Shown piece after piece: positions 1 through 64,000 of a stretch of DNA of 64,000 nucleotides. Source of the stretch: an uncultured Clostridia bacterium. Its GTDB lineage: Bacteria > Bacillota > Clostridia > UBA1381 > UBA9506. A model generated the notes under the pieces. That model was not told the origin of the DNA and did no database searches. It saw only the letters and a list, made by a program, of their open reading frames with translations. Numbering within the stretch: position 1 is the first letter of the stretch; every line of letters starts with the position of its first letter. The DNA is taken from positions 1 through 64,000 of the forward strand of contig CALYAO010000097.1 of the NCBI GenBank assembly GCA_944393605.1, read 5' to 3'. The position numbers were made by a program, and so were the translations under genes.

Positions 1-1914
1 CACAAGATGGCACAGTGCGGCATAGGCGGCGTAGGCGGCAAACGGCGTATGGTCGCTGCGCAGCATGCCAAACTGGGTGCCGCTGCTGATGTACGGCCGG
101 AGGATGAACAAAAAGCTCCGGTCCACCCCATAGCGCAGAGCCTGCACCGAGGACGTGACCGCACTGTATGCCGCAGCCCGGTTGGCGGCATCAAAGTCGG
201 GCACCTGCCCGCCAGACGCAAACGCCCGCCCCGTTTCACTGAGCCACATGGGTTTGCCGGGCAGGTAGGTTTCTGCCATGGTCTGGTGGGCGGCCAACCG
301 CTCGGTGAGCTGCTCCCCCTGCTCATAGGTATGGAAGCTGTAAGCATCCAGGTAGGGTGCGATGCCGTTTTGGAACAGGAGCTCGCCATACGCCAGAAAA
401 CCGGGGTCCCGCGCAAAGGGCCCCAGCAACCGAAGCGGCGCATCCGCTCCGCCGCCGGCGGCATACCCCAAAGACGCCGCCTTGATGATGGCCGCCACAT
501 GGTCAGGCGGACGGTCCCCAAAGGCGGTGATGTCGTGTTCATTCCAGATCTCAAACGCATCGATGTCCGTCAGCTGGGCACTGTATTTGGCAAAATCGTA
601 GATGGCAAACAGGTCATCCGTCATTTTGCGCCCGTCTGGCAGATTGGCAAGGCTGTAAGGCGGGCTGCTCTGGAAGACGGACAAAACGCCAAGGCCCCGC
701 TGCTGAAATGCCGCCGCGCGGCTCTGAAATTGGGAAAAATTGGGCGATCCTTGTGTGGGAAGCGCGGTATTGGGGCTGATGCGTTCCCGCACCCAACCCG
801 CACCCGTTTTGTATGCCAACTCGGAAAGCGTTTGGACAGAAAGGCCCGGATATCCCGTTGATGCAACATCGACGCCAAACTGCGCATTGGGGGTGGTGAC
901 TGGTGGAACGATGGCAAAGGAGAGAAATTTGCCGCGGTCGAACCCGGCATTGGTGTTTGGAAATTGAGTGACAGCAGGTGTGTCCCCACTGGTAAAATGG
1001 AGTAGGAGTTTATACCAGCCTGTGTTGTCGATTGACACGTCAAGAAAGCAGCTTCCGTCGGCGGCGGGCGTGACCTCTCCGCTGTCCACCAACCGGTTCA
1101 GATGGTCCCGCACTTCATACCGCCCCGAAAGATACGCATCTCCATTATAAAGGGTTTCAACGTGAAATGCAAGCTGACAGGCTTCTCCTTGTGTAAAAAT
1201 TTGATTTCCCAAGGGCGTCACCGCCACCATCTGCGGGTCCCGCACGGCGACGGTCTCCCGCAGCGCAAACATCTGCCTCCCCGTCTGGGGCTGGGTATAC
1301 AGCCGCAGGTACAGATGGGCGCTCTGGTAGTCTGTAAACGGGAGGGAGAGCGTCTGCTCCATAGACGCGCAGCAATCCACGCCCACTATATCCACCCGAA
1401 GCGTCTGCGCAGCGGGATCCACCACCGCATCCACCCGGTATTCCTGTCCTTCCGTATAGTTGGTCACAGTTTGATACACGCCTGTGCCCGCATACATTTG
1501 AAACACGCCGCCCGAAAACCGCCACAGCACTGTCTGCACGCCATCTGCGCTGTCGCTGATGACCAGTTCGGACCGGCTGGGAGCGCCGGCGGGAACGACC
1601 GTTGCCGAAAGCAGAACCGGGTCATCTGACAGCACAAGGCCGTCTTTTTTGAGATAGTGTTGGTTCTCCTCCGTGTTTCGGTCGGTATCGATGGCGATTT
1701 CCAGCTGTTGTTTTCCCGATTCCTCCGTCACGGTTATGCTGCCGCCCGCCACATTGGGACGCACATACGACCACATGCCCCCCGCCTGGATGGCGAAGGG
1801 GCCGAGGGCATAGCCAGAAAAATCGTCATACAGCATGGTGTCCGCAGCAGAAACACTTCCACATACCGCAAAAAGCACCATACACACCATAGCAGGCAGC
1901 AGTTTTTTGATCAT
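1..1914 (-). CDS. Secreted clan GH-A-like glycoside hydrolase (3' end outside window)
   Basis: Minus-strand reading frame open from an ATG at 1914 to the window edge (638 codons), so the C-terminus is missing. Residues 1-23 form a signal peptide (MIKKLLPAM, then a hydrophobic run ending SVSA). A DDFSGY motif starts a laminin-G/concanavalin-like domain (about residues 28-225). The C-terminal part is a TIM-barrel hydrolase: IWNEHD near residue 458 holds the usual clan GH-A acid/base Glu after Asn, and WLSET near residue 559 the likely nucleophile Glu. It is a shorter paralogue of the SLH-anchored hydrolase at 4368-8183, sharing the FGVD, WVR, SSPPY/F and WNEHD-FGDRPPDH blocks. It lies last in the visible operon after the sugar ABC genes, which suggests glycan cleavage outside the cell. 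The CAZy family and the substrate cannot be named from sequence alone. Confidence 0.8.
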   Translation of the reverse strand, partial: MIKKLLPAMVCMVLFAVCGSVSAADTMLYDDFSGYALGPFAIQAGGMWSYVRPNVAGGSITVTEESGKQQLEIAIDTDRNTEENQHYLKKDGLVLSDDPVLLSATVVPAGAPSRSELVISDSADGVQTVLWRFSGGVFQMYAGTGVYQTVTNYTEGQEYRVDAVVDPAAQTLRVDIVGVDCCASMEQTLSLPFTDYQSAHLYLRLYTQPQTGRQMFALRETVAVRDPQMVAVTPLGNQIFTQGEACQLAFHVETLYNGDAYLSGRYEVRDHLNRLVDSGEVTPAADGSCFLDVSIDNTGWYKLLLHFTSGDTPAVTQFPNTNAGFDRGKFLSFAIVPPVTTPNAQFGVDVASTGYPGLSVQTLSELAYKTGAGWVRERISPNTALPTQGSPNFSQFQSRAAAFQQRGLGVLSVFQSSPPYSLANLPDGRKMTDDLFAIYDFAKYSAQLTDIDAFEIWNEHDITAFGDRPPDHVAAIIKAASLGYAAGGGADAPLRLLGPFARDPGFLAYGELLFQNGIAPYLDAYSFHTYEQGEQLTERLAAHQTMAETYLPGKPMWLSETGRAFASGGQVPDFDAANRAAAYSAVTSSVQALRYGVDRSFLFILRPYISSGTQFGMLRSDHTPFAAYAAYAALCHLV

Positions 1915-1939
1915 AGCCGGGTTCCTTTCCGTGACGAAA

Positions 1940-1969
1940 CCATCCCAGGCGCCAGCGCACCCGGGATGG
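1940..1969 (-). terminator. Hairpin between two surface-protein genes (weak terminator or processing site)
   Basis: CCATCCC at one end pairs with GGGATGG at the other, with two further GC pairs inside. It lies in the 74-bp gap after the 756-aa gene. No clean U-run follows, so partial attenuation or mRNA stabilisation is as likely as termination. Confidence 0.3.
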
Positions 1970-1988
1970 CCATTTTCATTGTGGTCGT

Positions 1989-4259
1989 TTATTCCGTGAT
2001 ATAATCGGTTGCGGCAATGGGCAGCATCCGCTCAAAGTCGGACCACACCATCAGCCGCGCAGTGTATTCGCCGCTGTCAAGTGCATCCACCGTGAGCGTT
2101 GCGGTATAGGTATCCCCATCCGGGCCAGTCCCCGTCGGGGTATCCGAAAGCGCAAGCTTTGCCAGCCGATTGCCGTCATAGAGCGCCAGGATGACAACCG
2201 CACCCTTGCTCTCAGGCGGATTGTTGTCGATCAGCACCACTTCCGCCGTGATGGCGCCCGCGGTGAGTTTTCCCTCTGTGATGTCGTTGTTTGCGGCATC
2301 CTTTACCCGGAGCGTCGTAACCGCAACCGCACTCTGGGTGGTGAATGTGATGCTCTGCGCATCCAGGGTCTGACCAAACACGTCTGTGACGCCCGCCAGC
2401 GCGAGCGTGTACTGCGTCTGGTAAGCCAGCGGCTGCGCCGGGGTGATGGTGACGGTGTTGCCCGATACCACAATCTCCTCCGCAGGTAATGCCACATCGT
2501 TGAGTGTCATGGCGGACGCATCCTGGATGTCGTTGCTAAACTGAAGCACGATGGGCGCATTCACCGCGACATCCATCGCATTGTTGGCCGGCTCGGAGCT
2601 CAGAAGTGCGAGCGCCGCCATGGGCTTGTAGATCTGAACGTCGTCTAAATCAAAGCTCTTGACGTCCTCCGAGCTGCTACAGTAGAGGTTAAACATGATG
2701 TTGTTGGCCGTATAGGCATCCACCGTGACCGGACGGCTGTCCGTCACCCATTTCTCCCCCGTCTCGGTATTTGTTACAACGGCGCTTACCGTGCTGCTCG
2801 TCGCATCCACCATGACCAGGACATCATACCATACTTCTGACTGGATGACATCCGTCAGCACCACCGTGCCATTTAGATAGAAATCCCCTTCCCGGAAACG
2901 GTACAGCGTGATGTCCGCCTGTCCCGCCACCGCATCCTGCTTTTTCACAGTGAAGTCCATGCGGCTGGAGTTGGTTTCCATGAAGTTTGCCCCAAACCGA
3001 ATCTTGGAGCGGATATAGGTGGTATCCTCCGAGAAATCCACTTTGTTCAGCTGGAGGTAATGGTTGGTGTTGGTGGTCACCGAGAGGGTCCCATACCCAT
3101 CGGACGAGACATTGGTGGTAAGGCCCGCCCCTGGGCGTTTATAGTTCCACTTGTCGTTCTCGCCGCCCGTCGGAATCTCCGCACCAGCCGGATAGCCCGA
3201 AAAATCGTCGTCAATGTAGAAGCGCTTGGCATCCGCATCCGTCCGGAAGGTGATGGGCTCGGCCACGCTCTGGCCGCTGATGTCCTTGATACCCGAAATG
3301 TCCAGCGTGTAGTCTGTTTCCCCCGCGAGGCCCGCATAGGACACCGTGACCGTCTTGCCATCCGCCCCCAGCGACACGTCCTCCACCGTACCGTCCGAAA
3401 GAGATACGGCATCGGTTGTCACCGACGCAGGATCCAGCTCGTTGTTGGCTGTGAGTGTGATCTCCCCTTGCAGCGGGACGCCGAATGCGCCGTCTGCCAC
3501 GCTGCTGGCAAACGTCAGCTTATCAGGCGTGGAGAGGACAAGGTTATCGATGCCCAATGTCTGCAGCGTTGTATTGTTCTGGTTATACAAGAACGGCCGA
3601 ATCGCCGCCCCAGTAAACACAGAGAAATCCAGCCAGTCGGTCGGAACCTCACGGGTATACGCAGGGAAGACCTTGCCTGTATCATCCGTAACAGTAATTG
3701 TGAATGCCTGCGCCGGACGAATCGTCAGTTCAACTTTTACATGATACCACGTTTCCGGTCTAAATTCCCCTTCATTAACTAAAACTCCATATGTTCCTTT
3801 CGTGTTGCTGGCCTTAATCGTACCCGCATCAAAACGAAAAACAGATAAAAACGTATTTTGTCCCGTCGATGTATGATCTAATAACAACCGGATATCAGAC
3901 TGTCCCTGCGTTCCCTGTGCCGGGGCCAAAAAGTCCCCTTCAATGGTCAGCTTATCCGCAACCGTGATATCCAAATTATGCTTTTCAATAAAGTGCTGCG
4001 GCTCCGCACCAGCCGGCAAAGTGAGATACAGGTATTTGTCCCCCTCCCCTTTGTCCACCACCGCGGTGGTTCCCTTTGCCGTCGCATTGTTGCGGACATA
4101 ATCCCACTTGGTGAGGCCCTGATTTACGTTGGTATATGCCTTGGCCTCATAGGCATCAAAATCATCGTCAAACAACGTCGCCGCGCTGACCGGCGTCACG
4201 GTCACCAGCAGCGTCGCAAGGATCGCCACAACCGTCAGGATCGAAAAATATTTCTTCAC
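1989..4259 (-). CDS. Secreted protein with two laminin-G-like and two SbsA-type Ig-like domains
   Basis: 756 aa. The start is GTG at 4259, supported by AAGGAGG eight bases upstream. An N-terminal signal peptide (MKKYFSILTVV, then a hydrophobic stretch ending VSAA) shows export. The architecture is duplicated: a DDDF-starting concanavalin-like domain (about 28-240), a Big_5/SbsA Ig-like domain (about 245-340), a second DDDF domain (about 345-545) and a second Ig-like domain (about 555-650), then a C-terminal beta-rich segment. No catalytic signature or SLH repeat is seen, so a carbohydrate-binding or surface-scaffold role is the best guess. It sits between two related secreted glycosidases in the same operon, and both of those also carry laminin-G-like domains. 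Function is inferred from architecture and context only. Confidence 0.75.
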   Translation of the reverse strand: MKKYFSILTVVAILATLLVTVTPVSAATLFDDDFDAYEAKAYTNVNQGLTKWDYVRNNATAKGTTAVVDKGEGDKYLYLTLPAGAEPQHFIEKHNLDITVADKLTIEGDFLAPAQGTQGQSDIRLLLDHTSTGQNTFLSVFRFDAGTIKASNTKGTYGVLVNEGEFRPETWYHVKVELTIRPAQAFTITVTDDTGKVFPAYTREVPTDWLDFSVFTGAAIRPFLYNQNNTTLQTLGIDNLVLSTPDKLTFASSVADGAFGVPLQGEITLTANNELDPASVTTDAVSLSDGTVEDVSLGADGKTVTVSYAGLAGETDYTLDISGIKDISGQSVAEPITFRTDADAKRFYIDDDFSGYPAGAEIPTGGENDKWNYKRPGAGLTTNVSSDGYGTLSVTTNTNHYLQLNKVDFSEDTTYIRSKIRFGANFMETNSSRMDFTVKKQDAVAGQADITLYRFREGDFYLNGTVVLTDVIQSEVWYDVLVMVDATSSTVSAVVTNTETGEKWVTDSRPVTVDAYTANNIMFNLYCSSSEDVKSFDLDDVQIYKPMAALALLSSEPANNAMDVAVNAPIVLQFSNDIQDASAMTLNDVALPAEEIVVSGNTVTITPAQPLAYQTQYTLALAGVTDVFGQTLDAQSITFTTQSAVAVTTLRVKDAANNDITEGKLTAGAITAEVVLIDNNPPESKGAVVILALYDGNRLAKLALSDTPTGTGPDGDTYTATLTVDALDSGEYTARLMVWSDFERMLPIAATDYITE

Positions 4260-4345
4260 TGTAAGATCCTCCTTTTTTCCGCCGGAAGCTCATGCTCCGG
4301 CCATTTCCCCACAGGGCCCCGCGGCGCCGTCCGTATCTTTCCCAT
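4256..4345 (-). CDS. Possible 29-residue leader peptide coupled to the next gene
   Basis: ATG at 4345 follows a GGGAGG site by seven bases and opens a 29-codon frame (begins MGKIRTAP, ends RRILQ). Its TGA overlaps the GTG start of the 756-aa gene by four bases (GTGA). The peptide is basic and has no recognisable domain. The overlap would allow translational coupling. The frame may be chance in GC-rich DNA, and a hairpin (CCGGAGC with GCTTCCGG) occupies its 3' half. Confidence 0.3.
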   Translation of the reverse strand: MGKIRTAPRGPVGKWPEHELPAEKRRILQ

Positions 4346-4367
4346 GGCGCCGCCTCCCTGTTTTTCG

Positions 4368-7300
4368 TTATTGCAGCATCTGGAACGCAACCGGGCTGAC
4401 CGGCTTGCCCCCGAAGGTGCCCCGCACCATGATGGTGCCGTCCTGGGCGCTGTCCGATGCTGTGATCGCGATGTCAAACTCCGCATAGCTCATGGGCTCC
4501 ACATGGACCTCCTGCGTCGCGGGCGTCACCGTAAAGCCCGCGGGCGGCTCGAAGGTCACCGTGCCGTCCTTGGCCGTCTCGTCAAAGTTGTATACCCGGA
4601 AGGTCGCATTCACCGTGCCGCCCGGGGTATAGAGATAGCCGCGGGGCGACCAGTTGGAAGCCAAACCGTCCCAGCTCTCCATGGGGATGGAGTTGGTCTT
4701 GGTGTTGACCGCATCCCGGGCGAAATTGGCAAACATGACCACCGTCAGATCGGTGTCCGCCGTGACGCCCATGTTCTGCTCCACGGTCGCCTGATCGGGA
4801 ACGGGGTATTCCACCCGCTGAACCGCCTTGCTCTGATAGGACGTCCCAATCAAGTAGACGGGAGAACCATCCAGCGTAATGGTACCGTCGGTGGAAATGT
4901 CAATGGGCGTTCCGACCGCGTTGTATGCCCGGATGGCGGTGGTATATCCCTCGATCTTGTAGCTGTCCACATCGCCGGGCAGCAGCAGAACCGCCTCGGT
5001 CGTCCCGGTATCAAACACATAGGCCTCTCCCGACGCAGACTCCACAACGCCGAGGTAGTTGGCCTCCCCCAGCAGGTGCGTCATGGCCGCCAGGCCCTGA
5101 TACACCGGGAAGGGCGTCATATCCTGGCGGAACAGGCCAAACTGCGTTGTCCCCGAGACATAGGGCCGGAGCAGGAAGGGGAACACGTGTGCATAGCCGC
5201 GTTCCATGAGTTTACAGAATGCCTCCGCCTGGTAGTCAATCTGCTCCAGCGTCCGCGTCTGGAAGTCGGGAACGCCGCTCCGCGTGAACGCCAGGCTGAC
5301 CTCTGTGATCCACGAATCCTTGCCCGCAAAGCCATACTGGTCTTTGAGCTCCTCGTGGACATCGATGACGTTTTCAAAGGATCCCCCTTCAAACGGCGAG
5401 TAGGAGTGGACGCTAAAGCCATCCAGATAGGCTGCAATGCCGTTTTTATATGCCGTCTCCGCATAGTTTAAGACACGCGGATCCCGCGCCATGGGCCCAT
5501 ACAGCCGCTGCAGATCGGGATTGCCCTTCATGAAGCCCAGCGCATAGGCCTTGGTGAGCGCCGCAAGATGATCGGGCGGACGGTCTCCGAAATGTGCGAT
5601 GTCATGCTCGTTCCAAATCTCGATGGCATGGATGTCGTCCTTGAGTTCGCGGGACATCTTTTCCGCAAACTGATAGATGCTCATGAGGTCAGAAGGCATT
5701 TTCGCGCCTGCTGCCTTCTCTTCTTCACTTAATGTGAAGGGCGGGCTGTCCTGAAATACTTGCAGAACATACATGCCGCGGGACGTCACTTCATTGGCGC
5801 ATTCTTTCAAAAAGTCCAAATCAAAGGAATCCAGCGTCGTAAACATCTTAAACTTCTCACTGCCCGCCGTCGGCATGCGATCCCGCACCCACGAGACGCC
5901 CGCAAGGTCTGACAGCCGGCCCGACTGGGAAGGACTGAGGCTGGAAGAGGACACGATCGCCGCATCCACCCCAAACGGGCTGTCCATGCTCCGCACCACA
6001 CCATCCTTGGGCACGATGCAATAGGACAGGAAGTTGCCCCGGTCGTAAGACGGGTCCAGCGTCGCGGTGAAGGTGCTTTCCGCAAGACTCGGGATGGAGA
6101 TGCTGTACCAGCCCACCACGGGATCCGCGGGGGTATAGGATGCGGTGAGCGCCTTGCCCTCCGCCGTTACCGGAACGGTCACGGTCTCCACCGTCTTGCC
6201 GTTATAATCCTTGATCTCCAGCGGCAGCTCTTGAATGTCCGCCAGCTTGCTTGCCCCTTCCAGCCGGATTTTGACCGAAACGGGGTCCCCTTCCACAAAA
6301 ACGTTGTTCTGGAATTCGGTATGCTCGGGCTGCTTCGCCGGCGACACAAACAGGGTGTCCTGCAGATTGACGGCATTGTAGATCTCCTGCGCCACGTCCG
6401 CACGGGTCGCATTGCCCGACGTAGCAGACAGCAGTGTCGTCAGGCCCCGCTCACTGGCCACCTTGTTATACCCCGTTGGGTATGCACCCAGATCCGAAGC
6501 GGAATTGCCGTAGCCCAACAGTTCCACCAGCACCTTGTTGGTCTGGCTGTACTGCACATTGTCATCCGGCCCGAACGTGCCATCCCCATAGCCGTTTACC
6601 AGCTGCTCCGCAACCGCGGCATCCACGCTCGCCTTCGCCCAGTGCCCGTCAGGCACGTCTGCAAAGTCGGATGCCGGCGCCTCCGACGCGATTTCAAACG
6701 CCTTGGTCACCATGGTCACAAATTCTGCACGGGTGACAGGGTTGTCAGGCTTAAAGGTCCCGTCGTTATAGCCCTCTATGACGCCTTTGCCCGTCAGATA
6801 GGTGATGGCCTCTTCATTCTTGTGGCCATCCACATCCGAAAAGCCCGATTTCTGCACAGGCGGGATGTCAGGCTCGCCCAGATAGATCTTTACATCATCC
6901 AGAATGAAGCTCATAACGCCTGTATCCTTATAGGTATACAGCGAATAGTTCACATGCATGCTCTCCTGGGTGGCAAGGTTGGTCGAAGCCGTAAAGGGCA
7001 GCTGTTTCGCGGTGGGTTTGCCCTTGGCATCCACAACCGTAAAGTCAAAGACCTTTTTCTCCACATCCACCGTTACCACCATGCGATACCAGGCGCCCGC
7101 CTCATACTTCATGAGGGTCGTGTAGTTGGAGCTGCCGTCCCCCAGGTAGATGTTGCCGGCACGGAAGCGCCATATGACAGCAAAAAAGCCGTCGTTGTTC
7201 TGGAAGATGAAGTCGTTGCGGTCATTCTCCGTCTCATTGGGCGCCTTGACCATACATTCAAAGGTCACGCGCCCCTGCTGCAGCGGGATGTTGTTGCGCT

Positions 7301-8183
7301 TAATGTAATGGTTGCCATTGTCCGGGTTACCCGTGGTGTCAATGGCAATTTCCGCCGCCTTACGGCCGTCTACCTCAATGATCTGTGCAGTACCTCCCAT
7401 CACGCCCGCACGCACCTCAGACCAGTTGCCCGATGCGGACCCGATGATCTTGTCCCCGGCCTGCATATCCTCAAAATCGTCCTCAAACAGCATCTGGGTG
7501 ATGCCGCCGCCGGTATCCGCGGGGGGCTCCAGCGAAAGCTCCCGGGGCGCTCCGTCATACACCACAACATCGTCGACATACAGATGCTTTTCGCCGCTCG
7601 TTGGCTGCGCAATCAGCGCAAAGGACAGGGCGCCCGCCGAGAGGTCCGCTGCGTCCAGTTCAGCCGTCACCCGGCTGCCCGCTTCGTCCACGGCCGCCAG
7701 CTGCAGCTTGCCTTCAGATACGGCCACCTGCAGCCGGAACCATTTGTCCGCCAGGCTCCGTTCAAAGACCGGCTGTCCCAGATAGGAAAGAATGCCACTT
7801 TTCCCACTTAATACCAGGTCGCCGATTTGAATCTCAAAGACCTCGAACGCTCCCAGGCCCTCCGCCTTTGCAGTCAGCTCGGTGACGGTCCCTTCCGCAA
7901 GTCCGGTCAGCCCCAGCCCGGTCTCCACTGTGCTGATCTGCGGATTGTTGGTGGCATCCACATACAGGTCCAAAAATTTGCTCTGCCCGATGGCGGTCAC
8001 ACGTGCGCCGCCGCCTTCCACCTCAGTGGTGACATAGCCGATCTCGGGTGCACATCCGCTACTCAGCCTTTCGTTGTTGCGGAAATTTTCAAAGTCGATT
8101 CTTTGCTCCTCTGCAAAGGTCAGGAGGCCGCTGGAAGCAAGGAGCACAAACCCCATGGCCAGCGCAAGCAACTTCTTTTTCAC
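4368..8183 (-). CDS. SLH-anchored cell-surface clan GH-A-like glycoside hydrolase
   Basis: 1271 aa, GTG start at 8183 behind a G-rich ribosome-binding site. A signal peptide (MKKKLLALAMG, ending TFAEE) is followed by two laminin-G-like domains (about 25-215 and 235-440) and SLH repeats (about 446-610; FSDVDGHKN and FADVPDGHW, each with a GYxDGTFxPD block). An Ig-like region precedes a TIM-barrel domain (about 720-1070) with IEIWNEHD near residue 857 (acid/base Glu) and WITEV near residue 960 (nucleophile Glu). A C-terminal beta-domain (about 1130-1271) looks accessory. SLH repeats usually bind pyruvylated secondary wall polymer, so the enzyme should sit on the cell surface next to the binding protein encoded just upstream. 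SLH repeats in mid-protein are less usual than terminal ones. The substrate is not deducible; sialylated or uronic-acid glycans are suggested by neighbouring operons. Confidence 0.85.
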   Translation of the reverse strand: MKKKLLALAMGFVLLASSGLLTFAEEQRIDFENFRNNERLSSGCAPEIGYVTTEVEGGGARVTAIGQSKFLDLYVDATNNPQISTVETGLGLTGLAEGTVTELTAKAEGLGAFEVFEIQIGDLVLSGKSGILSYLGQPVFERSLADKWFRLQVAVSEGKLQLAAVDEAGSRVTAELDAADLSAGALSFALIAQPTSGEKHLYVDDVVVYDGAPRELSLEPPADTGGGITQMLFEDDFEDMQAGDKIIGSASGNWSEVRAGVMGGTAQIIEVDGRKAAEIAIDTTGNPDNGNHYIKRNNIPLQQGRVTFECMVKAPNETENDRNDFIFQNNDGFFAVIWRFRAGNIYLGDGSSNYTTLMKYEAGAWYRMVVTVDVEKKVFDFTVVDAKGKPTAKQLPFTASTNLATQESMHVNYSLYTYKDTGVMSFILDDVKIYLGEPDIPPVQKSGFSDVDGHKNEEAITYLTGKGVIEGYNDGTFKPDNPVTRAEFVTMVTKAFEIASEAPASDFADVPDGHWAKASVDAAVAEQLVNGYGDGTFGPDDNVQYSQTNKVLVELLGYGNSASDLGAYPTGYNKVASERGLTTLLSATSGNATRADVAQEIYNAVNLQDTLFVSPAKQPEHTEFQNNVFVEGDPVSVKIRLEGASKLADIQELPLEIKDYNGKTVETVTVPVTAEGKALTASYTPADPVVGWYSISIPSLAESTFTATLDPSYDRGNFLSYCIVPKDGVVRSMDSPFGVDAAIVSSSSLSPSQSGRLSDLAGVSWVRDRMPTAGSEKFKMFTTLDSFDLDFLKECANEVTSRGMYVLQVFQDSPPFTLSEEEKAAGAKMPSDLMSIYQFAEKMSRELKDDIHAIEIWNEHDIAHFGDRPPDHLAALTKAYALGFMKGNPDLQRLYGPMARDPRVLNYAETAYKNGIAAYLDGFSVHSYSPFEGGSFENVIDVHEELKDQYGFAGKDSWITEVSLAFTRSGVPDFQTRTLEQIDYQAEAFCKLMERGYAHVFPFLLRPYVSGTTQFGLFRQDMTPFPVYQGLAAMTHLLGEANYLGVVESASGEAYVFDTGTTEAVLLLPGDVDSYKIEGYTTAIRAYNAVGTPIDISTDGTITLDGSPVYLIGTSYQSKAVQRVEYPVPDQATVEQNMGVTADTDLTVVMFANFARDAVNTKTNSIPMESWDGLASNWSPRGYLYTPGGTVNATFRVYNFDETAKDGTVTFEPPAGFTVTPATQEVHVEPMSYAEFDIAITASDSAQDGTIMVRGTFGGKPVSPVAFQMLQ

Positions 8184-8199
8184 AGGCGTTACCCCCCTT

Positions 8200-9483
8200 T
8201 TATTTCTTCAGCGTGATGGATTTTTGCAACTGTTCATCCATGTCCTTGCCGGTGTCCTCCACCGTCCCCTGCCCCATCAAGATCATTTGCATCCCCTTAT
8301 AGGCGGGCTGATTGAGGTTGTCCGCAAATTCCAAGCCACGCGGGAAGGTGCAGACCCGGCCCTCTTTGAAGGCATCTGCGAAGATCTTTAAATTCTCATG
8401 TTCATAGCTCTCGCCGCCCACCATGGAGGTAAATGCACTCTGGCTCTTGGTGTATGCATTCAGATATTCGGGCTGTGCCCAGAAGTTTAGGAACTCCTTG
8501 GCGAGATCCTTATATTTGGAATCCTTGTTGACAAACAGCGATGTGCCCGTCATCAAATACGCATAGGGCTTGCCTTCCTCGTTGACAGGCAGCGGGGACA
8601 GCTGATACTGGAAGTTCGGGTTGACCTCCTGCATCTGGTTCACCAGCCAGGTGCCACCGAAGAAGAAACCATAGTTGCCGCCCACAAACTCGGTGAGCGC
8701 CTGGTCGTTCCACTGCATACCCAATGCTGCTTCCCCATTGGTATATCCCTTCTCCACCAAGGTCGCATACTTTTCAATGGGGCTGATGAGCGCCTCAGAG
8801 GGCTTCTTCTTCCCCTCTGCAACGTCATACCCCAGGTTGGGGTCTTCCACCGCCATGTTCCCAATGTCCTGGAAATAGATACGCAGCGCGCTCCATCCCG
8901 ATTTGTCCCCCATGACGATGGGGGTCTTGCCCGCCTGTTTGATGGTCTCACAGGCATCTAAAAACTCACCCCAGGTTTCGGGAATGGCAATGTTCAATTC
9001 CTGCAGCATGTTGGTGTTGGAAAACAGACCAATTCCAGAATTTTCTAGCGGCATGGAATACATCTTTCCGTCTTGGTTTAAGTTCTCTATCAAAGTGTCG
9101 TTCACACGCTCCACCCACGGCTGATCGGACAGGTCTTCAATATAGCCCGCCTCTAGGTACAGCTCGGTCTGGGTCGCATTCCCCATGAAGACATCTGCGG
9201 TGTCCTTGGCCGCCAGGCGGGACGTGATAACGTCGTCATAGCCATTGGAGGTCGGAATGGCCTCATATTCAACGGTAACTCCCTCATGCGCGGCCTCAAA
9301 ATCCGCGATGATATCCATGATATTGCCTTCCTCCGCGCCCATCTTCCAGCCGAAGAACTTGAGCGTGATTTCCTCGGTGCCGCTGTCCGTTTCATTCGCC
9401 GGCGCACCGCAGCCGCCCAGGCACAGCACCGCCGCAAGCAGCAATGCACCCAGTTTCCATCCCATTTTTCCAACTTTTTTCAT
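8200..9483 (-). CDS. ABC-transporter sugar-binding lipoprotein (CUT1 type)
   Basis: 427 aa. The N-terminus (MKKVGKMG, a hydrophobic core, then LCLGGC) is a lipoprotein signal with the lipidated Cys in a good lipobox. The mature part reads as a family 1 extracellular solute-binding protein: KFFGW near the start, VTVEYEAIPT, a DVFMGN segment and a C-terminal FLNFWAQPEY region. It should capture an oligosaccharide and deliver it to the two permeases at 13903-15699. Here two SLH surface proteins separate it from the permeases. A 16-bp gap to the downstream hydrolase gene shows the operon continues. No ATPase gene is nearby, as is common for CUT1 systems that share an MsmX-type ATPase. Confidence 0.92.
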   Translation of the reverse strand: MKKVGKMGWKLGALLLAAVLCLGGCGAPANETDSGTEEITLKFFGWKMGAEEGNIMDIIADFEAAHEGVTVEYEAIPTSNGYDDVITSRLAAKDTADVFMGNATQTELYLEAGYIEDLSDQPWVERVNDTLIENLNQDGKMYSMPLENSGIGLFSNTNMLQELNIAIPETWGEFLDACETIKQAGKTPIVMGDKSGWSALRIYFQDIGNMAVEDPNLGYDVAEGKKKPSEALISPIEKYATLVEKGYTNGEAALGMQWNDQALTEFVGGNYGFFFGGTWLVNQMQEVNPNFQYQLSPLPVNEEGKPYAYLMTGTSLFVNKDSKYKDLAKEFLNFWAQPEYLNAYTKSQSAFTSMVGGESYEHENLKIFADAFKEGRVCTFPRGLEFADNLNQPAYKGMQMILMGQGTVEDTGKDMDEQLQKSITLKK

Positions 9484-9494
9484 GTTCGCTCCTC

Positions 9495-12140
9495 CTATCG
9501 ATAAATGATGACGTCCCGGGTATTGGTATAGTTGATCCGTACAAAGACGGTGTCGTCCTTTTCAATATCGTCCGCTGTCACTTTTTTGACGCTCTGCGTC
9601 TTGCTGTCAACCAGATACACATTGGCGGCGGAGATGGGCACATTTCGCTTGCCCTTGATGTCCTGGATGTTCTCGCTGCAGCTAATGATCATGTTGCTTT
9701 TAAACTTATTGGTCACCGTTCCAAAGCCAGCATAGAACTCCGCGTAGACGTTGTTTTCGGTGACGGTGCCCGTCGGGAGCATCTTCTCGTACCGCGGTGC
9801 ATCCTTGACATTTTGGTGAATCACGCGCAGATACCGCATTTCCCCTTTTGCATTCAGCGCATATTGGATGATATCCCCTTGCTTGAGATCCCCAACCCGG
9901 ATGACTTTTCCGCTGTCATCGGTATAGGACAGATCGTCCGAATAGGCCAGCACCTCCGTCGCCGCACCGTTATACTGCCCATACACCTTATAGCTCTCTG
10001 TATCTTGGGACACAGCCCGGGTAATGCGGTCTACCACCATGATGGAAGAGGAGTAAGAGATATTTGCCGCGTCGCCGCCGCCCGCCTCCGCGCTCAGCAG
10101 GACCACCTTGATTTTAAACTCCTCCGAGATATCATATAACTCCACGTTGTACTCCTGATCCTGTACAAAGAAGGAGCTTCCGTTGTAAACGTTGTAATCG
10201 TCCTCCGTTGCCGCAGGGTCGTTGGGCACGTAGAACACCATGGTGTTATTGTCCACCATATACCGGCTGGCAAACATCTTGAGGTTGCCGCCCCGGTATT
10301 TAATGGGAACACCGCCTGAGGAATAGTCCAGCGAAAAATGGAGGTTGTCATATCCCTCATAGTTGGTCACCGCACTGTAGTCCACATAGGTCTCCAGCTT
10401 CTTGAGCTCGCCTTCCCCATTGAGGGAAAACCGGTACAGCTCGTTTTTGATCAGGGCATTTTCCACATCTTCCCGTTCCGCCGCTTTGGACATGGTCTTG
10501 GACGCCCCGTTTAAGGTGACACGGTCGGCCAGATTATAGACCTGGATCCCATCTTTGGTAAAGAATTTGACCATCAAAACGGGATCAATGCTGCTGCCCG
10601 ACTCCCCAACGTCGCACAGCACCGCATACTCCATGCCGTCGCTTGCACCCACCTCACAGTCCGCAATCCTGCCCGCAGCGTCCAGCGACGCCGTGATGGT
10701 CTCACCCACGCTGGGCAAGTATGCATCGGGCAGCGCCGTATAGCTGCTGGCAAAGGTGTATTCCACGCCGTCCACCGTGATGCTTTCATAGCCGCCGTAT
10801 GTGCCGCGTTCTTCCACAAACCCGCTGATCTTCCGGGTGGAGACCACAATGCTCACATAGGAGCCGTCCTTGCTCTCCTGCGCAGTCAAAATGCTGCCCT
10901 GGCTTATGTCGGCCAGCGCGACGGCATTTGCGTTTTCATCCCGAATCAGGATATCCCGCTTCCCGTTCTGGTCATCCAGCTCCAGCCGTCTGCCGTATTT
11001 GTCCTGCACCACGCCCGAATAGGCGCTGACGCTCTCCACAACATAATTCACCGTCTCATTGACGTATACCACGTCAAACTGGCTGTCTCCCGTCGTATCC
11101 ACCAGCTTGAGGTACCCTTCCTCAATGCGGAAGGTATCCGCCGTGAAGCCGGGGTCATATTTCCCGTTGTAGATCACCGCCGCTTCCTCGTCGATATCAA
11201 AGCGTTCGCTGGTCTGCCGTTCCCCCGTGATGGCATAGATGGTAAGCATGCCAAACTGCGGATTATCGCCGTCAATGTCGGGCGCCTCAATGATGCGGAC
11301 ATGGTTCTTGCTTTCGGGCGCCTCAATATACACCAGCGTATCGGTATCCGCTTTGTCATCCCGCCGCACATAAGCACGTACGGAGTATCCCAAGTACACG
11401 TCGGCATTTTTGCCCTGTGCCTCAATGATCTGTCCGTCGATTTCAATCTGTTCCGTCTTCAGGCCCGCCGCCCCCGAAAGAGAGGTATACCGGTTGGCCG
11501 TCACAACACCTTCATAGGTGTAGATCTTCAAATACTCGGTGAGCGGCGTCCTGTCTTGGTAGCTCACATACTCCGCCTGCTCCCCATAGGACACCTGGAT
11601 GAGCAGCGGGGTGTCCGCCGCATTGCGCAGCATCTGATATACGCCGCCCGCCGTGAGCGCAGATGACGTATCCACCTTGTCTAAAATGCCCGCACGCATC
11701 GCCGTGGTGAGGTAATCACTGTCCGTTCCGCCCATGCTGTTTGCCCGCACCTGGTACCCCAGCAGATTCACCAGCGCGCGGACCGCTTCGTTTAGTGTCA
11801 CGGCGTCGTCGGGCAGGAATTTATCCGCGGTATACCCCGCCATCAGGCCAAAGGCCACCGCATTGCCAATCCCTTTCGCATGCGGATGGTCTGCGGGCAC
11901 GTCTGAAAACTGCCCTGCGCCAACATCCATGGATGCACCGCGCAGCGCCGCCACCATGGAGGCAAATTCTCCGCGCGTGACCGTTGCATCCTCGGGCTTT
12001 GCCTCGGATAGTATTCCAATTTCTGCCAAAAATCGCGCCGCTTCTAGCGCACTGTCCGCCGCATGGGCTGTCACCGTCACAAGCGCCGTAACACCAAGCA
12101 ACAGCACCGTTAGCAAGGCCGCCATTGTTTTCTTTATCAC
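9495..12140 (-). CDS. Large SLH-domain surface protein
   Basis: 881 aa with a signal peptide (MIKKTMAALL, ending TAHA). N-terminal SLH repeats cover about residues 30-185 (FSDVPADHPHAKGI and GYTADKFLPDD blocks). The remaining ~700 residues are acidic and beta-rich with repeated short modules of the form 'YNGKYD...VYVNETVNY'. No enzyme motif is recognised. It is encoded only 11 bases from the binding-protein gene. The likely role is an S-layer-like scaffold or glycan-binding protein that docks substrate near the transporter. The SLH call is firm; the function of the long C-terminal part is unknown. Confidence 0.8.
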   Translation of the reverse strand: MIKKTMAALLTVLLLGVTALVTVTAHAADSALEAARFLAEIGILSEAKPEDATVTRGEFASMVAALRGASMDVGAGQFSDVPADHPHAKGIGNAVAFGLMAGYTADKFLPDDAVTLNEAVRALVNLLGYQVRANSMGGTDSDYLTTAMRAGILDKVDTSSALTAGGVYQMLRNAADTPLLIQVSYGEQAEYVSYQDRTPLTEYLKIYTYEGVVTANRYTSLSGAAGLKTEQIEIDGQIIEAQGKNADVYLGYSVRAYVRRDDKADTDTLVYIEAPESKNHVRIIEAPDIDGDNPQFGMLTIYAITGERQTSERFDIDEEAAVIYNGKYDPGFTADTFRIEEGYLKLVDTTGDSQFDVVYVNETVNYVVESVSAYSGVVQDKYGRRLELDDQNGKRDILIRDENANAVALADISQGSILTAQESKDGSYVSIVVSTRKISGFVEERGTYGGYESITVDGVEYTFASSYTALPDAYLPSVGETITASLDAAGRIADCEVGASDGMEYAVLCDVGESGSSIDPVLMVKFFTKDGIQVYNLADRVTLNGASKTMSKAAEREDVENALIKNELYRFSLNGEGELKKLETYVDYSAVTNYEGYDNLHFSLDYSSGGVPIKYRGGNLKMFASRYMVDNNTMVFYVPNDPAATEDDYNVYNGSSFFVQDQEYNVELYDISEEFKIKVVLLSAEAGGGDAANISYSSSIMVVDRITRAVSQDTESYKVYGQYNGAATEVLAYSDDLSYTDDSGKVIRVGDLKQGDIIQYALNAKGEMRYLRVIHQNVKDAPRYEKMLPTGTVTENNVYAEFYAGFGTVTNKFKSNMIISCSENIQDIKGKRNVPISAANVYLVDSKTQSVKKVTADDIEKDDTVFVRINYTNTRDVIIYR

Positions 12141-12169
12141 TGTTTCACCCCTCCCTTATCGTAAGACCG

Positions 12170-13888
12170 CTATTGCGCGCTGTTGCCTGTCCCGCTTTCC
12201 ATAAACGCGCGATAGATCATGACCGCGGTTTCCGCGCGGGTTGCATGGGCCTGCGGTGCAAAGGTGCCGTCCCCCATGCCGCTCAGGATGCCAGCGGCCT
12301 GCATCGCCTGCACGCCGGGCAGCGCATAGGATGCAATCTGGTCGGCATCCGTAAATGACGCAGGCGCCGCGCTGGTATCCCATGTTACGCCGGCTGCCTG
12401 TGCGGCGCGGTAGAGGAAGGTGGCGGCGTCCTGCCGCGTCACCTGTTCCCCAATGCCAAACAGAGACTCTGTGACGCCCGTTGTGATGCCATGTTGATAG
12501 GCCGTCGCCACCGGGCCATAGTACCAAGCGTCCGCCGCGACATCTGCAAACGGAACCTCCGCTTCCCCCGTGAGGCCCGCTGCCAAAACAAGCATCTTTA
12601 AGAATTCCTCCCGCGTTACCAGGTCATTGGGCCGGAAGTTGCCCGAACCATCCCCCTGCAAAATTCCTTTTTTTGCCAGAATGGTCACGGCCTCCTCCGC
12701 CCATGCCACACCGAAAATAAAAGAAAAAACGGGTGCGTCGGGCTGGCTCGTGGGCTCTTCACCCGTAATGGTCATGCCGCCTGTGATGCTGCCACCGCCC
12801 CCGGTTGGCCGGCTGCCGCCCGAGGAGGAACCGCCCGATGGAGATCCACCGCCACCGCCTGGTCCGTCATCCGGCTCGTTTAATGCGGCAATGCGCGCAT
12901 CAAACGCGTCCTTGACTGCCGCCAAATTGGCAAAATCCTTGCCCGTCAGTCCCATCGCGACCTCATATGGGGTAAACCCATCGTAGTCCGCAGGCAGGGT
13001 GAGCCCAATTGCCGCCTGATACTTGGTCAGAATCTCATCCATTTGCTCCCGGCTGGCCTGGTTGATCAGCGCCGTCACGCCCGCATCTGTCAGCATTTCC
13101 GTAAGTGCCGCAACGCCCGCGGGCTCCGCCTCTTTTTTCTGCGCAAGGAACACGGGATACATTGCCTCGCCAAGCAGCGCCTCATCCAGTTCAATGCCCA
13201 GCACGGTCAGATGGGTGGCAAGTTCTGCTCCCAGCTCCTCCGCCGTCTGAATGGCGTTGAGCCGCCCCAGGGCTGTCGCTTTTTCCTCTGTGGCCAAAAT
13301 GCTGTCTAGGTCTGCAAACTTCCCGTCGGGCATCTCATCCCGCAGATACACAAACGCCCGGTCGATGGCCTCCCGGTTGGCCTCATACAGGTCGGAGAAC
13401 GCGAGGCCCAGCACGTTGTTTTTGGCTTTGTAGTCCGCCATAATTGCCGAGATGGTATCCGCCGTCGCTTCATTCATCTTGGTGAGCGCCGCTCCTGTCC
13501 GCACCTCATCCGAATAATACGCTGTCACCGACTGGGTATCTGCCAGGCTCGCCGCTCCGCTTCTGCTCACCTTGATGGTATAGGTCCCAGAAGGCGCGTC
13601 TAGCGGCAGCTCCACCACCTGGGTGAATGCCCCCGTGGCATCCGTCCGCACCATGCCCAGATAACTCACGGCATCCGCCGTTTCAGGAGAAATATCCTCC
13701 CAGGTCCTGCCTTCGGGGAGCACCAAGATCGTGACCTCCGCCTCCACCGGCATGCCCAGGTTCCCCGATACCGTAATAGTGCCGTCCCGGTGACGAACTG
13801 CCGTCTCTACAGAAAGCCCCTCCGCTGCGACACACAGCTGGCTCAGCAGCAGGCAGCATGCCACCAGCAAACCAATCCCCTTTTTCAT
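12170..13888 (-). CDS. Secreted protein with three C-terminal SLH repeats
   Basis: 572 aa from ATG 13888, chosen because GAGGTGAGAGG precedes it and a signal peptide (MKKGIGLLVACC) follows. An upstream in-frame ATG would overlap the permease gene and spoil the signal peptide. Residues 25-115 look like an Ig-like domain. Residues 120-330 are predicted helical (many Ala, Glu and Lys). A Gly/Ser/Pro-rich linker (about 335-380) leads to three SLH repeats (about 395-565; ILQGDGSGNFRPND, FADVAADAWYYGPV, ILSGMGDGTFAPQ). SLH repeats are C-terminal here but N-terminal in the next gene, so both ends of the anchoring range are represented. It lies between the permeases and the binding protein; a docking or scaffold role is inferred. 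Confidence 0.8.
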   Translation of the reverse strand: MKKGIGLLVACCLLLSQLCVAAEGLSVETAVRHRDGTITVSGNLGMPVEAEVTILVLPEGRTWEDISPETADAVSYLGMVRTDATGAFTQVVELPLDAPSGTYTIKVSRSGAASLADTQSVTAYYSDEVRTGAALTKMNEATADTISAIMADYKAKNNVLGLAFSDLYEANREAIDRAFVYLRDEMPDGKFADLDSILATEEKATALGRLNAIQTAEELGAELATHLTVLGIELDEALLGEAMYPVFLAQKKEAEPAGVAALTEMLTDAGVTALINQASREQMDEILTKYQAAIGLTLPADYDGFTPYEVAMGLTGKDFANLAAVKDAFDARIAALNEPDDGPGGGGGSPSGGSSSGGSRPTGGGGSITGGMTITGEEPTSQPDAPVFSFIFGVAWAEEAVTILAKKGILQGDGSGNFRPNDLVTREEFLKMLVLAAGLTGEAEVPFADVAADAWYYGPVATAYQHGITTGVTESLFGIGEQVTRQDAATFLYRAAQAAGVTWDTSAAPASFTDADQIASYALPGVQAMQAAGILSGMGDGTFAPQAHATRAETAVMIYRAFMESGTGNSAQ

Positions 13889-13902
13889 CCTCTCACCTCT
13901 CC

Positions 13903-14751
13903 CTATGATTTTACCGCGCCGCTCATCAGTCCGCCCATGATGTGGCGCTGCAGGATAAAATATACGACAAGCAGCGGGATGATGGACAGCGTCAGTCCGG
14001 CAAATAGTACATTCCACTGCGTTGTGAACTCACCCTTAAAGAAATATACGGCGAGCGGCACCGTCCGTGCCGCGGCACCCTGCAACAACAGCAGAGGATG
14101 CATAAAGTCGTTCCAGACATTGATGGAGTTCATGATCACCAACGTCACCACAATGGGCTTTAGCAGCGGGAAGATGATACGGAAAAACACTCCGATGGGG
14201 GAGCATCCGTCTATGACCGCCGCCTCCTCCAGCGCCTGCGGGATGGTACTGATAAAATTGCGGATGAGGAACACGCCCGTCGCAGTTCCGCCCGCAATCA
14301 TAACCCCGATGAGCCCTTGAAAGGTGTTGCTAAGGTGCAGCGCCTTGAGCCATACCACCAGGGGAACCAGCGTGACCTGCGGCGGGATGACCAGGCCGGC
14401 CAGAAACATGTAGAAAACACAGCTAAAGAAGATCTTTCCCCGCTTGGCCCGCACCACCGCATAGCCTGCCATGCTGTATATCATGGTGCCGATGGCCACT
14501 GTGCAGACTGTCAGGAAGGTGGAATTGCCCAACACCCGCAGGTAGTTCATGCTGTCCCAAGCCTCGGCATAGTTGGCAAACACAAATTCGGAGGGGATGG
14601 TGAGCGGTGATGTCACGATCTCTGCATCCGATTTGAAGGACATCAGCAGAATCATAATCATGGGGTAAATGATAATGACGGCAAAGAGCGTCATGATGAT
14701 CTGAATCACAATTTGGGTTTTTTCACGTTTTAAGGTCATTGTTTCATCCAT
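13903..14751 (-). CDS. Sugar ABC transporter permease (MalG-like)
   Basis: 282 aa with six predicted membrane helices. The EAA loop reads EEAAVIDGCSPIGVF followed by FRIIFPLLKP, the docking site for the ATPase in CUT1 permeases. Length and order (second permease) match MalG/UgpE-type subunits. It lies 24 bp downstream of the partner permease and 14 bp upstream of an SLH protein gene. It should form the inner-membrane channel with the 307-aa permease and receive substrate from the lipoprotein encoded at 8200-9483. Confidence 0.93.
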   Translation of the reverse strand: MDETMTLKREKTQIVIQIIMTLFAVIIIYPMIMILLMSFKSDAEIVTSPLTIPSEFVFANYAEAWDSMNYLRVLGNSTFLTVCTVAIGTMIYSMAGYAVVRAKRGKIFFSCVFYMFLAGLVIPPQVTLVPLVVWLKALHLSNTFQGLIGVMIAGGTATGVFLIRNFISTIPQALEEAAVIDGCSPIGVFFRIIFPLLKPIVVTLVIMNSINVWNDFMHPLLLLQGAAARTVPLAVYFFKGEFTTQWNVLFAGLTLSIIPLLVVYFILQRHIMGGLMSGAVKS

Positions 14752-14775
14752 TCCTTTCGCTTGATGGTTGCGGCG

Positions 14776-15699
14776 TCAAACCTGCGTTTCCCGCTTTTTC
14801 AGGAAGCCATACACAAACACGTTGATCACCAGAATGATGAAGAACAACGCGATGGAGATGGCAGCGGCATAGCCATACAGATTTTCATTCATGTTGCGGA
14901 CAATATAGGTCGCAATGGTTTCAGTCGCATTGCCCGGTCCGCCTTCTGTCATAGCGAAGATGATGTCAAAGACCTTAAACGTGCCGGCGATGGAGGTGAT
15001 GATATTGATGGTGGTTGCCGGCGCCAGCAGCGGAAACACCACATATCGAAACCGCTTCCAGCCCACCGCTCCGTCGATCTCGGCAGCCTCTAGCACATCA
15101 CTCGAGATGCTCTGAAGGTTGGCCAGATAAATGAGCGCGGAATATCCGATAAACCGCCATACATGCGCCACAATTACGCACCCAAGCGCATAGTCGGGAT
15201 TGCCCAGCCAGGTCTGCGCGAGCCCGCCCAAACCAACTGCACGAAGCAAGGTGTTAATCAGACCGTTGGTATCAAAGATATATGTCCATATATATGCTGT
15301 GACAACCGCGTTGATGAGTACCGGCGCAAATATCATGGTACGGATTGCCCCCCGCATCCGGATGCGGGCGTTGAGCCCAAGCGCCGTAAGGAGGCTCAGC
15401 AGATTTTGCAGCAGGGAAACCACAATGGTGAACACAAATGTATTGGTAAAGCTTGCCCGGAATACCTGGTCCTGCAGCATGGTCTGGTAGTTTTTCAGGC
15501 CCACCATGTCAAAGTCCAGACTAATGCCGTTGTAATTTGTGAAGCTAATGAAAAAACTGCTGATGCTGGGAATAAAAAAGAAGATGAGATAGACGATCAA
15601 TAGCGGCAAAGCCATGATCAGGTATGCATAAAAATTCTCAAAATTGAGCCGTCTCTTCCGTAAATCACGTTTTGGATTCATACTGATTTGTCGTTCCAT
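14776..15699 (-). CDS. Sugar ABC transporter permease (MalF/UgpA-like), first gene of operon
   Basis: 307 aa, six predicted membrane helices after a basic N-terminus. The EAA motif LEAAEIDGAVGWKRF followed by RYVVFPLLAP is clear. It opens the operon that runs to the left edge of the window. Its start lies about 60 bases downstream of a good extended -10 promoter and a GGAGG-like ribosome site. An internal ATG (MNPKRDL) seven codons in is a less likely start. The regulatory region upstream carries the tandem TTGC repeats shared with two other operons. Confidence 0.93.
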   Translation of the reverse strand: MERQISMNPKRDLRKRRLNFENFYAYLIMALPLLIVYLIFFFIPSISSFFISFTNYNGISLDFDMVGLKNYQTMLQDQVFRASFTNTFVFTIVVSLLQNLLSLLTALGLNARIRMRGAIRTMIFAPVLINAVVTAYIWTYIFDTNGLINTLLRAVGLGGLAQTWLGNPDYALGCVIVAHVWRFIGYSALIYLANLQSISSDVLEAAEIDGAVGWKRFRYVVFPLLAPATTINIITSIAGTFKVFDIIFAMTEGGPGNATETIATYIVRNMNENLYGYAAAISIALFFIILVINVFVYGFLKKRETQV

Positions 15700-15757
15700 G
15701 CCACACTCCTGTTCCGCCGCCTCCTGCGGCTATCCTTTCACCTTTTTGACAGCTTCG

Positions 15758-15786
15758 ATTATACCATTTCCACCCTTTCGCAAGAA
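15758..15786 (-). promoter_or_regulatory. Promoter of the transporter/surface-glycosidase operon
   Basis: On the minus strand a perfect -10 box TATAAT (15758-15763) has an upstream TGG, giving an extended -10. The -35 region 17 bp upstream (TTCTTG, 15781-15786) is poor, as expected for an activator-dependent promoter. A tandem repeat lies just upstream. Confidence 0.65.
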
Positions 15787-15793
15787 GGGAGCC

Positions 15794-15829
15794 ATGTTGC
15801 ACGGTATGTGTACTATTGTTGCGCAAACG
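15794..15829 (-). promoter_or_regulatory. Tandem direct-repeat operator, AraC type (copy 1)
   Basis: Read on the plus strand, two TTGC half-sites start at 15797 and 15819, 22 bp apart. The distal one sits in CTATTGTTGCG (15813-15823), which is identical at 23172-23182. The proximal half-site abuts the -35 region. Two half-sites about two helix turns apart beside -35 is the usual layout for AraC-family activators. Confidence 0.55.
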
Positions 15830-15845
15830 GAGAACCCGCCATAGC

Positions 15846-15881
15846 AAAAAAGCACCGGGCAGTAGCCGCCCAATGCTTTTT
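15846..15881 (-). terminator. Rho-independent terminator of the nanA operon
   Basis: AAAAGCA and GGGC pair with GCCC and TGCTTTTTT on the minus strand, 24 bases after the nanA stop codon. It separates the two catabolic operons. Confidence 0.85.
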
Positions 15882-15904
15882 GACTCGCATACCAATGTCC
15901 TTTT

Positions 15905-16777
15905 CTATAGATAGGTCTCCGCCAGCGCATCCAGCGTCCGCATGTCCCTTTCAGACAGCGCATGGAAGGGCCTGCGGCAGGTGCCACAGTCAATGCCTTG
16001 CCGCGCGAGCAGATACTTGGTACCTTGAAACACACCCATCTGCACCAGCGCACCAATGATCTCATTGGCTTCCCGCTGAAGCCGCTGTGCTTCGGTGAGC
16101 CGCCCCGCCAGGAAGCACTCCCGGATGCGCACAAACCGGCCTCCCATGAAGTTGTAGGTCGTGCCCACGGCACCATCCGCGCCCATGGTCAATCCCGCCA
16201 GAAACACCTCGTCATGCCCGTTGTATACCAAAAGAGCGGGGTCAGCCGCCTTCATGCGCTCCAGCCCAAACAGGTCCATGGACGTGTGCTTGACCCCCAC
16301 AACGTGTGGATTTTCCCGCAGGGATGCGATGTTTTCGGGCGTCAGCGTGATGCCCGACAGCGCCGGGAAATTGTACACAATCATGGGCAGCCCACACGCA
16401 TCGCAGATGGCGTTGTAGTGCGCCTGAATCTCAGGGAAGGAAAACTGATAGTAAAACGGGGAGATGGCAGACACCGCATCGACTCCCAGGCCGGCCGCAT
16501 GCACCGCCAGGCGGCATGCCTCGTCGGTTGCAATCGCACCCACATGGGAAATCACGGTACACCGCCCGCGGACGGTCTTTGCCACCGTCTCCAAAATAGC
16601 GCGCCGCTCCTCCTCGGTGAGCAAAAACGCCTCCCCCGTGCTCCCGCCCACATAGAAGCCCGTGACGCCGTCTTCCATGTTTTTTTCCACCAGCGCGGCG
16701 AGCACGTCATGGTTCACGCGGCCCTCCCCGTCAAAGGGGGTCACCAGCGCCGTAAAAATACCTGTCAGGTCGTGCAT
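15905..16777 (-). CDS. nanA: N-acetylneuraminate lyase
   Basis: 290 aa, the usual length. Cleaves N-acetylneuraminate to pyruvate and N-acetylmannosamine through a Schiff base. Visible signatures: GGSTGE (44-49), catalytic Tyr135 in VYNFPALSG, Schiff-base Lys163 in GVKHTS, and YNGHDE (185-190). The last block plus GTTYNFMG (205-212) matches residues that bind the sialic acid tail in NanA and argues against dihydrodipicolinate synthase. The position equivalent to E. coli Ser208 is Thr here, a mild change. It is the last gene of a seven-gene operon. No nanE or nanK follows, so the ManNAc route must lie elsewhere or differ. A related 2-keto-3-deoxy-sugar-acid aldolase role is the main alternative. 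Confidence 0.85.
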   Translation of the reverse strand: MHDLTGIFTALVTPFDGEGRVNHDVLAALVEKNMEDGVTGFYVGGSTGEAFLLTEEERRAILETVAKTVRGRCTVISHVGAIATDEACRLAVHAAGLGVDAVSAISPFYYQFSFPEIQAHYNAICDACGLPMIVYNFPALSGITLTPENIASLRENPHVVGVKHTSMDLFGLERMKAADPALLVYNGHDEVFLAGLTMGADGAVGTTYNFMGGRFVRIRECFLAGRLTEAQRLQREANEIIGALVQMGVFQGTKYLLARQGIDCGTCRRPFHALSERDMRTLDALAETYL

Positions 16778-16798
16778 ATCATCCCTCTTTTCTCTGAT

Positions 16799-17737
16799 TT
16801 ACGAAACCACATTGACGGGTTTCCCCGCCAAAAATGCGGATAGATTGTCCACCGCGATGTCCATGAGCCGTGCACGCGCCTCCCGGGGCGCCCATGCGAT
16901 ATGGGGCGTCACAAAACAGTTCTTCGCCCCGATGAGGGGGCTGCCTGCCCGCGGCGGCTCCGTCTCCAGGACGTCCACGCCGGCGGCATATACCTTGCCG
17001 CTATGGAGCGCCGCCGCCAGGTCCGCTTCCCGCACCAGCGGGCCGCGGGAGGTATTGAGAAGAATGACGCCATCTTTCATGGCGGCGATGGTCTCCCGAT
17101 TGATGAGCCCCGTGTTCTCGGGCGTCAAGGGGCAGTGCAGGCTGATGACGTCCGACTGTGCCAACAGCACGTCCAGCGGGACGCATTCGGGCCCCTCGGC
17201 ATAGGGGTCGTATGCCAGCACCCGCATGCCAAATCCCCGTGCGGCCTTTGCCACTGCCTGGCCAATCCGGCCGTAGCCGATGATGCCCATGGTCTTGTCC
17301 GCCAGCTCCATTAAGGGGCGCTTCCAGTAGCAGAAGTCGGGACTCCTACCCCACTCCCCTGCCGCCACGCTTGCGGCATGTTCGCCCACGCCCGTGCAGA
17401 TCTCCAAGAGCAGCGCAAACACATGCTGCGCGACGGATGCGGTGCCGTAGGTGGGGATGTTGGTCACGGGGATGCCCCGTGCGCGGGCCGCCGCAACATC
17501 CACCACGTTGTACCCCGTCGCCAGCACGCCCACATACCGGATGGATGGGCATGCGGCAAAGACATCCGCCGGCAGGGGCGTCTTATTGGTGATGACCACC
17601 TCCGCATCCCCGATGCGGGCGATAACGTCGGGCGGGGACGTGCGGTCATGCACCGTGAGGTCTCCCAGGGCCGCAAACCCGTCCCAACTGAGGTCGCCGG
17701 GATTGAGCGTATAGCCGTCTAGCACCACGATCTTCAT
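16799..17737 (-). CDS. D-2-hydroxyacid dehydrogenase (glycerate/hydroxypyruvate type)
   Basis: 312 aa from ATG 17737, which overlaps the sialidase stop codon by four bases (ATGA); an in-frame ATG five codons earlier is ignored. NAD(P)-binding motif GYGRIGQ at 154-160. Catalytic Arg231 (NTSRG), Glu260 (LETEPP) and His279 (TPHIAW) are all present. It interconverts a 2-oxo acid and a D-2-hydroxy acid with NAD(P)H. Between a sialidase and a lyase that makes pyruvate, it could reduce pyruvate or a sugar-derived oxo acid. The substrate is not fixed by the sequence. Confidence 0.85.
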   Translation of the reverse strand: MKIVVLDGYTLNPGDLSWDGFAALGDLTVHDRTSPPDVIARIGDAEVVITNKTPLPADVFAACPSIRYVGVLATGYNVVDVAAARARGIPVTNIPTYGTASVAQHVFALLLEICTGVGEHAASVAAGEWGRSPDFCYWKRPLMELADKTMGIIGYGRIGQAVAKAARGFGMRVLAYDPYAEGPECVPLDVLLAQSDVISLHCPLTPENTGLINRETIAAMKDGVILLNTSRGPLVREADLAAALHSGKVYAAGVDVLETEPPRAGSPLIGAKNCFVTPHIAWAPREARARLMDIAVDNLSAFLAGKPVNVVS

Positions 17738-18792
17738 GCGTCCATCACCCACCCCAGCGAAAACCGGGCCAGCATGAGGCCCTCGTTGTCATATTGATCC
17801 CCGTCAATGCCGCCCTGCTCATACAGGCACAGGATATCCCCGTTGTCCGCCACCGCAAGGTCGGAATACCCCGAGATGCCCGGGTCGATGACCCGCCCGG
17901 CATTCCAGGTCTTGCAGTCGTCCGTGCTGGCCTTGATGCTGAGGTTTTTGCGGTCCTTGTGCACCTTCTGCCCGAAGTGTTCCCCGTCCAGCGTATGGGG
18001 GTTGGCGAACAAGATGACGTCTTTGCCCGGCACCCGCAGAATACTCCCCAGACATACGGGCTCCAGCAGGTCCTCATCAAAGACGGGCTCACTCCAGCCC
18101 GTCGCGCCGTCGGGGCTGACGGCAACCAGCCGCCGCCCGTTCTCCTCCCGGTGCTCGTTGCGGATGTTAAAGAGCACCCGCCCGTCCGACAGCTCCACCG
18201 CTCCCGTCTCACTGGGGTTGGTAAACCGCTCCGCGAGGATGTCCCCGCCCTGCCATGTCGCGCCGTTATCGTCCGAATAGATGGAGGACACGACAGAGGG
18301 ACGATGCCCCGAGAAGCCCGTCCCCGTGGACATCCAGACGGGCACCACCAGCCGCCCGCCTGAGAGCTGGATGGCGTGCCCCGGGCCCGTCGCGATGACC
18401 TTGTGCGCATACCGGTCCGAAAACCCGTCAAACACATAGGTGATGTCAGTGGGCGCCGAGAAGGTCTCACAGTCGTCATCCGAATACATGTAGTAGCAAG
18501 TGTCATAATTGCGGCAGTACAGGATGTGCACCCGGCCGTCCGCACCCGCGATGGCCACGAAGTTGTGGGCAGGGTGCCCGTTTTCGCTCTCGATGAGAAT
18601 GCGCAGGTCCTCAAACGTCCTGCCGTCATCCAGGCTCCGCCGCATGACGATGCAGCTGGGGTCCCAGTCGCCCCCCGTGCCCAGCCGGCCCTCCCCAAAG
18701 GCGAGCACCGCGCGTTTTGTCTTGAGCAAAATGGGGATGCGGAAATGGTAAAACCCATTGGTCCGCGCCTTGAACAGATATTGTTTTTCCAT
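17734..18792 (-). CDS. Sialidase-family (GH33) enzyme without signal peptide
   Basis: 352 aa from ATG 18792 with AGGAGGG just upstream; longer readings run into the previous gene. GH33 hallmarks: FRIP (17-20, first Arg of the triad), FGEGR, GGDWD (likely acid/base Asp), Asp boxes SLDDGRTF and SDDNGATW, GPGHAIQL-GGRLVVP, NPSETGAVEL, IRNEHR, and YSDL plus LYEQG near the C-terminus, the Tyr/Glu nucleophile pair. It starts MEKQYLFKAR with no signal peptide, lipobox or anchor, so it should act in the cytoplasm on an imported sialoside. This fits the neighbouring ABC importer. It is coupled to the dehydrogenase gene by a 4-bp overlap. Some GH33-like beta-propellers act on other sugars, so exo-alpha-sialidase is likely but unproven. 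Confidence 0.82.
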   Translation of the reverse strand: MEKQYLFKARTNGFYHFRIPILLKTKRAVLAFGEGRLGTGGDWDPSCIVMRRSLDDGRTFEDLRILIESENGHPAHNFVAIAGADGRVHILYCRNYDTCYYMYSDDDCETFSAPTDITYVFDGFSDRYAHKVIATGPGHAIQLSGGRLVVPVWMSTGTGFSGHRPSVVSSIYSDDNGATWQGGDILAERFTNPSETGAVELSDGRVLFNIRNEHREENGRRLVAVSPDGATGWSEPVFDEDLLEPVCLGSILRVPGKDVILFANPHTLDGEHFGQKVHKDRKNLSIKASTDDCKTWNAGRVIDPGISGYSDLAVADNGDILCLYEQGGIDGDQYDNEGLMLARFSLGWVMDA

Positions 18793-18802
18793 ATCTTCCC
18801 TC

Positions 18803-20200
18803 CTATTTTCGCGCGCCGCCCTGCTCGGACAGCTGCATTTCGTCATACACACATCCAGCCGCCGCCAGCGCCGCATGCAATGCCTGAATGGACACATCCG
18901 CAAACCCGCCGTCCTGCGCCAATGCAAGGGAAGCCGCGAGCCCTGCCGCGCTCCCCATGCCCATACAGGGCCCCATGACACGCACGGGCCCCAGCACGTC
19001 CCGCTCCACGCTGATGCACCGCCCCGCCACGATGAGGTTTGTGACCTCCCGGGGCAGCAAGCACCGGTAAGGAATGTGGGTATAGGTCGGTTTTGCCGCA
19101 TGCTCCAGCGGCTGGTGGCTGGGGCGCTTGGGGTCGGGCAGGTCCCAGCCATAGGAGGAGCATGCGATGCTGTCGGGGAACCGCGTCCCCGCCACCAGCT
19201 CGGCCGCCGTCAGCGTGTGCATCCCCACCAGCCGCCGCGTCTCCCGGATGCCGATGCGTTCCGCGATGCGGCGGATACGGGAATTTCCAAAACCTGGAAA
19301 GTATTCTTTGAGGATGTCAAACAGCTGCAGACACTCCTTTCGCCCGTCCACCATGCCCCGCGTCATGGAATCACCGTCCACACCATTTACCCCCACCTGC
19401 CGGATGGTGTTGATCATAAACACGTCGGGTTGGGTCAGCAGAACGCTGATGAAGATGTCATAGGGAAACGTCCAGATGCCCTCCTCCCGCAGGGACGCGA
19501 TGAGCCGGCGAAACCGCCGCTCGTCCTGCCCCCAGATATAGTCCGCCAGCGCCGCACCGTCCACGTGCTCCACCTGCATCTCAAGGGACGCCGCCGCCAT
19601 GAGGCCATCTTCCTCCCGGCCCACCGACATGGCGCATCCTGCCAGCGCCGCAACGTCGCCGTCCCCCGTGCAGTCTGCAAAAAGGGGCGCGGATAGGGCA
19701 AACAGGCCGCTTTTGTTGTGCAGGATGAGGTGGGTGATGCGCTCCGCTTCCCGTGCCACATCCACCACGCTGGTAAAGTAGCAAAGTGTCACGCCCGCCT
19801 CCATGCAAAGCGCTTCGAGCGTCACCTTCATGTGTTCCAGGTCAAAGGGCACCCCTTCCGCCAGGTTGGGGTACCACCCATGGGGATTCCTGTCCCGGTC
19901 GATGGCCGTGGGTTCAATGGCCCATCCGTTTGCCGCCATGCGCTTTGTGAGCTCCTCAAACAGGCCGCCCACGTTCTTCGCCTGCCCCACAGGCAGGTTC
20001 TTCCGCCCACCCAAAAGGTGCGTCACACCGCATGCCGTCGCGGTTCCGCCCAGGCATCCGCCCTGCTCGATGAGCGCCGTCCGAAGCCCCGCCCGGGCCG
20101 CCGACACCGCCGCCGCAACCCCCGTCATGCCGCCGCCGCATACGATAAAGTCATACTGTCCTGTGATCGGTACCGTTCGTTGAAAGGTCAGCGTATCCAT
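18803..20200 (-). CDS. FAD-dependent oxidoreductase (FAD_oxidored family)
   Basis: 465 aa. The N-terminal dinucleotide-binding fold reads DFIVCGGGMTGVAAA (17-31), then an acidic residue in ALIEQGG. GGTATACGVTHLLG and the later VAGRCISVERDVLG-VMGPCMGMG block are typical of the PF12831 group of sugar-associated oxidoreductases. No signal peptide is present. These enzymes often occur in carbohydrate clusters but few have known substrates. Here it lies 10 bases from the sialidase gene start. Oxidation of a sugar, sugar acid or polyol released by the cluster is inferred. Confidence 0.8.
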   Translation of the reverse strand: MDTLTFQRTVPITGQYDFIVCGGGMTGVAAAVSAARAGLRTALIEQGGCLGGTATACGVTHLLGGRKNLPVGQAKNVGGLFEELTKRMAANGWAIEPTAIDRDRNPHGWYPNLAEGVPFDLEHMKVTLEALCMEAGVTLCYFTSVVDVAREAERITHLILHNKSGLFALSAPLFADCTGDGDVAALAGCAMSVGREEDGLMAAASLEMQVEHVDGAALADYIWGQDERRFRRLIASLREEGIWTFPYDIFISVLLTQPDVFMINTIRQVGVNGVDGDSMTRGMVDGRKECLQLFDILKEYFPGFGNSRIRRIAERIGIRETRRLVGMHTLTAAELVAGTRFPDSIACSSYGWDLPDPKRPSHQPLEHAAKPTYTHIPYRCLLPREVTNLIVAGRCISVERDVLGPVRVMGPCMGMGSAAGLAASLALAQDGGFADVSIQALHAALAAAGCVYDEMQLSEQGGARK

Positions 20201-20212
20201 CCTCTCCTCCTG

Positions 20213-21307
20213 TCAGCCATACTGCCGTGCTTTTTCCAAAAAATAGAGATAGTCCGAAAGCGAGATGTCGGGCGGCGCCTGGTGATCCAATGCGATGATA
20301 TATCCACCGGATTTGGCAAAAGTGGGAAGCACGCGTTCCAGCTCCCGGTCTATGGCATCCCGGCCTTTTGCGAGCTCCCGCTTGTCAATCCCGCCGCGCA
20401 GCACCAGCCGGCTGCCATACTGTTCCCGAAGCGCCGTCACGTCCATCCCCGCCTGTACCTCAAACGGGAACATGCCGTCAATGCCGCATTCCAGCAGCAG
20501 GGGAATGAGCTCCCGCACATCCCCGTCTGAGTCCACACAGATGCCAAACAGAGAAGGATATGTGCGGACATGCTGCACCAACCGCTTATAGTATGGCATC
20601 AGAAATTCCCGAAACAGCGCGGGAGAGATCATCATCCCCGTGTTGCAGGACATGTCTTCCAAAATATAGAGCAGGTTGATATCCACCCGTTGCACAATCC
20701 GGTCCAACGCGGTCGTATTGAGCCTGAGCCAGTGCTCCATCATATCGTGCACCATGTCGGGATGGTCATAAAAGGCATAGTACATGTTGACATCCCCCAT
20801 GAGGTGCCACAAAACCCGGAACGGGCCCGCGATGATCTGCCCGACCGGATAGTCGTGGCCTCCGATGCCGCCCAGCTGCTGTGCCGTCTCTTCCAGCGCG
20901 GCATACCGCGATTCCTCCGCCGGATCCAGATATCTCCGAAAAGCCTCCCAGCTCTTCTCATCCGTCACGGGGAACGCCAGATACTCCGCGATGCTTTCGT
21001 TGATCTCATCCCTGCGTTTTTTCAGCGTTCTCCCATGGGCATCCCGCAGGATTTGATAGGTCGCATCCTCCTCCAAAACCTGTTCCTCCATGCGCGGAAA
21101 AAAGGGGCTGTAGCCGCAGGTGCCAAGATGCACGCCTGTGAATGCCACCCGGTCTTCCCCAAAAAAGTTGGTTTCCTGCCAATCCGCAGGCAGGCCCTCC
21201 GCGCGCCACCGCACAATGGTCTCGTCCCATGCGCCGAACGTGTGGATGGGCAGGCGGTCGGTTGGGGCAAATGCAAATGTGCGTCGAAAGCGTTCCAGCG
21301 TATTCAT
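20213..21307 (-). CDS. URO-D-like (uroporphyrinogen decarboxylase-fold) protein
   Basis: 364 aa with the URO-D/MtaA-type TIM barrel: an N-terminal RFRRTFAFAPTDRLPI block, a central GPFRVLWHLMGDVNMYYAFYDHPD region and a C-terminal GGIDKRELAKG motif. Heme genes are absent nearby, so heme synthesis is unlikely. Members of this superfamily in catabolic clusters include corrinoid methyltransferases and uncharacterised proteins. Translation is probably coupled to the RraA-like gene 21 bases away. A role in demethylation or another C1 step on a modified sugar is possible but not shown. Confidence 0.75.
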   Translation of the reverse strand: MNTLERFRRTFAFAPTDRLPIHTFGAWDETIVRWRAEGLPADWQETNFFGEDRVAFTGVHLGTCGYSPFFPRMEEQVLEEDATYQILRDAHGRTLKKRRDEINESIAEYLAFPVTDEKSWEAFRRYLDPAEESRYAALEETAQQLGGIGGHDYPVGQIIAGPFRVLWHLMGDVNMYYAFYDHPDMVHDMMEHWLRLNTTALDRIVQRVDINLLYILEDMSCNTGMMISPALFREFLMPYYKRLVQHVRTYPSLFGICVDSDGDVRELIPLLLECGIDGMFPFEVQAGMDVTALREQYGSRLVLRGGIDKRELAKGRDAIDRELERVLPTFAKSGGYIIALDHQAPPDISLSDYLYFLEKARQYG

Positions 21308-21328
21308 CCGGACTCTCCTCCCGTTCCT

Positions 21329-22072
21329 TTACCATTCGCCTTCCTTGCTGAATTTTGCGCGGGTGTTCTCATTAAACCGCGCACCCGCCTCGTTTAAGGC
21401 ATCCAAAATCTCCTGCTTGGACCTTCCGCTCGCGCTGCGTGCCGCGTCGATCACCGTCCTGCACTCGTTCTGGTCCATGAACACCGACGCCTCCAGCAGC
21501 CGGTCCTCGTCCTCGGGCGGGATGGCCAAAAAGCCATGTTTGTCCGCATGGATGAGCTGTCCGGGCTGGATCTTGCAGCCAAATACCTCCACCTCACAGC
21601 CCCACCGGACGGGCGTGCTGTGCGCATGCCCCACGCAGAAGCGGCGCGCGAGCGCATGGAAGCCGGCGTTGTTCATCTCGTCCACATCCCGGATGGCGCC
21701 GTCGCAGATGGTGCCCACGCACCCCAGTGCGCGGTGGGCATTGCTGTTGACCTCCCCCCAGAACGCACCAATCACATTGGGCTTGTCAAGGTCCTGCACC
21801 ACCACAATCTTGGGCCCTTCCACGCTTGCAACATAGGCGCGGTATTCCGCCCAGGCGTTGGGGTTGCGCTTGGGGTGGTCGGGGTTGGAGGGTTCAAACA
21901 CCACCGTCACCGCGCGGCCCACCATGCTGCCCATTTGGGGCATAAAATCCGTCACCGCTTCGGTGTTAAAATAGTCCTTGGTGATATCGTGCTTGGTGAT
22001 GGCCTCCCACCCGTTGTAGATGGTGGGCGTGTTCCACCGTTTGAGCTGTAAGATTTCACTGTGATTCATCAT
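21329..22072 (-). CDS. RraA-like aldolase/decarboxylase family protein
   Basis: 247 aa. The core matches the RraA/HMG-aldolase fold: GAFWGEVNSNAHRALG, GTICDGAIRDVDEM (metal- and substrate-binding Arg-Asp pair) and a C-terminal IHADKHGFLAIP block. Family members cleave 4-hydroxy-2-oxo acids or decarboxylate oxaloacetate; others regulate RNase E, which does not fit here. It lies second in the operon, six bases from the SGNH gene. A pyruvate-forming step on a sugar-acid intermediate would suit the neighbours, but the substrate is unknown. Confidence 0.8.
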   Translation of the reverse strand: MMNHSEILQLKRWNTPTIYNGWEAITKHDITKDYFNTEAVTDFMPQMGSMVGRAVTVVFEPSNPDHPKRNPNAWAEYRAYVASVEGPKIVVVQDLDKPNVIGAFWGEVNSNAHRALGCVGTICDGAIRDVDEMNNAGFHALARRFCVGHAHSTPVRWGCEVEVFGCKIQPGQLIHADKHGFLAIPPEDEDRLLEASVFMDQNECRTVIDAARSASGRSKQEILDALNEAGARFNENTRAKFSKEGEW

Positions 22073-22078
22073 GCTTTT

Positions 22079-23080
22079 CTACCTCCTGCCATTGTCATAG
22101 ATTTTCCGCAAAATATCTGAGAGATACGCCGCGATGCGCCGGGCGCCCAGATCATTGGGGTGAACGCGGTCCAACGTGCAGTCGTCTCTGCCCGCCGTGC
22201 CAAACAGCTGCTCCCCGTCCACAAAATAGACGTTTTTGTCTCCGCGGGCCACCGCATCCGCATAGGTCTGTCGGATGACGGCGCGCCGCGCAACGCTGTA
22301 TGGAACATCCTCATCAAAGTCGGGCCGGGACAGCATCACCACCGGGGTGTCGGGCTGCTGCGCCCGGAAGGCTTCGAAAAACGGCGCATGCGTCTCGGCC
22401 AGATGGGACAGGCTCTCGGCGTTGTGGTCATAGTCATACACAAACGCCCCCGCCGAAATGCCGCCAAAGATATGGCCCAGCTCGGCACCCCCCTTGGCGC
22501 CCCCCGCAAACCCAAAGTTGTACACGGGGCAGTCCAACAGCCGCCCCAGCACCGCCGCATACCCCATGCCGGGCCGGGATACGCCGTACCCCTGCGTGAT
22601 GGAGGAACCATACAGCATGAGCCGCGGCCGCAAAAAGGCCGGCGCAGGCGTGACCGCCCCATCCAGCTCCAGTGCAAGCTCCCGCACCTCGCCATACACC
22701 GGCAGGTTGATGGTCACTTCCTTGGTGCCGGGCGGCAGGGCGACGCAGGTGTCCATCTCGTGCCCCACGATATCCTCCGCGAGCAGGATCGCATGAAACC
22801 GCTTGGCCGCCCCGCTCCCTACGTACAGGTCAAAGCCCGCCGCCGTCGCGGGCGGCATGCGGAAAATGGGGTCCACCGCCTCGGTCCGCGCCCGAAAGCG
22901 CAGCGCTTTGCTGTCTGTCACAAACCGAATCTGCCCGCCTACGGGGTGCCGCAAAAGCGTTTGCAGCTTTGGGGGAAACTGCGCGATCTCGTCCTCCCGC
23001 CACCGCAGGAATTTGCGTTCTTCCGCGAAAAATGCGAGCCCTTCCACATATTCCGGATGCTCCCGAACGTCCAGCCACAT
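22079..23080 (-). CDS. SGNH-family hydrolase, probable sugar O-acetylesterase, first gene of operon
   Basis: 333 aa from ATG 23080 (MWLDVREH), with AGGGAGGG upstream; a longer frame would start inside the promoter. An N-terminal beta-sandwich (about 1-150) precedes an SGNH domain: LYGSSITQG carries the nucleophile Ser, NFGFAGG the Gly/Asn blocks and LDRVHPND the Asp-x-x-His pair. No signal peptide. In a sialic acid operon, removal of O-acetyl groups from imported sialosides is the natural guess (NanS-like role). It leads the seven-gene operon that ends with nanA. Confidence 0.8.
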   Translation of the reverse strand: MWLDVREHPEYVEGLAFFAEERKFLRWREDEIAQFPPKLQTLLRHPVGGQIRFVTDSKALRFRARTEAVDPIFRMPPATAAGFDLYVGSGAAKRFHAILLAEDIVGHEMDTCVALPPGTKEVTINLPVYGEVRELALELDGAVTPAPAFLRPRLMLYGSSITQGYGVSRPGMGYAAVLGRLLDCPVYNFGFAGGAKGGAELGHIFGGISAGAFVYDYDHNAESLSHLAETHAPFFEAFRAQQPDTPVVMLSRPDFDEDVPYSVARRAVIRQTYADAVARGDKNVYFVDGEQLFGTAGRDDCTLDRVHPNDLGARRIAAYLSDILRKIYDNGRR

Positions 23081-23116
23081 AGGCTTCCCTCCCTTTTTTC
23101 TAGTGCTCCATGGTAC

Positions 23117-23145
23117 AGTGTAGCACCATTTTTCCCGGCTGGGAA
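23117..23145 (-). promoter_or_regulatory. Promoter of the SGNH-nanA operon
   Basis: Minus strand: TTCCCA (23140-23145), 17-bp spacer, TACACT (23117-23122). Both boxes match consensus at 4/6, so activation is likely needed. An inverted repeat TTCCC/GGGAA overlaps the -35 box. Confidence 0.5.
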
Positions 23146-23153
23146 TGGGCCTT

Positions 23154-23188
23154 CGTTGCGTCTCATGGTTGCTATTGTTGCGTCTGGC
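23154..23188 (-). promoter_or_regulatory. Tandem direct-repeat operator, AraC type (copy 2)
   Basis: Plus-strand GTTGCGTCT occurs at 23155-23163 and again at 23177-23185, exactly 22 bp apart. The distal copy lies in CTATTGTTGCG, identical to copy 1. The distance from the proximal TTGC to the -10 box (34 bp) is also the same as in copy 1. Confidence 0.55.
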
Positions 23189-23248
23189 ACCCAACGCATA
23201 ACAGCATGCCCCAGCTCATATATTGAAAGCAGAAATGGAGGGGGCAGC

Positions 23249-23413
23249 ATGGGCAGAAAGCGGCAAAGGCCGGTGGTGGTACATCGGGACAGAGACGGCA
23301 CATCCCTCAACTGGGATCGCAAGACCGTGTGGGAGCAGTTTGAAAAGGCCATTCAGGCAGCGGTGTCCCACGGGCAGGTGCCGCCTGTGCCGCCCCGCAA
23401 GCAGGATGGGTAA
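23249..23413 (+). CDS. Small basic protein coupled to the serine recombinase
   Basis: 54 aa from ATG 23249 with GGAGGGGG upstream. It begins MGRKRQRPVVVHRD and is strongly basic at the N-terminus. Its end overlaps a candidate start (ATG 23406) of the recombinase. No family is recognised. The good ribosome site and overlap favour a real gene, perhaps a recombination directionality or DNA-binding accessory protein. That role is a guess. Confidence 0.5.
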   Translation: MGRKRQRPVVVHRDRDGTSLNWDRKTVWEQFEKAIQAAVSHGQVPPVPPRKQDG

Positions 23414-25052
23414 AGGGGGAAGGGCATTGACAGAGCATCATGTCGCCGCGCTGTACTGCCGGCTGTCCAAAGAGGACCAGGACCTGAGGCAGCAGGAGGA
23501 GAGCGAAAGCATCCAGAACCAAAAAAATATGCTGACGGCCTATGCGAAGGCACATGGCTGGGAGATCTACCAAATCTATGCAGATGAGGACTACTCGGGC
23601 GCGGACGCCAGCCGCCCCGCCTTTACGCGCATGCTCTCCGACGCCGCAGCGGGCCGGTTTGACATCGTTCTGTGTAAGACACAGTCCCGTTTCAGCCGGG
23701 ATATGGCGGTCATTGAGGAATACCTCCATGACCGCTTTTTGGAGTGGGGCATTCGCTTTGTGAGCGTGGTGGACAACGCGGACACCGCGGTCCGGGGCAA
23801 CAAAAAAGCCCGTCAGATCAACGGGCTCATCAACGAATGGTTCCTAGAGGACACCTCCGACAACATCCGGTCGGTGTTTTATAACAAGATGCAGCAGGGG
23901 GAATACCTTGCCGCGTTCCCACCTTATGGATACCAAAAGGATCCCACACAAAAAAATCACCTCATCGTCGACCCCGGCCCCGCCGCCGTCGTCCGGCAGA
24001 TATTTGCTTGGCACGCCGCAGGGTATGGCGCAGCGCGCATCTGCCAGATGCTAAATGAGGCCGGCGTCCCGACGCCCCGCAAGCGGCAGGAACAAGCCGG
24101 CCTGCGCAAGACCGTGCGCTACCGGGAGGGCGACCCGGGCCGGTGGATTCCCACCACCGTCGGGGATATTCTGCACAACCGGGTGTATTGCGGCGACGTC
24201 GTGCAGCACCGCACCGAGAAGGTGAGCTATAAGAACAAGCACGTCCGCCGCGTGGCAGAAGACGAGTGGATCGCCGTCCCCGGCATGCATGAGGCCATCA
24301 TCCCGCGCGCACAGTTTGAGGCAACGCAGGCGGCCATGGCAGGGCGGCGGCATGCCACCCAAACGGGGCAGGTCAGCCCGCTGGCAGGCAAGGTCTTCTG
24401 CCACTTCTGCGGGCGGCCCATGAGCCGCACCTCCTCCCGCTCCGCGGGCGGCGCCATCCACTACTTCCGCTGCCGGGATAAATATGCCTATGCGAAAGGC
24501 AAACAGTGCCCGGTGGGCTTTGTGCGGGAGGAGGACATCATCGCCGCGGTCATGGAGCCGCTGCTGGATGTGTTGGGCGGCCGATGCGCCGTATCGAAAC
24601 ACATCGCATCCCTCCTCCAAAGCCACCTGCCCCCACCTGAGACCCGTTGGCGCCAAGCACAAGCGGCGGCGCTTACAGCCCAAATCGAGCGGCTCCAAAA
24701 GGCGATTCGGGACAGCTATGTGGATAAGGCATCGGGCCTCATCACCCCCGCACAGTTTGCGGCCTTTGGAGCCGATTTCGAGCAGCAGATCGCGGCATGC
24801 CAGCGGCAGCTTGCGGCCTGTGAGGCCGCATCGCCGGAACCGGCAGACGCACCGGACACGCTGGAGGCCGCGTGTCAGTTTTTGGAGGGGGATGCCTGCC
24901 TGCGCGCCGTACTGGGCGGCATGGTGGACAGAATCGTCTATGGCAGACCCGACGGCGTCACGGGGCGCCCCATGCTGGAAATCATCTGGGGATGGGAAAA
25001 TCCGATTGTGGGTTTTAGAGCAAACCACAGATGTGGAACCGGTTCCGTTTAA
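23406..25052 (+). CDS. Large serine recombinase (integrase)
   Basis: Up to 548 aa from ATG 23406; TTG 23427, behind GGGGGAAGG, is an alternative giving 541 aa. Resolvase domain: YCRLS with nucleophile Ser21, then DEDYSGADASRPAF and the FSRD block. A recombinase domain (about 165-290; DILHNRVYCGD) is followed by a zinc-ribbon (FCHFCGRPMSR then RCRDKYAY, KQCP) and a C-terminal coiled coil (about 415-480). Such enzymes insert and excise phages, transposons and 'skin'-type elements. The last ~12 codons run into a gene lacking its 5' end, so the recombinase gene abuts an attachment junction. It is transcribed toward the junction, opposite to the catabolic operons on its left. Confidence 0.93.
   Translation: MGKGGRALTEHHVAALYCRLSKEDQDLRQQEESESIQNQKNMLTAYAKAHGWEIYQIYADEDYSGADASRPAFTRMLSDAAAGRFDIVLCKTQSRFSRDMAVIEEYLHDRFLEWGIRFVSVVDNADTAVRGNKKARQINGLINEWFLEDTSDNIRSVFYNKMQQGEYLAAFPPYGYQKDPTQKNHLIVDPGPAAVVRQIFAWHAAGYGAARICQMLNEAGVPTPRKRQEQAGLRKTVRYREGDPGRWIPTTVGDILHNRVYCGDVVQHRTEKVSYKNKHVRRVAEDEWIAVPGMHEAIIPRAQFEATQAAMAGRRHATQTGQVSPLAGKVFCHFCGRPMSRTSSRSAGGAIHYFRCRDKYAYAKGKQCPVGFVREEDIIAAVMEPLLDVLGGRCAVSKHIASLLQSHLPPPETRWRQAQAAALTAQIERLQKAIRDSYVDKASGLITPAQFAAFGADFEQQIAACQRQLAACEAASPEPADAPDTLEAACQFLEGDACLRAVLGGMVDRIVYGRPDGVTGRPMLEIIWGWENPIVGFRANHRCGTGSV
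25000..25045. other. Putative right attachment junction (attR) of an integrated element
   Basis: The recombinase reading frame and the truncated downstream frame overlap here. In the downstream frame, residues LEQTTDVEPVPF lead straight into a well-formed domain, while codons before about 25008 read as recombinase out of frame. There is no start codon with a ribosome site. The core is probably within GGTTTTAGAGCAAACC. The matching left junction is not in this window. Confidence 0.5.
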
Positions 25053-25662
25053 CAAAGGATATTTTACGGTTGACCTCAAGTTCTTCTTCAAGATCACGCT
25101 GGACGTGTTCCTCGGCGTCGGGCGTCCCTGCCAGGTGGAAGGTCTCGCCACGTTCGACAAGAAGGTCATCCTCTTTGGCTCCGAAGGCAATGCCAAGGTA
25201 TTCGAGTCCAAATATACATATGACAGCTTTGACCAGCAGCTCTGGCGCAAGACCAACATGCCGAAAGCCGTCGTGGAGGTTGTCGACCCGATCTGCCTGT
25301 CCGCGAAGCTCGTGGACATCAAAGACAAATGCTGCAGCTGCGACGACGAGGTGGATTTCTCCTCGGTGCCCGAGTGCGTATGCCGCGTCTTTGACGACGC
25401 GCTGGTCATGGGCGGCGAGCGCAAGCGCGTGTTTGTCTCCATCGGCTTGTTCTCCATCGTCAAGATCGAGCGCAACGTACAGCTGCTCATCCCGTCCTAC
25501 GACTTCTGCGTGCCGCAGAAGGAGTGCATCGCGAGCACGGACGACAATCCCTGCGAACTGTTCGAGAAGATCAAGTTCCCGCTGGATGAGTTTTTCCCGC
25601 CCGCAAAAGAGGACTGCACATTTGACACCCTCTCCGACCTGCGGAAGAGCTGCTGCGATTAA
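25022..25662 (+). pseudogene. 5'-truncated conserved cysteine-rich protein gene, interrupted by the element
   Basis: About 213 codons survive, reading TTDVEPVPFNKGYFTVDLK onward to SCCD. The product has several Cys pairs (KCCSC, VPECVC, SYDFC, KECIA) and no signal or membrane segment. I recall a Clostridia family of about 230-300 aa with this exact core preceded by a 60-100-residue N-terminal part; its function is not known to me. That part is absent here: no ATG exists before 25258 in frame and no ribosome site precedes the one GTG (25037). A terminator follows the stop. Insertion of a serine-recombinase element in the gene explains this best. Excision could restore the gene if the other half sits at the left junction. 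Confidence 0.65.
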
Positions 25663-25730
25663 GTGCACATGACTACCCAAGACAAACTGCATGATACGGC
25701 AAAGCAAGCAGAACAGAACGCAACCAAAGC

Positions 25731-25768
25731 GCCGTCCGTCCTTTTGGCGGACGGCTTTCTTTTTTCCC
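25731..25768 (+). terminator. Rho-independent terminator after the truncated gene
   Basis: GCCGTCCG pairs with CGGACGGC around a 9-base loop, followed by TTTCTTTTTT. Confidence 0.85.
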
Positions 25769-25782
25769 TGTTTGCGGATAGG

Positions 25783-25814
25783 AAAAAGCCGCATGCTGGG
25801 CGCATGCGGCTTTT
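25783..25814 (-). terminator. Terminator of the AraC-family gene
   Basis: AAAAGCCGCATG pairs with CATGCGGCTTTT; the hairpin starts within the stop codon of the regulator and ends in a T-run on the minus strand. Confidence 0.85.
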
Positions 25815-26694
25815 ATTCATCTGTCTTATCTTCCTGCTCCGCCAGCTGCCTGGCACGCTCGTGGTATTCACTAGGGGACATCCCCTGGCTGCTGCGAAAC
25901 ACCCGTTCAAAGTGTGTCAGGCTCTCAAACCCCGTGCTGTACGCGACCGACGTGATGTCCCCGCTGGTTTCCAGCAGGTACTGCGCCTTGGTGATGCGGA
26001 TCTGGTTGACATACCGCACCAGGCTGACACCCATACTCTTATTAAACATACGGGAGATGTAGCAAGGGCTCAAATAAAACTGTTTGGAAAGCAGGTCCAG
26101 CGTAATCTTTTTTTCGTAGTTCTGCTCGATAAACCGCGCGACCTGACGCATCTTTTTTGCAACCGTCTCGGACTCCGCGTTCTGCCCCATCCCGCCCAGC
26201 TGCTCCCGGGACAACCGGGAAGCATACGTCAAAAGCGACAAAAGCGCGGAAGAAGCCCGCGCCTCCCACAGGGGCATCCCGTTCTGATACTCCGCCAGCA
26301 TATCCAAAAACAGCCGGCTTACGGTCTCCCGCTGCTCCTCGGACAGCGCCAAGACAGGATGATGGATATTGTAACAGGCGAGAATGCCGGGGCCAAACAG
26401 ATCCACAAGGGGCTGGATATAGGCATCCGTAAAATTCACCAGCACACGGCTCTGGGGGGATGTGCCCCGGCTGTCCGTCCGATGGATGCTGTAAGGCGGG
26501 ATAAAGGCAATATAGCCCTTGTTAAGCGGAAAGCAGTTGTCCATGATAAACAGCGCCCGCTCCCCCCGTTCCACGTAGAGGATCTCATAGTGCTCATGGA
26601 AATGGCTGGCCGGCATCTTGACGGCTCCTTGATAGGTCAGCCGTTCAATGGAAAATGCGGTCTGCTCGTTTAGCAGGTCGTTGCTTTTCCACAT
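25813..26694 (-). CDS. AraC-family transcriptional regulator (cupin plus two HTH motifs)
   Basis: 293 aa from ATG 26694 (MWKSNDLL), with AGGAGG seven bases upstream; a longer frame has no ribosome site. The N-terminal sugar-sensing cupin has HFHEHYEILYVERG and IPPYSIHR. The C-terminal DNA-binding domain (about 185-285) has two helix-turn-helix units: LDLLSKQFYLSPCYISRMF and ITSVAYSTGFESLTHFERVF, ending MSPSEYHER. Usual AraC proteins of this type activate sugar operons by binding two direct half-sites near -35. Three such tandem sites occur upstream of the transporter, sialidase and mannonate operons, and this is the closest regulator to all of them. The link is inferred. Confidence 0.9.
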   Translation of the reverse strand: MWKSNDLLNEQTAFSIERLTYQGAVKMPASHFHEHYEILYVERGERALFIMDNCFPLNKGYIAFIPPYSIHRTDSRGTSPQSRVLVNFTDAYIQPLVDLFGPGILACYNIHHPVLALSEEQRETVSRLFLDMLAEYQNGMPLWEARASSALLSLLTYASRLSREQLGGMGQNAESETVAKKMRQVARFIEQNYEKKITLDLLSKQFYLSPCYISRMFNKSMGVSLVRYVNQIRITKAQYLLETSGDITSVAYSTGFESLTHFERVFRSSQGMSPSEYHERARQLAEQEDKTDE

Positions 26695-26781
26695 GTTCCC
26701 ACCTCCTCTCAATCCATCGTCATCTCGCTGCGGTCGCACCCCCGTATGCGAACATATCATCCAATTTAGCATCGTCCCAAC

Positions 26782-27798
26782 TCAGTATGCGGACATGGTA
26801 AAATTGACAAAATGGCCCCCTTGTGCATCATCCAACAGGATGGGCTCCACCAAATCTTGTGCCGTGTCATATCGAAATACGCCGCTTGTCCCATCCGTTG
26901 ACACGCCTGCAACATAAAAGGTTTTCCCGTTATCAATGGTGATACAATCCATCACACTGGCCATTTTCGGCATGGGCATGGCATCCAGCTGGGTTAATTG
27001 CTGGGTGCTCATATCCAAAAGATATGCCTTTCGGTTGCCTGTGCCATGCGGGCCATCCGTTGTTTGACAAAGGATTTGATTTTCCGAAATCTGTGTCGCA
27101 TACTGTACTTCTTCCTCATAAAAAGTATAGGTCTGTTGATGTTCCAAATTGATATCCATCAAAGCAATATGATAGGGAATGGTTGATTGATTTTCGCCCG
27201 ATCGATATTGCTTATCATACAGCCTTTCCTGCTCTACATACACATAAAGAAATTTTTGGGTGTTTAAATTATAACCAAGCGGTATGGGCGGCGAGCAAGC
27301 ATATCGGCTTTCCTCATATCCTTTTTTTTCATGCAAATACGTAAACTGACGGGTGTTTAGGTCAAACACGGCCGGATTGTTCCCAGCACGAATGGCGGAA
27401 ACCAGCAATTTGTCTCCAACCACCGCGATATCATTATATGCTCTGTTTTCGGACTCCAAACAAACCGATTGCTTGGAAGCAATATCATATTCGTATATGT
27501 GATCCGCATTGCCAATCTCGTTGATTTCTCTGTTGGTATAATATACCTTATTCCTTTTTAAATCCACCGCGCCCAGCGCATATTGGGAGTGATAGGGGAT
27601 GGCGGCCTGCTTTTTCAATGTGTTGGAGCCCACATCATACGTATAAAAGTTCATCATCTTGCCCGTTTCGGGCACTTCCGGATCATTCGTCACATAGGTG
27701 ATGGACAAATAGGGATGCTGCGGGGCATGCGGGATGACCTGTATGCCGGAAACGGGACACAAGAGCCACAACGCCAACATCAATGCTTGAAATTTCAT
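26782..27798 (-). CDS. Secreted protein of unknown function, beta-propeller-like repeats
   Basis: 338 aa from ATG 27798, behind GGAAGGGGG; an earlier ATG at 27828 is weaker. A short signal peptide (MKFQALMLALWLLCPVSG) is followed by repeated units of the type 'Y-T-YDVGSNTLKKQ', 'HIYEYDIASKQSV' and 'VFDLNTRQFTY', spaced about 45-50 residues, as in WD40/YVTN-like propellers. No catalytic motif or anchor is seen. It has its own promoter and ends 88 bases before the AraC gene start. AT content is higher than in the neighbouring operons. It may be a sensor or binding protein; no firm function. Confidence 0.65.
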   Translation of the reverse strand: MKFQALMLALWLLCPVSGIQVIPHAPQHPYLSITYVTNDPEVPETGKMMNFYTYDVGSNTLKKQAAIPYHSQYALGAVDLKRNKVYYTNREINEIGNADHIYEYDIASKQSVCLESENRAYNDIAVVGDKLLVSAIRAGNNPAVFDLNTRQFTYLHEKKGYEESRYACSPPIPLGYNLNTQKFLYVYVEQERLYDKQYRSGENQSTIPYHIALMDINLEHQQTYTFYEEEVQYATQISENQILCQTTDGPHGTGNRKAYLLDMSTQQLTQLDAMPMPKMASVMDCITIDNGKTFYVAGVSTDGTSGVFRYDTAQDLVEPILLDDAQGGHFVNFTMSAY

Positions 27799-27847
27799 AG
27801 GAAAAAGCCCCCTTCCACCACATTGCACCCATTCCTCTCACACTGCT

Positions 27848-27876
27848 ATCATGCCACATCCCGCTCCAATTGTCAA
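27848..27876 (-). promoter_or_regulatory. Promoter of the secreted propeller-like gene
   Basis: Minus strand TTGACA (27871-27876), 17-bp spacer, CATGAT (27848-27853) with an upstream TGG. Confidence 0.6.
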
Positions 27877-27946
27877 GAGCATCCCCATCTTTTTCCAATG
27901 TGCCCAAGAGCGAACAGAAAAACTTCCCGTGTTAACCAAATTTCCC

Positions 27947-27975
27947 TTGACAGCATATAGGAATGGGTGTACAAT
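27947..27975 (+). promoter_or_regulatory. Promoter of the copper-amine-oxidase-like gene
   Basis: TTGACA (27947-27952), 17-bp spacer, TACAAT (27970-27975): a near-consensus vegetative promoter. Confidence 0.8.
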
Positions 27976-28051
27976 GAAGCTGCCATTTCGATGGTGAAAA
28001 TACGCAATCAGAAAAATCAGGCAGAATACCAAACAAGGAGGATTGCATTTT

Positions 28052-30040
28052 ATGATAAAACGAACAAAATTCATTGCTGCTTTTTTGTGCTTGACGCTGG
28101 CCATGTGTGCCATGCTGGTCCCGGTGTCCGCGGAGGACAACATCACTGTGACCGTCAACGGGAAGGCTGTTACATTTGACGCCAAGCCCGAGCTGACAAA
28201 CGGCCGGACGATGGTTCCCATGCACGCCATCTTCGAGGCTTTGGGCAGCACCGTGACCTTCGATTCGGGCGTCGTCACCGGTACCCGCGGGGATACCGTC
28301 ATCACGCTGACGGAGGGGCAGACGGACGCAACCGTCCAGACCGCCGACGGCGAAGAAACCATCACGCTGGACGCAGCGCCATACATCAAGGAGGAACGTA
28401 TCTACGTGCCTGCCCGCTTCATCGCGGAGAGCCTGGATGCGCAGGTGTCTTGGGATCCGTCGGTGCAGCAGGTGATCGTCCTGGATCTCGCAAAGCTCAA
28501 AGCGGATATGACGGCCAACTCGGACTTTCTGGCCGCCTTCCTTGACATGCCGCTGACCAATGAGACCGCGCTCTCGGGCGACACCACCATGGCGTTTTCG
28601 CTGGTGTTCTCGGATGTCCCCGAGGTGGGGGATGTCACCCTCTCCCTTGATCTCACCGTGACGGAGCAGACCCAGGGGGTCACCAGCAATTCTGGCCTTG
28701 CTGCTTCGCTGGATCTGACCCAGCTGCCCGCTTTCATGGAACAGCTTGAGCAGGCGATCCCTGAAGAGAATGCCGCCCTTTTTGCAGAGCCCATCACCGT
28801 GGATGCCACCATGCTGGTGGACGCGTCGCTCAATCTCTATGTAAAGGTTAACAACATGCAGGAGTTGCTGGACCTGTTTGGGGAAAACGAAGTGACAAAC
28901 GCAATCGATCCCGATGCCTGGTATAAACTGGGAACACAGGATCTGATGGACCTGCTGAGCCAGACCAGCGGCGTCACCATGCCCGACATGTCCACCCTTC
29001 TTACGTCGGGTACCATGTGGGAATATCTGGTTTCTAACTTCACGGGGCGGGAACTGACGGCGACGGATTCCTATCTGATCAACAACCTGTACACGACATA
29101 TACCACGCTCTTTGGCAACGATGTGATGCAGGCCACCACATTGGAGGATGGCACGACGCGGTATACCCTGTCCATCGACAAGGATACATTGTTTGCCATC
29201 TCCCTGCAGAGTGCGGCGGAAACGATGGATGTTTCGGTCGAGGAGTTGCTTGCAGCATTGGAAGAAGATCCTTCCTATGCGGGGATGGTCTTTGATATCG
29301 ACATGACCATGGACGTCAATGAAGACACGCAAAAGGCCGACATGACCATGGAAATCAGCGTTCCGATGACCGAAACGGACCAGGCGCCCTTCTCGGCGTT
29401 CGGCATGAAATTCACCATGACTTCCCAAGCGGCACCCATGGAGGAAGGGGAAGTGACGGTTGAGGTGCCCGAAGAGTCGGTGGACCTCGTGGCGCTGCTG
29501 AAAGAGATGGGCTTTGCGTCCTCAACTGCCATTATCGGCGGCGCGGACGGCCCGACCGCCATCATCACCGGGGAAGACGATGCCACGGCACAGCATTTGA
29601 CCATTTTTGTGCCCGCTGGCCACGAAACGGACATGTCACTGCTGGAACAAGCCGTGGCGCAGGTAAATACCACGGACATCGAAATCATCCAAGCATCCGA
29701 TGACTATACCGATCAATCCTACCTTATGGTGGCTGCCGGCGAACCTGCCGCATTTTTGCCCTTTGGTGCATGGGATGCAGACACCGTGACCAATGTGGTT
29801 GGCCAAGGTGCGCTGCTGCCGCTGGATGCGTATCTGGATTTGGCGCCCACCGCCAAGGCATATGTGGACGCGCATCCCGAGCTCAAAGCGGAAGACGGCA
29901 AGCTGTATGCACTGCCCGTTGTGGTAGACGGAGAGGCGCAGGAAAACGCGTTTTTCTATGTATCCGGGACAGTCAATGACGCAACTGTAGCGCAGGCCAT
30001 GCAGGTGTTTGAAGCATATCTTGCGCTGCTTGGCGAATAA
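28052..30040 (+). CDS. Secreted protein with copper-amine-oxidase N-terminal-like domain
   Basis: 662 aa from ATG 28052, ten bases after AAGGAGG. The signal peptide ends MLVPVSAE. Residues 27-137 form a stalk-type domain (ITVTVNGKAVTFD, MVPMHAIFEALG, YVPARFIAESLDAQVSWD) common on Firmicute surface proteins; it has no copper-oxidase activity itself. Residues 140-480 are a repeated all-beta/alpha lipoprotein-like region with many Asp, Glu and Thr. Near residue 496 lies IIGGADGPTAIIT, which matches the conserved GADGPT loop of Na+-pumping oxaloacetate decarboxylase beta subunits but without any membrane helices. The last 140 residues resemble the C-lobe of a solute-binding protein (PLDAYLDLAPTAKAY, DGKLYALPVVVDG). 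Monocistronic with its own promoter and terminator. Role unknown. Confidence 0.7.
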   Translation: MIKRTKFIAAFLCLTLAMCAMLVPVSAEDNITVTVNGKAVTFDAKPELTNGRTMVPMHAIFEALGSTVTFDSGVVTGTRGDTVITLTEGQTDATVQTADGEETITLDAAPYIKEERIYVPARFIAESLDAQVSWDPSVQQVIVLDLAKLKADMTANSDFLAAFLDMPLTNETALSGDTTMAFSLVFSDVPEVGDVTLSLDLTVTEQTQGVTSNSGLAASLDLTQLPAFMEQLEQAIPEENAALFAEPITVDATMLVDASLNLYVKVNNMQELLDLFGENEVTNAIDPDAWYKLGTQDLMDLLSQTSGVTMPDMSTLLTSGTMWEYLVSNFTGRELTATDSYLINNLYTTYTTLFGNDVMQATTLEDGTTRYTLSIDKDTLFAISLQSAAETMDVSVEELLAALEEDPSYAGMVFDIDMTMDVNEDTQKADMTMEISVPMTETDQAPFSAFGMKFTMTSQAAPMEEGEVTVEVPEESVDLVALLKEMGFASSTAIIGGADGPTAIITGEDDATAQHLTIFVPAGHETDMSLLEQAVAQVNTTDIEIIQASDDYTDQSYLMVAAGEPAAFLPFGAWDADTVTNVVGQGALLPLDAYLDLAPTAKAYVDAHPELKAEDGKLYALPVVVDGEAQENAFFYVSGTVNDATVAQAMQVFEAYLALLGE

Positions 30041-30050
30041 GCAGAATTTG

Positions 30051-30083
30051 AAAAAAACCGGGCCCAAAGGCCCGGTTTTTTTG
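30051..30083 (+). terminator. Rho-independent terminator
   Basis: AAAACCGGGCC pairs with GGCCCGGTTTTTTT around a short loop, ten bases after the stop codon. Confidence 0.9.
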
Positions 30084-30184
30084 TGATATACATGAGAAAA
30101 GTGCCTATCTTCCCAGAACAGCCTGCAAAAACATAGCTGAGGTCAGATATACAGCACCCATGCAGCATTCAAAGATAAAAATAC

Positions 30185-30216
30185 AAACCATGCCGGGATA
30201 ATCCCGGCATGGTTTT
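30185..30216 (-). terminator. Terminator of the mannonate operon
   Basis: ACCATGCCGGGA pairs with TCCCGGCATGGT; the minus-strand product ends in TTTGTATTTTT. The 100 bases to its left hold no gene. Confidence 0.85.
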
Positions 30217-30230
30217 GGTATCTGATGCGT

Positions 30231-31088
30231 TTATACACCCGAATATGCGGAGAATCCGCCGTCCACCGGGACGACAACCCCCGTCACAAAGCCCGCACCC
30301 TCATTGGAGAGCAGCCACAGCACCGTTCCAACCAGCTCTTCCGCCTCGCCAAACCGGCCCATCGGGGTTGCGGCAAGGATCTTCTCTGACCGCGGCGTAA
30401 AGCTGCCATCGGGGTTTTTGAGCAGCGTTCGATTTTGCTCCGTCACAAAGAAGCCCGGCGCGATGGCATTCACCCGGATGCCCGCCTTGGCAAAGTGCAC
30501 CGCGAGCCACTGGGTAAAATTGGAAACTGACGCCTTGGCCCCGCTGTATGCCGGAATCTTAGTAAGAGGCCGGAAGGCATTCATGGAGGACACATTTAAG
30601 ATGGTGCAGCCCGGCCGCTCCACCATGTCCTTGGCAAACACCTGCGTGGGAAGCAATGTCCCCAAAAAGTTCAGGTTAAACACAAACTCAACGCCCTTGG
30701 GGTCCAGGTCAAAGAAGGAGATGAGCTCGCTGTTTTGCATGTCCTCCGCCTTAAAATACTCGTTGGACGTGGTCCCCTTGGGATGGTTGCCGCCCGCACC
30801 GTTCACCAGAATGTCACACGGCCCATACGCCTCTGTCACCGTCTTGTGTGCAGCCTTCAGACTGTCGAGCTCCAGCACGTTGGCCGCAACGCCCATGGCG
30901 GTTCCGCCTTCTGCCGCAATCTGCGAAGCGACCTTGTCGGCGGCCTCCTTTTTGAGGTCCAAGATGGCGACCTTCGCGCCGCATGCCGCAATGGCACGGG
31001 CAAACATCCCGCACAGGACGCCGCCGCCCCCCGTGACCACCGCCACCTTGCCGTTTAAATCGATCTGAAATGGCAATTGCATGTTCAT
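30231..31088 (-). CDS. SDR oxidoreductase, probable D-mannonate (fructuronate) oxidoreductase
   Basis: 285 aa. Rossmann motif VVTGGGGVLCGMF, NGAGGNHPKG, catalytic Ser in LNVSSMNAF, and YSGAKASV (Tyr-x-x-x-Lys). The final block reads VPVDGGFSAYSGV. The length and the extended NGAGGNHP loop match the SDR-type UxuB/YjmF proteins of Firmicutes, which reduce D-fructuronate to D-mannonate with NAD(P)H. It is encoded 16 bases after uxuA in one operon, which supports the pathway glucuronate, fructuronate, mannonate, KDG. Confidence 0.85.
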   Translation of the reverse strand: MNMQLPFQIDLNGKVAVVTGGGGVLCGMFARAIAACGAKVAILDLKKEAADKVASQIAAEGGTAMGVAANVLELDSLKAAHKTVTEAYGPCDILVNGAGGNHPKGTTSNEYFKAEDMQNSELISFFDLDPKGVEFVFNLNFLGTLLPTQVFAKDMVERPGCTILNVSSMNAFRPLTKIPAYSGAKASVSNFTQWLAVHFAKAGIRVNAIAPGFFVTEQNRTLLKNPDGSFTPRSEKILAATPMGRFGEAEELVGTVLWLLSNEGAGFVTGVVVPVDGGFSAYSGV

Positions 31089-31104
31089 CCGCTTCCTTTC
31101 TGTC

Positions 31105-32145
31105 TTATTTATCCAGTTTTTCTAGTGTCTCCCAGATGCCGTTGATGTAGGTCGCGCCCAGCGCACGGTCATACAGGCCATACCCTGGCCGCCCAGTCTC
31201 TCCCCAGATCATGCGCCCATGGTCGGGGCGGATATACCCATCAAAACCCGTATCATGATATGCTTTTAGGATCTCCACGATGTCCAGCGAGCCGCAGGAA
31301 GACAGGTGCGCCGCCTCCTCAAAGGAGTGCGGGCCCGTGATTTTGACGTTGCGGATATGCGCAAAGTGGATACGGCCCGCAAAGGCACGCACCATGTCCG
31401 CGATGTCGTTGGTGCGCGTCACGCCCAGCGACCCCGAGCACAGGGTGAGGCCGTTATAGGGGCTGTCATACAGCGCAAGAAACCGCTCGATGTTCTCCTT
31501 GCTCGTGATGATGCGGGGCAGGCCGAAGATGCCCCAAGGCGGATCATCCGGGTGGATGGCCATTTTGATTTTGACCTCCTCCGCCACGCGGATGACGCGG
31601 TCCAGGAAATATTTGAGGTTGTTCCACAGGTCCTCTTCCGTGATGGTGCGGTACTTGTCCAGGAGCGCACGCAGACCGTCCTTGGTGTAGCTGCTGTCCC
31701 ACCCGGGCAGGGACAGGTCCCCCGCGGCGGGATCCATCCGCGCCACCTGCGCCTCGTCGTAGATGAGGGCGTTGGAACCGTCGGGCAGTTCATGTGCGAG
31801 GTCAGCGCGCGTCCCGTCAAACACGGGCATGAAGTTGTAGCACACCGTGTCTACCCCCGCCTGCGCGAGGTTGCGCAGGGTGGTACAGTAATTTTCGATG
31901 TACCGGTCCCGGTCGCCATCTCCCGTCTTGATGTCCTCATGCACGGGCACGCTTTCAATCACGGACAGCTTGAGCCCCGCATCCTCCACCGTCTTTTTGA
32001 GGGCCAAAATCCGGTCCAGCGGCCACGCCTCCCCCACCGGGATGTCGTAGATAGCGGTCACGATGCCCGTCATGCCGGGGATCTGGCGGATCTTGTCCAG
32101 CGTTACGGGGTCATCCGCGCCATACCAGCGAAATGTCATTTCCAT
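31105..32145 (-). CDS. uxuA: Mannonate dehydratase
   Basis: 346 aa, normal length, ATG 32145 behind AGGAGG. It dehydrates D-mannonate to 2-keto-3-deoxygluconate using a divalent metal. Recognised by the N-terminal [20 protein letters not shown] block, the [15 protein letters not shown] metal-binding region, CSGSLG, HIRNVK and [11 protein letters not shown]. It forms an operon with the SDR gene. The product would be phosphorylated by the KDG kinase at 32986-34014, encoded on the other strand nearby. Confidence 0.95.
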
Positions 32146-32187
32146 GGTCAGGACCTCCTTTGTTCTGATATATTTATGTTATTGTTC

Positions 32188-32216
32188 ATTATATCGCAGC
32201 GAAACACCCAAAACAA
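32188..32216 (-). promoter_or_regulatory. Promoter of uxuA operon
   Basis: Minus strand: perfect TATAAT (32188-32193), 17-bp spacer and a poor -35 TTGTTT (32211-32216), a layout expected for an activated promoter. Confidence 0.6.
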
Positions 32217-32253
32217 GGTCAATATTGCGGGAAATGTTGCAAATATTGCGGAC
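32217..32253 (-). promoter_or_regulatory. Tandem direct-repeat operator, AraC type (copy 3)
   Basis: Plus-strand AATATTGCGG occurs at 32221-32230 and 32242-32251, exactly 21 bp apart, with a further TGTTGC between. The proximal TTGC lies 32 bp from the -10 box, against 34 bp in copies 1 and 2. Half-site sequences are related to those copies but not identical. Confidence 0.5.
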
Positions 32254-32270
32254 TATGCTGGTACCCGTAT

Positions 32271-32285
32271 CAGTTTGCCAAACTG
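32271..32285. promoter_or_regulatory. 15-bp palindrome in the uxuA upstream region
   Basis: CAGTTTG-C-CAAACTG is a perfect dyad between the uxuA promoter and the divergent membrane-protein promoter. It may bind a GntR- or LacI-type repressor; no such gene is in the window. Confidence 0.35.
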
Positions 32286-32332
32286 GGCCAGCTTTTATAC
32301 AATAAAGGGTTATACAACTTTTTTACCGCTAC

Positions 32333-32361
32333 TTGCCTTTTGGATAGAAACAGGGTATAAT
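32333..32361 (+). promoter_or_regulatory. Promoter of the split membrane-protein gene
   Basis: TTGCCT (32333-32338), 17-bp spacer, TATAAT (32356-32361). Confidence 0.7.
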
Positions 32362-32402
32362 AAAAAAAGCGACAATCGTATCACCAAGAAGGGATGATTG
32401 CC

Positions 32403-32947
32403 ATGTTATCCTATATTCCAAATTCCATTTTGCTGTTTCTCTTCATTGCAGCACCAGTTGTTACGGTAGGCGGAATGATAGGCGGTACAGTCTGGGGTAT
32501 TCGAAAAGCCCAAAAAAACGGTCTGCCAGCCGCATTATTTCGCTGCTGGTAAGCTGGGGGCTGATCTTGATCGCTGCGGCATCTTGGTTCGTAAACATGG
32601 GATGGATCCGATTTGCCCTGACATTTTTGCTGGTACCATTTCTCCATGTGATCATATTTTTTGTGACCAATCTGTTTGCAGCATCCTATCTGGAGCGCTC
32701 TAAAACCATGAAATGGCTACAAATCGGATTTTGCCTGACCTACCTTGCGATCCATCTGCTCCTCCCCGATGCAGGTGACATTGGCAGCATGTATTTCTTT
32801 TTCGGCCTGATACGGAACGATGTGCTTTCGGATATTGCATTCTACCTGGCGGAATTTGCATTTTGGATACATGCCGCCTTGTTCATCTGGCAGATCATAC
32901 TGATGATCAAGCTCAAGCGGGCTGATCGATATGCAGCAACACAGTAA
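32403..32947 (+). pseudogene. Membrane protein gene split by a -1 frame change at A_AAA_AAC
   Basis: The first frame starts at ATG 32403, nine bases after AAGGG, and reads MLSYIPNSILLFLF with a membrane helix, then stops at codon 51. The second frame, -1 relative to it, is open from before 32519 to a stop at 32945-32947 and reads RSASRIISLLVSWGLILI and on to KRADRYAATQ, with three or four more helices. The two frames join at seven As (32512-32518) positioned as the in-phase slippery heptamer A AAA AAC, with a CCAGC/GCTGG stem about ten bases later. A joined product of about 181 aa would be a five-helix membrane protein of no known family. Either programmed -1 frameshifting, phase variation in the A-run, a mutation or a sequencing error would explain it. 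Confidence 0.7.
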
Positions 32948-32985
32948 AACCCATCCCTACCTATTGAATGGAGTGTGAAATCATC

Positions 32986-34014
32986 ATGCATACCATCAAC
33001 AAAAACCGGGAATTTGATCTCATTGGATTTGGGGAAGTCATGCTCCGTCTCTCCCCCGACGGAAAGGAAAAAATTTCCACAAGCGAGACCTTTGACAAAA
33101 ACGTGGGCGGCTCGGAGCTCAACGTCATGTCGGGCGCGGCGCGGCTGGGTGCGCGTTCGGCCATCCTCACCAAGCTGCCCGAAAACAAGATCGGCCACTT
33201 TGTGCGCAATAAGATCCGGTTCGGCAACGTGAGTGACGACTACATCGTGTACGATACCTCCCCCACCCGGCGGCTGGGTATCTACTACTATGAGAGCGGC
33301 GCATATCCCCGGAAATCCTCCGTGATCTACGACCGGGCCGCCTCCTCCATGACTTCGCTCACCATGGACGAGATTGACCCCACCGTGTTCGGAAAAACCA
33401 GCATCTTTCACATCAGCAGCATCTCGCTGGCCCTGGGAGAGAGCCTCAAACAGACCGCGCTTTCGCTCATCCGGCAGTTCAAAGAAAGCGGCGCCGCCAT
33501 CTCCTTTGACGTCAACTACCGGGCTACCCTATGGGACGAGGACACCGCACGGGCCACCATCACCGCGATTCTGCCCTATGTGGACATCCTGTTTGTGTCG
33601 GAGGAGACCTCCCGCCGGATGTTCCGAAAGACAGGCACCCTGGAGGAAATCATGAAAAGCTACGCGGATGAATACGGCTGTAAGATTGTCGCGACCACCA
33701 TGCGGGAAGTGGTCAGCCCGACGCGGCACAACTTCACCTCCAAGATCTACTATGACGGCGCCTTCTATGAGGAGGCTCCTTATCAAAACATCGAGGTGGT
33801 AGACCGCATCGGCAGCGGGGATGCCTATGTCGCAGGCGTCCTGTATGGTGTCGTAAAGGAACCCGACATCCGCCGGGCACTCCAGATCGGCAATGCCATG
33901 GCGGCGGTCAAAAACACCATCGGCGGAGACATGCCTGCTTCGGACATCACCGAGATCACAGGCGTCATCGCCGCCCATCAGCCCGGCAGCGACCAGAGCG
34001 AAATGAACCGATAA
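32986..34014 (+). CDS. kdgK: 2-keto-3-deoxygluconate kinase (PfkB family)
   Basis: 342 aa from ATG 32986, chosen because GGAGTG lies upstream; an ATG six codons earlier has none. Phosphorylates KDG to KDPG with ATP. PfkB signatures: GFGEVMLRLSP, GGSELNVMSGAARLG near the N-terminus, and DRIGSGDAYVAG with the catalytic Asp near residue 273. The N-terminal and GGSELN features and the slightly long length (usual 310-340) fit the KdgK subgroup. It completes the mannonate route encoded by uxuA on the opposite strand. No KDPG aldolase gene is seen here. Confidence 0.85.
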   Translation: MHTINKNREFDLIGFGEVMLRLSPDGKEKISTSETFDKNVGGSELNVMSGAARLGARSAILTKLPENKIGHFVRNKIRFGNVSDDYIVYDTSPTRRLGIYYYESGAYPRKSSVIYDRAASSMTSLTMDEIDPTVFGKTSIFHISSISLALGESLKQTALSLIRQFKESGAAISFDVNYRATLWDEDTARATITAILPYVDILFVSEETSRRMFRKTGTLEEIMKSYADEYGCKIVATTMREVVSPTRHNFTSKIYYDGAFYEEAPYQNIEVVDRIGSGDAYVAGVLYGVVKEPDIRRALQIGNAMAAVKNTIGGDMPASDITEITGVIAAHQPGSDQSEMNR

Positions 34015-34026
34015 CGGTCAGCATGC

Positions 34027-34062
34027 AAAAAAGCGCACAGAATACTCTGTGCGCTTTTTTTT
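34027..34062. terminator. Bidirectional terminator between kdgK and clpC
   Basis: AAAAAAGCGCACAG pairs with CTGTGCGCTTTTTT; T-runs flank both sides, so it can serve both convergent genes. Confidence 0.9.
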
Positions 34063-34112
34063 ATGAATCCACAACAGCCCCATCACAGCACCATGCCGCT
34101 TGCCGAGCCTTC

Positions 34113-36599
34113 TTATGCCTCCGCATCCGCTTTCTTCGCCGCGGCACGGGGCTTTTTCTTGGGCTCGATCACAATGGCATCGTCTTTCGCCTTGACGACA
34201 ACCGAATCCCCTGCCTTGATCTTGCCCTCCAGCATCTGTTCGGCAAAGAGATCCTCAATCTTGGACTGAATCACCCGGCGGAGAGGCCGCGCGCCATACA
34301 CCGGGTCAAATCCCGCTTTGGCAACATAGTCCGCCGCGCTCTCATCCAGCTCGGCCGTAATGCCGTTGTCCGCCAGCCGGGAGAAGAGGTTGCGTACCAT
34401 GATATGCGCGATCTTTTTGATATCCTCTTCAGACAGCTGATGGAACACGATGATCTCATCCACACGGTTTAAAAACTCGGGACGGAATACCCGCTTGAGC
34501 TCTCCCATGACGTTTTCCTTGATCTTCTCATAGTCCTTATCCGCATCATCGGACGCCGCACCAAAGCCCAGCCGCTTCTGCTGGGTGATGTCCCGCGCAC
34601 CCACGTTGGAAGTCATGATGATGACGGTGTTTTTAAAGTCCACCTTGCGCCCCTGGGAGTCGGTGAGCTGCCCATCCTCCAGAATCTGGAGCAGCATGTT
34701 AAACACGTCGGGATGTGCCTTTTCGATCTCATCAAACAGCACGACCGAATAGGGCTTCCGGCGGATCTTCTCGGTGAGCTGTCCCCCTTCTTCATACCCG
34801 ACATACCCGGGAGGCGACCCCACCATACGGGATACCGAGTGCTTCTCCATATATTCGGACATGTCCAGCCGGACATAGGCGTTTTCATCCCCAAACAGCG
34901 CCTCGGCAAGTGCCTTGGTGAGCTCCGTCTTGCCGACGCCGGTGGGGCCCAGGAAGATAAAGGAGCCAATGGGCCGCTTGGGATCTTTCAGCCCAACGCG
35001 CCCGCGCCGCACCGCCTTGGCGACGGCCTTCACAGCCTCCTCCTGCCCGACGACACGCTGGTGCAGCACATCCTCCAGCTTTAAGAGCCGTTCGGTCTCC
35101 TCCTCGGCCAGCCGCTTGACGGGGATGCCCGTCCAGCCCGAGACCACCTCTGCAATCTCCTCTTCTCCAACGACCATCTTCGCAGAAGAATTGTTCTTCT
35201 GCCATGCCTCCTTCTGGCTGGCAATCTCGCTCGACAGCTTCTGCTCCTCATCCCGCAGGGTGGCTGCCTTTTCAAAGTCCTGCGCGTTGATGGCCTCCGC
35301 CTTCTCCTGCTTGAGCTTTGCCTGACGGCTCTCCAGCTCCTTTAAGTCGGGCGGCGCCGTAAAGGTCTTCAGCCGCACACGGGAGGCGGCCTCATCCATG
35401 AGGTCGATGGCCTTGTCGGGCAGATACCGGTCGGTCACATACCGAACCGACAGCTTGACGGCAGCAGCCAGCGCTTCATCTGTGATCTTGACGCCATGGT
35501 GCGCCTCATATTTATCCCGGAGCCCATGCAGAATTGCCAGCGCCTCCTCCTCGGACGGCTCGCCCACCGTCACGGGCTGGAACCGGCGCTCCAGCGCCGC
35601 ATCCTTTTCGATATACTTGCGGTATTCATCCAGTGTAGTTGCGCCAATGACCTGCATCTCGCCCCGTGCCAGCCTGGGTTTTAGGATGTTGGAGGCATCC
35701 ATCGCACCCTCCGCCGCGCCCGCGCCGATGATGGTGTGCAGCTCGTCGATGAACAGGATGATTTTCCCATCTGAAACAATCTCTTCCATCGCCTTTTTAA
35801 GGCGTTCTTCAAACTCGCCGCGGTATTTAGCGCCCGCGATCATGGAGGACAGATCCAGGCACACCACCCGCTTGTCCTTCAGCATCTCCGGGACATCCCC
35901 CGCGACGATGCGCTGGGCCAGGCCCTCTGCAATTGCCGTTTTGCCGACGCCCGGTTCCCCAATGAGGCAGGGGTTGTTCTTGGTGCGGCGGGAGAGGATC
36001 TGGATGACCCGCTCAATCTCGCCGTCCCGGCCCACCACGGGGTCGAACTTGCCTTCCGCGGCCATCTGGGTGAAATCGCGGCCAAACTCGTCCAGCGTCT
36101 TGGTGTCCCCCTTCTGTTTCATGCCGGGACCCTTCTGGCCCGCCGCTGTCAGGCTTTCTCCCGAAATGGCGGCCAGGATGTCGTTATAGAAATTGTGGGG
36201 CGGGATGCCCAGCTCGATCAAGATACGAACCGCAACACTCTCCCCTTCGCCAATCAGCCCCAAGAGCAGATGCTCGGTTCCCACATAGTTTTGGCCCAGC
36301 CGTGCGGCCTCCTGCATCGCAAGCTCCAGCACCCGCTTGCTGCGCGGCGTCAGCGAGATCTGCTCCGCCGAAAGCGGGCTGTTGACGCCGATGAGCTGGC
36401 CGATTTTATCCACGACCTTCTCCTCCGTCACGCCCGCATTGGCAAGGATCTTTGCCGCGACGCCGCTGTCCTCTTCGATCAGCCCCAACAGCAGGTGCTC
36501 CGTCCCCACATAGCCATGCCCCAGGCGCAGCGCCGCTTGGGACGCGAGCTGAATCACATGTTTTGCTTTATCCGTAAACCGACTGAAAAAATCCATCAT
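34113..36599 (-). CDS. clpC: ClpC-type AAA+ protease ATPase
   Basis: 828 aa from ATG 36599, seven bases after AAGGAGG; ATGs at 36605 and 36596 are alternatives. Unfolds substrates for ClpP. Two Clp-N repeats (about 3-145; [15 protein letters not shown] then [15 protein letters not shown]), first AAA module with GEPGVGKT, a UVR/M-domain coiled coil (about 420-470), and second AAA module with GPTGVGKT and the [16 protein letters not shown] block. The C-terminus is Lys/Ala-rich. Last gene of the ctsR-mcsA-mcsB-clpC operon and under CtsR control. McsB-phosphorylated proteins and CtsR itself are known targets of this system in Bacillus. Confidence 0.96.
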
Positions 36600-36637
36600 A
36601 TCCATTCCTCCTTCTCACAATTGCTATGAATCGCAAC

Positions 36638-37639
36638 TTATTGCGCGCCCAATACCGCTGCGGCCAAAGAAGCGCGCTTTTCATCCCGCTGCGCGGGGGT
36701 CAAATCTTTTCCATATGTTTCCATCAAATTGGCGGGTTCGGATTGGATCATGAGCTTGGTAAGGCTGCCAATGGACAGCCCCGGCAGAATGCCCAGGCTG
36801 ACGCCCAGCCGCACATCCGAAAGCAGATTCATGCACTCCCCGGATGTCAAGAGCTTTGCATACCGCAATGTGCCGTATGCGCGCCAGACGCGGTCTTCCA
36901 ATTGCAGCTTATTGGCCCCATAGAGCTGCGTCCGCTCCGAACGCTCCAGCTCGGTAACCTGCCCAACGACCTCCTTGAGCCGGCCAATGATCTCCCGTTC
37001 GGACAGGCCCAGCGTGACCTGGTTGGAAAACTGGTACAGGCACCCCGATGCTTCCGTGCCTTCCCCATAAAAGCCCCGCACCGTGATCCCCAGCTTGGGG
37101 ACTGCCGCCATGATATTGCGCAGCTTGCCGCTCATGGACAGGGCGGGCAGATGCAGCATGACGGATGCGCGCAGGCCGGTGCCCACATTGGTGGGGCAAT
37201 GGGTCAGATACCCAAACTCGCCCGAAAACGCATAGTCCACCTGCTCTCCGATGAGGTCATCCACCCGGTCTGCCGTCTGATACGCTTCGTCCAGCGCCAA
37301 CCCCGGCAGGATACATTGGATGCGGATGTGGTCCTCCTCCCCTAGCATGATGGCGGTGGTCTTGTCCTCCCCCAGCAGCAGCGTCCCGCCATACTGGGCC
37401 AGCTGCTGGCTGATGAGATGCTGCTCTAGGAGCGCCTGTCTGTCTGTCCCGTCCAGCGCATCCACCGCGATGGTTTCGTAGGGGAAGCTGCCCCGGTCCA
37501 GCGCCGCCTTCACCTGTTCGGTAATCTGCCCAACCTGTTCCGCAGACGGGCGAAAGGGGAAATCTTTGCAGTTTCGTGCCAACCGCACACGCGTGGAGAC
37601 GACCACGTCGTCCCCCGCCGTTTCATACCAAACACTCAT
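36638..37639 (-). CDS. mcsB: Protein-arginine kinase
   Basis: 333 aa, phosphagen-kinase fold. Phosphorylates arginines on proteins for ClpCP degradation and acts on CtsR. Signatures: STRVRLARNCKDFPF near residue 15 and CPTNVGTGLRASVMLHLPAL near residue 167, which holds the active-site Cys. The start overlaps the mcsA stop by four bases (ATGA), so the two are translationally coupled. Confidence 0.95.
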   Translation of the reverse strand: MSVWYETAGDDVVVSTRVRLARNCKDFPFRPSAEQVGQITEQVKAALDRGSFPYETIAVDALDGTDRQALLEQHLISQQLAQYGGTLLLGEDKTTAIMLGEEDHIRIQCILPGLALDEAYQTADRVDDLIGEQVDYAFSGEFGYLTHCPTNVGTGLRASVMLHLPALSMSGKLRNIMAAVPKLGITVRGFYGEGTEASGCLYQFSNQVTLGLSEREIIGRLKEVVGQVTELERSERTQLYGANKLQLEDRVWRAYGTLRYAKLLTSGECMNLLSDVRLGVSLGILPGLSIGSLTKLMIQSEPANLMETYGKDLTPAQRDEKRASLAAAVLGAQ

Positions 37640-38151
37640 TTTGTGTCCCCTCCGTCCTGTTCCAGTTTTTTGATCTCATCCCGCAGGATGGCCGCCCGCT
37701 CATACTCCTCATTGGCAATGGCACGGCTCAGCTCCATCTTTTTCTCCTCTAAAACGCTCTTGACGTGCACCTTGCCCGCCAGCCGCGCAGGCACCTTGCC
37801 CGTGTGGGCCGCCCGGCCATGCAGTTTTTTGAGCGTCTCGGGCAGGTAGGGCGCAAACACGTCATAACAGTGCGCGCACCCAAACCGGCCGCCGCTTGCA
37901 AACTGCTCCATGGTCATGCCGCATTCATCGCATGCCGCACGGCTGGGCGCCGCGGTCTGCATCAGGCCCGCAGTCCCCAAAAAGCCCTGGCCCATGAAGT
38001 GATTGATGAAGCTCTCGGGGGAAAACGCATGCAGCGAGAGGTTCATCTCCTTTGCGCAATCGCTGCACACATGCAGTTCCTTTTTCTCTCCGTTGATCTC
38101 CTGCGAATAATATACGTTTGCCGGATTTTTATGACACCGTTCACACAACAT
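37636..38151 (-). CDS. mcsA: McsA, zinc-finger activator of McsB
   Basis: 171 aa. Four CxxC motifs: MLCERCHK, HVCSDCAK, ACDECGMT and FGCAHCYD, which bind zinc. The C-terminus is a UVR-type helical hairpin (MELSRAIANEEYERAAILRDEI). Activates the McsB kinase and stabilises CtsR control. It lies 14 bases after ctsR and overlaps mcsB. Confidence 0.94.
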   Translation of the reverse strand: MLCERCHKNPANVYYSQEINGEKKELHVCSDCAKEMNLSLHAFSPESFINHFMGQGFLGTAGLMQTAAPSRAACDECGMTMEQFASGGRFGCAHCYDVFAPYLPETLKKLHGRAAHTGKVPARLAGKVHVKSVLEEKKMELSRAIANEEYERAAILRDEIKKLEQDGGDTK

Positions 38152-38164
38152 AATGAAAACCTCC

Positions 38165-38620
38165 TTATCTGCTCTTTGCTTCCAACAGCGCCAGTAACAT
38201 ATTTTTGAGCACCGCCGCCCGGACGCCGTCCCGGTTCCCTGTGCCCAAGCTGCGATCGCTCACAGCAGCCAGCATAATACATGCCTCGCTATGACTGATA
38301 ATCCCTGCCTCAAACAGGTTGGTGATAAACACCTGCGCCGTCTTCCCATCCAGCGTTTCCCCAATGCTGTTTACCACATGCATCAGGTATTCGCTCTTTG
38401 TGACAGTGACGCGGCGAATCTTGATGTATCCGCCGCCGCCCCGCTTGGACTCCACAATGTATCCCCGCTCGGGTGTGAACCGGGTGGCAATCACATAGTT
38501 AATCTGGGACGGCACACAGCCAAAGCTGTTCGCCAGGTCGTTCCGCTGCAGCTCCGCCGCGCCGCCGCCTGTCCGAAGTGCGTCGTAAATAAACTCCGCA
38601 ATCATGTCCGAGATCCCCAT
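38165..38620 (-). CDS. ctsR: CtsR, class III heat-shock repressor
   Basis: 151 aa from ATG 38620, with GGGGTGAT upstream; a longer frame begins inside the leader. N-terminal winged helix with LQRNDLANSFGCVPSQINYVI, then RFTPERGYIVESKRGGGGYIKI, the conserved glycine-rich wing. It binds RGTCAAA repeats and represses its own operon. Two such boxes flank its promoter. Confidence 0.95.
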   Translation of the reverse strand: MGISDMIAEFIYDALRTGGGAAELQRNDLANSFGCVPSQINYVIATRFTPERGYIVESKRGGGGYIKIRRVTVTKSEYLMHVVNSIGETLDGKTAQVFITNLFEAGIISHSEACIMLAAVSDRSLGTGNRDGVRAAVLKNMLLALLEAKSR

Positions 38621-38656
38621 GTCATCACCCCTTTTCTCCATTTTTATCTTTTTGAC

Positions 38657-38673
38657 TTTGACTTACTTTGACC
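38657..38673 (-). promoter_or_regulatory. CtsR operator 1
   Basis: Minus-strand GGTCAAA-GTA-AGTCAAA, the CtsR heptad direct repeat with 3-bp spacing; another AGTCAAA heptad (38651-38657) abuts it. It lies between the promoter and ctsR. Confidence 0.92.
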
Positions 38674-38705
38674 TTTTTCAAACACCTCTTTTTTGTTACA
38701 ACTAT

Positions 38706-38733
38706 ATTATACACCCTTTTTATCAAAAGTCAA
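38706..38733 (-). promoter_or_regulatory. Promoter of ctsR operon
   Basis: Minus strand TTGACT (38728-38733), 16-bp spacer, TATAAT (38706-38711). The -35 box lies within CtsR operator 2. Confidence 0.8.
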
Positions 38734-38744
38734 GAAAGGTCAAA
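38728..38744 (+). promoter_or_regulatory. CtsR operator 2
   Basis: Plus-strand AGTCAAG-AAA-GGTCAAA. Opposite orientation to operator 1, so the promoter is held between two boxes. Confidence 0.85.
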
Positions 38745-38815
38745 CAGTGTTTACAGATTGTTCAAATTTTCCTGCCATTTCGGACACCATCTGCCAAATT
38801 GGGATCAAATGAGAC

Positions 38816-38844
38816 TTGCACCCCCAATCAATGGGGTATATAAT
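38816..38844 (+). promoter_or_regulatory. Promoter of mutY
   Basis: TTGCAC (38816-38821), 17-bp spacer containing CCCC/GGGG, TATAAT (38839-38844). Confidence 0.75.
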
Positions 38845-38919
38845 AGAAGTGATGCACAGAGGAAGGCCACTGCATACGCGCCCCTCTGAAACGTACGTAT
38901 GAAGAAAGGAACCATCAAA

Positions 38920-39978
38920 ATGACCCCAAACAACCTGCCTTCCCTGGCACCCATTGTCCCGCCCCTGCTCGACTGGTATGCCGCAAGCGCCCGCGTCCTG
39001 CCCTGGCGCTCCGATCCGACACCTTACCGGGTCTGGGTCTCGGAGATCATGCTCCAGCAGACGCGGGTGGAGGCGGTCAAGCCATACTTTGAGCGGTTCA
39101 TGGCGGCCCTCCCCGACATCCCCGCGCTTGCGGCCGTGGAGGAAGACACGCTCCTCAAGCTGTGGGAAGGGCTGGGGTATTACAGCCGGGCGCGCAATCT
39201 CAAAAAGGCGGCACAGCTCCTATGCGAGCGGCACGGAGGCCAGCTGCCCGCTTCGGTGGAGGCGCTCTGTGCCCTGCCCGGCATCGGTCCCTATACGGCG
39301 GGCGCCATCGCCTCCATCGCATTTGGCATCCCCGCGCCCGCGGTGGACGGCAATGTGCTGCGCGTGGTATCGCGCATCCTGGCATACGAGGCGGACATCG
39401 CCACCCCCGCCGCAAAGACCGCTATCACACAGGCGGTTGCGGCCGTCATCCCCGAAGGGCACGCCGGTGCATTCACACAGGCGCTCATGGAGCTGGGGGC
39501 GATGGTGTGCCTGCCCGTCGGTGCGGCACACTGTGCGGACTGCCCCGTGCGTATGCACTGCGAGGGCCACCGGCGGGATATGGTGGACCGGCTGCCCGTG
39601 AAAGCGCCCAAAAAGCCCCGCCGGGTGGAGCACAAGACGGTGTTCGTGCTCTACGACGGTCCCCGCACCGCCCTGCGCAAACGCAAGGCAGGCGGGCTCT
39701 TGGGCGGCATGTGGGAGCTGCCCAATGCGGACGGCGAACTCACCCCCGACCAAGCCGAAGAGGTGCTGGCGCAGTGGGGCATTAGAGGCGCGCTCACCTC
39801 GCTGCCCGCCGCCAAACACATCTTCACCCACGTGGAATGGCACATGGTGGGGTATCGCGTACAGGTAACCCAAATTTTGGAAAACCCGCACCTGGTCTGG
39901 GTGGAAAAACAAGCCCTATCCGAACAGTATGCCCTTCCGACGGCCTTCCGGGCCTACATGCCCTTTGCAAATAGATAA
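38920..39978 (+). CDS. mutY: A/G-specific adenine glycosylase
   Basis: 352 aa from ATG 38920, eight bases after AAAGGA; ATG 38899 lacks a ribosome site. It removes adenine paired with 8-oxoguanine. Signatures: LPWRSDPTPYRVWVSEIMLQQTRV, helix-hairpin-helix LPGIGPYTAGAIAS, catalytic Asp in AVDGNVLRV, and a [4Fe-4S] loop. In that loop the first two Cys are seven residues apart (CLPVGAAHC) instead of the usual six, then CxxC and Cx5C as expected. A Nudix-like C-terminal domain (about 215-345; GLLGGMWELP) recognises 8-oxoG. Confidence 0.94.
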   Translation: MTPNNLPSLAPIVPPLLDWYAASARVLPWRSDPTPYRVWVSEIMLQQTRVEAVKPYFERFMAALPDIPALAAVEEDTLLKLWEGLGYYSRARNLKKAAQLLCERHGGQLPASVEALCALPGIGPYTAGAIASIAFGIPAPAVDGNVLRVVSRILAYEADIATPAAKTAITQAVAAVIPEGHAGAFTQALMELGAMVCLPVGAAHCADCPVRMHCEGHRRDMVDRLPVKAPKKPRRVEHKTVFVLYDGPRTALRKRKAGGLLGGMWELPNADGELTPDQAEEVLAQWGIRGALTSLPAAKHIFTHVEWHMVGYRVQVTQILENPHLVWVEKQALSEQYALPTAFRAYMPFANR

Positions 39979-40012
39979 AAGAAGGTGTGCGTGCCAACGC
40001 ACACCTTCTTTT
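39979..40012. terminator. Bidirectional terminator between mutY and the coat gene
   Basis: AAAAGAAGGTGTGCGT pairs with ACGCACACCTTCTTTT around GCCA. Confidence 0.9.
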
Positions 40013-40292
40013 ATCCCAGCTGACTGTTTGTAAATTTTTTGCGCGTCTGGTTGATCTGGTTTTGGTCCGCCTGTTTGACCTGATACCACCCCCGCTCCTG
40101 CATCTGCGCAAACAACTCCGCATGGATCTCATGCTCGTCTTTTAACAGGTTCAAAAACGTGGAGCGCAGCTGGCTGCTGGTTGCCTCGTTGGCACAGTTG
40201 TTGTAATTTGCGTCCATGAGCTTCTGGCTGGCAATGGCATCATCCATCATCTCCTGGTCGGTCATCATCTGCCTGCTTGGCCCGTCATTCAT
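40011..40292 (-). CDS. CotF-family spore coat protein
   Basis: 93 aa. It reads MTDQEMMDDAIASQKLM then NNCANEATSSQLRSTFLNLL and DEHEIHAELFAQMQERGWY, the helical CotF/ferritin-like pattern, and ends with QVKQADQNQINQ. Expected in the spore coat; indicates a sporulating host. Seen with a second coat-like gene 15 bases upstream. Confidence 0.88.
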   Translation of the reverse strand: MNDGPSRQMMTDQEMMDDAIASQKLMDANYNNCANEATSSQLRSTFLNLLKDEHEIHAELFAQMQERGWYQVKQADQNQINQTRKKFTNSQLG

Positions 40293-40307
40293 CTTCGTCC
40301 CCCTCCT

Positions 40308-40490
40308 CTACTGCAGGTACCCCATCAGCGTGTTAAAATGCTGCTGGTGTTTGTCCGCAATCTGGTTACACTTGATCTTGAGCTGTGCGTCGGTGCACTG
40401 GCTGGCAAAAGCGCGGTACTTCTTGGTGAGCACCTGTTCATAGCCCAGCTGGTCCTCCAGCAGGGACAGTTCCTTGGTGGTGAGATTCAT
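40308..40490 (-). CDS. Small CotF-like partner protein
   Basis: 60 aa: MNLTTKELSLLEDQLGYEQVL followed by KYRAFASQCTDAQLK and KHQQHFNTLMGYLQ. This pattern is the N-terminal half-type coat protein commonly paired with CotF. An AAAGGAG site lies just upstream. It forms a two-gene operon with the 93-aa gene; a TATAAT (40551-40556, minus) lacks a clear -35, so a sporulation sigma factor may be used. Confidence 0.8.
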   Translation of the reverse strand: MNLTTKELSLLEDQLGYEQVLTKKYRAFASQCTDAQLKIKCNQIADKHQQHFNTLMGYLQ

Positions 40491-40508
40491 ACCATGGGTC
40501 TCCTTTCA

Positions 40509-40529
40509 TGTGATCGCTTATCGATCACA
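40509..40529 (-). promoter_or_regulatory. Perfect 8-bp dyad in the coat-gene leader
   Basis: TGTGATCG-N5-CGATCACA, immediately before the ribosome site. It may be an operator or an mRNA stem-loop. Half-sites resemble CRP but the spacing is wrong. Confidence 0.4.
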
Positions 40530-40624
40530 GTATTTCCCTTTTGCGCCTCCATTATACAAGTAGCTGTTTTTTGACTTTGTGCGGCGCAGAGGCACACGTT
40601 TTCTGCTTTTACAGTATCAAACGA

Positions 40625-40653
40625 GTGACAAAAGCAAATTTTTTTGATATAAT
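40625..40653 (+). promoter_or_regulatory. Promoter of leuCDB
   Basis: GTGACA (40625-40630), 17-bp spacer, TATAAT (40648-40653). The leader holds a short CCCGC/GCGGG hairpin but no T-box or leader peptide. Confidence 0.8.
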
Positions 40654-40704
40654 AAAGAAAAAACAGGCCCGCCACATGCGGGACATTTTTGGGAGGTGCA
40701 TGCC

Positions 40705-41958
40705 ATGGGGATGACCATGACGCAACAGATTTTGGCAAAAAAGGCGGGGCTGCCCCAAGTTGCGGCGGGACAGCTGATTCTTGCGGAAGCGGACATGGTG
40801 CTGGGCAACGATATCACCGCGCCCGTCGCCATTGAGGCGTTTTACGAAATGGGCGCAGACCGCGTGTTTGACAAGGAAAAAATCGCGCTGGTACCCGACC
40901 ACTTCTGCCCCAACAAGGACATCAAGTCCGCGCAGCAGGCCAAGCGCATGCGGGAATTTGCGCATGCGCAGGGCATCGTCCACTACTTTGAGGTGGGCGA
41001 GATGGGGATTGAACATGCACTTCTGCCCGAAAAGGGCCTGGTGACCGCGGGGGATCTCGTCGTCGGCGCGGATTCGCACACCTGCACCTACGGGGCGCTG
41101 GGCGCGTTTTCCACCGGCGTGGGCAGCACCGACATGGCGGGCGCCATGGCGATGGGCAAGGTGTGGCTCAAAGTCCCTTCTGCCATCCAAGTCCGCCTCA
41201 CCGGGAAGCTCAATCCCTGGGTGAGCGGCAAGGACGTCATCTTGCACCTGATCGGCATACTGGGTGTGGACGGCGCGCTGTACCAGTCGCTGGAGTTTAC
41301 AGGGGACGGCGTTTCATCCCTCAGCATGGACGACCGGCTGAGCATGGCCAACATGGCCATCGAAGCGGGGGCGAAAAACGGCATCTTCCCGGTGGACGAC
41401 AGAACGCTTGCCTACCTTTCGGAACATCATGCCAAGCCGCCCATCTCCTATGCACCTGATCCCGACGCGGACTATACGCGGACCATCCACCTTGACCTCT
41501 CTGCCATCCGGCCCACGGTGGCCTTCCCCCACCTGCCCGAAAATACCCGCACGGTGGACGAAGCGGGAGAGGTTCCCATCGACCAAGTGGTCATCGGGTC
41601 CTGCACCAACGGGCGCATCTCCGACCTGCGCGTGGCTGCGGCCGTGCTGGCGGGGCGGCATGTCGCGGTCCGCACCATCATCCTGCCCGCCACACAGGCC
41701 ATTTACTTGCAGGCCATGGAGGAAGGGCTGCTGCGGCAGTTCATTGAGGCGGGCGCCGTGGTGTCCACCCCGACCTGCGGGCCCTGCCTGGGCGGGTACA
41801 TGGGCATCTTGGCCGACGGGGAACGGTGCGTGGCGACCACCAACCGGAACTTCGTGGGACGCATGGGGCACCCCGGCAGCGAGGTGTATCTCGCCAGCCC
41901 GGCGGTGGCGGCGGCATCGGCGGTAGCGGGCAGGATCGCAAGCCCCGAGGCGCTTTGA
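40705..41958 (+). CDS. leuC: 3-isopropylmalate dehydratase large subunit
   Basis: 417 aa from ATG 40705, eight bases after GGGAGG. Isomerises 2- to 3-isopropylmalate with a [4Fe-4S] cluster held by Cys in VIGSCTNGR and in TCGPCLGG. The ~420-aa length is the HacA/archaeal-type LeuC, shorter than the E. coli 466-aa form, and works with a small separate LeuD. First of three leucine genes. Confidence 0.93.
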
Positions 41959-41977
41959 CAAAGGGAGGAGAAGGAAA

Positions 41978-42484
41978 ATGAACGCAAAAGGCACCGTTTT
42001 GAGATATGGGGACAACGTGGATACCGACGTCATCATCCCCGCACGTTACCTCAACACCAGTGACCGAGCAGAACTCGCCAAGCACTGCATGGAGGACATT
42101 GATCCCACCTTTGTGACCCGGGTGAAGCCGGGAGACATCCTGGTGGGCGGGCGCAACTTCGGGTGCGGCTCCTCCCGGGAGCACGCCCCCATCGCCATCG
42201 CCGCCAGCGGGATCGCATGCGTCGTGGCCGAGTCCTTCGCGCGGATTTTTTACCGCAACGCCATCAACATCGGCCTGCCCATTTTGGAATGTGCGGATAT
42301 CGGGAAAGCGGAAACGGGGGATACGCTCGCCATCGACTTTGACACCGGAAAAATCCAAAACCTCACCCGGGGCGAGACCTATGCCGCCGCCCCCTTCCCG
42401 CCCTTTATGAAGGAACTCATGGCACAGGGGGGACTGACGGGCTATGTCCGGTCCATGCTGCAAAAGGGGGGCGAAAGGGCATGA
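41978..42484 (+). CDS. leuD: 3-isopropylmalate dehydratase small subunit
   Basis: 168 aa. [11 protein letters not shown] and [15 protein letters not shown] are the swivel-domain signatures. Pairs with LeuC to isomerise isopropylmalate. Its stop overlaps the leuB start by four bases. Confidence 0.93.
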
Positions 42485-43539
42485 CCTACCACATTGCGGT
42501 CATCCGCGGGGACGGCATCGGCCCCGAGATCATCGACGCGGCGCTGTGTGTCCTAAACCGTGTGGGTACGCGGTTTGGGCACGCCTTTCATTACCAATTT
42601 GTGGAAGCCGGCGGCTGTGCCATCGACCGCTATGGCGTACCGCTGCCCGATGAGAGCCTGGCGGCCTGCAAGGCGAGCGACGCGGTGTTGCTGGGTGCGG
42701 TCGGCGGACCCAAGTGGGATACGCTGCCTGATGACATGCGGCCCGAAAAGGCATTGCTGGGCCTTCGCAAGGAGCTGGGGCTGTTCGCCAATCTCCGCCC
42801 TGCCACCCTGCTGCCCGAGCTGGCAGACGCCTCCCCCCTGAAAGACCGCGTGATCGGGGACGGCCTGGATCTTCTGGTGGTACGGGAGCTCACAGGCGGC
42901 ATCTACTTTGGGGACCACGGGACAGGGGAGGACTATGCCTTTGACACCGAAACCTATCACACCTACGAGGTGGAACGCATTGCGCGGTGCGCCTTCTCCC
43001 TTGCCAGGGAGCGGCGGGGGCATCTCACCTCGGTGGACAAGGCCAACGTCCTGACCAGCTCCAAGCTGTGGCGCAGGGTGGTCACGGAGGTGGCCGCAGA
43101 CTTTCCCGACGTGCGACTGGACCACCTATATGTGGACAACGCCGCCATGCAGCTTGCGACCCATCCACGGCAGTTTGACGTCATCCTGACCAGCAACCTG
43201 TTCGGGGACATCCTGTCCGACCTCGCCGCGACCATCACAGGGTCCATCGGCATGCTGCCCTCCGCCAGCCTGGGGGAAGGCACCTGCGGCATGTATGAGC
43301 CCATCCACGGCTCCGCGCCCGACATTGCGGGGCAAAACAGGGCCAACCCCTTGGCCACCATCCTGTCCGCCGCCATGCTGCTGCGCAGCTCGCTGGGACT
43401 GAGCGAGGAGGCCGGCGCGGTAGAACGTGCCGTTCAGGCCGTGCTGCAGAAAGGGTACCGCACCGCCGACCTGGCGGCGGCCGGCGACGCCGTGCTGGGG
43501 ACCCGGGAGATGGGGGAACAAGTGGCAGCGCTGCTATAG
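42481..43539 (+). CDS. leuB: 3-isopropylmalate dehydrogenase
   Basis: 352 aa. Oxidatively decarboxylates 3-isopropylmalate with NAD+. Signatures: [17 protein letters not shown], the [16 protein letters not shown] loop, and [16 protein letters not shown] near the C-terminus. Start by ATGA overlap with leuD. leuA is not in the window. Confidence 0.95.
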
Positions 43540-43547
43540 ACAAAACG

Positions 43548-43577
43548 CAAAAAGAGGGTCACCGCCCTCTTTTTTTG
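43548..43577 (+). terminator. Terminator of leuCDB
   Basis: AAAAAGAGGG pairs with CCCTCTTTTTTT, nine bases after the leuB stop. Confidence 0.9.
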
Positions 43578-43642
43578 TGCCCATTGATGCTGCAATACGC
43601 GATATGTGGCACCCAACAATTGGAAATTTTTTCTGATTCCTA

Positions 43643-43672
43643 TTGACAAGCCCTCCCGCGTTCGGATACAAT
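43643..43672 (+). promoter_or_regulatory. Promoter of the YpsA-like gene
   Basis: TTGACA (43643-43648), 18-bp spacer, TACAAT (43667-43672). The ATG at 43677 would lie at or before +1, so translation starts later. Confidence 0.75.
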
Positions 43673-43709
43673 ATACATGATTTGGTACAATGGGAGCGGA
43701 GGGGATCAT

Positions 43710-44246
43710 GTGGCGAACCGCGCAGAAACCGTAGCGTTTACAGGCAAACGACCGCAGAATCTGCCATGGGGCTTTGACGAGCGGGATGGCAGATGTGTAT
43801 GTCTCAAGCAGCGGCTGGATGCCGCCATTGCGGATGCCATCGGCGCGGGCTACACCCATTTTATCACTGGCATGGCGCTTGGCGTGGACATCTGGGCGGC
43901 GGAGGCGGTGCTCGCCCGGCGCAAATCCAATCGAGCGCTGACGCTGGAAGCGGCCCTTCCCTGCCCCACCCAGGCACAGCGGTGGAACGCCGCCGACCAG
44001 CGCCGGTACGAAGCCATCCTGCGGCAATGCGACACCGTGACGTGCATCAGCCCCCGCTATGTGCCGGGCTGCATGCAGGCGCGCAACCGATACATGGTGG
44101 ACCACTGTCAGCGCCTCATCGCCATTGCGGACGGCAGGTCAGGCGGAACCGGACAGACGCTTTTCTACGCCGCCCACAAGGCCGTGGAAACCGTGATCAT
44201 CGAGGTGGCGGACATTCTGCCCACCGTGCCGTACACTTCCATGTAA
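43710..44246 (+). CDS. SLOG-fold protein of the YpsA/DUF1273 family
   Basis: 178 aa from GTG 43710, six bases after GGAGGGG. It has the FTGKRPQNLPW start, FITGMALGVDIWAAEAV and EAALPCPTQAQRW blocks of the DUF1273/YpsA family, a nucleotide-binding SLOG fold. The family includes YpsA, linked to cell division and stress in Bacillus. Single-gene unit with its own promoter. Confidence 0.82.
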   Translation: MANRAETVAFTGKRPQNLPWGFDERDGRCVCLKQRLDAAIADAIGAGYTHFITGMALGVDIWAAEAVLARRKSNRALTLEAALPCPTQAQRWNAADQRRYEAILRQCDTVTCISPRYVPGCMQARNRYMVDHCQRLIAIADGRSGGTGQTLFYAAHKAVETVIIEVADILPTVPYTSM

Positions 44247-44361
44247 ACAAAAGCGCAGCCAGGATCGTGCGTCCGATGCCTTCCACAGGACCCATTTGGA
44301 AGAAAATGTGACATTTTTGCGCGTAAACACAAACAAAAAAATGAATACTTTATGAAGTCCA

Positions 44362-44390
44362 TTGCAATTATACTGCAATTGTGATACAAT
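44362..44390 (+). promoter_or_regulatory. Promoter of the membrane-protein/ksgA operon
   Basis: TTGCAA (44362-44367), 17-bp spacer, TACAAT (44385-44390); TGCAATT is repeated within the spacer. Confidence 0.7.
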
Positions 44391-44417
44391 GGCACAAATG
44401 CAATCAGGAGGACAAAC

Positions 44418-44963
44418 ATGGATACTTTTTTAGAATATCTGGTTCAAAAAAAACCGACAGGCTTGGATGTGCTGAAAAAAATTGGCTTCATCCTGCTTGC
44501 AACCCTCGTCAGTTTGATCGTTATTGTCATCTTTAATTTTACACAGCTCAGTCAATTCATCGGTTCCTTCTCCCTGCTGCTGGTTGTGGGTGCCTTTTAT
44601 GGCGCATACATCCTCATCCGCAACAGCAATTTGGAATTTGAATACATCTTCACCAACGGGGATCTGGACATCGACAAGATTAAGGGCCGCCAGACGCGCA
44701 AACGGCTGACCAGCCTGTCCTGCAAAAACATCGAATGCATGGCAAAGCTCGACGATCCCATGTATGCGGCCGAATTCAAAAACCAGAGCATCGAGACCAA
44801 GTTTGATGCCGTCTATGACCCCGCCGCAGGCAATGTTTACGCCGTGCTTTATCGTGCGAAGGAAAAACAATGCCTGCTCACATTCCAGCCCCCCGAAAAG
44901 CTGGTGGAGGCCATGAAGAAATTCAACCCCCGCAACGTGCATGACGGCAATGCAAACCATTAA
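44418..44963 (+). CDS. Conserved membrane protein (DUF6106-like)
   Basis: 181 aa with two membrane helices (about 22-40 and 50-68) and a cytoplasmic domain (IFTNGDLDIDKIKGR, CKNIECMAKL). I recall this pattern as the clostridial DUF6106 family, of unknown function. AGGAGG precedes ATG 44418. Only nine bases separate it from ksgA, so they are co-transcribed. Confidence 0.75.
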   Translation: MDTFLEYLVQKKPTGLDVLKKIGFILLATLVSLIVIVIFNFTQLSQFIGSFSLLLVVGAFYGAYILIRNSNLEFEYIFTNGDLDIDKIKGRQTRKRLTSLSCKNIECMAKLDDPMYAAEFKNQSIETKFDAVYDPAAGNVYAVLYRAKEKQCLLTFQPPEKLVEAMKKFNPRNVHDGNANH

Positions 44964-44972
44964 GGGGCGGTT

Positions 44973-45842
44973 ATGGAAAATATTTCAAAAAATACCCGGC
45001 GAATGATGGCAGAGCGCAATCTCCGTTTTAATAAGGCGCTGGGTCAGAACTTTTTGACCGACACATCGGTCCTGTCCCGCATCGTCGCAGGCGCTGCGTT
45101 GGATGCAAATACCTTTGTGCTGGAGATCGGGCCGGGCATCGGCGTCCTTACACAGGAGCTGGCCGCCCGTGCCGGACGGGTTGTCGCGGTGGAGCTGGAT
45201 GGGGGGCTCATCCCCGTGCTCTCCGAAAACCTGCGGGATTGGGACAATGTCACCATCCTAAATGCCGATATCCTGAAGGTGGACCTGGCCGCTCTGTTCC
45301 AAGAATACGCGGCGGGGCGCACCATCAAAGTGGTCGCCAATCTACCTTATTATATCACCACCCCCATCTTAATGCGGCTTTTGGAAGAGAAGCACCCTAT
45401 CTCAGACATTGTCGTGATGGTGCAGCGGGAGGTGGCAGACCGGCTGTGCGCCAAGGCCGGGACCAAGGCCTACGGTGCCATATCCGTCGCCGTGCAGTAT
45501 TACTGCCAAGCCGATGTCATCTGCGCAGTGCCGCCCCACGCTTTTGTGCCGCCGCCTAAAGTCTGGTCTTCGGTGGTGCGGCTGCATCGATATGCGGTGC
45601 CGCCTGTCACACTGTCCAACGAGTCACATTTTTTCAAACTCGTCAAGGCAGCATTTGGGCAAAGACGAAAAACATTGGTCAACGCAGTTGCAAATTTTGA
45701 CGGACTTTGTACTTGTAAAGAAGATATTAAAAAAGTGTTAAATAAGATGGACATTCCCGAAAATGTGCGAGGAGAAAGGCTGGATTTGATACAATTTGCA
45801 CAAATTTCAAATGAATTATATTGCCAAATTTATGCAAATTGA
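44973..45842 (+). CDS. rsmA: 16S rRNA dimethyladenosine transferase
   Basis: 289 aa (RsmA/KsgA). Dimethylates two adjacent adenines at the 3' end of 16S rRNA using SAM. Signatures: LGQNFLTD, SAM motif LEIGPGIGVLTQELA, and catalytic NLPYYITTPI. The C-terminal helical domain is normal length. Confidence 0.95.
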   Translation: MENISKNTRRMMAERNLRFNKALGQNFLTDTSVLSRIVAGAALDANTFVLEIGPGIGVLTQELAARAGRVVAVELDGGLIPVLSENLRDWDNVTILNADILKVDLAALFQEYAAGRTIKVVANLPYYITTPILMRLLEEKHPISDIVVMVQREVADRLCAKAGTKAYGAISVAVQYYCQADVICAVPPHAFVPPPKVWSSVVRLHRYAVPPVTLSNESHFFKLVKAAFGQRRKTLVNAVANFDGLCTCKEDIKKVLNKMDIPENVRGERLDLIQFAQISNELYCQIYAN

Positions 45843-45889
45843 CATCCATTTTTTCCTTCAAAACCCTTCATTTTTAAAGGGAGTTGCGC

Positions 45890-46053
45890 TATAATAGGTT
45901 ACGATGTTTAAGACCATAGCAGGAAAAAATGTATTTTTAAGTATGAATACATGCAACCTGTCATACAATGTTAGTGTAAGTTTGTACCATTTGGTTTTAT
46001 CCATCCAAAATCTCCAAATGGGGCCTTACAACTGAAAGGAGAATACGGTTTTC
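45890..46053 (+). promoter_or_regulatory. Promoter box and structured leader of pckG
   Basis: TATAAT at 45890-45895 (weak -35 TTCATT 17 bp upstream) begins a leader of about 150 bases. It can fold ATGTATT/AATACAT, and CCATTTGG/CCAAATGG just before AAAGGAG; AGGTT/AACCT may enclose the first stem. No known riboswitch is recognised. It could be a regulatory leader. Confidence 0.45.
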
Positions 46054-47808
46054 ATGACGAACAATCAAGCAGTTCTTTCCTGGCTGGAAGAGATGAAAAA
46101 GCTGTGCAACCCTGATAACGTGGTTTGGATAGATGGCAGTGAAGAACAGAAAAAGCAGTTGGAAGATGAGAGCGTTGCAGAAGGCGAGCTGATTCGGCTG
46201 AACCAGGAGAAGCTCCCGGGCTGCTTCCTGCATCGGACGGCGGAGAACGACGTTGCCCGGGTGGAGAATCGGACCTTTATCTGTACCTCAAAAAAGGAGG
46301 ACGCCGGTCCTACCAATAACTGGGAAGATCCCAAGGTGATGTATGCAAAGCTCAACGCGCTGTATAAAGATTCCATGGTCGGCCGCACCATGTATGTCAT
46401 TCCGTACATGATGGGCCCGTATGGTTCGCCGTTTTCCAAGATCGGTATTGAGCTGACCGATTCCAGATATGTTGTGCTCAACATGATGATCATGACCCGC
46501 GTGGGCAAGAAGGTCATGGAGGAGCTGGGTGACAGCCCCGATTTTGTGCACTGCCTGCATGCGAAAAAAGACATTGACGAAGAAAACAGATATATCGTGC
46601 AGTTCCCCGAAGACAACACCATTATGAGTGTCAATTCGGGGTACGGCGGAAACGTGTTGCTGGGCAAGAAGTGCTTCGCGCTTCGGATCGCCAGCTACAT
46701 GGGCTGGAAGGAAGGCTGGATGGCGGAGCATATGCTCATCCTGGGCCTGGAGAATCCGCAGGGCGAAGTGAAATACATCGCCGCGGCGTTCCCGAGTGCC
46801 TGCGGAAAGACCAACCTGGCCATGTTGATTCCGCCCGAATCCCTCAAAGGATATAAGGTTTGGACAGTGGGTGACGACATCGCCTGGCTGCGCATCGGGC
46901 CGGACGGCAGACTGTGGGCCATCAACCCCGAGGCGGGCTTCTTCGGCGTCGCGCCGGGTACCTCGTCCAAGACCAACCCCAACGCGCTCAAGACGACGCT
47001 CAAAAACACCATCTTCACCAATGTCGCGTTGGATACTTCGGACAACACCGTGTGGTGGGAAGGGCTGGATAAGCCGACTCCTGCGCATGCGATTGATTGG
47101 AAGGGCAATGAGTGGACGCCCGACATGGGCACCAAGGCGGCGCATCCCAACAGCCGTTTCACCGCGCCGGCAAGCCAGTGCCCCTGCATTTCCAGCGAAT
47201 TTGAAGCCGCTGGCGGTGTGCCTATTTCGGCAATTGTATTCGGCGGTCGCCGTGCAAAAACTGCGCCGCTGGTATACGAATCCTTCGATTGGCAGCATGG
47301 TGTGTTCGTAGGTGCAACCATGGCATCCGAAACCACTGCGGCTGCTGCGGGTGCGGTTGGCGTTGTCCGCCGTGATCCCATGGCGATGATCCCGTTCTGT
47401 GGATACAACATGGCAAACTATTTTGCACATTGGCTGGAAATGGGCAAAAAGATTCCCAATCCGCCCAAAATTTTCCATGTCAACTGGTTCCGTCTGGATG
47501 ACGAGGGGCATTTCATGTGGCCCGGCTTTGGCGACAACCTGCGGGTGCTTAACTGGATCATTGACCGCTGCGAGGGCAAGGCGGATGCGAAGAAGACCGC
47601 CATTGGTTATTTGCCCAATGCAAGCGATATCAATGTGGATGGCCTTGACATTGACAAGGCAACGCTAGAGGACCTGCTCAGTGTCGACAAGGCGGTTTGG
47701 AAAGAGGATGTTGCGAACCAGAAGGAGTTCTTCAGCCAGTTCGGAGACGACTTGCCGGATGGCATCAAAGAAGAGCTTGCTGCGCTGGAGGCGCGTCTCT
47801 CTGAATAA
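46054..47808 (+). CDS. pckG: Phosphoenolpyruvate carboxykinase (GTP)
   Basis: 584 aa, the GTP-dependent type. Interconverts oxaloacetate and PEP. Signatures: the P-loop FPSACGKTNLAM, YVIPYMMGPYGSPFSKIG, and RRAKTAPLVYESF (omega-loop region). Length is typical (580-620). The ribosome site AAAGGAG lies 12 bases before ATG, a long spacing. In a glycan fermenter it would fix CO2 onto PEP in an anaplerotic direction. Confidence 0.95.
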   Translation: MTNNQAVLSWLEEMKKLCNPDNVVWIDGSEEQKKQLEDESVAEGELIRLNQEKLPGCFLHRTAENDVARVENRTFICTSKKEDAGPTNNWEDPKVMYAKLNALYKDSMVGRTMYVIPYMMGPYGSPFSKIGIELTDSRYVVLNMMIMTRVGKKVMEELGDSPDFVHCLHAKKDIDEENRYIVQFPEDNTIMSVNSGYGGNVLLGKKCFALRIASYMGWKEGWMAEHMLILGLENPQGEVKYIAAAFPSACGKTNLAMLIPPESLKGYKVWTVGDDIAWLRIGPDGRLWAINPEAGFFGVAPGTSSKTNPNALKTTLKNTIFTNVALDTSDNTVWWEGLDKPTPAHAIDWKGNEWTPDMGTKAAHPNSRFTAPASQCPCISSEFEAAGGVPISAIVFGGRRAKTAPLVYESFDWQHGVFVGATMASETTAAAAGAVGVVRRDPMAMIPFCGYNMANYFAHWLEMGKKIPNPPKIFHVNWFRLDDEGHFMWPGFGDNLRVLNWIIDRCEGKADAKKTAIGYLPNASDINVDGLDIDKATLEDLLSVDKAVWKEDVANQKEFFSQFGDDLPDGIKEELAALEARLSE

Positions 47809-47875
47809 TTTGTGTTAATATGGGGCACCATTGTCCCATAGAATAAAAAAAGATGTTTTGAGGAGGAATTTTCAC

Positions 47876-48115
47876 ATGAAGGCAAAGATCTTACTGGGCG
47901 TTTGCGCGCTGATGGTTGTAGCTGGCTCTCTGGTAGCTTGCTCTGGTGGCGACACCGCTTCTTCCGCTTCTCCGAGCGCTTCTACGAGACCGAGCGCGTC
48001 CACTAGTGCTTCTGCTAGACCGAGTGCTAGTGCTTCCGCCAGCACCGCTGCTAGCGCTTCTGCCTCCGCTGCTTCTTCTGCGAGCGCGAGTGCAAGTGCT
48101 TCTCCGGCTGCGTAA
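47876..48115 (+). CDS. Small Ser/Ala-rich lipoprotein
   Basis: 79 aa from ATG 47876 behind GAGGAGG. Lipoprotein signal MKAKILLGVCALMVVAG with lipobox LVAC. The mature part is almost only Ser, Ala, Pro, Thr and Arg in short repeats (SASA, RPSAS, TAASASA), so it is intrinsically disordered and probably a wall-spanning or glycosylated stalk. The DNA is itself a degenerate GCTTCT-type repeat and may vary in length. Followed by a strong terminator. Confidence 0.75.
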   Translation: MKAKILLGVCALMVVAGSLVACSGGDTASSASPSASTRPSASTSASARPSASASASTAASASASAASSASASASASPAA

Positions 48116-48129
48116 GCTTTTACACAGGC

Positions 48130-48163
48130 AAAAAAAGAACGGCCTTGTGCCGTTCTTTTTTTG
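48130..48163 (+). terminator. Terminator after the lipoprotein gene
   Basis: AAAAAAAGAACGGC pairs with GCCGTTCTTTTTTT. Confidence 0.92.
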
Positions 48164-48238
48164 TTGCGATTTTTCACACAGGCACTCAATTTGAACCTCT
48201 GTCGACCGTCCAATGTGCACTCAAATCCCTTTTGATAC

Positions 48239-48476
48239 AAAAAAAGAGGAGATCCGAAAATCTCCTCTCTGATACTTACGTAGCCCCACCGTGCCGTGTA
48301 ATTGGTTTTGTTTTAACCTGCCCAAGCAGGTGGGTATCCCCTTATGGGGTTAGTATTTCCCCTAGCCGCCCAAAAGCGGGGGGCCTATACACCGCCCATA
48401 AAGACAGGATTCCCGTAAAGAAAGTGTTGGTTAAATAAATACCGTTTATCACGCACACCGCAGGGTTCTTTTGTAT
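48239..48476 (-). ncRNA. ssrS: Probable 6S RNA
   Basis: A ~238-base transcript unit on the minus strand with no sensible ORF. It has a promoter, an intrinsic terminator (GAGGAGAT-TTTCG-ATCTCCTC then T-run) and complementary ends. The 5' part CCCTGCGGTGTGCGTG and the 3' part CACGGCACGGTGGGG pair with small bulges, which resembles the conserved closing stem of 6S RNA. GGGGAAATACTAACCCC and CACCTGCTTGGGCAGGT form inner hairpins. Length suits 6S RNA (about 180-240). The RNA would bind sigma-70-type RNA polymerase. The call rests on remembered consensus, not a covariance search. Confidence 0.55.
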
Positions 48477-48482
48477 GTTCTT

Positions 48483-48511
48483 ATTGTACCACAGCACAAG
48501 CGTTTTAGCAA
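48483..48511 (-). promoter_or_regulatory. Promoter of the 6S-like RNA
   Basis: Minus strand TTGCTA (48506-48511), 17-bp spacer, TACAAT (48483-48488). It lies between uvrA and the RNA. Confidence 0.75.
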
Positions 48512-48531
48512 TACTTTTTTGTTGTAATATT

Positions 48532-51372
48532 TTACAAACTGCGCTGCCGCTCAATGTGCCGTTTCAGGTACTGGCCAGTATACGAATTGCTGCATGCCAT
48601 GACCTGCTCAGGCGTTCCCGCGCAAACCAACTTCCCGCCGCGGTCGCCGCCCTCAGGGCCTAGATCGATGAGATAGTCCGCGGTTTTGATGACATCCAGA
48701 TTGTGTTCAATCACCAGCACGGTGTTGCCCGCATCCACCAGTCGTTCCAGCACCTCCAGCAGCTTATGCACGTCCGCCGTGTGCAGGCCGGTGGTAGGCT
48801 CATCCAGGATGTAGATGGTCTTGCCTGTGCTGCGCTTGGACAGCTCGGTTGCGAGCTTCACGCGCTGCGCCTCTCCGCCCGACAACTGGGTGGATGGCTG
48901 CCCGATCTTGACATATCCCAGCCCGACATCGCACAGGGTCTCCAGCTTGCGCTGGATTTTTGGGATGGCAGAAAAGAACTCCACGCCCTCCTCCACTGTC
49001 ATATCCAGCACCTCATAGATGTTCTTCCCTTTGTACCGCACCTCCAGCGTCTCCCGGTTGTACCGCTTGCCTTTACACACCTCACAGGGCACGTACACAT
49101 CGGGCAGAAAGTGCATCTCGATCTTGATGATGCCGTCCCCCGTACACGCCTCGCACCGGCCGCCCTTGACGTTAAAGCTGAACCGGCCCGATTTATATCC
49201 CCGGATCTTTGCTTCGTTGGTGGCGGCAAATACCTCCCGGATATCTGTAAATACTCCCGTATAGGTTGCGGGGTTGGACCGGGGCGTCCGCCCAATGGGG
49301 GATTGGTCGATGTCAATCACCTTATCCAGGTGCTCCACTCCGCGGATCTCCTTCACCTTGCCGCCGCGCAGATGCGCCCGATTTAGGGTATGCGCCAGGT
49401 GCTTGTGGATGATCTCGTTGACGAGGGAGGACTTGCCCGAGCCCGAAACGCCCGTCACCACCGTAAACGTGCCCAGCGGAATCTTGACATTGATGTCCTT
49501 TAAGTTGTTTTCCGCAGCGCCGACGATCTCCAGCCATGCGCCGTTTCCTGGGCGCCGGGTCTCGGGCACGGGGATCACCCGCCGCCCGCTCAAATACTGC
49601 CCCGTCGCGGACAGTTCCGACTGTTTGATGTCCTCCACCGTGCCCTGTGCGACCAGCTCGCCGCCATGAACGCCCGCACCCGGGCCGATATCAATGATAT
49701 GATCTGCCGCATACATGGTGTCCTCATCATGCTCCACCACGATGAGCGTATTGCCCAGGTCGCGCAACCGCTTTAGGGTGGCCAGCAGCCGGTCGTTATC
49801 CCGCTGATGCAGGCCGATGCTGGGCTCGTCCAGGATATACAAAACACCCATCAGGCTGGAACCAATCTGGGTGGCCAGCCGAATGCGCTGTGCCTCCCCG
49901 CCCGACAGCGTCCCCGCACTGCGGGCCAGCGTGAGATATTCCAGCCCCACATCAGACAGGAAGCCCAGGCGCTCTTTGATCTCCTTTAAAATCTGCTTGG
50001 CGATGGCCGCCTCCTTCTCAGTGAGGGTGAGTCCCTCCACAAACGCCAGCGCCTTGGTGATGGACAGCTGGGTGAGCTCATGGATGTTGAGGCCGCCCAC
50101 CGTCACCGCCAGCACCTCTTTTTTGAGGCGCTTGCCGCCGCATGCCGCACAGGGCTTCACCGTCATCAGCGACTCAATCTCCTGCTTCATCCACTCCGAG
50201 CTGGTGTCCCGATACCGGCGCTCCAAGTTGTTGATGATGCCCTCAAACGCCGCCCGGTAATTTGCCGTGCCATACGAGCGGTCATAAGACAGCTGGATCT
50301 TCTCCCCCTTGGTGCCATATAGGATGAGGTCGATGACCTCTTTGGGCTGGTCTTTTAGGGGCGTGTCCAAATCAAAGCCATAGTGGTTGGCAAGACCCGT
50401 AAAGTACATATAGCTCATGCTCTCGGTGTTGTCCATGTTGCCCCAGCCGCTGGCCTTAACGCCCCCCTCATTGATGGACTTGTCCATGTCCAAAATGAGA
50501 TCAGGGTCGATCTTCATGTTAAAACCCAGCCCCGCACAGTCGGGGCATGCGCCAAACGGGCTGTTAAAAGAGAACATGCGGGGCGCGAGCTCCTCCATGC
50601 TGATGCCGCAGTCGTCACACGCATAGTTCTGGCTGAACAGCATCTCCTCCCCGTCAATCACATCCACCAGCACCAGCCCATTTGCGAGCCCCAGCGCATT
50701 CTCCAGCGAATCCGCGAGCCGCTGGCGGATGTCCTCCTTGATGACCAAACGGTCCACCATGATTTCAATGTTGTGTTTCTTGTTTTTCTCGGGCTTGATG
50801 GTCTCGGACAGGTCATACACAATCCCATCCACCCGGACACGCACATAGCCGTTCTTTTTGGCATCCTCAAACAGCTTGAGGTTTTCCCCCTTTTTCCCGC
50901 GGATCACGGGCGCCAGCAGCTGCACCCGCGTCCCCTCGGGCAGCGCCATGACCCGGTCCACAATCTGGTCAATGGACTGCCGTTTGATCTCCTTGCCGCA
51001 CTTGGGGCAATGGGGGATGCCAATCCGCGCATACAACAGGCGCAGGTAGTCATAGATCTCCGTCACCGTCCCCACCGTGGACCGCGGATTGCGGCTGGTG
51101 GTCTTCTGATCAATGCTGATGGCCGGGGAGAGACCGTCAATATAGTCCACATCGGGCTTCTCCATCTGCCCCAGGAACTGGCGCGCATAGGAAGACAGCG
51201 ACTCCACATACCGCCGCTGCCCCTCCGCATAGATGGTATCAAACGCCAGCGAGGACTTCCCCGACCCCGACAGCCCCGTCAGCACCACCAGCTTGTCCCG
51301 CGGGATGGTGACATCAATATTTTTGAGATTGTGCTCCCGTGCACCTTTGATATAGATTGATTCTTTCGACAT
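48532..51372 (-). CDS. uvrA: Excinuclease ABC subunit A
   Basis: 946 aa from ATG 51372 with GGAG upstream; an earlier in-frame start is ignored. DNA-damage recognition ATPase of nucleotide excision repair. First Walker [15 protein letters not shown] and second [14 protein letters not shown], signature [12 protein letters not shown] and [12 protein letters not shown], and zinc-finger CxxC motifs ([14 protein letters not shown] with CEVCKGKR). Length is typical. No uvrB is nearby. Confidence 0.97.
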
Positions 51373-51504
51373 CCTGGTATCTCCTATCCTATGATGCGCT
51401 GCGCGCACCGTTTGCAAACATATGTACTATTATAAGCGTTTCGCCCAAAAAAGTCAATGGCTTTTGCCGGTCTGCACCCCAAAAAAGCCCTTTTGACGAC
51501 AGTC

Positions 51505-51903
51505 CTATCGGGAATACCCCCACCAGTGCGGCAGCAGCTGTGCGAGTGTCACGGTTTGTATCGGATCCAATCCCGTCAGAATCTCCATGGCCGGATGCTC
51601 TGGATCCAGCTGCATCAGGGCCTCCCGGCACGCACCGCAAGGATACCCAACGCTGCCATCTTTGCGCACACAGACCAGCTTGTGCACCGTATGCTCCCCG
51701 CACGTGATCATATTCGCGATGGCATTGCGCTCCGCGCACATGCCCAGCGAACAGGCCGTGTCGATACAAACGCCGGTATACAGATTGCCCTTGTCCGTCA
51801 AAAGCGCCGCCGCGACCCCGCCCGCCTCGATAAAAGACGATATCTGCCGGGGATTGATTCTTTCCATTGCCGCACGATACAGCATACGCCAAATCTCTTC
51901 CAT
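51505..51903 (-). CDS. Cytidine deaminase family protein
   Basis: 132 aa. Zinc-binding CAERNAIANM (Cys, Glu proton shuttle) and PCGACREAL (two Cys) are the cytidine/blasticidin-S deaminase signatures. The length of about 130 aa fits a salvage enzyme of the tetrameric type. The N-terminus MEEIWRMLYRAAMER is slightly unlike Cdd, so a blasticidin-deaminase-like role is an alternative. Confidence 0.82.
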   Translation of the reverse strand: MEEIWRMLYRAAMERINPRQISSFIEAGGVAAALLTDKGNLYTGVCIDTACSLGMCAERNAIANMITCGEHTVHKLVCVRKDGSVGYPCGACREALMQLDPEHPAMEILTGLDPIQTVTLAQLLPHWWGYSR

Positions 51904-51953
51904 CTATTGCCACTCCCATCCCTGATGCTGCTGGACAACCGCCCATTTTTCTT

Positions 51954-51982
51954 ATTGTACCATGGGATGCCCCCAAATGCAA
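51954..51982 (-). promoter_or_regulatory. Promoter of the deaminase gene
   Basis: Minus strand TTGCAT (51977-51982), 17-bp spacer, TACAAT (51954-51959). Confidence 0.75.
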
Positions 51983-52008
51983 GCGGCCCGAACGCAACAA
52001 AAGGATAC

Positions 52009-52061
52009 AAAAAAACAGCCGCCGTCTTTGCCTCTGCCAACAACAGCCGCTGTTTTTTTCA
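52009..52061 (-). terminator. Terminator of the ferredoxin gene
   Basis: AAAACAGC pairs with GCTGTTTT around a ~25-base loop, followed by a T-run, just after the ferredoxin stop. Confidence 0.7.
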
Positions 52062-52250
52062 TCAATCCGCCGCCTCGATGACCTGTACCGGGCAGCTTTC
52101 GACCGCCTCCCGGACCAGATCCGCCACCGCGTCGGACGGATTCGCATAGACCTCCGCCCGGCCATCTTCCGCCATCCGGAATACCTCGGGACAAATGGAA
52201 GGGCACAAGCCACAGCTGATACACCCCTCCCGATCAATGGATGCCTGCAT
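52062..52250 (-). CDS. Ferredoxin, single [4Fe-4S]
   Basis: 62 aa from ATG 52250 behind GAGGAGG. CISCGLCPSICP binds three ligands and SCPVQ supplies the fourth Cys. Acidic, small, cytoplasmic electron carrier. The larger open frame upstream lacks a ribosome site and is not used. Confidence 0.88.
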   Translation of the reverse strand: MQASIDREGCISCGLCPSICPEVFRMAEDGRAEVYANPSDAVADLVREAVESCPVQVIEAAD

Positions 52251-52359
52251 TGGGTTACACCTCCTCTGAAAACAGCACGATCTGCAGCATGGCTGAACAC
52301 AAACACCACATGCGGCTTGTGCCCCCAAATGGGAAATGGCGCCCAACAACGCTCCTCTA

Positions 52360-52547
52360 CTATCCATACAGCGCAATGACCAAGACATCCTCTTGGGATG
52401 CATGCAAGCCCATTTTTCCTAGGAAAAGACGAAAAGCATGGATGCCTTTCCTATGGACCTTGCACCCATTGCCCATCTGCTCGGACAGATATGCCGCCTC
52501 CCTGGCCAGAGACACCGCTCCCGCACGTGTTTGATGGCGTTCTCCAT
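52360..52547 (-). pseudogene. Small gene with an internal frameshift
   Basis: ATG 52547 after AAGGAAAG reads MENAIKHVRE, then goes out of phase. From about 52525 another frame reads SLAREAAYLSEQMGNGCK and continues FRLFLGKMGLH to ALYG and a stop at 52360. The join lies in a GC-rich GCGGGAGCGG run. Joined, it would be about 62 aa and helical, with no known family. It may be a decayed gene or a base error. The frame also extends upstream of the ATG, but without support. Confidence 0.4.
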
Positions 52548-52987
52548 GATGCTTTCCTTGGATGCGGGCATTTGCCTGCAGGCATTAGCATAGCCGCATG
52601 CACCACAAAATATACGGCTTTTGCGGGATCGAATGCGGCGTCTTTTATGCGGCTTTTGTCCCATATGTGTCTGTCCGCGCCCGGATGCGATCTCCCCATT
52701 GCGTCTGGGCGCCGAACGGCTCTAACCACGATAACGGCATAATTTCGCGTTCGGAAGGAAAGGGCCGCAAAAATAGTGACAAGTGGGCTTATTTTAAAAA
52801 GGGAGGGTCACAGTGCACAAATGCTTCCCCATATAACCTGGATGTTGGCACAACAAATCAAATACCCTCATTTCCACACTTATGCTTGGATTTGATTTTT
52901 CCAGTTTCAACCATGCCCCATAGAAATTCTAATTTTTCCCAGCTTGCACTGGCAAAATGGGTGGAAAAGATTGCGACAAACCAGCAA
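52548..52987. other. Intergenic stretch with no supported gene
   Basis: Short frames exist on both strands but none has a ribosome site with sensible composition. A poor remnant of an FCGIECG-type Cys motif is read on the plus strand near 52615, which may reflect another decayed gene. The right end borders the 19-bp repeat. Confidence 0.5.
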
Positions 52988-53006
52988 AGTGTCCAAAAAG
53001 GTAACA
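52988..53006 (+). repeat. 19-bp direct repeat, left copy
   Basis: AGTGTCCAAAAAGGTAACA, identical to 58852-58870 in the same orientation. Flanking bases differ at both ends. Confidence 0.85.
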
Positions 53007-53071
53007 CTTCGCTGGTTTTGTCCATTTCCTTCGGGCGGGCAATCCGCTATCCTAATACTATATGAATGTTT

Positions 53072-53083
53072 CTGTATATACAG
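53072..53083. promoter_or_regulatory. 12-bp palindrome upstream of the 336-aa gene
   Basis: CTGTATATACAG lies 25 bases before the start codon, near the expected promoter. It may be an operator; it is too short for the E. coli LexA box. Confidence 0.35.
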
Positions 53084-53108
53084 ATTTGCAGGAAAGGTGT
53101 TGCATCCA

Positions 53109-54119
53109 ATGAAGAAAGATATGAAACGTGTTTTGGTGGAAGCCACTGTTCGCCGTACGTTAAAAAATATCCAAGAATCGCCGCACCGGGCAACCCGCAA
53201 TTTGGTTGACCTGGGATTGCAGTTTTCCAGCGGCCGATTCCAGACCCGGTTTTTGACGCAGGCACAGAAACTGCTGCAAAACCCCAAGAGCGCTTATTAT
53301 GACCTTGTGAAAAATATCGTCACCACGGTGGATCACGACATCATCACCACCTTTGGTGTCAATCTCGGCTATAACAGCTGCACAAAAGGTGCACAACGCA
53401 TCCGAGAAATCGAAGCGGAAAAAGGCTTCAACATTCCCTGGGCGCTGAACTTGCTCATCAATGAAGAAAAGCTGGAGGCAGAGCCAGAATTTTATCCATC
53501 TGTCCTGCGGCAAGGCACGGAATTGGGCATTTTTACCTATCTGCTCTTTGTGACCCGAAGTCCAGACAAGGTGCTCCCTATGATCCAAAAAGAACCAGAC
53601 TGCGCATTTATCCTCTTTCTGCATGGACATCAAGTCAGCGACGTCTTTATGCAACAGGTGAAAGCAGCAAAAAACGTGTTGATTGCGGTTTATACAGACG
53701 AGGATATGGCCGATGCCTGTCAAAAACTGCGGGAAGCAAGGCTGCTCTTTGCGGTTTATCAGCGGTATACGGAACAGGATAAGAAGGCCATTTTGAGCGG
53801 TGAATGGCTGCAATCTGTCCTTCCGGTTCATCCGCCGTTTGCCTTTTTGCAGGCAGATTTTTCCTGCACGCCCCAGACGCAGGACGCAATCTATCGGTAT
53901 ATTACGAACGTGCGGGACGGGCAGCAGGTCCCTCTTATTTTCATGGATATCAAACAGGACACACTGATGATCGATCAGGTCATTTCAGAAGGGGAATGTC
54001 TGGCCGGATTTGATGCGGACGGGAGCCTGCGTACGCACGAAGGCTTTCAGCGGGCAGAACAATATAACATTTTTCTCCATCCGCTGGAGGAGATTTTGCA
54101 AGGTACTTCGAAAAAATAA
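53109..54119 (+). CDS. Conserved hypothetical protein
   Basis: 336 aa from ATG 53109 (MKKDMKRVLVEATV); the frame upstream is noncoding in character. No signal peptide or membrane helix. Notable blocks: RATRNLVDLGLQFSSGRFQTRF, FGVNLGYNSCTKGAQRIREIE, PWALNLLI and IFLHPLEEIL. I recall related Firmicute proteins near efflux genes but no function. Codon use and GC are lower than in the catabolic operons. It stands before the MarR operon and inside the 19-bp repeats. Confidence 0.7.
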   Translation: MKKDMKRVLVEATVRRTLKNIQESPHRATRNLVDLGLQFSSGRFQTRFLTQAQKLLQNPKSAYYDLVKNIVTTVDHDIITTFGVNLGYNSCTKGAQRIREIEAEKGFNIPWALNLLINEEKLEAEPEFYPSVLRQGTELGIFTYLLFVTRSPDKVLPMIQKEPDCAFILFLHGHQVSDVFMQQVKAAKNVLIAVYTDEDMADACQKLREARLLFAVYQRYTEQDKKAILSGEWLQSVLPVHPPFAFLQADFSCTPQTQDAIYRYITNVRDGQQVPLIFMDIKQDTLMIDQVISEGECLAGFDADGSLRTHEGFQRAEQYNIFLHPLEEILQGTSKK

Positions 54120-54194
54120 GGAAAAATTCAGACAAGGCTTAACTTGAAATTTATGAAGCAATTGTAAACAATCTCAAAAAAAAGAGCGTTTCAC

Positions 54195-54226
54195 TTGACT
54201 GTTCGAACTATTTGAGTAAAATAGTT
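54195..54226 (+). promoter_or_regulatory. Promoter and dyad operator of the MarR operon
   Basis: TTGACT (54195-54200), 16-bp spacer, TAAAAT (54217-54222). A perfect inverted repeat AACTATTT-GAGTA-AAATAGTT (54206-54226) covers the -10 box, ideal for autorepression by the MarR protein. Confidence 0.7.
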
Positions 54227-54289
54227 ATTGGAAAAACTGTTATGAAAAGAAACCGTATTGATTTAAACTATTGAAAGAAGGGCTCCGAT

Positions 54290-54739
54290 ATGCACCCGAC
54301 AAATACACTGTTATCCAACATCCGGCGAATCGTCCGACTATATGACAATATGCTCAAACCGGTCTGCGACCGATATGACCTGGCCCCCATCGAAGCCACC
54401 ATCATCAGCTTCCTTTTTAACAATCCGGGCCGGGATACCGCCGCAGATATTGTGGAGCTGCGGATGCTCTCAAAAAGCAACGTCTCCCAGGCCGTGGAAA
54501 GCCTGATCCAGAAATCGCTGCTGCAGCGCCGGCAGGACACGAAAGACCGCAGGCGGATCCACCTGTCCCTGACGCCGAAAGCAGTGCCCATTACGCACGA
54601 TATTGAAGCCGTGCGGGAAGGGTTTCGAAAACAGATATTCCGGGGCTTTACCGAAGAAGAACAAAAACAATTTGCTTTGTTTAACGAACGAATCGCAGAA
54701 AATACCAAGATAAACGCAGAAGGAGAAGACGTGGCATGA
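54290..54739 (+). CDS. MarR-family repressor
   Basis: 149 aa. Winged helix with LAPIEATIISFLFN, SKSNVSQAVESLI and a wing LQRRQDTKDRRRIHL typical of MarR. Binds dyads as a dimer and is released by small ligands. Its stop overlaps the MATE start (ATGA), so it controls its own efflux operon, probably through the dyad at 54206-54226. Confidence 0.9.
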   Translation: MHPTNTLLSNIRRIVRLYDNMLKPVCDRYDLAPIEATIISFLFNNPGRDTAADIVELRMLSKSNVSQAVESLIQKSLLQRRQDTKDRRRIHLSLTPKAVPITHDIEAVREGFRKQIFRGFTEEEQKQFALFNERIAENTKINAEGEDVA

Positions 54740-56130
54740 AAGAAGAAAAAGATTTTCTGGGAAAAGAACCGGTTGGGAAGCTCCTTTTAAAGCTGGCGCT
54801 TCCCACCGTTACAGCACAGATCATCAATATGCTGTACAATATCGTGGACCGGATTTATATCGGTCATATCCCCGAAATCGGGGAAGCAGCTCTGACCGGC
54901 GTGGGGGTATGCATGCCGCTGATTATGATTGTGACTGCCTTTGCCGCCTTCGCCGCCTATGGCGGGGCCCCGCGTGCCTCTATTTATATGGGACAGGGCG
55001 ACCACGAATCGGCCGAAAAAACGCTGGGAAACTGCTTTGTCATTCAATTTATCATCTCTGTGCTTCTGACAGCGGCCCTGCTGATCTGGAACCAGGATTT
55101 CCTGATGGCCTTTGGCGCCAGTGAAAACACCATTACATACGGCGTTGCGTATATGAACATCTATGCCATTGGTACGCTCTTTGTCCAGATGACCTTGGGC
55201 ATGAACGCCTTCATCACAGCGCAAGGGTTTGCCAAAACGGGCATGTTGTCAGTGCTCATCGGCGCAGTAGCCAACATTATCCTCGACCCCATCTTTATCT
55301 TTGGCTTTGATATGGGGGTTGCGGGCGCCGCCTGGGCCACCATTCTTTCGCAGGCCCTGTCCTGCGCCTGGGTGCTGCTTTTCCTATTTGGAAAAAAGAC
55401 GCACCTCAAACTCCGGGTAAAAAACATGAGACTGAAGGCAAAAATCGTGTTCCCCAGTCTGGCATTGGGACTGTCCACCTTTATCATGCAGGCCAGCGAA
55501 AGCGTCATCTCCATCTGCTTCAATTCTTCTTTGCAGAGCTATGGCGGCGACATCGCCGTGGGCGCCATGACCATCCTGACCAGTGTCATGCAATTCGCCA
55601 TGCTGCCGCTGCAGGGGCTCGGGCAGGGAGCACAGCCCATTATCAGCTATAACTATGGCGCACGGAACCCCGACCGGGTGAAAGCAGCCTTCAAGCTGCT
55701 GCTCAAAGCCAGCATGGTTTACTCCACGCTGCTGTGGGTCTGCGTGATGCTGTTTCCCCAGGCCTTTGCCGCTATGTTCACCAATTCGCAGGATCTCATC
55801 GGGTTCACCAAAACCGCCCTGCGGATTTACATGGCCTGCCTGCTGCTGTTTGGCATCCAGGTCGCCTGCCAGATGACCTTCACCTCCCTGGGCAAGGCCA
55901 AGGCGTCTATTTTGGTGGCAGTCATGCGGAAATTTATCCTGCTGATCCCGCTGATCTATATCATGCCCTTGATTTTCTCATCGGACAAAACAACGGCTGT
56001 TTATCTGGCAGAACCGGTGGCGGACTTTATCGCGGTTTCCTTTACAGCGATCTTCTTCGCCTTCCAGTTTCAAAAAGCGCTCAAACAGATCTCCGGTAAA
56101 GACGAAACACCGGAGCTCAATACTCAATAA
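54736..56130 (+). CDS. MATE-family multidrug/cation antiporter
   Basis: 464 aa with twelve predicted helices in two repeats. Opening block GKLLLKLALPTVTAQIINMLYNIVDR, GAPRASIYMGQG, and the second half GQGAQPIISYNYGARNPDRVKAAF are typical of MATE transporters (MepA-like). Expels drugs or dyes using Na+ or H+. Coupled to the MarR gene and followed by ftsH 13 bases on. Confidence 0.93.
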   Translation: MKEEKDFLGKEPVGKLLLKLALPTVTAQIINMLYNIVDRIYIGHIPEIGEAALTGVGVCMPLIMIVTAFAAFAAYGGAPRASIYMGQGDHESAEKTLGNCFVIQFIISVLLTAALLIWNQDFLMAFGASENTITYGVAYMNIYAIGTLFVQMTLGMNAFITAQGFAKTGMLSVLIGAVANIILDPIFIFGFDMGVAGAAWATILSQALSCAWVLLFLFGKKTHLKLRVKNMRLKAKIVFPSLALGLSTFIMQASESVISICFNSSLQSYGGDIAVGAMTILTSVMQFAMLPLQGLGQGAQPIISYNYGARNPDRVKAAFKLLLKASMVYSTLLWVCVMLFPQAFAAMFTNSQDLIGFTKTALRIYMACLLLFGIQVACQMTFTSLGKAKASILVAVMRKFILLIPLIYIMPLIFSSDKTTAVYLAEPVADFIAVSFTAIFFAFQFQKALKQISGKDETPELNTQ

Positions 56131-56143
56131 AAGGAGTGAATGA

Positions 56144-58018
56144 ATGATGCACGAGGTTGTCAACAACAAGCGCGGTCCTTCCAAAAAACCCTTTGTCTTT
56201 TATGCGATTATTGCCATGCTTGTCATCATGCTGCTCAACGCGCTGGTATTTCCTTCCATGTTGAAACGTTCAGTCATTGAAGTGGGATACGACCAGTTCC
56301 TGGAAATGATTGACAACGACCAGGTCAAGCAAGTATCCTACGATTCGTATTCGGGGCAATTTGTTTTCATCGCCGGAGACGAAAATAGCGAGATGATCTA
56401 CAAGACGGGTATTTGGCCAGAAGACGGTCAGCGGCTATTGCAGCAGCTGATGGAGCATGAGGACATCCAGTTCTCCGCTACCATTCCAACCCAAACCAGT
56501 CCGCTGCTTTCGTTTATCCTGACCTGGATTCTGCCCATCCTGTTCTTCTTCCTCATCGGCGAAATAGGCTACCGCTGGATGCGCAAACGGATGAATGATC
56601 AGCTCCCCGGCGGCATGAGCAATGCCATGTCCTTTGGCAAGTCGGGCGCGAAAATCTATGTGGCGGATGCCAAAACCGGCGTCACATTTGACAACGTCGC
56701 AGGACAGGACGAGGCAAAGGAGTCCCTGGTGGAGGTTGTGGACTATCTGCACGACCCGAAAAAATATGCCGCCATCGGCGCAAAGCTGCCCAAGGGCGTG
56801 CTGCTGGTGGGCCCGCCCGGTACCGGCAAAACCCTGCTGGCAAAAGCGGTGGCCGGCGAAGCAGACGTCCCATTTTTCTCCATATCGGGCAGCGAATTTG
56901 TGGAGATGTTTGTTGGGATGGGCGCCGCCAAGGTCCGTGACCTGTTCAAGCAGGCGAACGAGAAAGCGCCCTGCATTGTGTTTATTGATGAAATTGATGC
57001 CATCGGCCAAAAGAGAAACACCGGCGGCATCGGCGGCAACGATGAGCGCGAGCAGACGCTCAACCAGCTGCTGGCGGAAATGGACGGCTTTGACGGGCAA
57101 AAAGGCGTGGTGCTGCTGGCGGCCACCAACCGGCCCGAGAGCCTGGATCCCGCCCTGCTGCGTCCCGGCCGGTTTGACCGCCGGGTGCCTGTGGAACTGC
57201 CCGACCTGCAGGGGCGCAAAGCCATCCTGACCGTCCACGCCAAGGACATCAAGGTGGCGCCGGACATCAACTGGGATGTGATTGCCCGTGCGACGGCCGG
57301 TGCTTCGGGGGCAGAGCTGGCGAACATCATCAATGAGGCTGCCCTGCGTGCCGTCCGGGAAGGCCGGAAAGCCGTTGTTCAGGCGGACCTGGAAGAAAGC
57401 GTGGAAACGGTGATCGCGGGTGCTCAGCGGAAAAACGCCGTGATCTCCGATCAGGAGAAGAAAATCGTGGCATACCACGAGATCGGCCATGCCCTGGTGG
57501 CGGCGAAACAGTCCCATTCTGCTCCGGTCACCAAGATCACCATCGTCCCCCGCACCTCGGGTGCACTGGGCTACACCATGCAGGTGGACGAAGGGGAGCA
57601 CATGCTGATGAGCCGGACGGAACTTCTGAACAAGATCGCCACCTTAACCGGCGGACGCAGCGCGGAAGAGCTGATCTTCGGCGAGGACAACATGACCACC
57701 GGCGCCTCCAACGACATCGAACAGGCCACCAAGCTGGCCCGTGCGATGATCACCCGTTACGGGATGACCAAGGAGTTCGATATGGTCGCGCTGGAAACGG
57801 TACAGAACCAGTATTTGGGCGGAGATGCCTCCCTTGCCTGTGCGGCGGACACCGCCTCTAAAATCGACGAGCGTGTGGTGGCGATTGTCAAGGCCGCCCA
57901 TGAAAAGGCTCGGAAGATCCTCCAGGAGAACGAGTCCCAGCTGCATAAGCTGGCAACCCATTTGCTGGAACAGGAAACCATCACGGGCGAAGAATTTATG
58001 GCGCTGCTCCATGAATAG
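56144..58018 (+). CDS. FtsH-type membrane AAA+ metalloprotease
   Basis: 624 aa. Two membrane helices (about 20-40 and 125-148) flank an external domain. AAA module with Walker A GPPGTGKT, Walker [13 protein letters not shown], second region of homology [18 protein letters not shown]. Protease domain HEIGH with third ligand Asp in [12 protein letters not shown]. All catalytic residues are present. FtsH is normally a housekeeping gene next to tilS/hpt; a copy in an efflux operon is unusual and probably a second paralogue with a membrane-protein quality role. Confidence 0.93.
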
Positions 58019-58126
58019 ATCCAAATGCCCGGGGGAAGGGCCGCATCCCTTCCCTCTGGTGCTGTACCCCAGGATGAAAACCGCCGGTTACAGAAGGCAT
58101 CACCAGGCGGAAGTGACTGAAATGCG

Positions 58127-58160
58127 AGAAAGGAGCTATCCCACTGACAGCTCCTTTCTT
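58127..58160. terminator. Terminator between ftsH-like and tetR-like genes
   Basis: AGAAAGGAGCT pairs with AGCTCCTTTCT; convergent genes flank it. Confidence 0.75.
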
Positions 58161-58175
58161 ATGACTCCCATGTAT

Positions 58176-58733
58176 TTACTTTTCTCCCGATTCCAGGGAC
58201 AATTTCTGAAGGATCACATCCGTCTGCAGCAGGCAACTTTTTAGCAGTTGGACAAACTGTTCCGCCGGCATGCAGTCCTTGTCGAACATCCAACGTTTGA
58301 TGGCGCAGAGAAACGCATCGGTATAAAACGCTACGTAAAATGCGAGCGCATCATCCTGACTGAAAATCTCCGCCATATCCGAGGAGAGAATGGTTTCAAT
58401 CATGTCCCGGAAATACTCGGAGAATGAATTCTGGCCTTCCACCGTCAGGGTTTTACGGTAGAAGCTGCGGTTATCGTAAAAGTAAGCACACAGGTTTTCC
58501 AAAAATTCCCATCCAGCGTGATATCCCTTATCCCGCAACGCAGCCACACATTCTGTATAATAAATCCAATTGACCAGGTCATATTTATCTTTGAAATGAT
58601 AATAAAAGCTCTTGCGGTTCATGTCGCAGGCTTCGCAGATGTCACTGACGCTAATCTTGGAGAAGGGCTTCGTTTCCATCAGTTCCTTCAGCGAGGAAGC
58701 CAGCGCCCGCTTGGTGATGTTAGAATCGGGCAA
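58176..58733 (-). CDS. TetR-family regulator (DhaS-like)
   Basis: 185 aa from TTG 58733 behind GGAAGGGGG; TTG 58751 is an alternative. N-terminal helix-turn-helix: SNITKRALASSLKELM, FSKISVSDICEACDMNRKSFYYHFKDKYDLVNW. The C-terminal domain fits the TetR_C_8 type. It is convergent with the efflux operon and divergent from the P-ATPase, so either could be its target. Confidence 0.87.
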   Translation of the reverse strand: MPDSNITKRALASSLKELMETKPFSKISVSDICEACDMNRKSFYYHFKDKYDLVNWIYYTECVAALRDKGYHAGWEFLENLCAYFYDNRSFYRKTLTVEGQNSFSEYFRDMIETILSSDMAEIFSQDDALAFYVAFYTDAFLCAIKRWMFDKDCMPAEQFVQLLKSCLLQTDVILQKLSLESGEK

Positions 58734-58763
58734 AAGCCCACCCCCTTCCAATCCTTATTGGTT

Positions 58764-58792
58764 AGTATATCATAAAAATCAGAGTGAATCAA
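58764..58792 (-). promoter_or_regulatory. Promoter of the TetR gene
   Basis: Minus strand TTGATT (58787-58792), 17-bp spacer, TATACT (58764-58769). A CCAAT/ATTGG dyad lies just downstream. Confidence 0.7.
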
Positions 58793-58851
58793 CAAAAAAT
58801 CCCTCTGTTTTGCCTGTCTGCTTTTGGGACACATGTGCCCCAGTGTCCAAA

Positions 58852-58870
58852 AAGGTAACATTTTTGAATA
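58852..58870 (+). repeat. 19-bp direct repeat, right copy
   Basis: Same sequence as 52988-53006. It lies in the 225-bp gap between the TetR and P-ATPase genes. The 5.9 kb between the copies holds the 336-aa gene, MarR, MATE, FtsH and TetR. Confidence 0.85.
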
Positions 58871-58982
58871 AGCGGGTAAAATTGTAACATCTTGCTTTTT
58901 TGTCCAATGAAAGAGAGAGAAAGCTATGCTACAATCTTCTCATACCCCATTTGATTCTATTTGAAAATAGGAGGAATTGTCG

Positions 58983-61601
58983 TTGTCATCACACAGTCAA
59001 CCGAAGGAAACACTATTGAAAAGCCTTTCCACCTCGGTGGAAAACGGACTGTCGTCTGAGCAAGCGGCAGCGCTGCGAAACAAGTATGGCCCCAACAAAC
59101 TGGACGAAAAGAAAAAAAAGACCAACCTCCAGCGGTTCTTGGAGCAGTTTAAGGATGTCATGATCATCATCCTGCTCATCGCCGCCGTCATCTCCTTTGT
59201 AATTGCCTGCGTCGAAGGCAATCCCATGGAATTCTTCGAGCCGGTGCTGATCCTGCTCATCGTGGTGATCAATGCCGTCATGGGCATGGTGCAGGAAAGC
59301 AAGGCGGAAAAGGCGCTGGATGCGCTAAAGAACATGTCCGCGCCCCACGCCAGGGTCCTGCGAGATGGCGCGGAAACGGTCATTGACGCCTCTGAGCTGG
59401 TGCCGGGCGATATCATCCGTCTGGAGGCCGGCGACTTTATCCCGGCGGATGCACGGCTTTTAAAAAGCGCCAGCCTAAAAAGCGAAGAATCAGCCCTGAC
59501 CGGCGAATCCGTACCATCTGAAAAGGATGCGGATGCAGTGGTGGATGAAAAGGCCCCGCTCGGCGACCGGAGCAATATGGTGTTCTCCGGATGCAGCGTT
59601 ACCTACGGCACCGCGACCGCCGTTGTTACCAGCACGGGCATGCAAACCGAAATGGGCAAGATTGCAGGGCTTTTGGAAGGCGAAAGCGAGACGCAGACGC
59701 CTTTGCAGAAAAAGCTGGCCCAGCTGGGCAAATACCTGGGCATCCTGGCCTTGGTTGCCTGTGCCATCATCTTTTTGGTGGGCCTGGCAAACGGCATCGA
59801 CGTGCTGGAGATCTTCATGACCGCCGTCTCATTGGCCGTTTCTGCCATCCCCGAAGGCTTGCCCGCCATCGTTACCATTGTCCTTGCCATCGGCGTTCAG
59901 CGGATGGTCAAGAAAAATGCCTTGATTCGCCGTCTGCCTGCGGTGGAAACCCTGGGCAGTGCATCGGTGATCTGTTCGGATAAGACCGGCACGTTGACGC
60001 AGAATCGGATGACCCTCACAAAGGTGTGGGTTGACGGTGCAGACCAGCCCGAGGCGGTCAGCAGTCAGAATTCGGAGGCCGCTCGGCAGCTGCTTCGGTA
60101 CGGCACCCTGTGCTGTGACGGCTCGGTGGTATTCGGGACGGATGGGAGCGAACAGCATCTCGGGGACCCGACCGAAACCTCCATCATCGTGGCCGCCCAT
60201 AAAAATGGGATGGCACAGGAGCAGCTGCAGAAAGACCATCCCCGTCTGGCAGAGATTCCCTTCGACTCGGACCGCAAGCTCATGACCTCTGTCAACAAAA
60301 TGGACGGCAAAAATATGGTCATTGTCAAGGGCGCGTTTGATGTGATGGCTTCTCGCTGTGTCAAAGGGGATATCGAAGCTGCAAAGCAAATGAATGAACA
60401 GATGAGCAAAGACGCGCTGCGGGTGCTTGCGGTGGGATATAAAGAGATTGATGCGGTGCCGAAAAAACCCACATCCGAAGAGCTGGAAACTGGACTGACG
60501 CTAATGGGCTTGGTCGGCATGATCGATCCGCCCCGCCCCGAAGCGAAGGCGGCTGTCGCCACCTGCCGCAAGGCGGGCATCCGGCCTGTGATGATCACCG
60601 GCGACCACGTGGTGACCGCTTCGGCGATTGCCAAAGAGCTGGGCATCATGCAGCAGGGAGACCGCGCCATTACCGGGGCGGAACTGGACGCCATGACCGA
60701 CGAGCAGCTGGACAGAGAGGTCGAAACCATTTCGGTTTACGCCCGCGTATCGCCCGAGAACAAAATTCGCATTGTCAAGGCCTGGCAGCGCAAAGGGCAG
60801 GTGGTTTCCATGACGGGGGACGGCGTCAATGACGCCCCGGCCTTAAAAGCTGCTGATATCGGCTGTGCGATGGGCATCACCGGCACCGATGTGGCAAAAG
60901 GCGCAGCGGATATGACCCTGACGGACGACAATTTTGCCACCATTGTGGATGCTGTCCGGGAGGGCCGAGGCATCTATGCCAACATCCGCAAGGTGGTAGG
61001 CTTCCTATTGGGCACCAACATCGGCGAGGTCCTCACGGTATTCGCCGCCATGCTGCTGTGGCACAAGACGCCGCTGCTCTCCATGCAGCTGCTGTGGATC
61101 AACCTGGTGACCGACTCCCTGCCCGCAATTGCGCTGGGGATGGAAGCCGTGGAAACCGACGTGATGGACCGCAAACCCAAACCCAAGGACGAGGGGATCT
61201 TTGCCCATGGTCTGGGGATACGGGTCGTCCTGCAAGGAATGATGTTTGCCATCCTGACCCTGATTGGGTTTGTCGTTGGGGAAAACGTCACCGGCACACT
61301 GGCCGGCGGCCAGACCATGGCATTTATGGTGCTTTCCCTGTCCCAGATTGTCCAGGCATTTAACATGCGCTCAGAGCGTTCGCTGTTTCGTATCGGGCTT
61401 TTTAGCAACCATAAACTCAACTGGGCGGCACTAACTTCCCTTGTGTTGGTGTGTCTGGTGCTCTTTACACCGGTAGGTATCGCTTTCGGCCTTGTCATGC
61501 TGCCTTGGGAGCTGTATTTGCTGGGGCTGGGCCTCATCCTGGTTCCTATGCTTGTGATGGAGCTTTCGAAGGTTTTCGGTTTGATCAAGCATAAACATTA
61601 G
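58983..61601 (+). CDS. Calcium-type P-type ATPase (P2A)
   Basis: 872 aa from TTG 58983, eight bases after GGAGG; TTG 58977 is too close to it. Exports Ca2+ (or Mn2+) using ATP. TGES, phosphorylation site [28 protein letters not shown]. Membrane site residues [10 protein letters not shown] in helix 4 and [15 protein letters not shown] in helix 6 match SERCA/PMCA-like Ca2+ sites. Ten helices predicted. Monocistronic with its own terminator. Confidence 0.93.
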
Positions 61602-61698
61602 ACTTTCTTTTATCCTCATGAAAATTGGAAGAAAAAGGAATCCATTTGTTTGCACGATATGTGTGACGTTGGATACGGTTTTACAAAGAAAAATAGCA

Positions 61699-61737
61699 AA
61701 ACAGCAGCCTGTTCGTTCAGGCTGCTGTTGTTTTATA
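61699..61737 (+). terminator. Terminator of the P-ATPase gene
   Basis: AACAGCAGCCTG pairs with CAGGCTGCTGTT, then TTTTAT. Confidence 0.8.
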
Positions 61738-61988
61738 TCCCATTTTCGCATCCTTGCTTGTCCACCGTTCAATGTTTGCGGGGACCTCCCAAGGTAAGAC
61801 CGAATGCCCCTGTTTGCAAGATCGCTTATGCATCCCCCGTCGATTTGTCAGTTGAGGGAAGGGTAACCCATGTATTTGGGACGAGATTTGATCCATTGAT
61901 ACGGTTTTGACAAATAAAAAAACAGGGCAAGCGATATCAAGCTTGACTTGCCCAAAAACGCAGTAGCGACAGGGGATTTTAGTAGCGA

Positions 61989-62104
61989 CGAAGGCGCAAT
62001 ATCGCGAAAAGTTGTTAGCGACAGTGAGCTGCCCCAGAGCGCACTTGCAAGGACATAGCCGAAGCAAACGGACCTTTTTGCGAAAGAGGAGGAGCAAGGA
62101 AGCG
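61989..62104. repeat. Imperfect ~110-bp repeat, copy A
   Basis: Shares with copy B the order CGAAG-GCGC-AATATCGC, TAGCGACAG, GCGC-CTTGCAAG, CGGAC-TTTT-TGCGAA and AGGAG. Lies in an 860-bp stretch (61602-62463) without any gene I can support; the open frames crossing it are compositional. Confidence 0.65.
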
Positions 62105-62126
62105 GGCGGATGATGGTTTTGGGGCC

Positions 62127-62151
62127 CCCACAAAAGCAAAGCTTTTGTGGG
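62127..62151. other. Perfect 11-bp hairpin between repeat copies
   Basis: CCCACAAAAGC-AAA-GCTTTTGTGGG. No T-run in either direction long enough for a firm terminator. Confidence 0.6.
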
Positions 62152-62192
62152 AAGTGGAGCGGCAGCCGATCAAGTGAAGCCGCGTTTTTTGC

Positions 62193-62223
62193 AAAAAAAC
62201 ACGGCGAACCAAAAGGCTCGCCG
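62193..62223 (-). terminator. Terminator-like hairpin between the repeats
   Basis: Minus strand CGGCGAGCC-TTTT-GGTTCGCCG followed by TGTTTTTTT. Resembles the tRNA terminator at 62424-62461 and may be part of the repeated unit. Confidence 0.6.
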
Positions 62224-62288
62224 CGACGTGGTGCGAGTGTTGTTGCAGGACTTGCATGCAGCAGTGAATCCAAGGGGGTTTAAGTGCA

Positions 62289-62399
62289 CGAAGCGCACAA
62301 TATCGCAGAAAAGAGGTAGCGACAGCTTGCCGTTGTGAGCGCGCTTGCAAGCAAACAGGCGAGCTGAGCGGACTTTTCTGCGAACAAGGAGCCGCAGCG
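62289..62399. repeat. Imperfect ~110-bp repeat, copy B
   Basis: Second copy, about 300 bp from copy A in the same orientation, and next to the tRNA terminator. Each copy is preceded (reading the minus strand) by a hairpin with T-run, so the unit may be hairpin plus ~110 bp. Confidence 0.65.
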
Positions 62400-62423
62400 T
62401 TTAAAGCGAACGGTGACTTTTGT

Positions 62424-62461
62424 AAAAAAGTCGCCGCAAGCAAAATAATGCTTGCGGCGAC
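62424..62461 (-). terminator. Terminator of tRNA-Leu
   Basis: GTCGCCGCAAGC pairs with GCTTGCGGCGAC, then TTTTTT, starting two bases after the encoded CCA. Confidence 0.9.
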
Positions 62462-62463
62462 AA

Positions 62464-62550
62464 TGGTGCGGATAAGAGGACTTGAACCTCCATGAGATTG
62501 CTCTCACATGGACCTGAACCATGCGCGTCTGCCAATTCCGCCATATCCGC
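62464..62550 (-). tRNA. tRNA-Leu (anticodon CAG)
   Basis: 87 bases including encoded CCA. Acceptor GCGGATA/TATCCGC with discriminator A, D-arm GGCGGAATTGGCAGACGC, anticodon loop TTCAGGT (CAG, reads CUG), long class II variable arm TGAGA-TCTCA, and T-arm GGTTCAAGTCC. Confidence 0.95.
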
Positions 62551-62590
62551 ATATGGGCGGCACTTTGCCGCAATTTTGGCTTACCTAGCT

Positions 62591-62618
62591 ATTATACCAC
62601 AGAAGTCAGATTTGTCAA
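62591..62618 (-). promoter_or_regulatory. Promoter of tRNA-Leu
   Basis: Minus strand TTGACA (62613-62618), 16-bp spacer, TATAAT (62591-62596) with upstream TGG: a very strong promoter. Confidence 0.88.
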
Positions 62619-62639
62619 GCGTTTTTTTTAAAAAAATCA

Positions 62640-63374
62640 TCAAATTACAAATCCGCCGTTGGGACTGATGACCTGCCCGGTCAAAAAGGCAGCGGCATCG
62701 GACGCTAAAAAACAGACCGTGCCCGCGATGTCGTCAGGCGACCCCAGTACTCCCAGCGGCGTCTCCTCCGCGAGCGCCGATAGCGTTTCGGGAGCCAATT
62801 CCCCCAGCATGTCCGTTTGGATGACGCCAGGCGCCACACAGTTGACGCGGATGCCCGATGGCCCAACCTCCTTGGCAAGCGCCTTGGTGAGGCCGATGAC
62901 CGCCGCTTTGGATGCGGAATATGCCACCTCGCAGGAGGCACCTACCATGCCCCAGATGGAGGACACATTCACGATACACCCTCGTTTTTGATGGATCATA
63001 TGCGCAAGCGCACGCTGGCAGCAATGGAACATGCCCGTGATGTTCACGCCAAAGAGCGCGTCCCATTCGGCCGGCGTCACATCGGTGAAGAGCTTTTGCT
63101 GTGCGACCCCCGCATTGTTGACCAAAACATCCACGCCGCCGAAAATGCGCTCTGCCTCGTCAAACATCGCGTCCACCTGCGCGCGGTCGGCCACGTCCGC
63201 ACAGACGGCCAGGGCCTGTGCGCCGCCTGCGGTCAGGGATGCAACCAGCGATTCTGCCGCCTTCCGGGATGTATGATAATTGATCACGACGCGGTCTCCC
63301 GCTTCTGCAAATCTGCGCGCACATGCCGCCCCGATCCCGCGGGAAGCGCCCGTGATGAGCACTGTTTTTTCCAT
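62640..63374 (-). CDS. SDR oxidoreductase, FabG-like
   Basis: 244 aa from ATG 63374, eight bases after GAGGTG; GTG 63383 is an alternative. TGASRGIG nucleotide loop, NNAGVA, catalytic Ser in NVSSIWG, YSASKAAV, and PGVIQTDM. This is the 3-oxoacyl-ACP reductase (FabG) pattern, but without other fatty-acid genes nearby, so reduction of another keto substrate is equally likely. It stands beside an AraC regulator gene that is read in the same direction. Confidence 0.8.
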   Translation of the reverse strand: MEKTVLITGASRGIGAACARRFAEAGDRVVINYHTSRKAAESLVASLTAGGAQALAVCADVADRAQVDAMFDEAERIFGGVDVLVNNAGVAQQKLFTDVTPAEWDALFGVNITGMFHCCQRALAHMIHQKRGCIVNVSSIWGMVGASCEVAYSASKAAVIGLTKALAKEVGPSGIRVNCVAPGVIQTDMLGELAPETLSALAEETPLGVLGSPDDIAGTVCFLASDAAAFLTGQVISPNGGFVI

Positions 63375-63395
63375 GGTTTCCACCTCTTTGTCCCT

Positions 63396-63424
63396 AGTAT
63401 ACCAGATTTGCCCCGCCTTGTAAA
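63396..63424 (-). promoter_or_regulatory. Promoter of the FabG-like gene
   Basis: Minus strand TTTACA (63419-63424), 17-bp spacer, TATACT (63396-63401), in the 57-bp gap after the AraC gene. Confidence 0.65.
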
Positions 63425-63431
63425 CAGCGAG

Positions 63432-64000
63432 CTAGCGAAAGGCACTGGGCGGCAGGCCGTGGTATCGCTTGAACAGCTTGGAAAATTGGAAAACGTCATC
63501 GTATCCCACGTTGCGCGCCACCTCCGCCACCGTAAGGCCGCCGCCCGCCAGCAGCTCTTTGGCACGGCCCATGCGCAGCTCGGTGAGATACTGTTTGGGG
63601 GACTTGCCCAAATACCGCTTACAGACCTCGCTGAGGTACCGCCGGTCGATCCCCAGCAGCTGCGCAATCCCCCCCACCGTGATGGGGTGGATGTAGTGGG
63701 ACTGGATGTAGTTCTGCGCCCGCTGGGCATACGCCGCCGGAGCGGGCAGCGACGCAGCCTTGCCCAGGCGCGCCAGCAGCTCAAAGATCTTGCCGCACAA
63801 AAAGTAGCCCTGTGCGTAGAGGTCGGCCTGGGGGAGCAGCATCTCCCGGAACAGGTATTCCAGCTGGGGCTGATAGCTGACATCCGCAATATCGGCGAGC
63901 ATGGAATCTGACAAAATGCCATCCAACCCCACCCAGATATAGGTCCACGGATCCGCCTTGTCCGCGCGGTATGTGGTAATTTCGCCCGGGCGGATGAGAA
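63432..64000 (-). CDS. AraC-family regulator, 5' end outside window
   Basis: 189 codons are visible. The frame stays open to the edge (LIRPGEITTYRADKADPWTYIWVG), which is the end of a cupin sensor domain typical of sugar-responsive AraC proteins. The DNA-binding part has IAQLLGIDRRYLSEVCKRYLG and LTVAEVARNVGYDDVFQFSKLFKRYHG, ending PPSAFR. It is complete at the C-terminus. Its target may lie to the right of the window; it is a second candidate for the TTGC-repeat regulon. Confidence 0.9.
   Translation of the reverse strand, partial: LIRPGEITTYRADKADPWTYIWVGLDGILSDSMLADIADVSYQPQLEYLFREMLLPQADLYAQGYFLCGKIFELLARLGKAASLPAPAAYAQRAQNYIQSHYIHPITVGGIAQLLGIDRRYLSEVCKRYLGKSPKQYLTELRMGRAKELLAGGGLTVAEVARNVGYDDVFQFSKLFKRYHGLPPSAFR

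Follow-up and report, generated by a model that had tools for sequence, protein, structure and literature searches.

A large serine recombinase element carrying metabolic cargo splits a putative late sporulation gene that is a recurrent insertion target in Clostridia

Analysis of a window of 64,000 nucleotides (the whole stretch of DNA studied here, which is the first 64 kb of the 128-kb contig C97) revealed a gene encoding a large serine recombinase (LSR) at the junction between a block of surface, transport, and catabolic genes and a truncated conserved gene. The host genome is a draft of 97 contigs and 2.5 Mb that is approximately 95% complete. Because the window begins where C97 begins, the left end of the element lies off C97, and it was located on contig C62 of the same genome (stretch L034). 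The following features were identified.

Window 1 to 25027: right-hand part of the element (about 25 kb), delimited by the junction cores and the presumed abutment of C62 and C97
Window 1 to 1914, minus strand: first gene of the window, encoding the N-terminal 638 amino acids of a large protein (C terminus missing), in register with the paralog at 4368 to 8183
Window 1989 to 12140, minus strand: Ig-like and SLH surface proteins, a paralogous large surface protein (4368 to 8183), a solute-binding protein (8200 to 9483), and an SLH protein (9495 to 12140) (Pfam Big_5, SLH, SBP_bac_8)
Window 12170 to 15699, minus strand: SLH protein (12170 to 14017) and two ABC permeases (13903 to 14751 and 14776 to 15699) (Pfam SLH, BPD_transp_1)
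Window 15905 to 23194, minus strand: DHDPS-family aldolase, 2-hydroxyacid dehydrogenase, FAD oxidoreductase, URO-D family protein, RraA-like protein, and GDSL esterase (Pfam)
Window 23198 to 23224, plus strand: candidate sigma-E-type promoter of the recombinase operon, ATA-N16-CATATATT (pattern match only)
Window 23249 to 23413, plus strand: 54-amino-acid open reading frame (ORF) directly upstream of the LSR gene, candidate recombination directionality factor by position
Window 23427 to 25052, plus strand: LSR (Pfam Resolvase, Recombinase, Zn-ribbon; clade B of the LSR tree)
Window 25028 to 25036, plus strand: attR core CAGATGTGG (9 bp)
Window 25028 to 25662, plus strand: 3' part of the split gene, about 211 codons, by alignment to its family
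L034 9830 to 10132 (C62): 5' part of the split gene with promoter and start
L034 10124 to 10132: attL core CAGATGTGG, the second copy of the core
L034 10124 to 15372 (C62): left-hand part of the element (about 5.2 kb), holding attL, a BNR sialidase gene, and a two-component system
L034 14466 to 15371: last gene of C62, encoding the C-terminal 301 amino acids of the same large protein (N terminus missing)

A sequence-only reading of this DNA had placed a serine recombinase at the junction of an element that truncates a conserved gene. The recombinase is genuine, as it carries Resolvase, Recombinase, and Zn-ribbon domains. Its gene probably starts with TTG at 23427 and stops at 25052. The frame lacks a stop codon ahead of the core; it crosses the core and ends 5 to 6 codons beyond it inside the host gene (window 24990 to 25052). 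In the excised circle, the LSR frame would continue into the sequence from L034 10124 onward, antisense to the sialidase gene, for approximately 290 further codons, and the resulting longer recombinase might have an altered activity. The closest solved structure to the LSR is YokA/SprA, the SPbeta integrase; XisF, the fdxN recombinase, was a weak match below the cutoff.

The site-B elements (see below) of five relatives from another family carry a conserved ORF of 43 to 45 amino acids directly upstream of the LSR gene, and a short ORF likewise lies just upstream of the site-G LSRs. The 54-amino-acid ORF of the window did not significantly match a profile of the 43- to 45-amino-acid ORFs, so its assignment as a putative directionality factor is based on position and pattern. 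The sigma-E-type pattern is expected about 0.04 times in an upstream stretch of 330 bp (1.57 times across 37 such stretches), and either pattern occurred upstream of 9 of 37 LSRs versus 3.3 expected. Since this enrichment is weak, sigma-E-type promoters were set aside as a general feature of these LSRs, and the promoter is kept as a candidate for the window only.

The cargo comprises sialidase, S-layer-anchored surface, transport, and catabolic genes. The operons to the left of the recombinase had been suspected to be cargo, and the genes next to the 5' part on C62 continue the same gene set. A Pfam scan of the main ORFs of the element detected neither phage structural or replication genes nor relaxase or conjugation genes. 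Elements inserted elsewhere in the same gene carry glucosamine-6-phosphate isomerase-family and amidohydrolase genes (nagB- and nagA-like), a purine-type permease with a phosphoribosyltransferase, a MatE transporter, or polysaccharide synthesis or redox genes.

The frame at 25022 to 25662 has no proper start and aligns to residues 69 to 280 of a family with a length of approximately 285 residues. It was thus correctly described as truncated: the window holds the last 211 or so residues, and the N-terminal 70 or so are missing. The family does not normally begin at this point, and relatives have the whole gene, which is full length in nearly all other searched genomes of the host's own family. 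The missing part contains EAVCIHTDKIYDSCKDKDC and ends in EIIWVF, directly before DVEPV. Searching the host's own genome with it yielded a single match besides the window, at C62 9940 to 10134. There, a frame with an ATG at 9907 spans 9907 to 10134 and is preceded by a ribosome site and a promoter. Past IIWVFSDV, C62 continues into foreign sequence and a strong hairpin (−30 kcal/mol, z −6). This hairpin, with T-runs on both strands, lies at L034 10140 to 10190, just inside the left end of the element, and might act as an insulator between the host gene and the cargo operon.

The core CAGATGTGG closes the 5' part on C62 and opens the 3' part in the window. The attL site reads ...TTTGGGTGTTCT-CAGATGTGG-CACAAAACAAACCC and the attR site ...GGTTTTAGAGCAAACCA-CAGATGTGG-AACCGGTTCCG. 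As anticipated, a copy of a shared core accompanies the 5' part beyond the left edge of the window; the core itself lies at 25028 to 25036, just to the right of GGTTTTAGAGCAAACC, near which it had been expected. Joining the halves in frame at the core gives the family consensus WVFSDVEPVPFNKG (joined sequence, EIIWVFSDVEPVPFNKGYF) and rebuilds the gene as proposed, with a score of 537 bits against the family profile. The rejoined attB site is TGGGTGTTCTCAGATGTGGAACCGG, and the reconstructed attP site is GCAAACCACAGATGTGGCACAAAAC. The attP site has a 12-bp palindrome, CCACA-GA-TGTGG, around a GA center; the symmetry of the whole site is marginal (P of about 0.02) and was set aside as proof of the site. 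Three hallmarks of skin- and gin-type elements are found here: the core is directly repeated at both ends of an insertion within a coding region, removal of the element restores the full-length reading frame, and the element encodes an LSR at its right junction. The element is integrated at codons 70 to 73, approximately, of a conserved uncharacterized gene.

Analysis of the contig ends indicated the size of the element. The 301-amino-acid part at the end of C62 and the 638-amino-acid part at the start of the window share a 7-bp in-frame overlap, CACAAGA. Both parts align to the paralog at 4368 to 8183, with approximately the spacing that direct joining predicts. On the basis of this overlap and alignment register, C62 and C97 most likely abut inside one gene, and the element would then measure about 30,269 bp (30.3 kb) from core to core. 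The two paralogous large surface-type proteins lie close together in the cargo, and this repeat may have caused the assembly break.

The recurrence of the gene as a multisite target was absent from the sequence-only reading and is added here. In a comparison set of one genome per species, we tallied a split copy of the gene in about 27 of the 71 genomes of the order with a match; a few of these cases, e.g., G057, may be plain contig ends. As a control, recA was broken in 4 of 77 genomes, in each case at a contig end. The breaks fall at no fewer than five positions, near codons 33 (site A), 70 (site B, occupied in the window), 97 (site C), 155 (site D), and 240 (site G), and an LSR lies close to most of them. 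One genome, G024 (L042, L043), is split at residues 150 to 174, approximately, well inside both contigs, and no LSR was found within the examined stretches. In most of the 33 half-pairs examined, the two halves have a short core in common, and joining them there gives the family consensus in frame; the automatically chosen core is uncertain for G032 at site B and for a few of the site-A pairs.

An assembly artefact, in which the gene was cut by contig ends or chimeric joins, would agree with the location of the two halves on separate contigs (C62 and C97) of a 97-contig draft. However, both breaks are internal to contigs and show foreign sequence with a matching core, and the same site is occupied in other genomes with a homologous LSR. 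As recA is broken at contig ends only, the control rules out this explanation, whose probability we consider negligible.

Phylogenetic analysis of 38 LSRs placed those of sites A, B, D, and G and those of a separate spoIVA site each in one fully supported clade, with site C represented by a single row. The window LSR belongs to clade B and shares no more than 49% identity with its relatives there. Across the class, distinct LSR lineages occupy different, fixed codons of this docking gene. On contig C23 of G041 (L134, L135, L036), the gene pieces lie in order, parted by three elements (about 38, 7, and 5 kb in size), and joining at the core of each element restores the reading frame of the gene. 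Two or more elements also occupy the gene in G034, G032, G026, G063, and possibly G067. Site-D elements of only about 1.3 and 2.3 kb were observed in G144 and G209 (L174, L175); they encode a short serine recombinase of approximately 290 amino acids and one or two further genes, and the shared gene appears GAF-like by eye.

The spoIVA gene itself is split at about residue 403 in G196, G130, G095, and G228 (L186, L188, L189, L192) and also in G156. In the four cases examined, the LSRs form a clade of their own, and the cargo in G196 includes a GH53-dockerin gene. A search of IMG/VR found neither an excised circle nor an empty site and confirmed no relatives of the LSR; a phage-labelled fecal contig (L200) with an LSR stretch 47% identical was rejected because it lacks the split gene.

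Searches of Pfam, NCBIfam, PDB sequences, and Foldseek with the split gene gave no convincing match. The AlphaFold model of its protein is strand rich with a disordered end (mean pLDDT of 72), and comparison of this model with solved folds gave no convincing structural match. For the promoter, we took the sigma-K consensus to be AC-N15..17-CATAnnnT. A pattern of this type is present upstream of the gene in 76 of 80 genomes, versus 2.7 expected from shuffles, and is retained in 26 of 30 split copies. SpoIVA is present in 61 of 64 genomes with the gene versus 57 of 92 without it (raw counts from a class-wide sample, in which relatedness is ignored). The host has SpoIVA, and its SigK scores above the curated cutoff and is encoded by a gene in one piece. 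The promoter type suggests that the split gene is a late mother-cell gene, and its product is predicted to be a late spore-surface protein.

Composite proteins assembled from split copies score similarly to intact ones (median scores of 447 versus 458, P = 0.20, with a profile constructed from sequences of the host's own family), and middle pieces of just 43 to 61 codons between two elements are still open. Since composites score like intact proteins, it can be argued that the gene is still in use, although a recent insertion could also leave the halves intact. These data bear on the alternative that an ordinary integrative element has inactivated a dispensable gene, the halves of which decay without programmed excision. 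Such inactivation would fit the few genomes of the order that lack an intact gene and an evidence base made up of metagenome-assembled sequences; the conserved composites, the open middle pieces, and the retained sigma-K-type promoters argue against it, and we consider it unlikely.

The best interpretation is programmed excision in the mother cell like that of skin or gin; it is favored because of the sigma-K-type promoter and the presence of SigK and SpoIVA in the host. Together with the conservation of the composites, which is about that of unsplit copies, these features strengthen the skin analogy drawn earlier. Excision might instead be random or condition dependent in vegetative cells, resulting in phase variation of the cargo or the gene. 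The metabolic nature of the cargo is in line with this view, as are the possible effect of the circle-form LSR extension on activity and the finding that the yin element was excised at all culture time points (PMC10747680). However, given the sigma-K-type promoter of the split gene and its co-occurrence with SpoIVA, there would be no obvious benefit in rejoining the gene in vegetative cells, and excision unconnected with sporulation appears highly improbable.

Both junctions show that the LSR recombined attB in the gene with attP of the element across CAGATGTGG; integration probably requires the LSR alone. The anatomy shows that, in the assembled state, the gene is split and the sugar cargo carried. 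Under programmed mother-cell excision, the LSR would remove the element in the mother cell as the host sporulates, probably aided by a small directionality factor (candidate, the 54-amino-acid ORF, whose expression is perhaps driven by sigma-E). The gene would thereby be rejoined in frame before its transcription by sigma-K, and the forespore, by analogy with skin and gin, would keep the integrated copy. Taken as a whole, the explanation of a non-phage LSR element of about 30.3 kb residing in a sporulation-type gene and excised on schedule in the mother cell is regarded as probable; we infer the timing, the directionality factor, and the role of the gene. With moderate confidence, we further propose that one sigma-K-type gene serves as a conserved docking gene for LSR elements with metabolic cargo throughout Clostridia, with at least five positions, one LSR lineage per position, and up to three, perhaps more, elements at once. 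Several mother-cell excisions would then be needed to produce one spore protein, while the germ line would carry the sugar genes.

Programmed excision is known for a handful of sporulation genes, namely, sigK, spsM, gerE, spoVFB, and yabG, and mostly involves prophage-like elements. A literature search, with most subscription journals and preprints outside its scope, found no report of the present gene or of spoIVA as such a target. Here, an unnamed gene, present in split form in more than one-third of the genomes of the order with a match, hosts multiple LSR lineages whose elements carry metabolic cargo. If excision occurs as proposed, it would be a common route for these Clostridia to carry accessory metabolism, the gene would point to a spore protein overlooked by annotation, and orthologous sets of LSRs with matched att sites would be available for study.

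Elements in the cyanobacterial genes nifD, fdxN, and hupL are similarly excised from genes whose use is confined to a terminal cell, the heterocyst. They differ in cell type and genes, and several elements may share one gene in the present case. The skin elements of Bacillus subtilis and Clostridioides difficile are also LSR elements that split a mother-cell gene and restore its frame upon removal; however, skin is prophage derived and targets sigK, which is in one piece in the present host. In C. difficile, a small directionality factor is expressed under sigma-E and SpoIIID (PMC5025042). The SPbeta prophage in spsM likewise provides LSR-driven rejoining of a spore-surface gene with the directionality factor SprB (PMC4191935), and its integrase is the closest solved structure noted above. 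SPbeta is an active phage, whereas no phage genes were recognized in the window element. The yin element in yabG of Clostridium botulinum shares the insertion of an LSR element in a conserved clostridial sporulation gene and a small candidate directionality factor (PMC10747680), but it is prophage-like and was described in one strain, whereas the present target is occupied in many species at several sites. The gin element of 28.6 kb in gerE of Bacillus cereus ATCC10987, with three recombinases, a 9-bp core, and no phage genes (PMC5595907), resembles the window element in its size of approximately 30 kb, lack of phage genes, serine recombinase, and 9-bp core. Gin splits a small mother-cell gene that is rejoined in sporulation, and the gene split here is of sigma-K type with a presumed rejoining in sporulation. 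The two differ in that gin has three recombinases and targets gerE, whereas one LSR was found in the element described here, which has sugar-use cargo and an unnamed multisite target.
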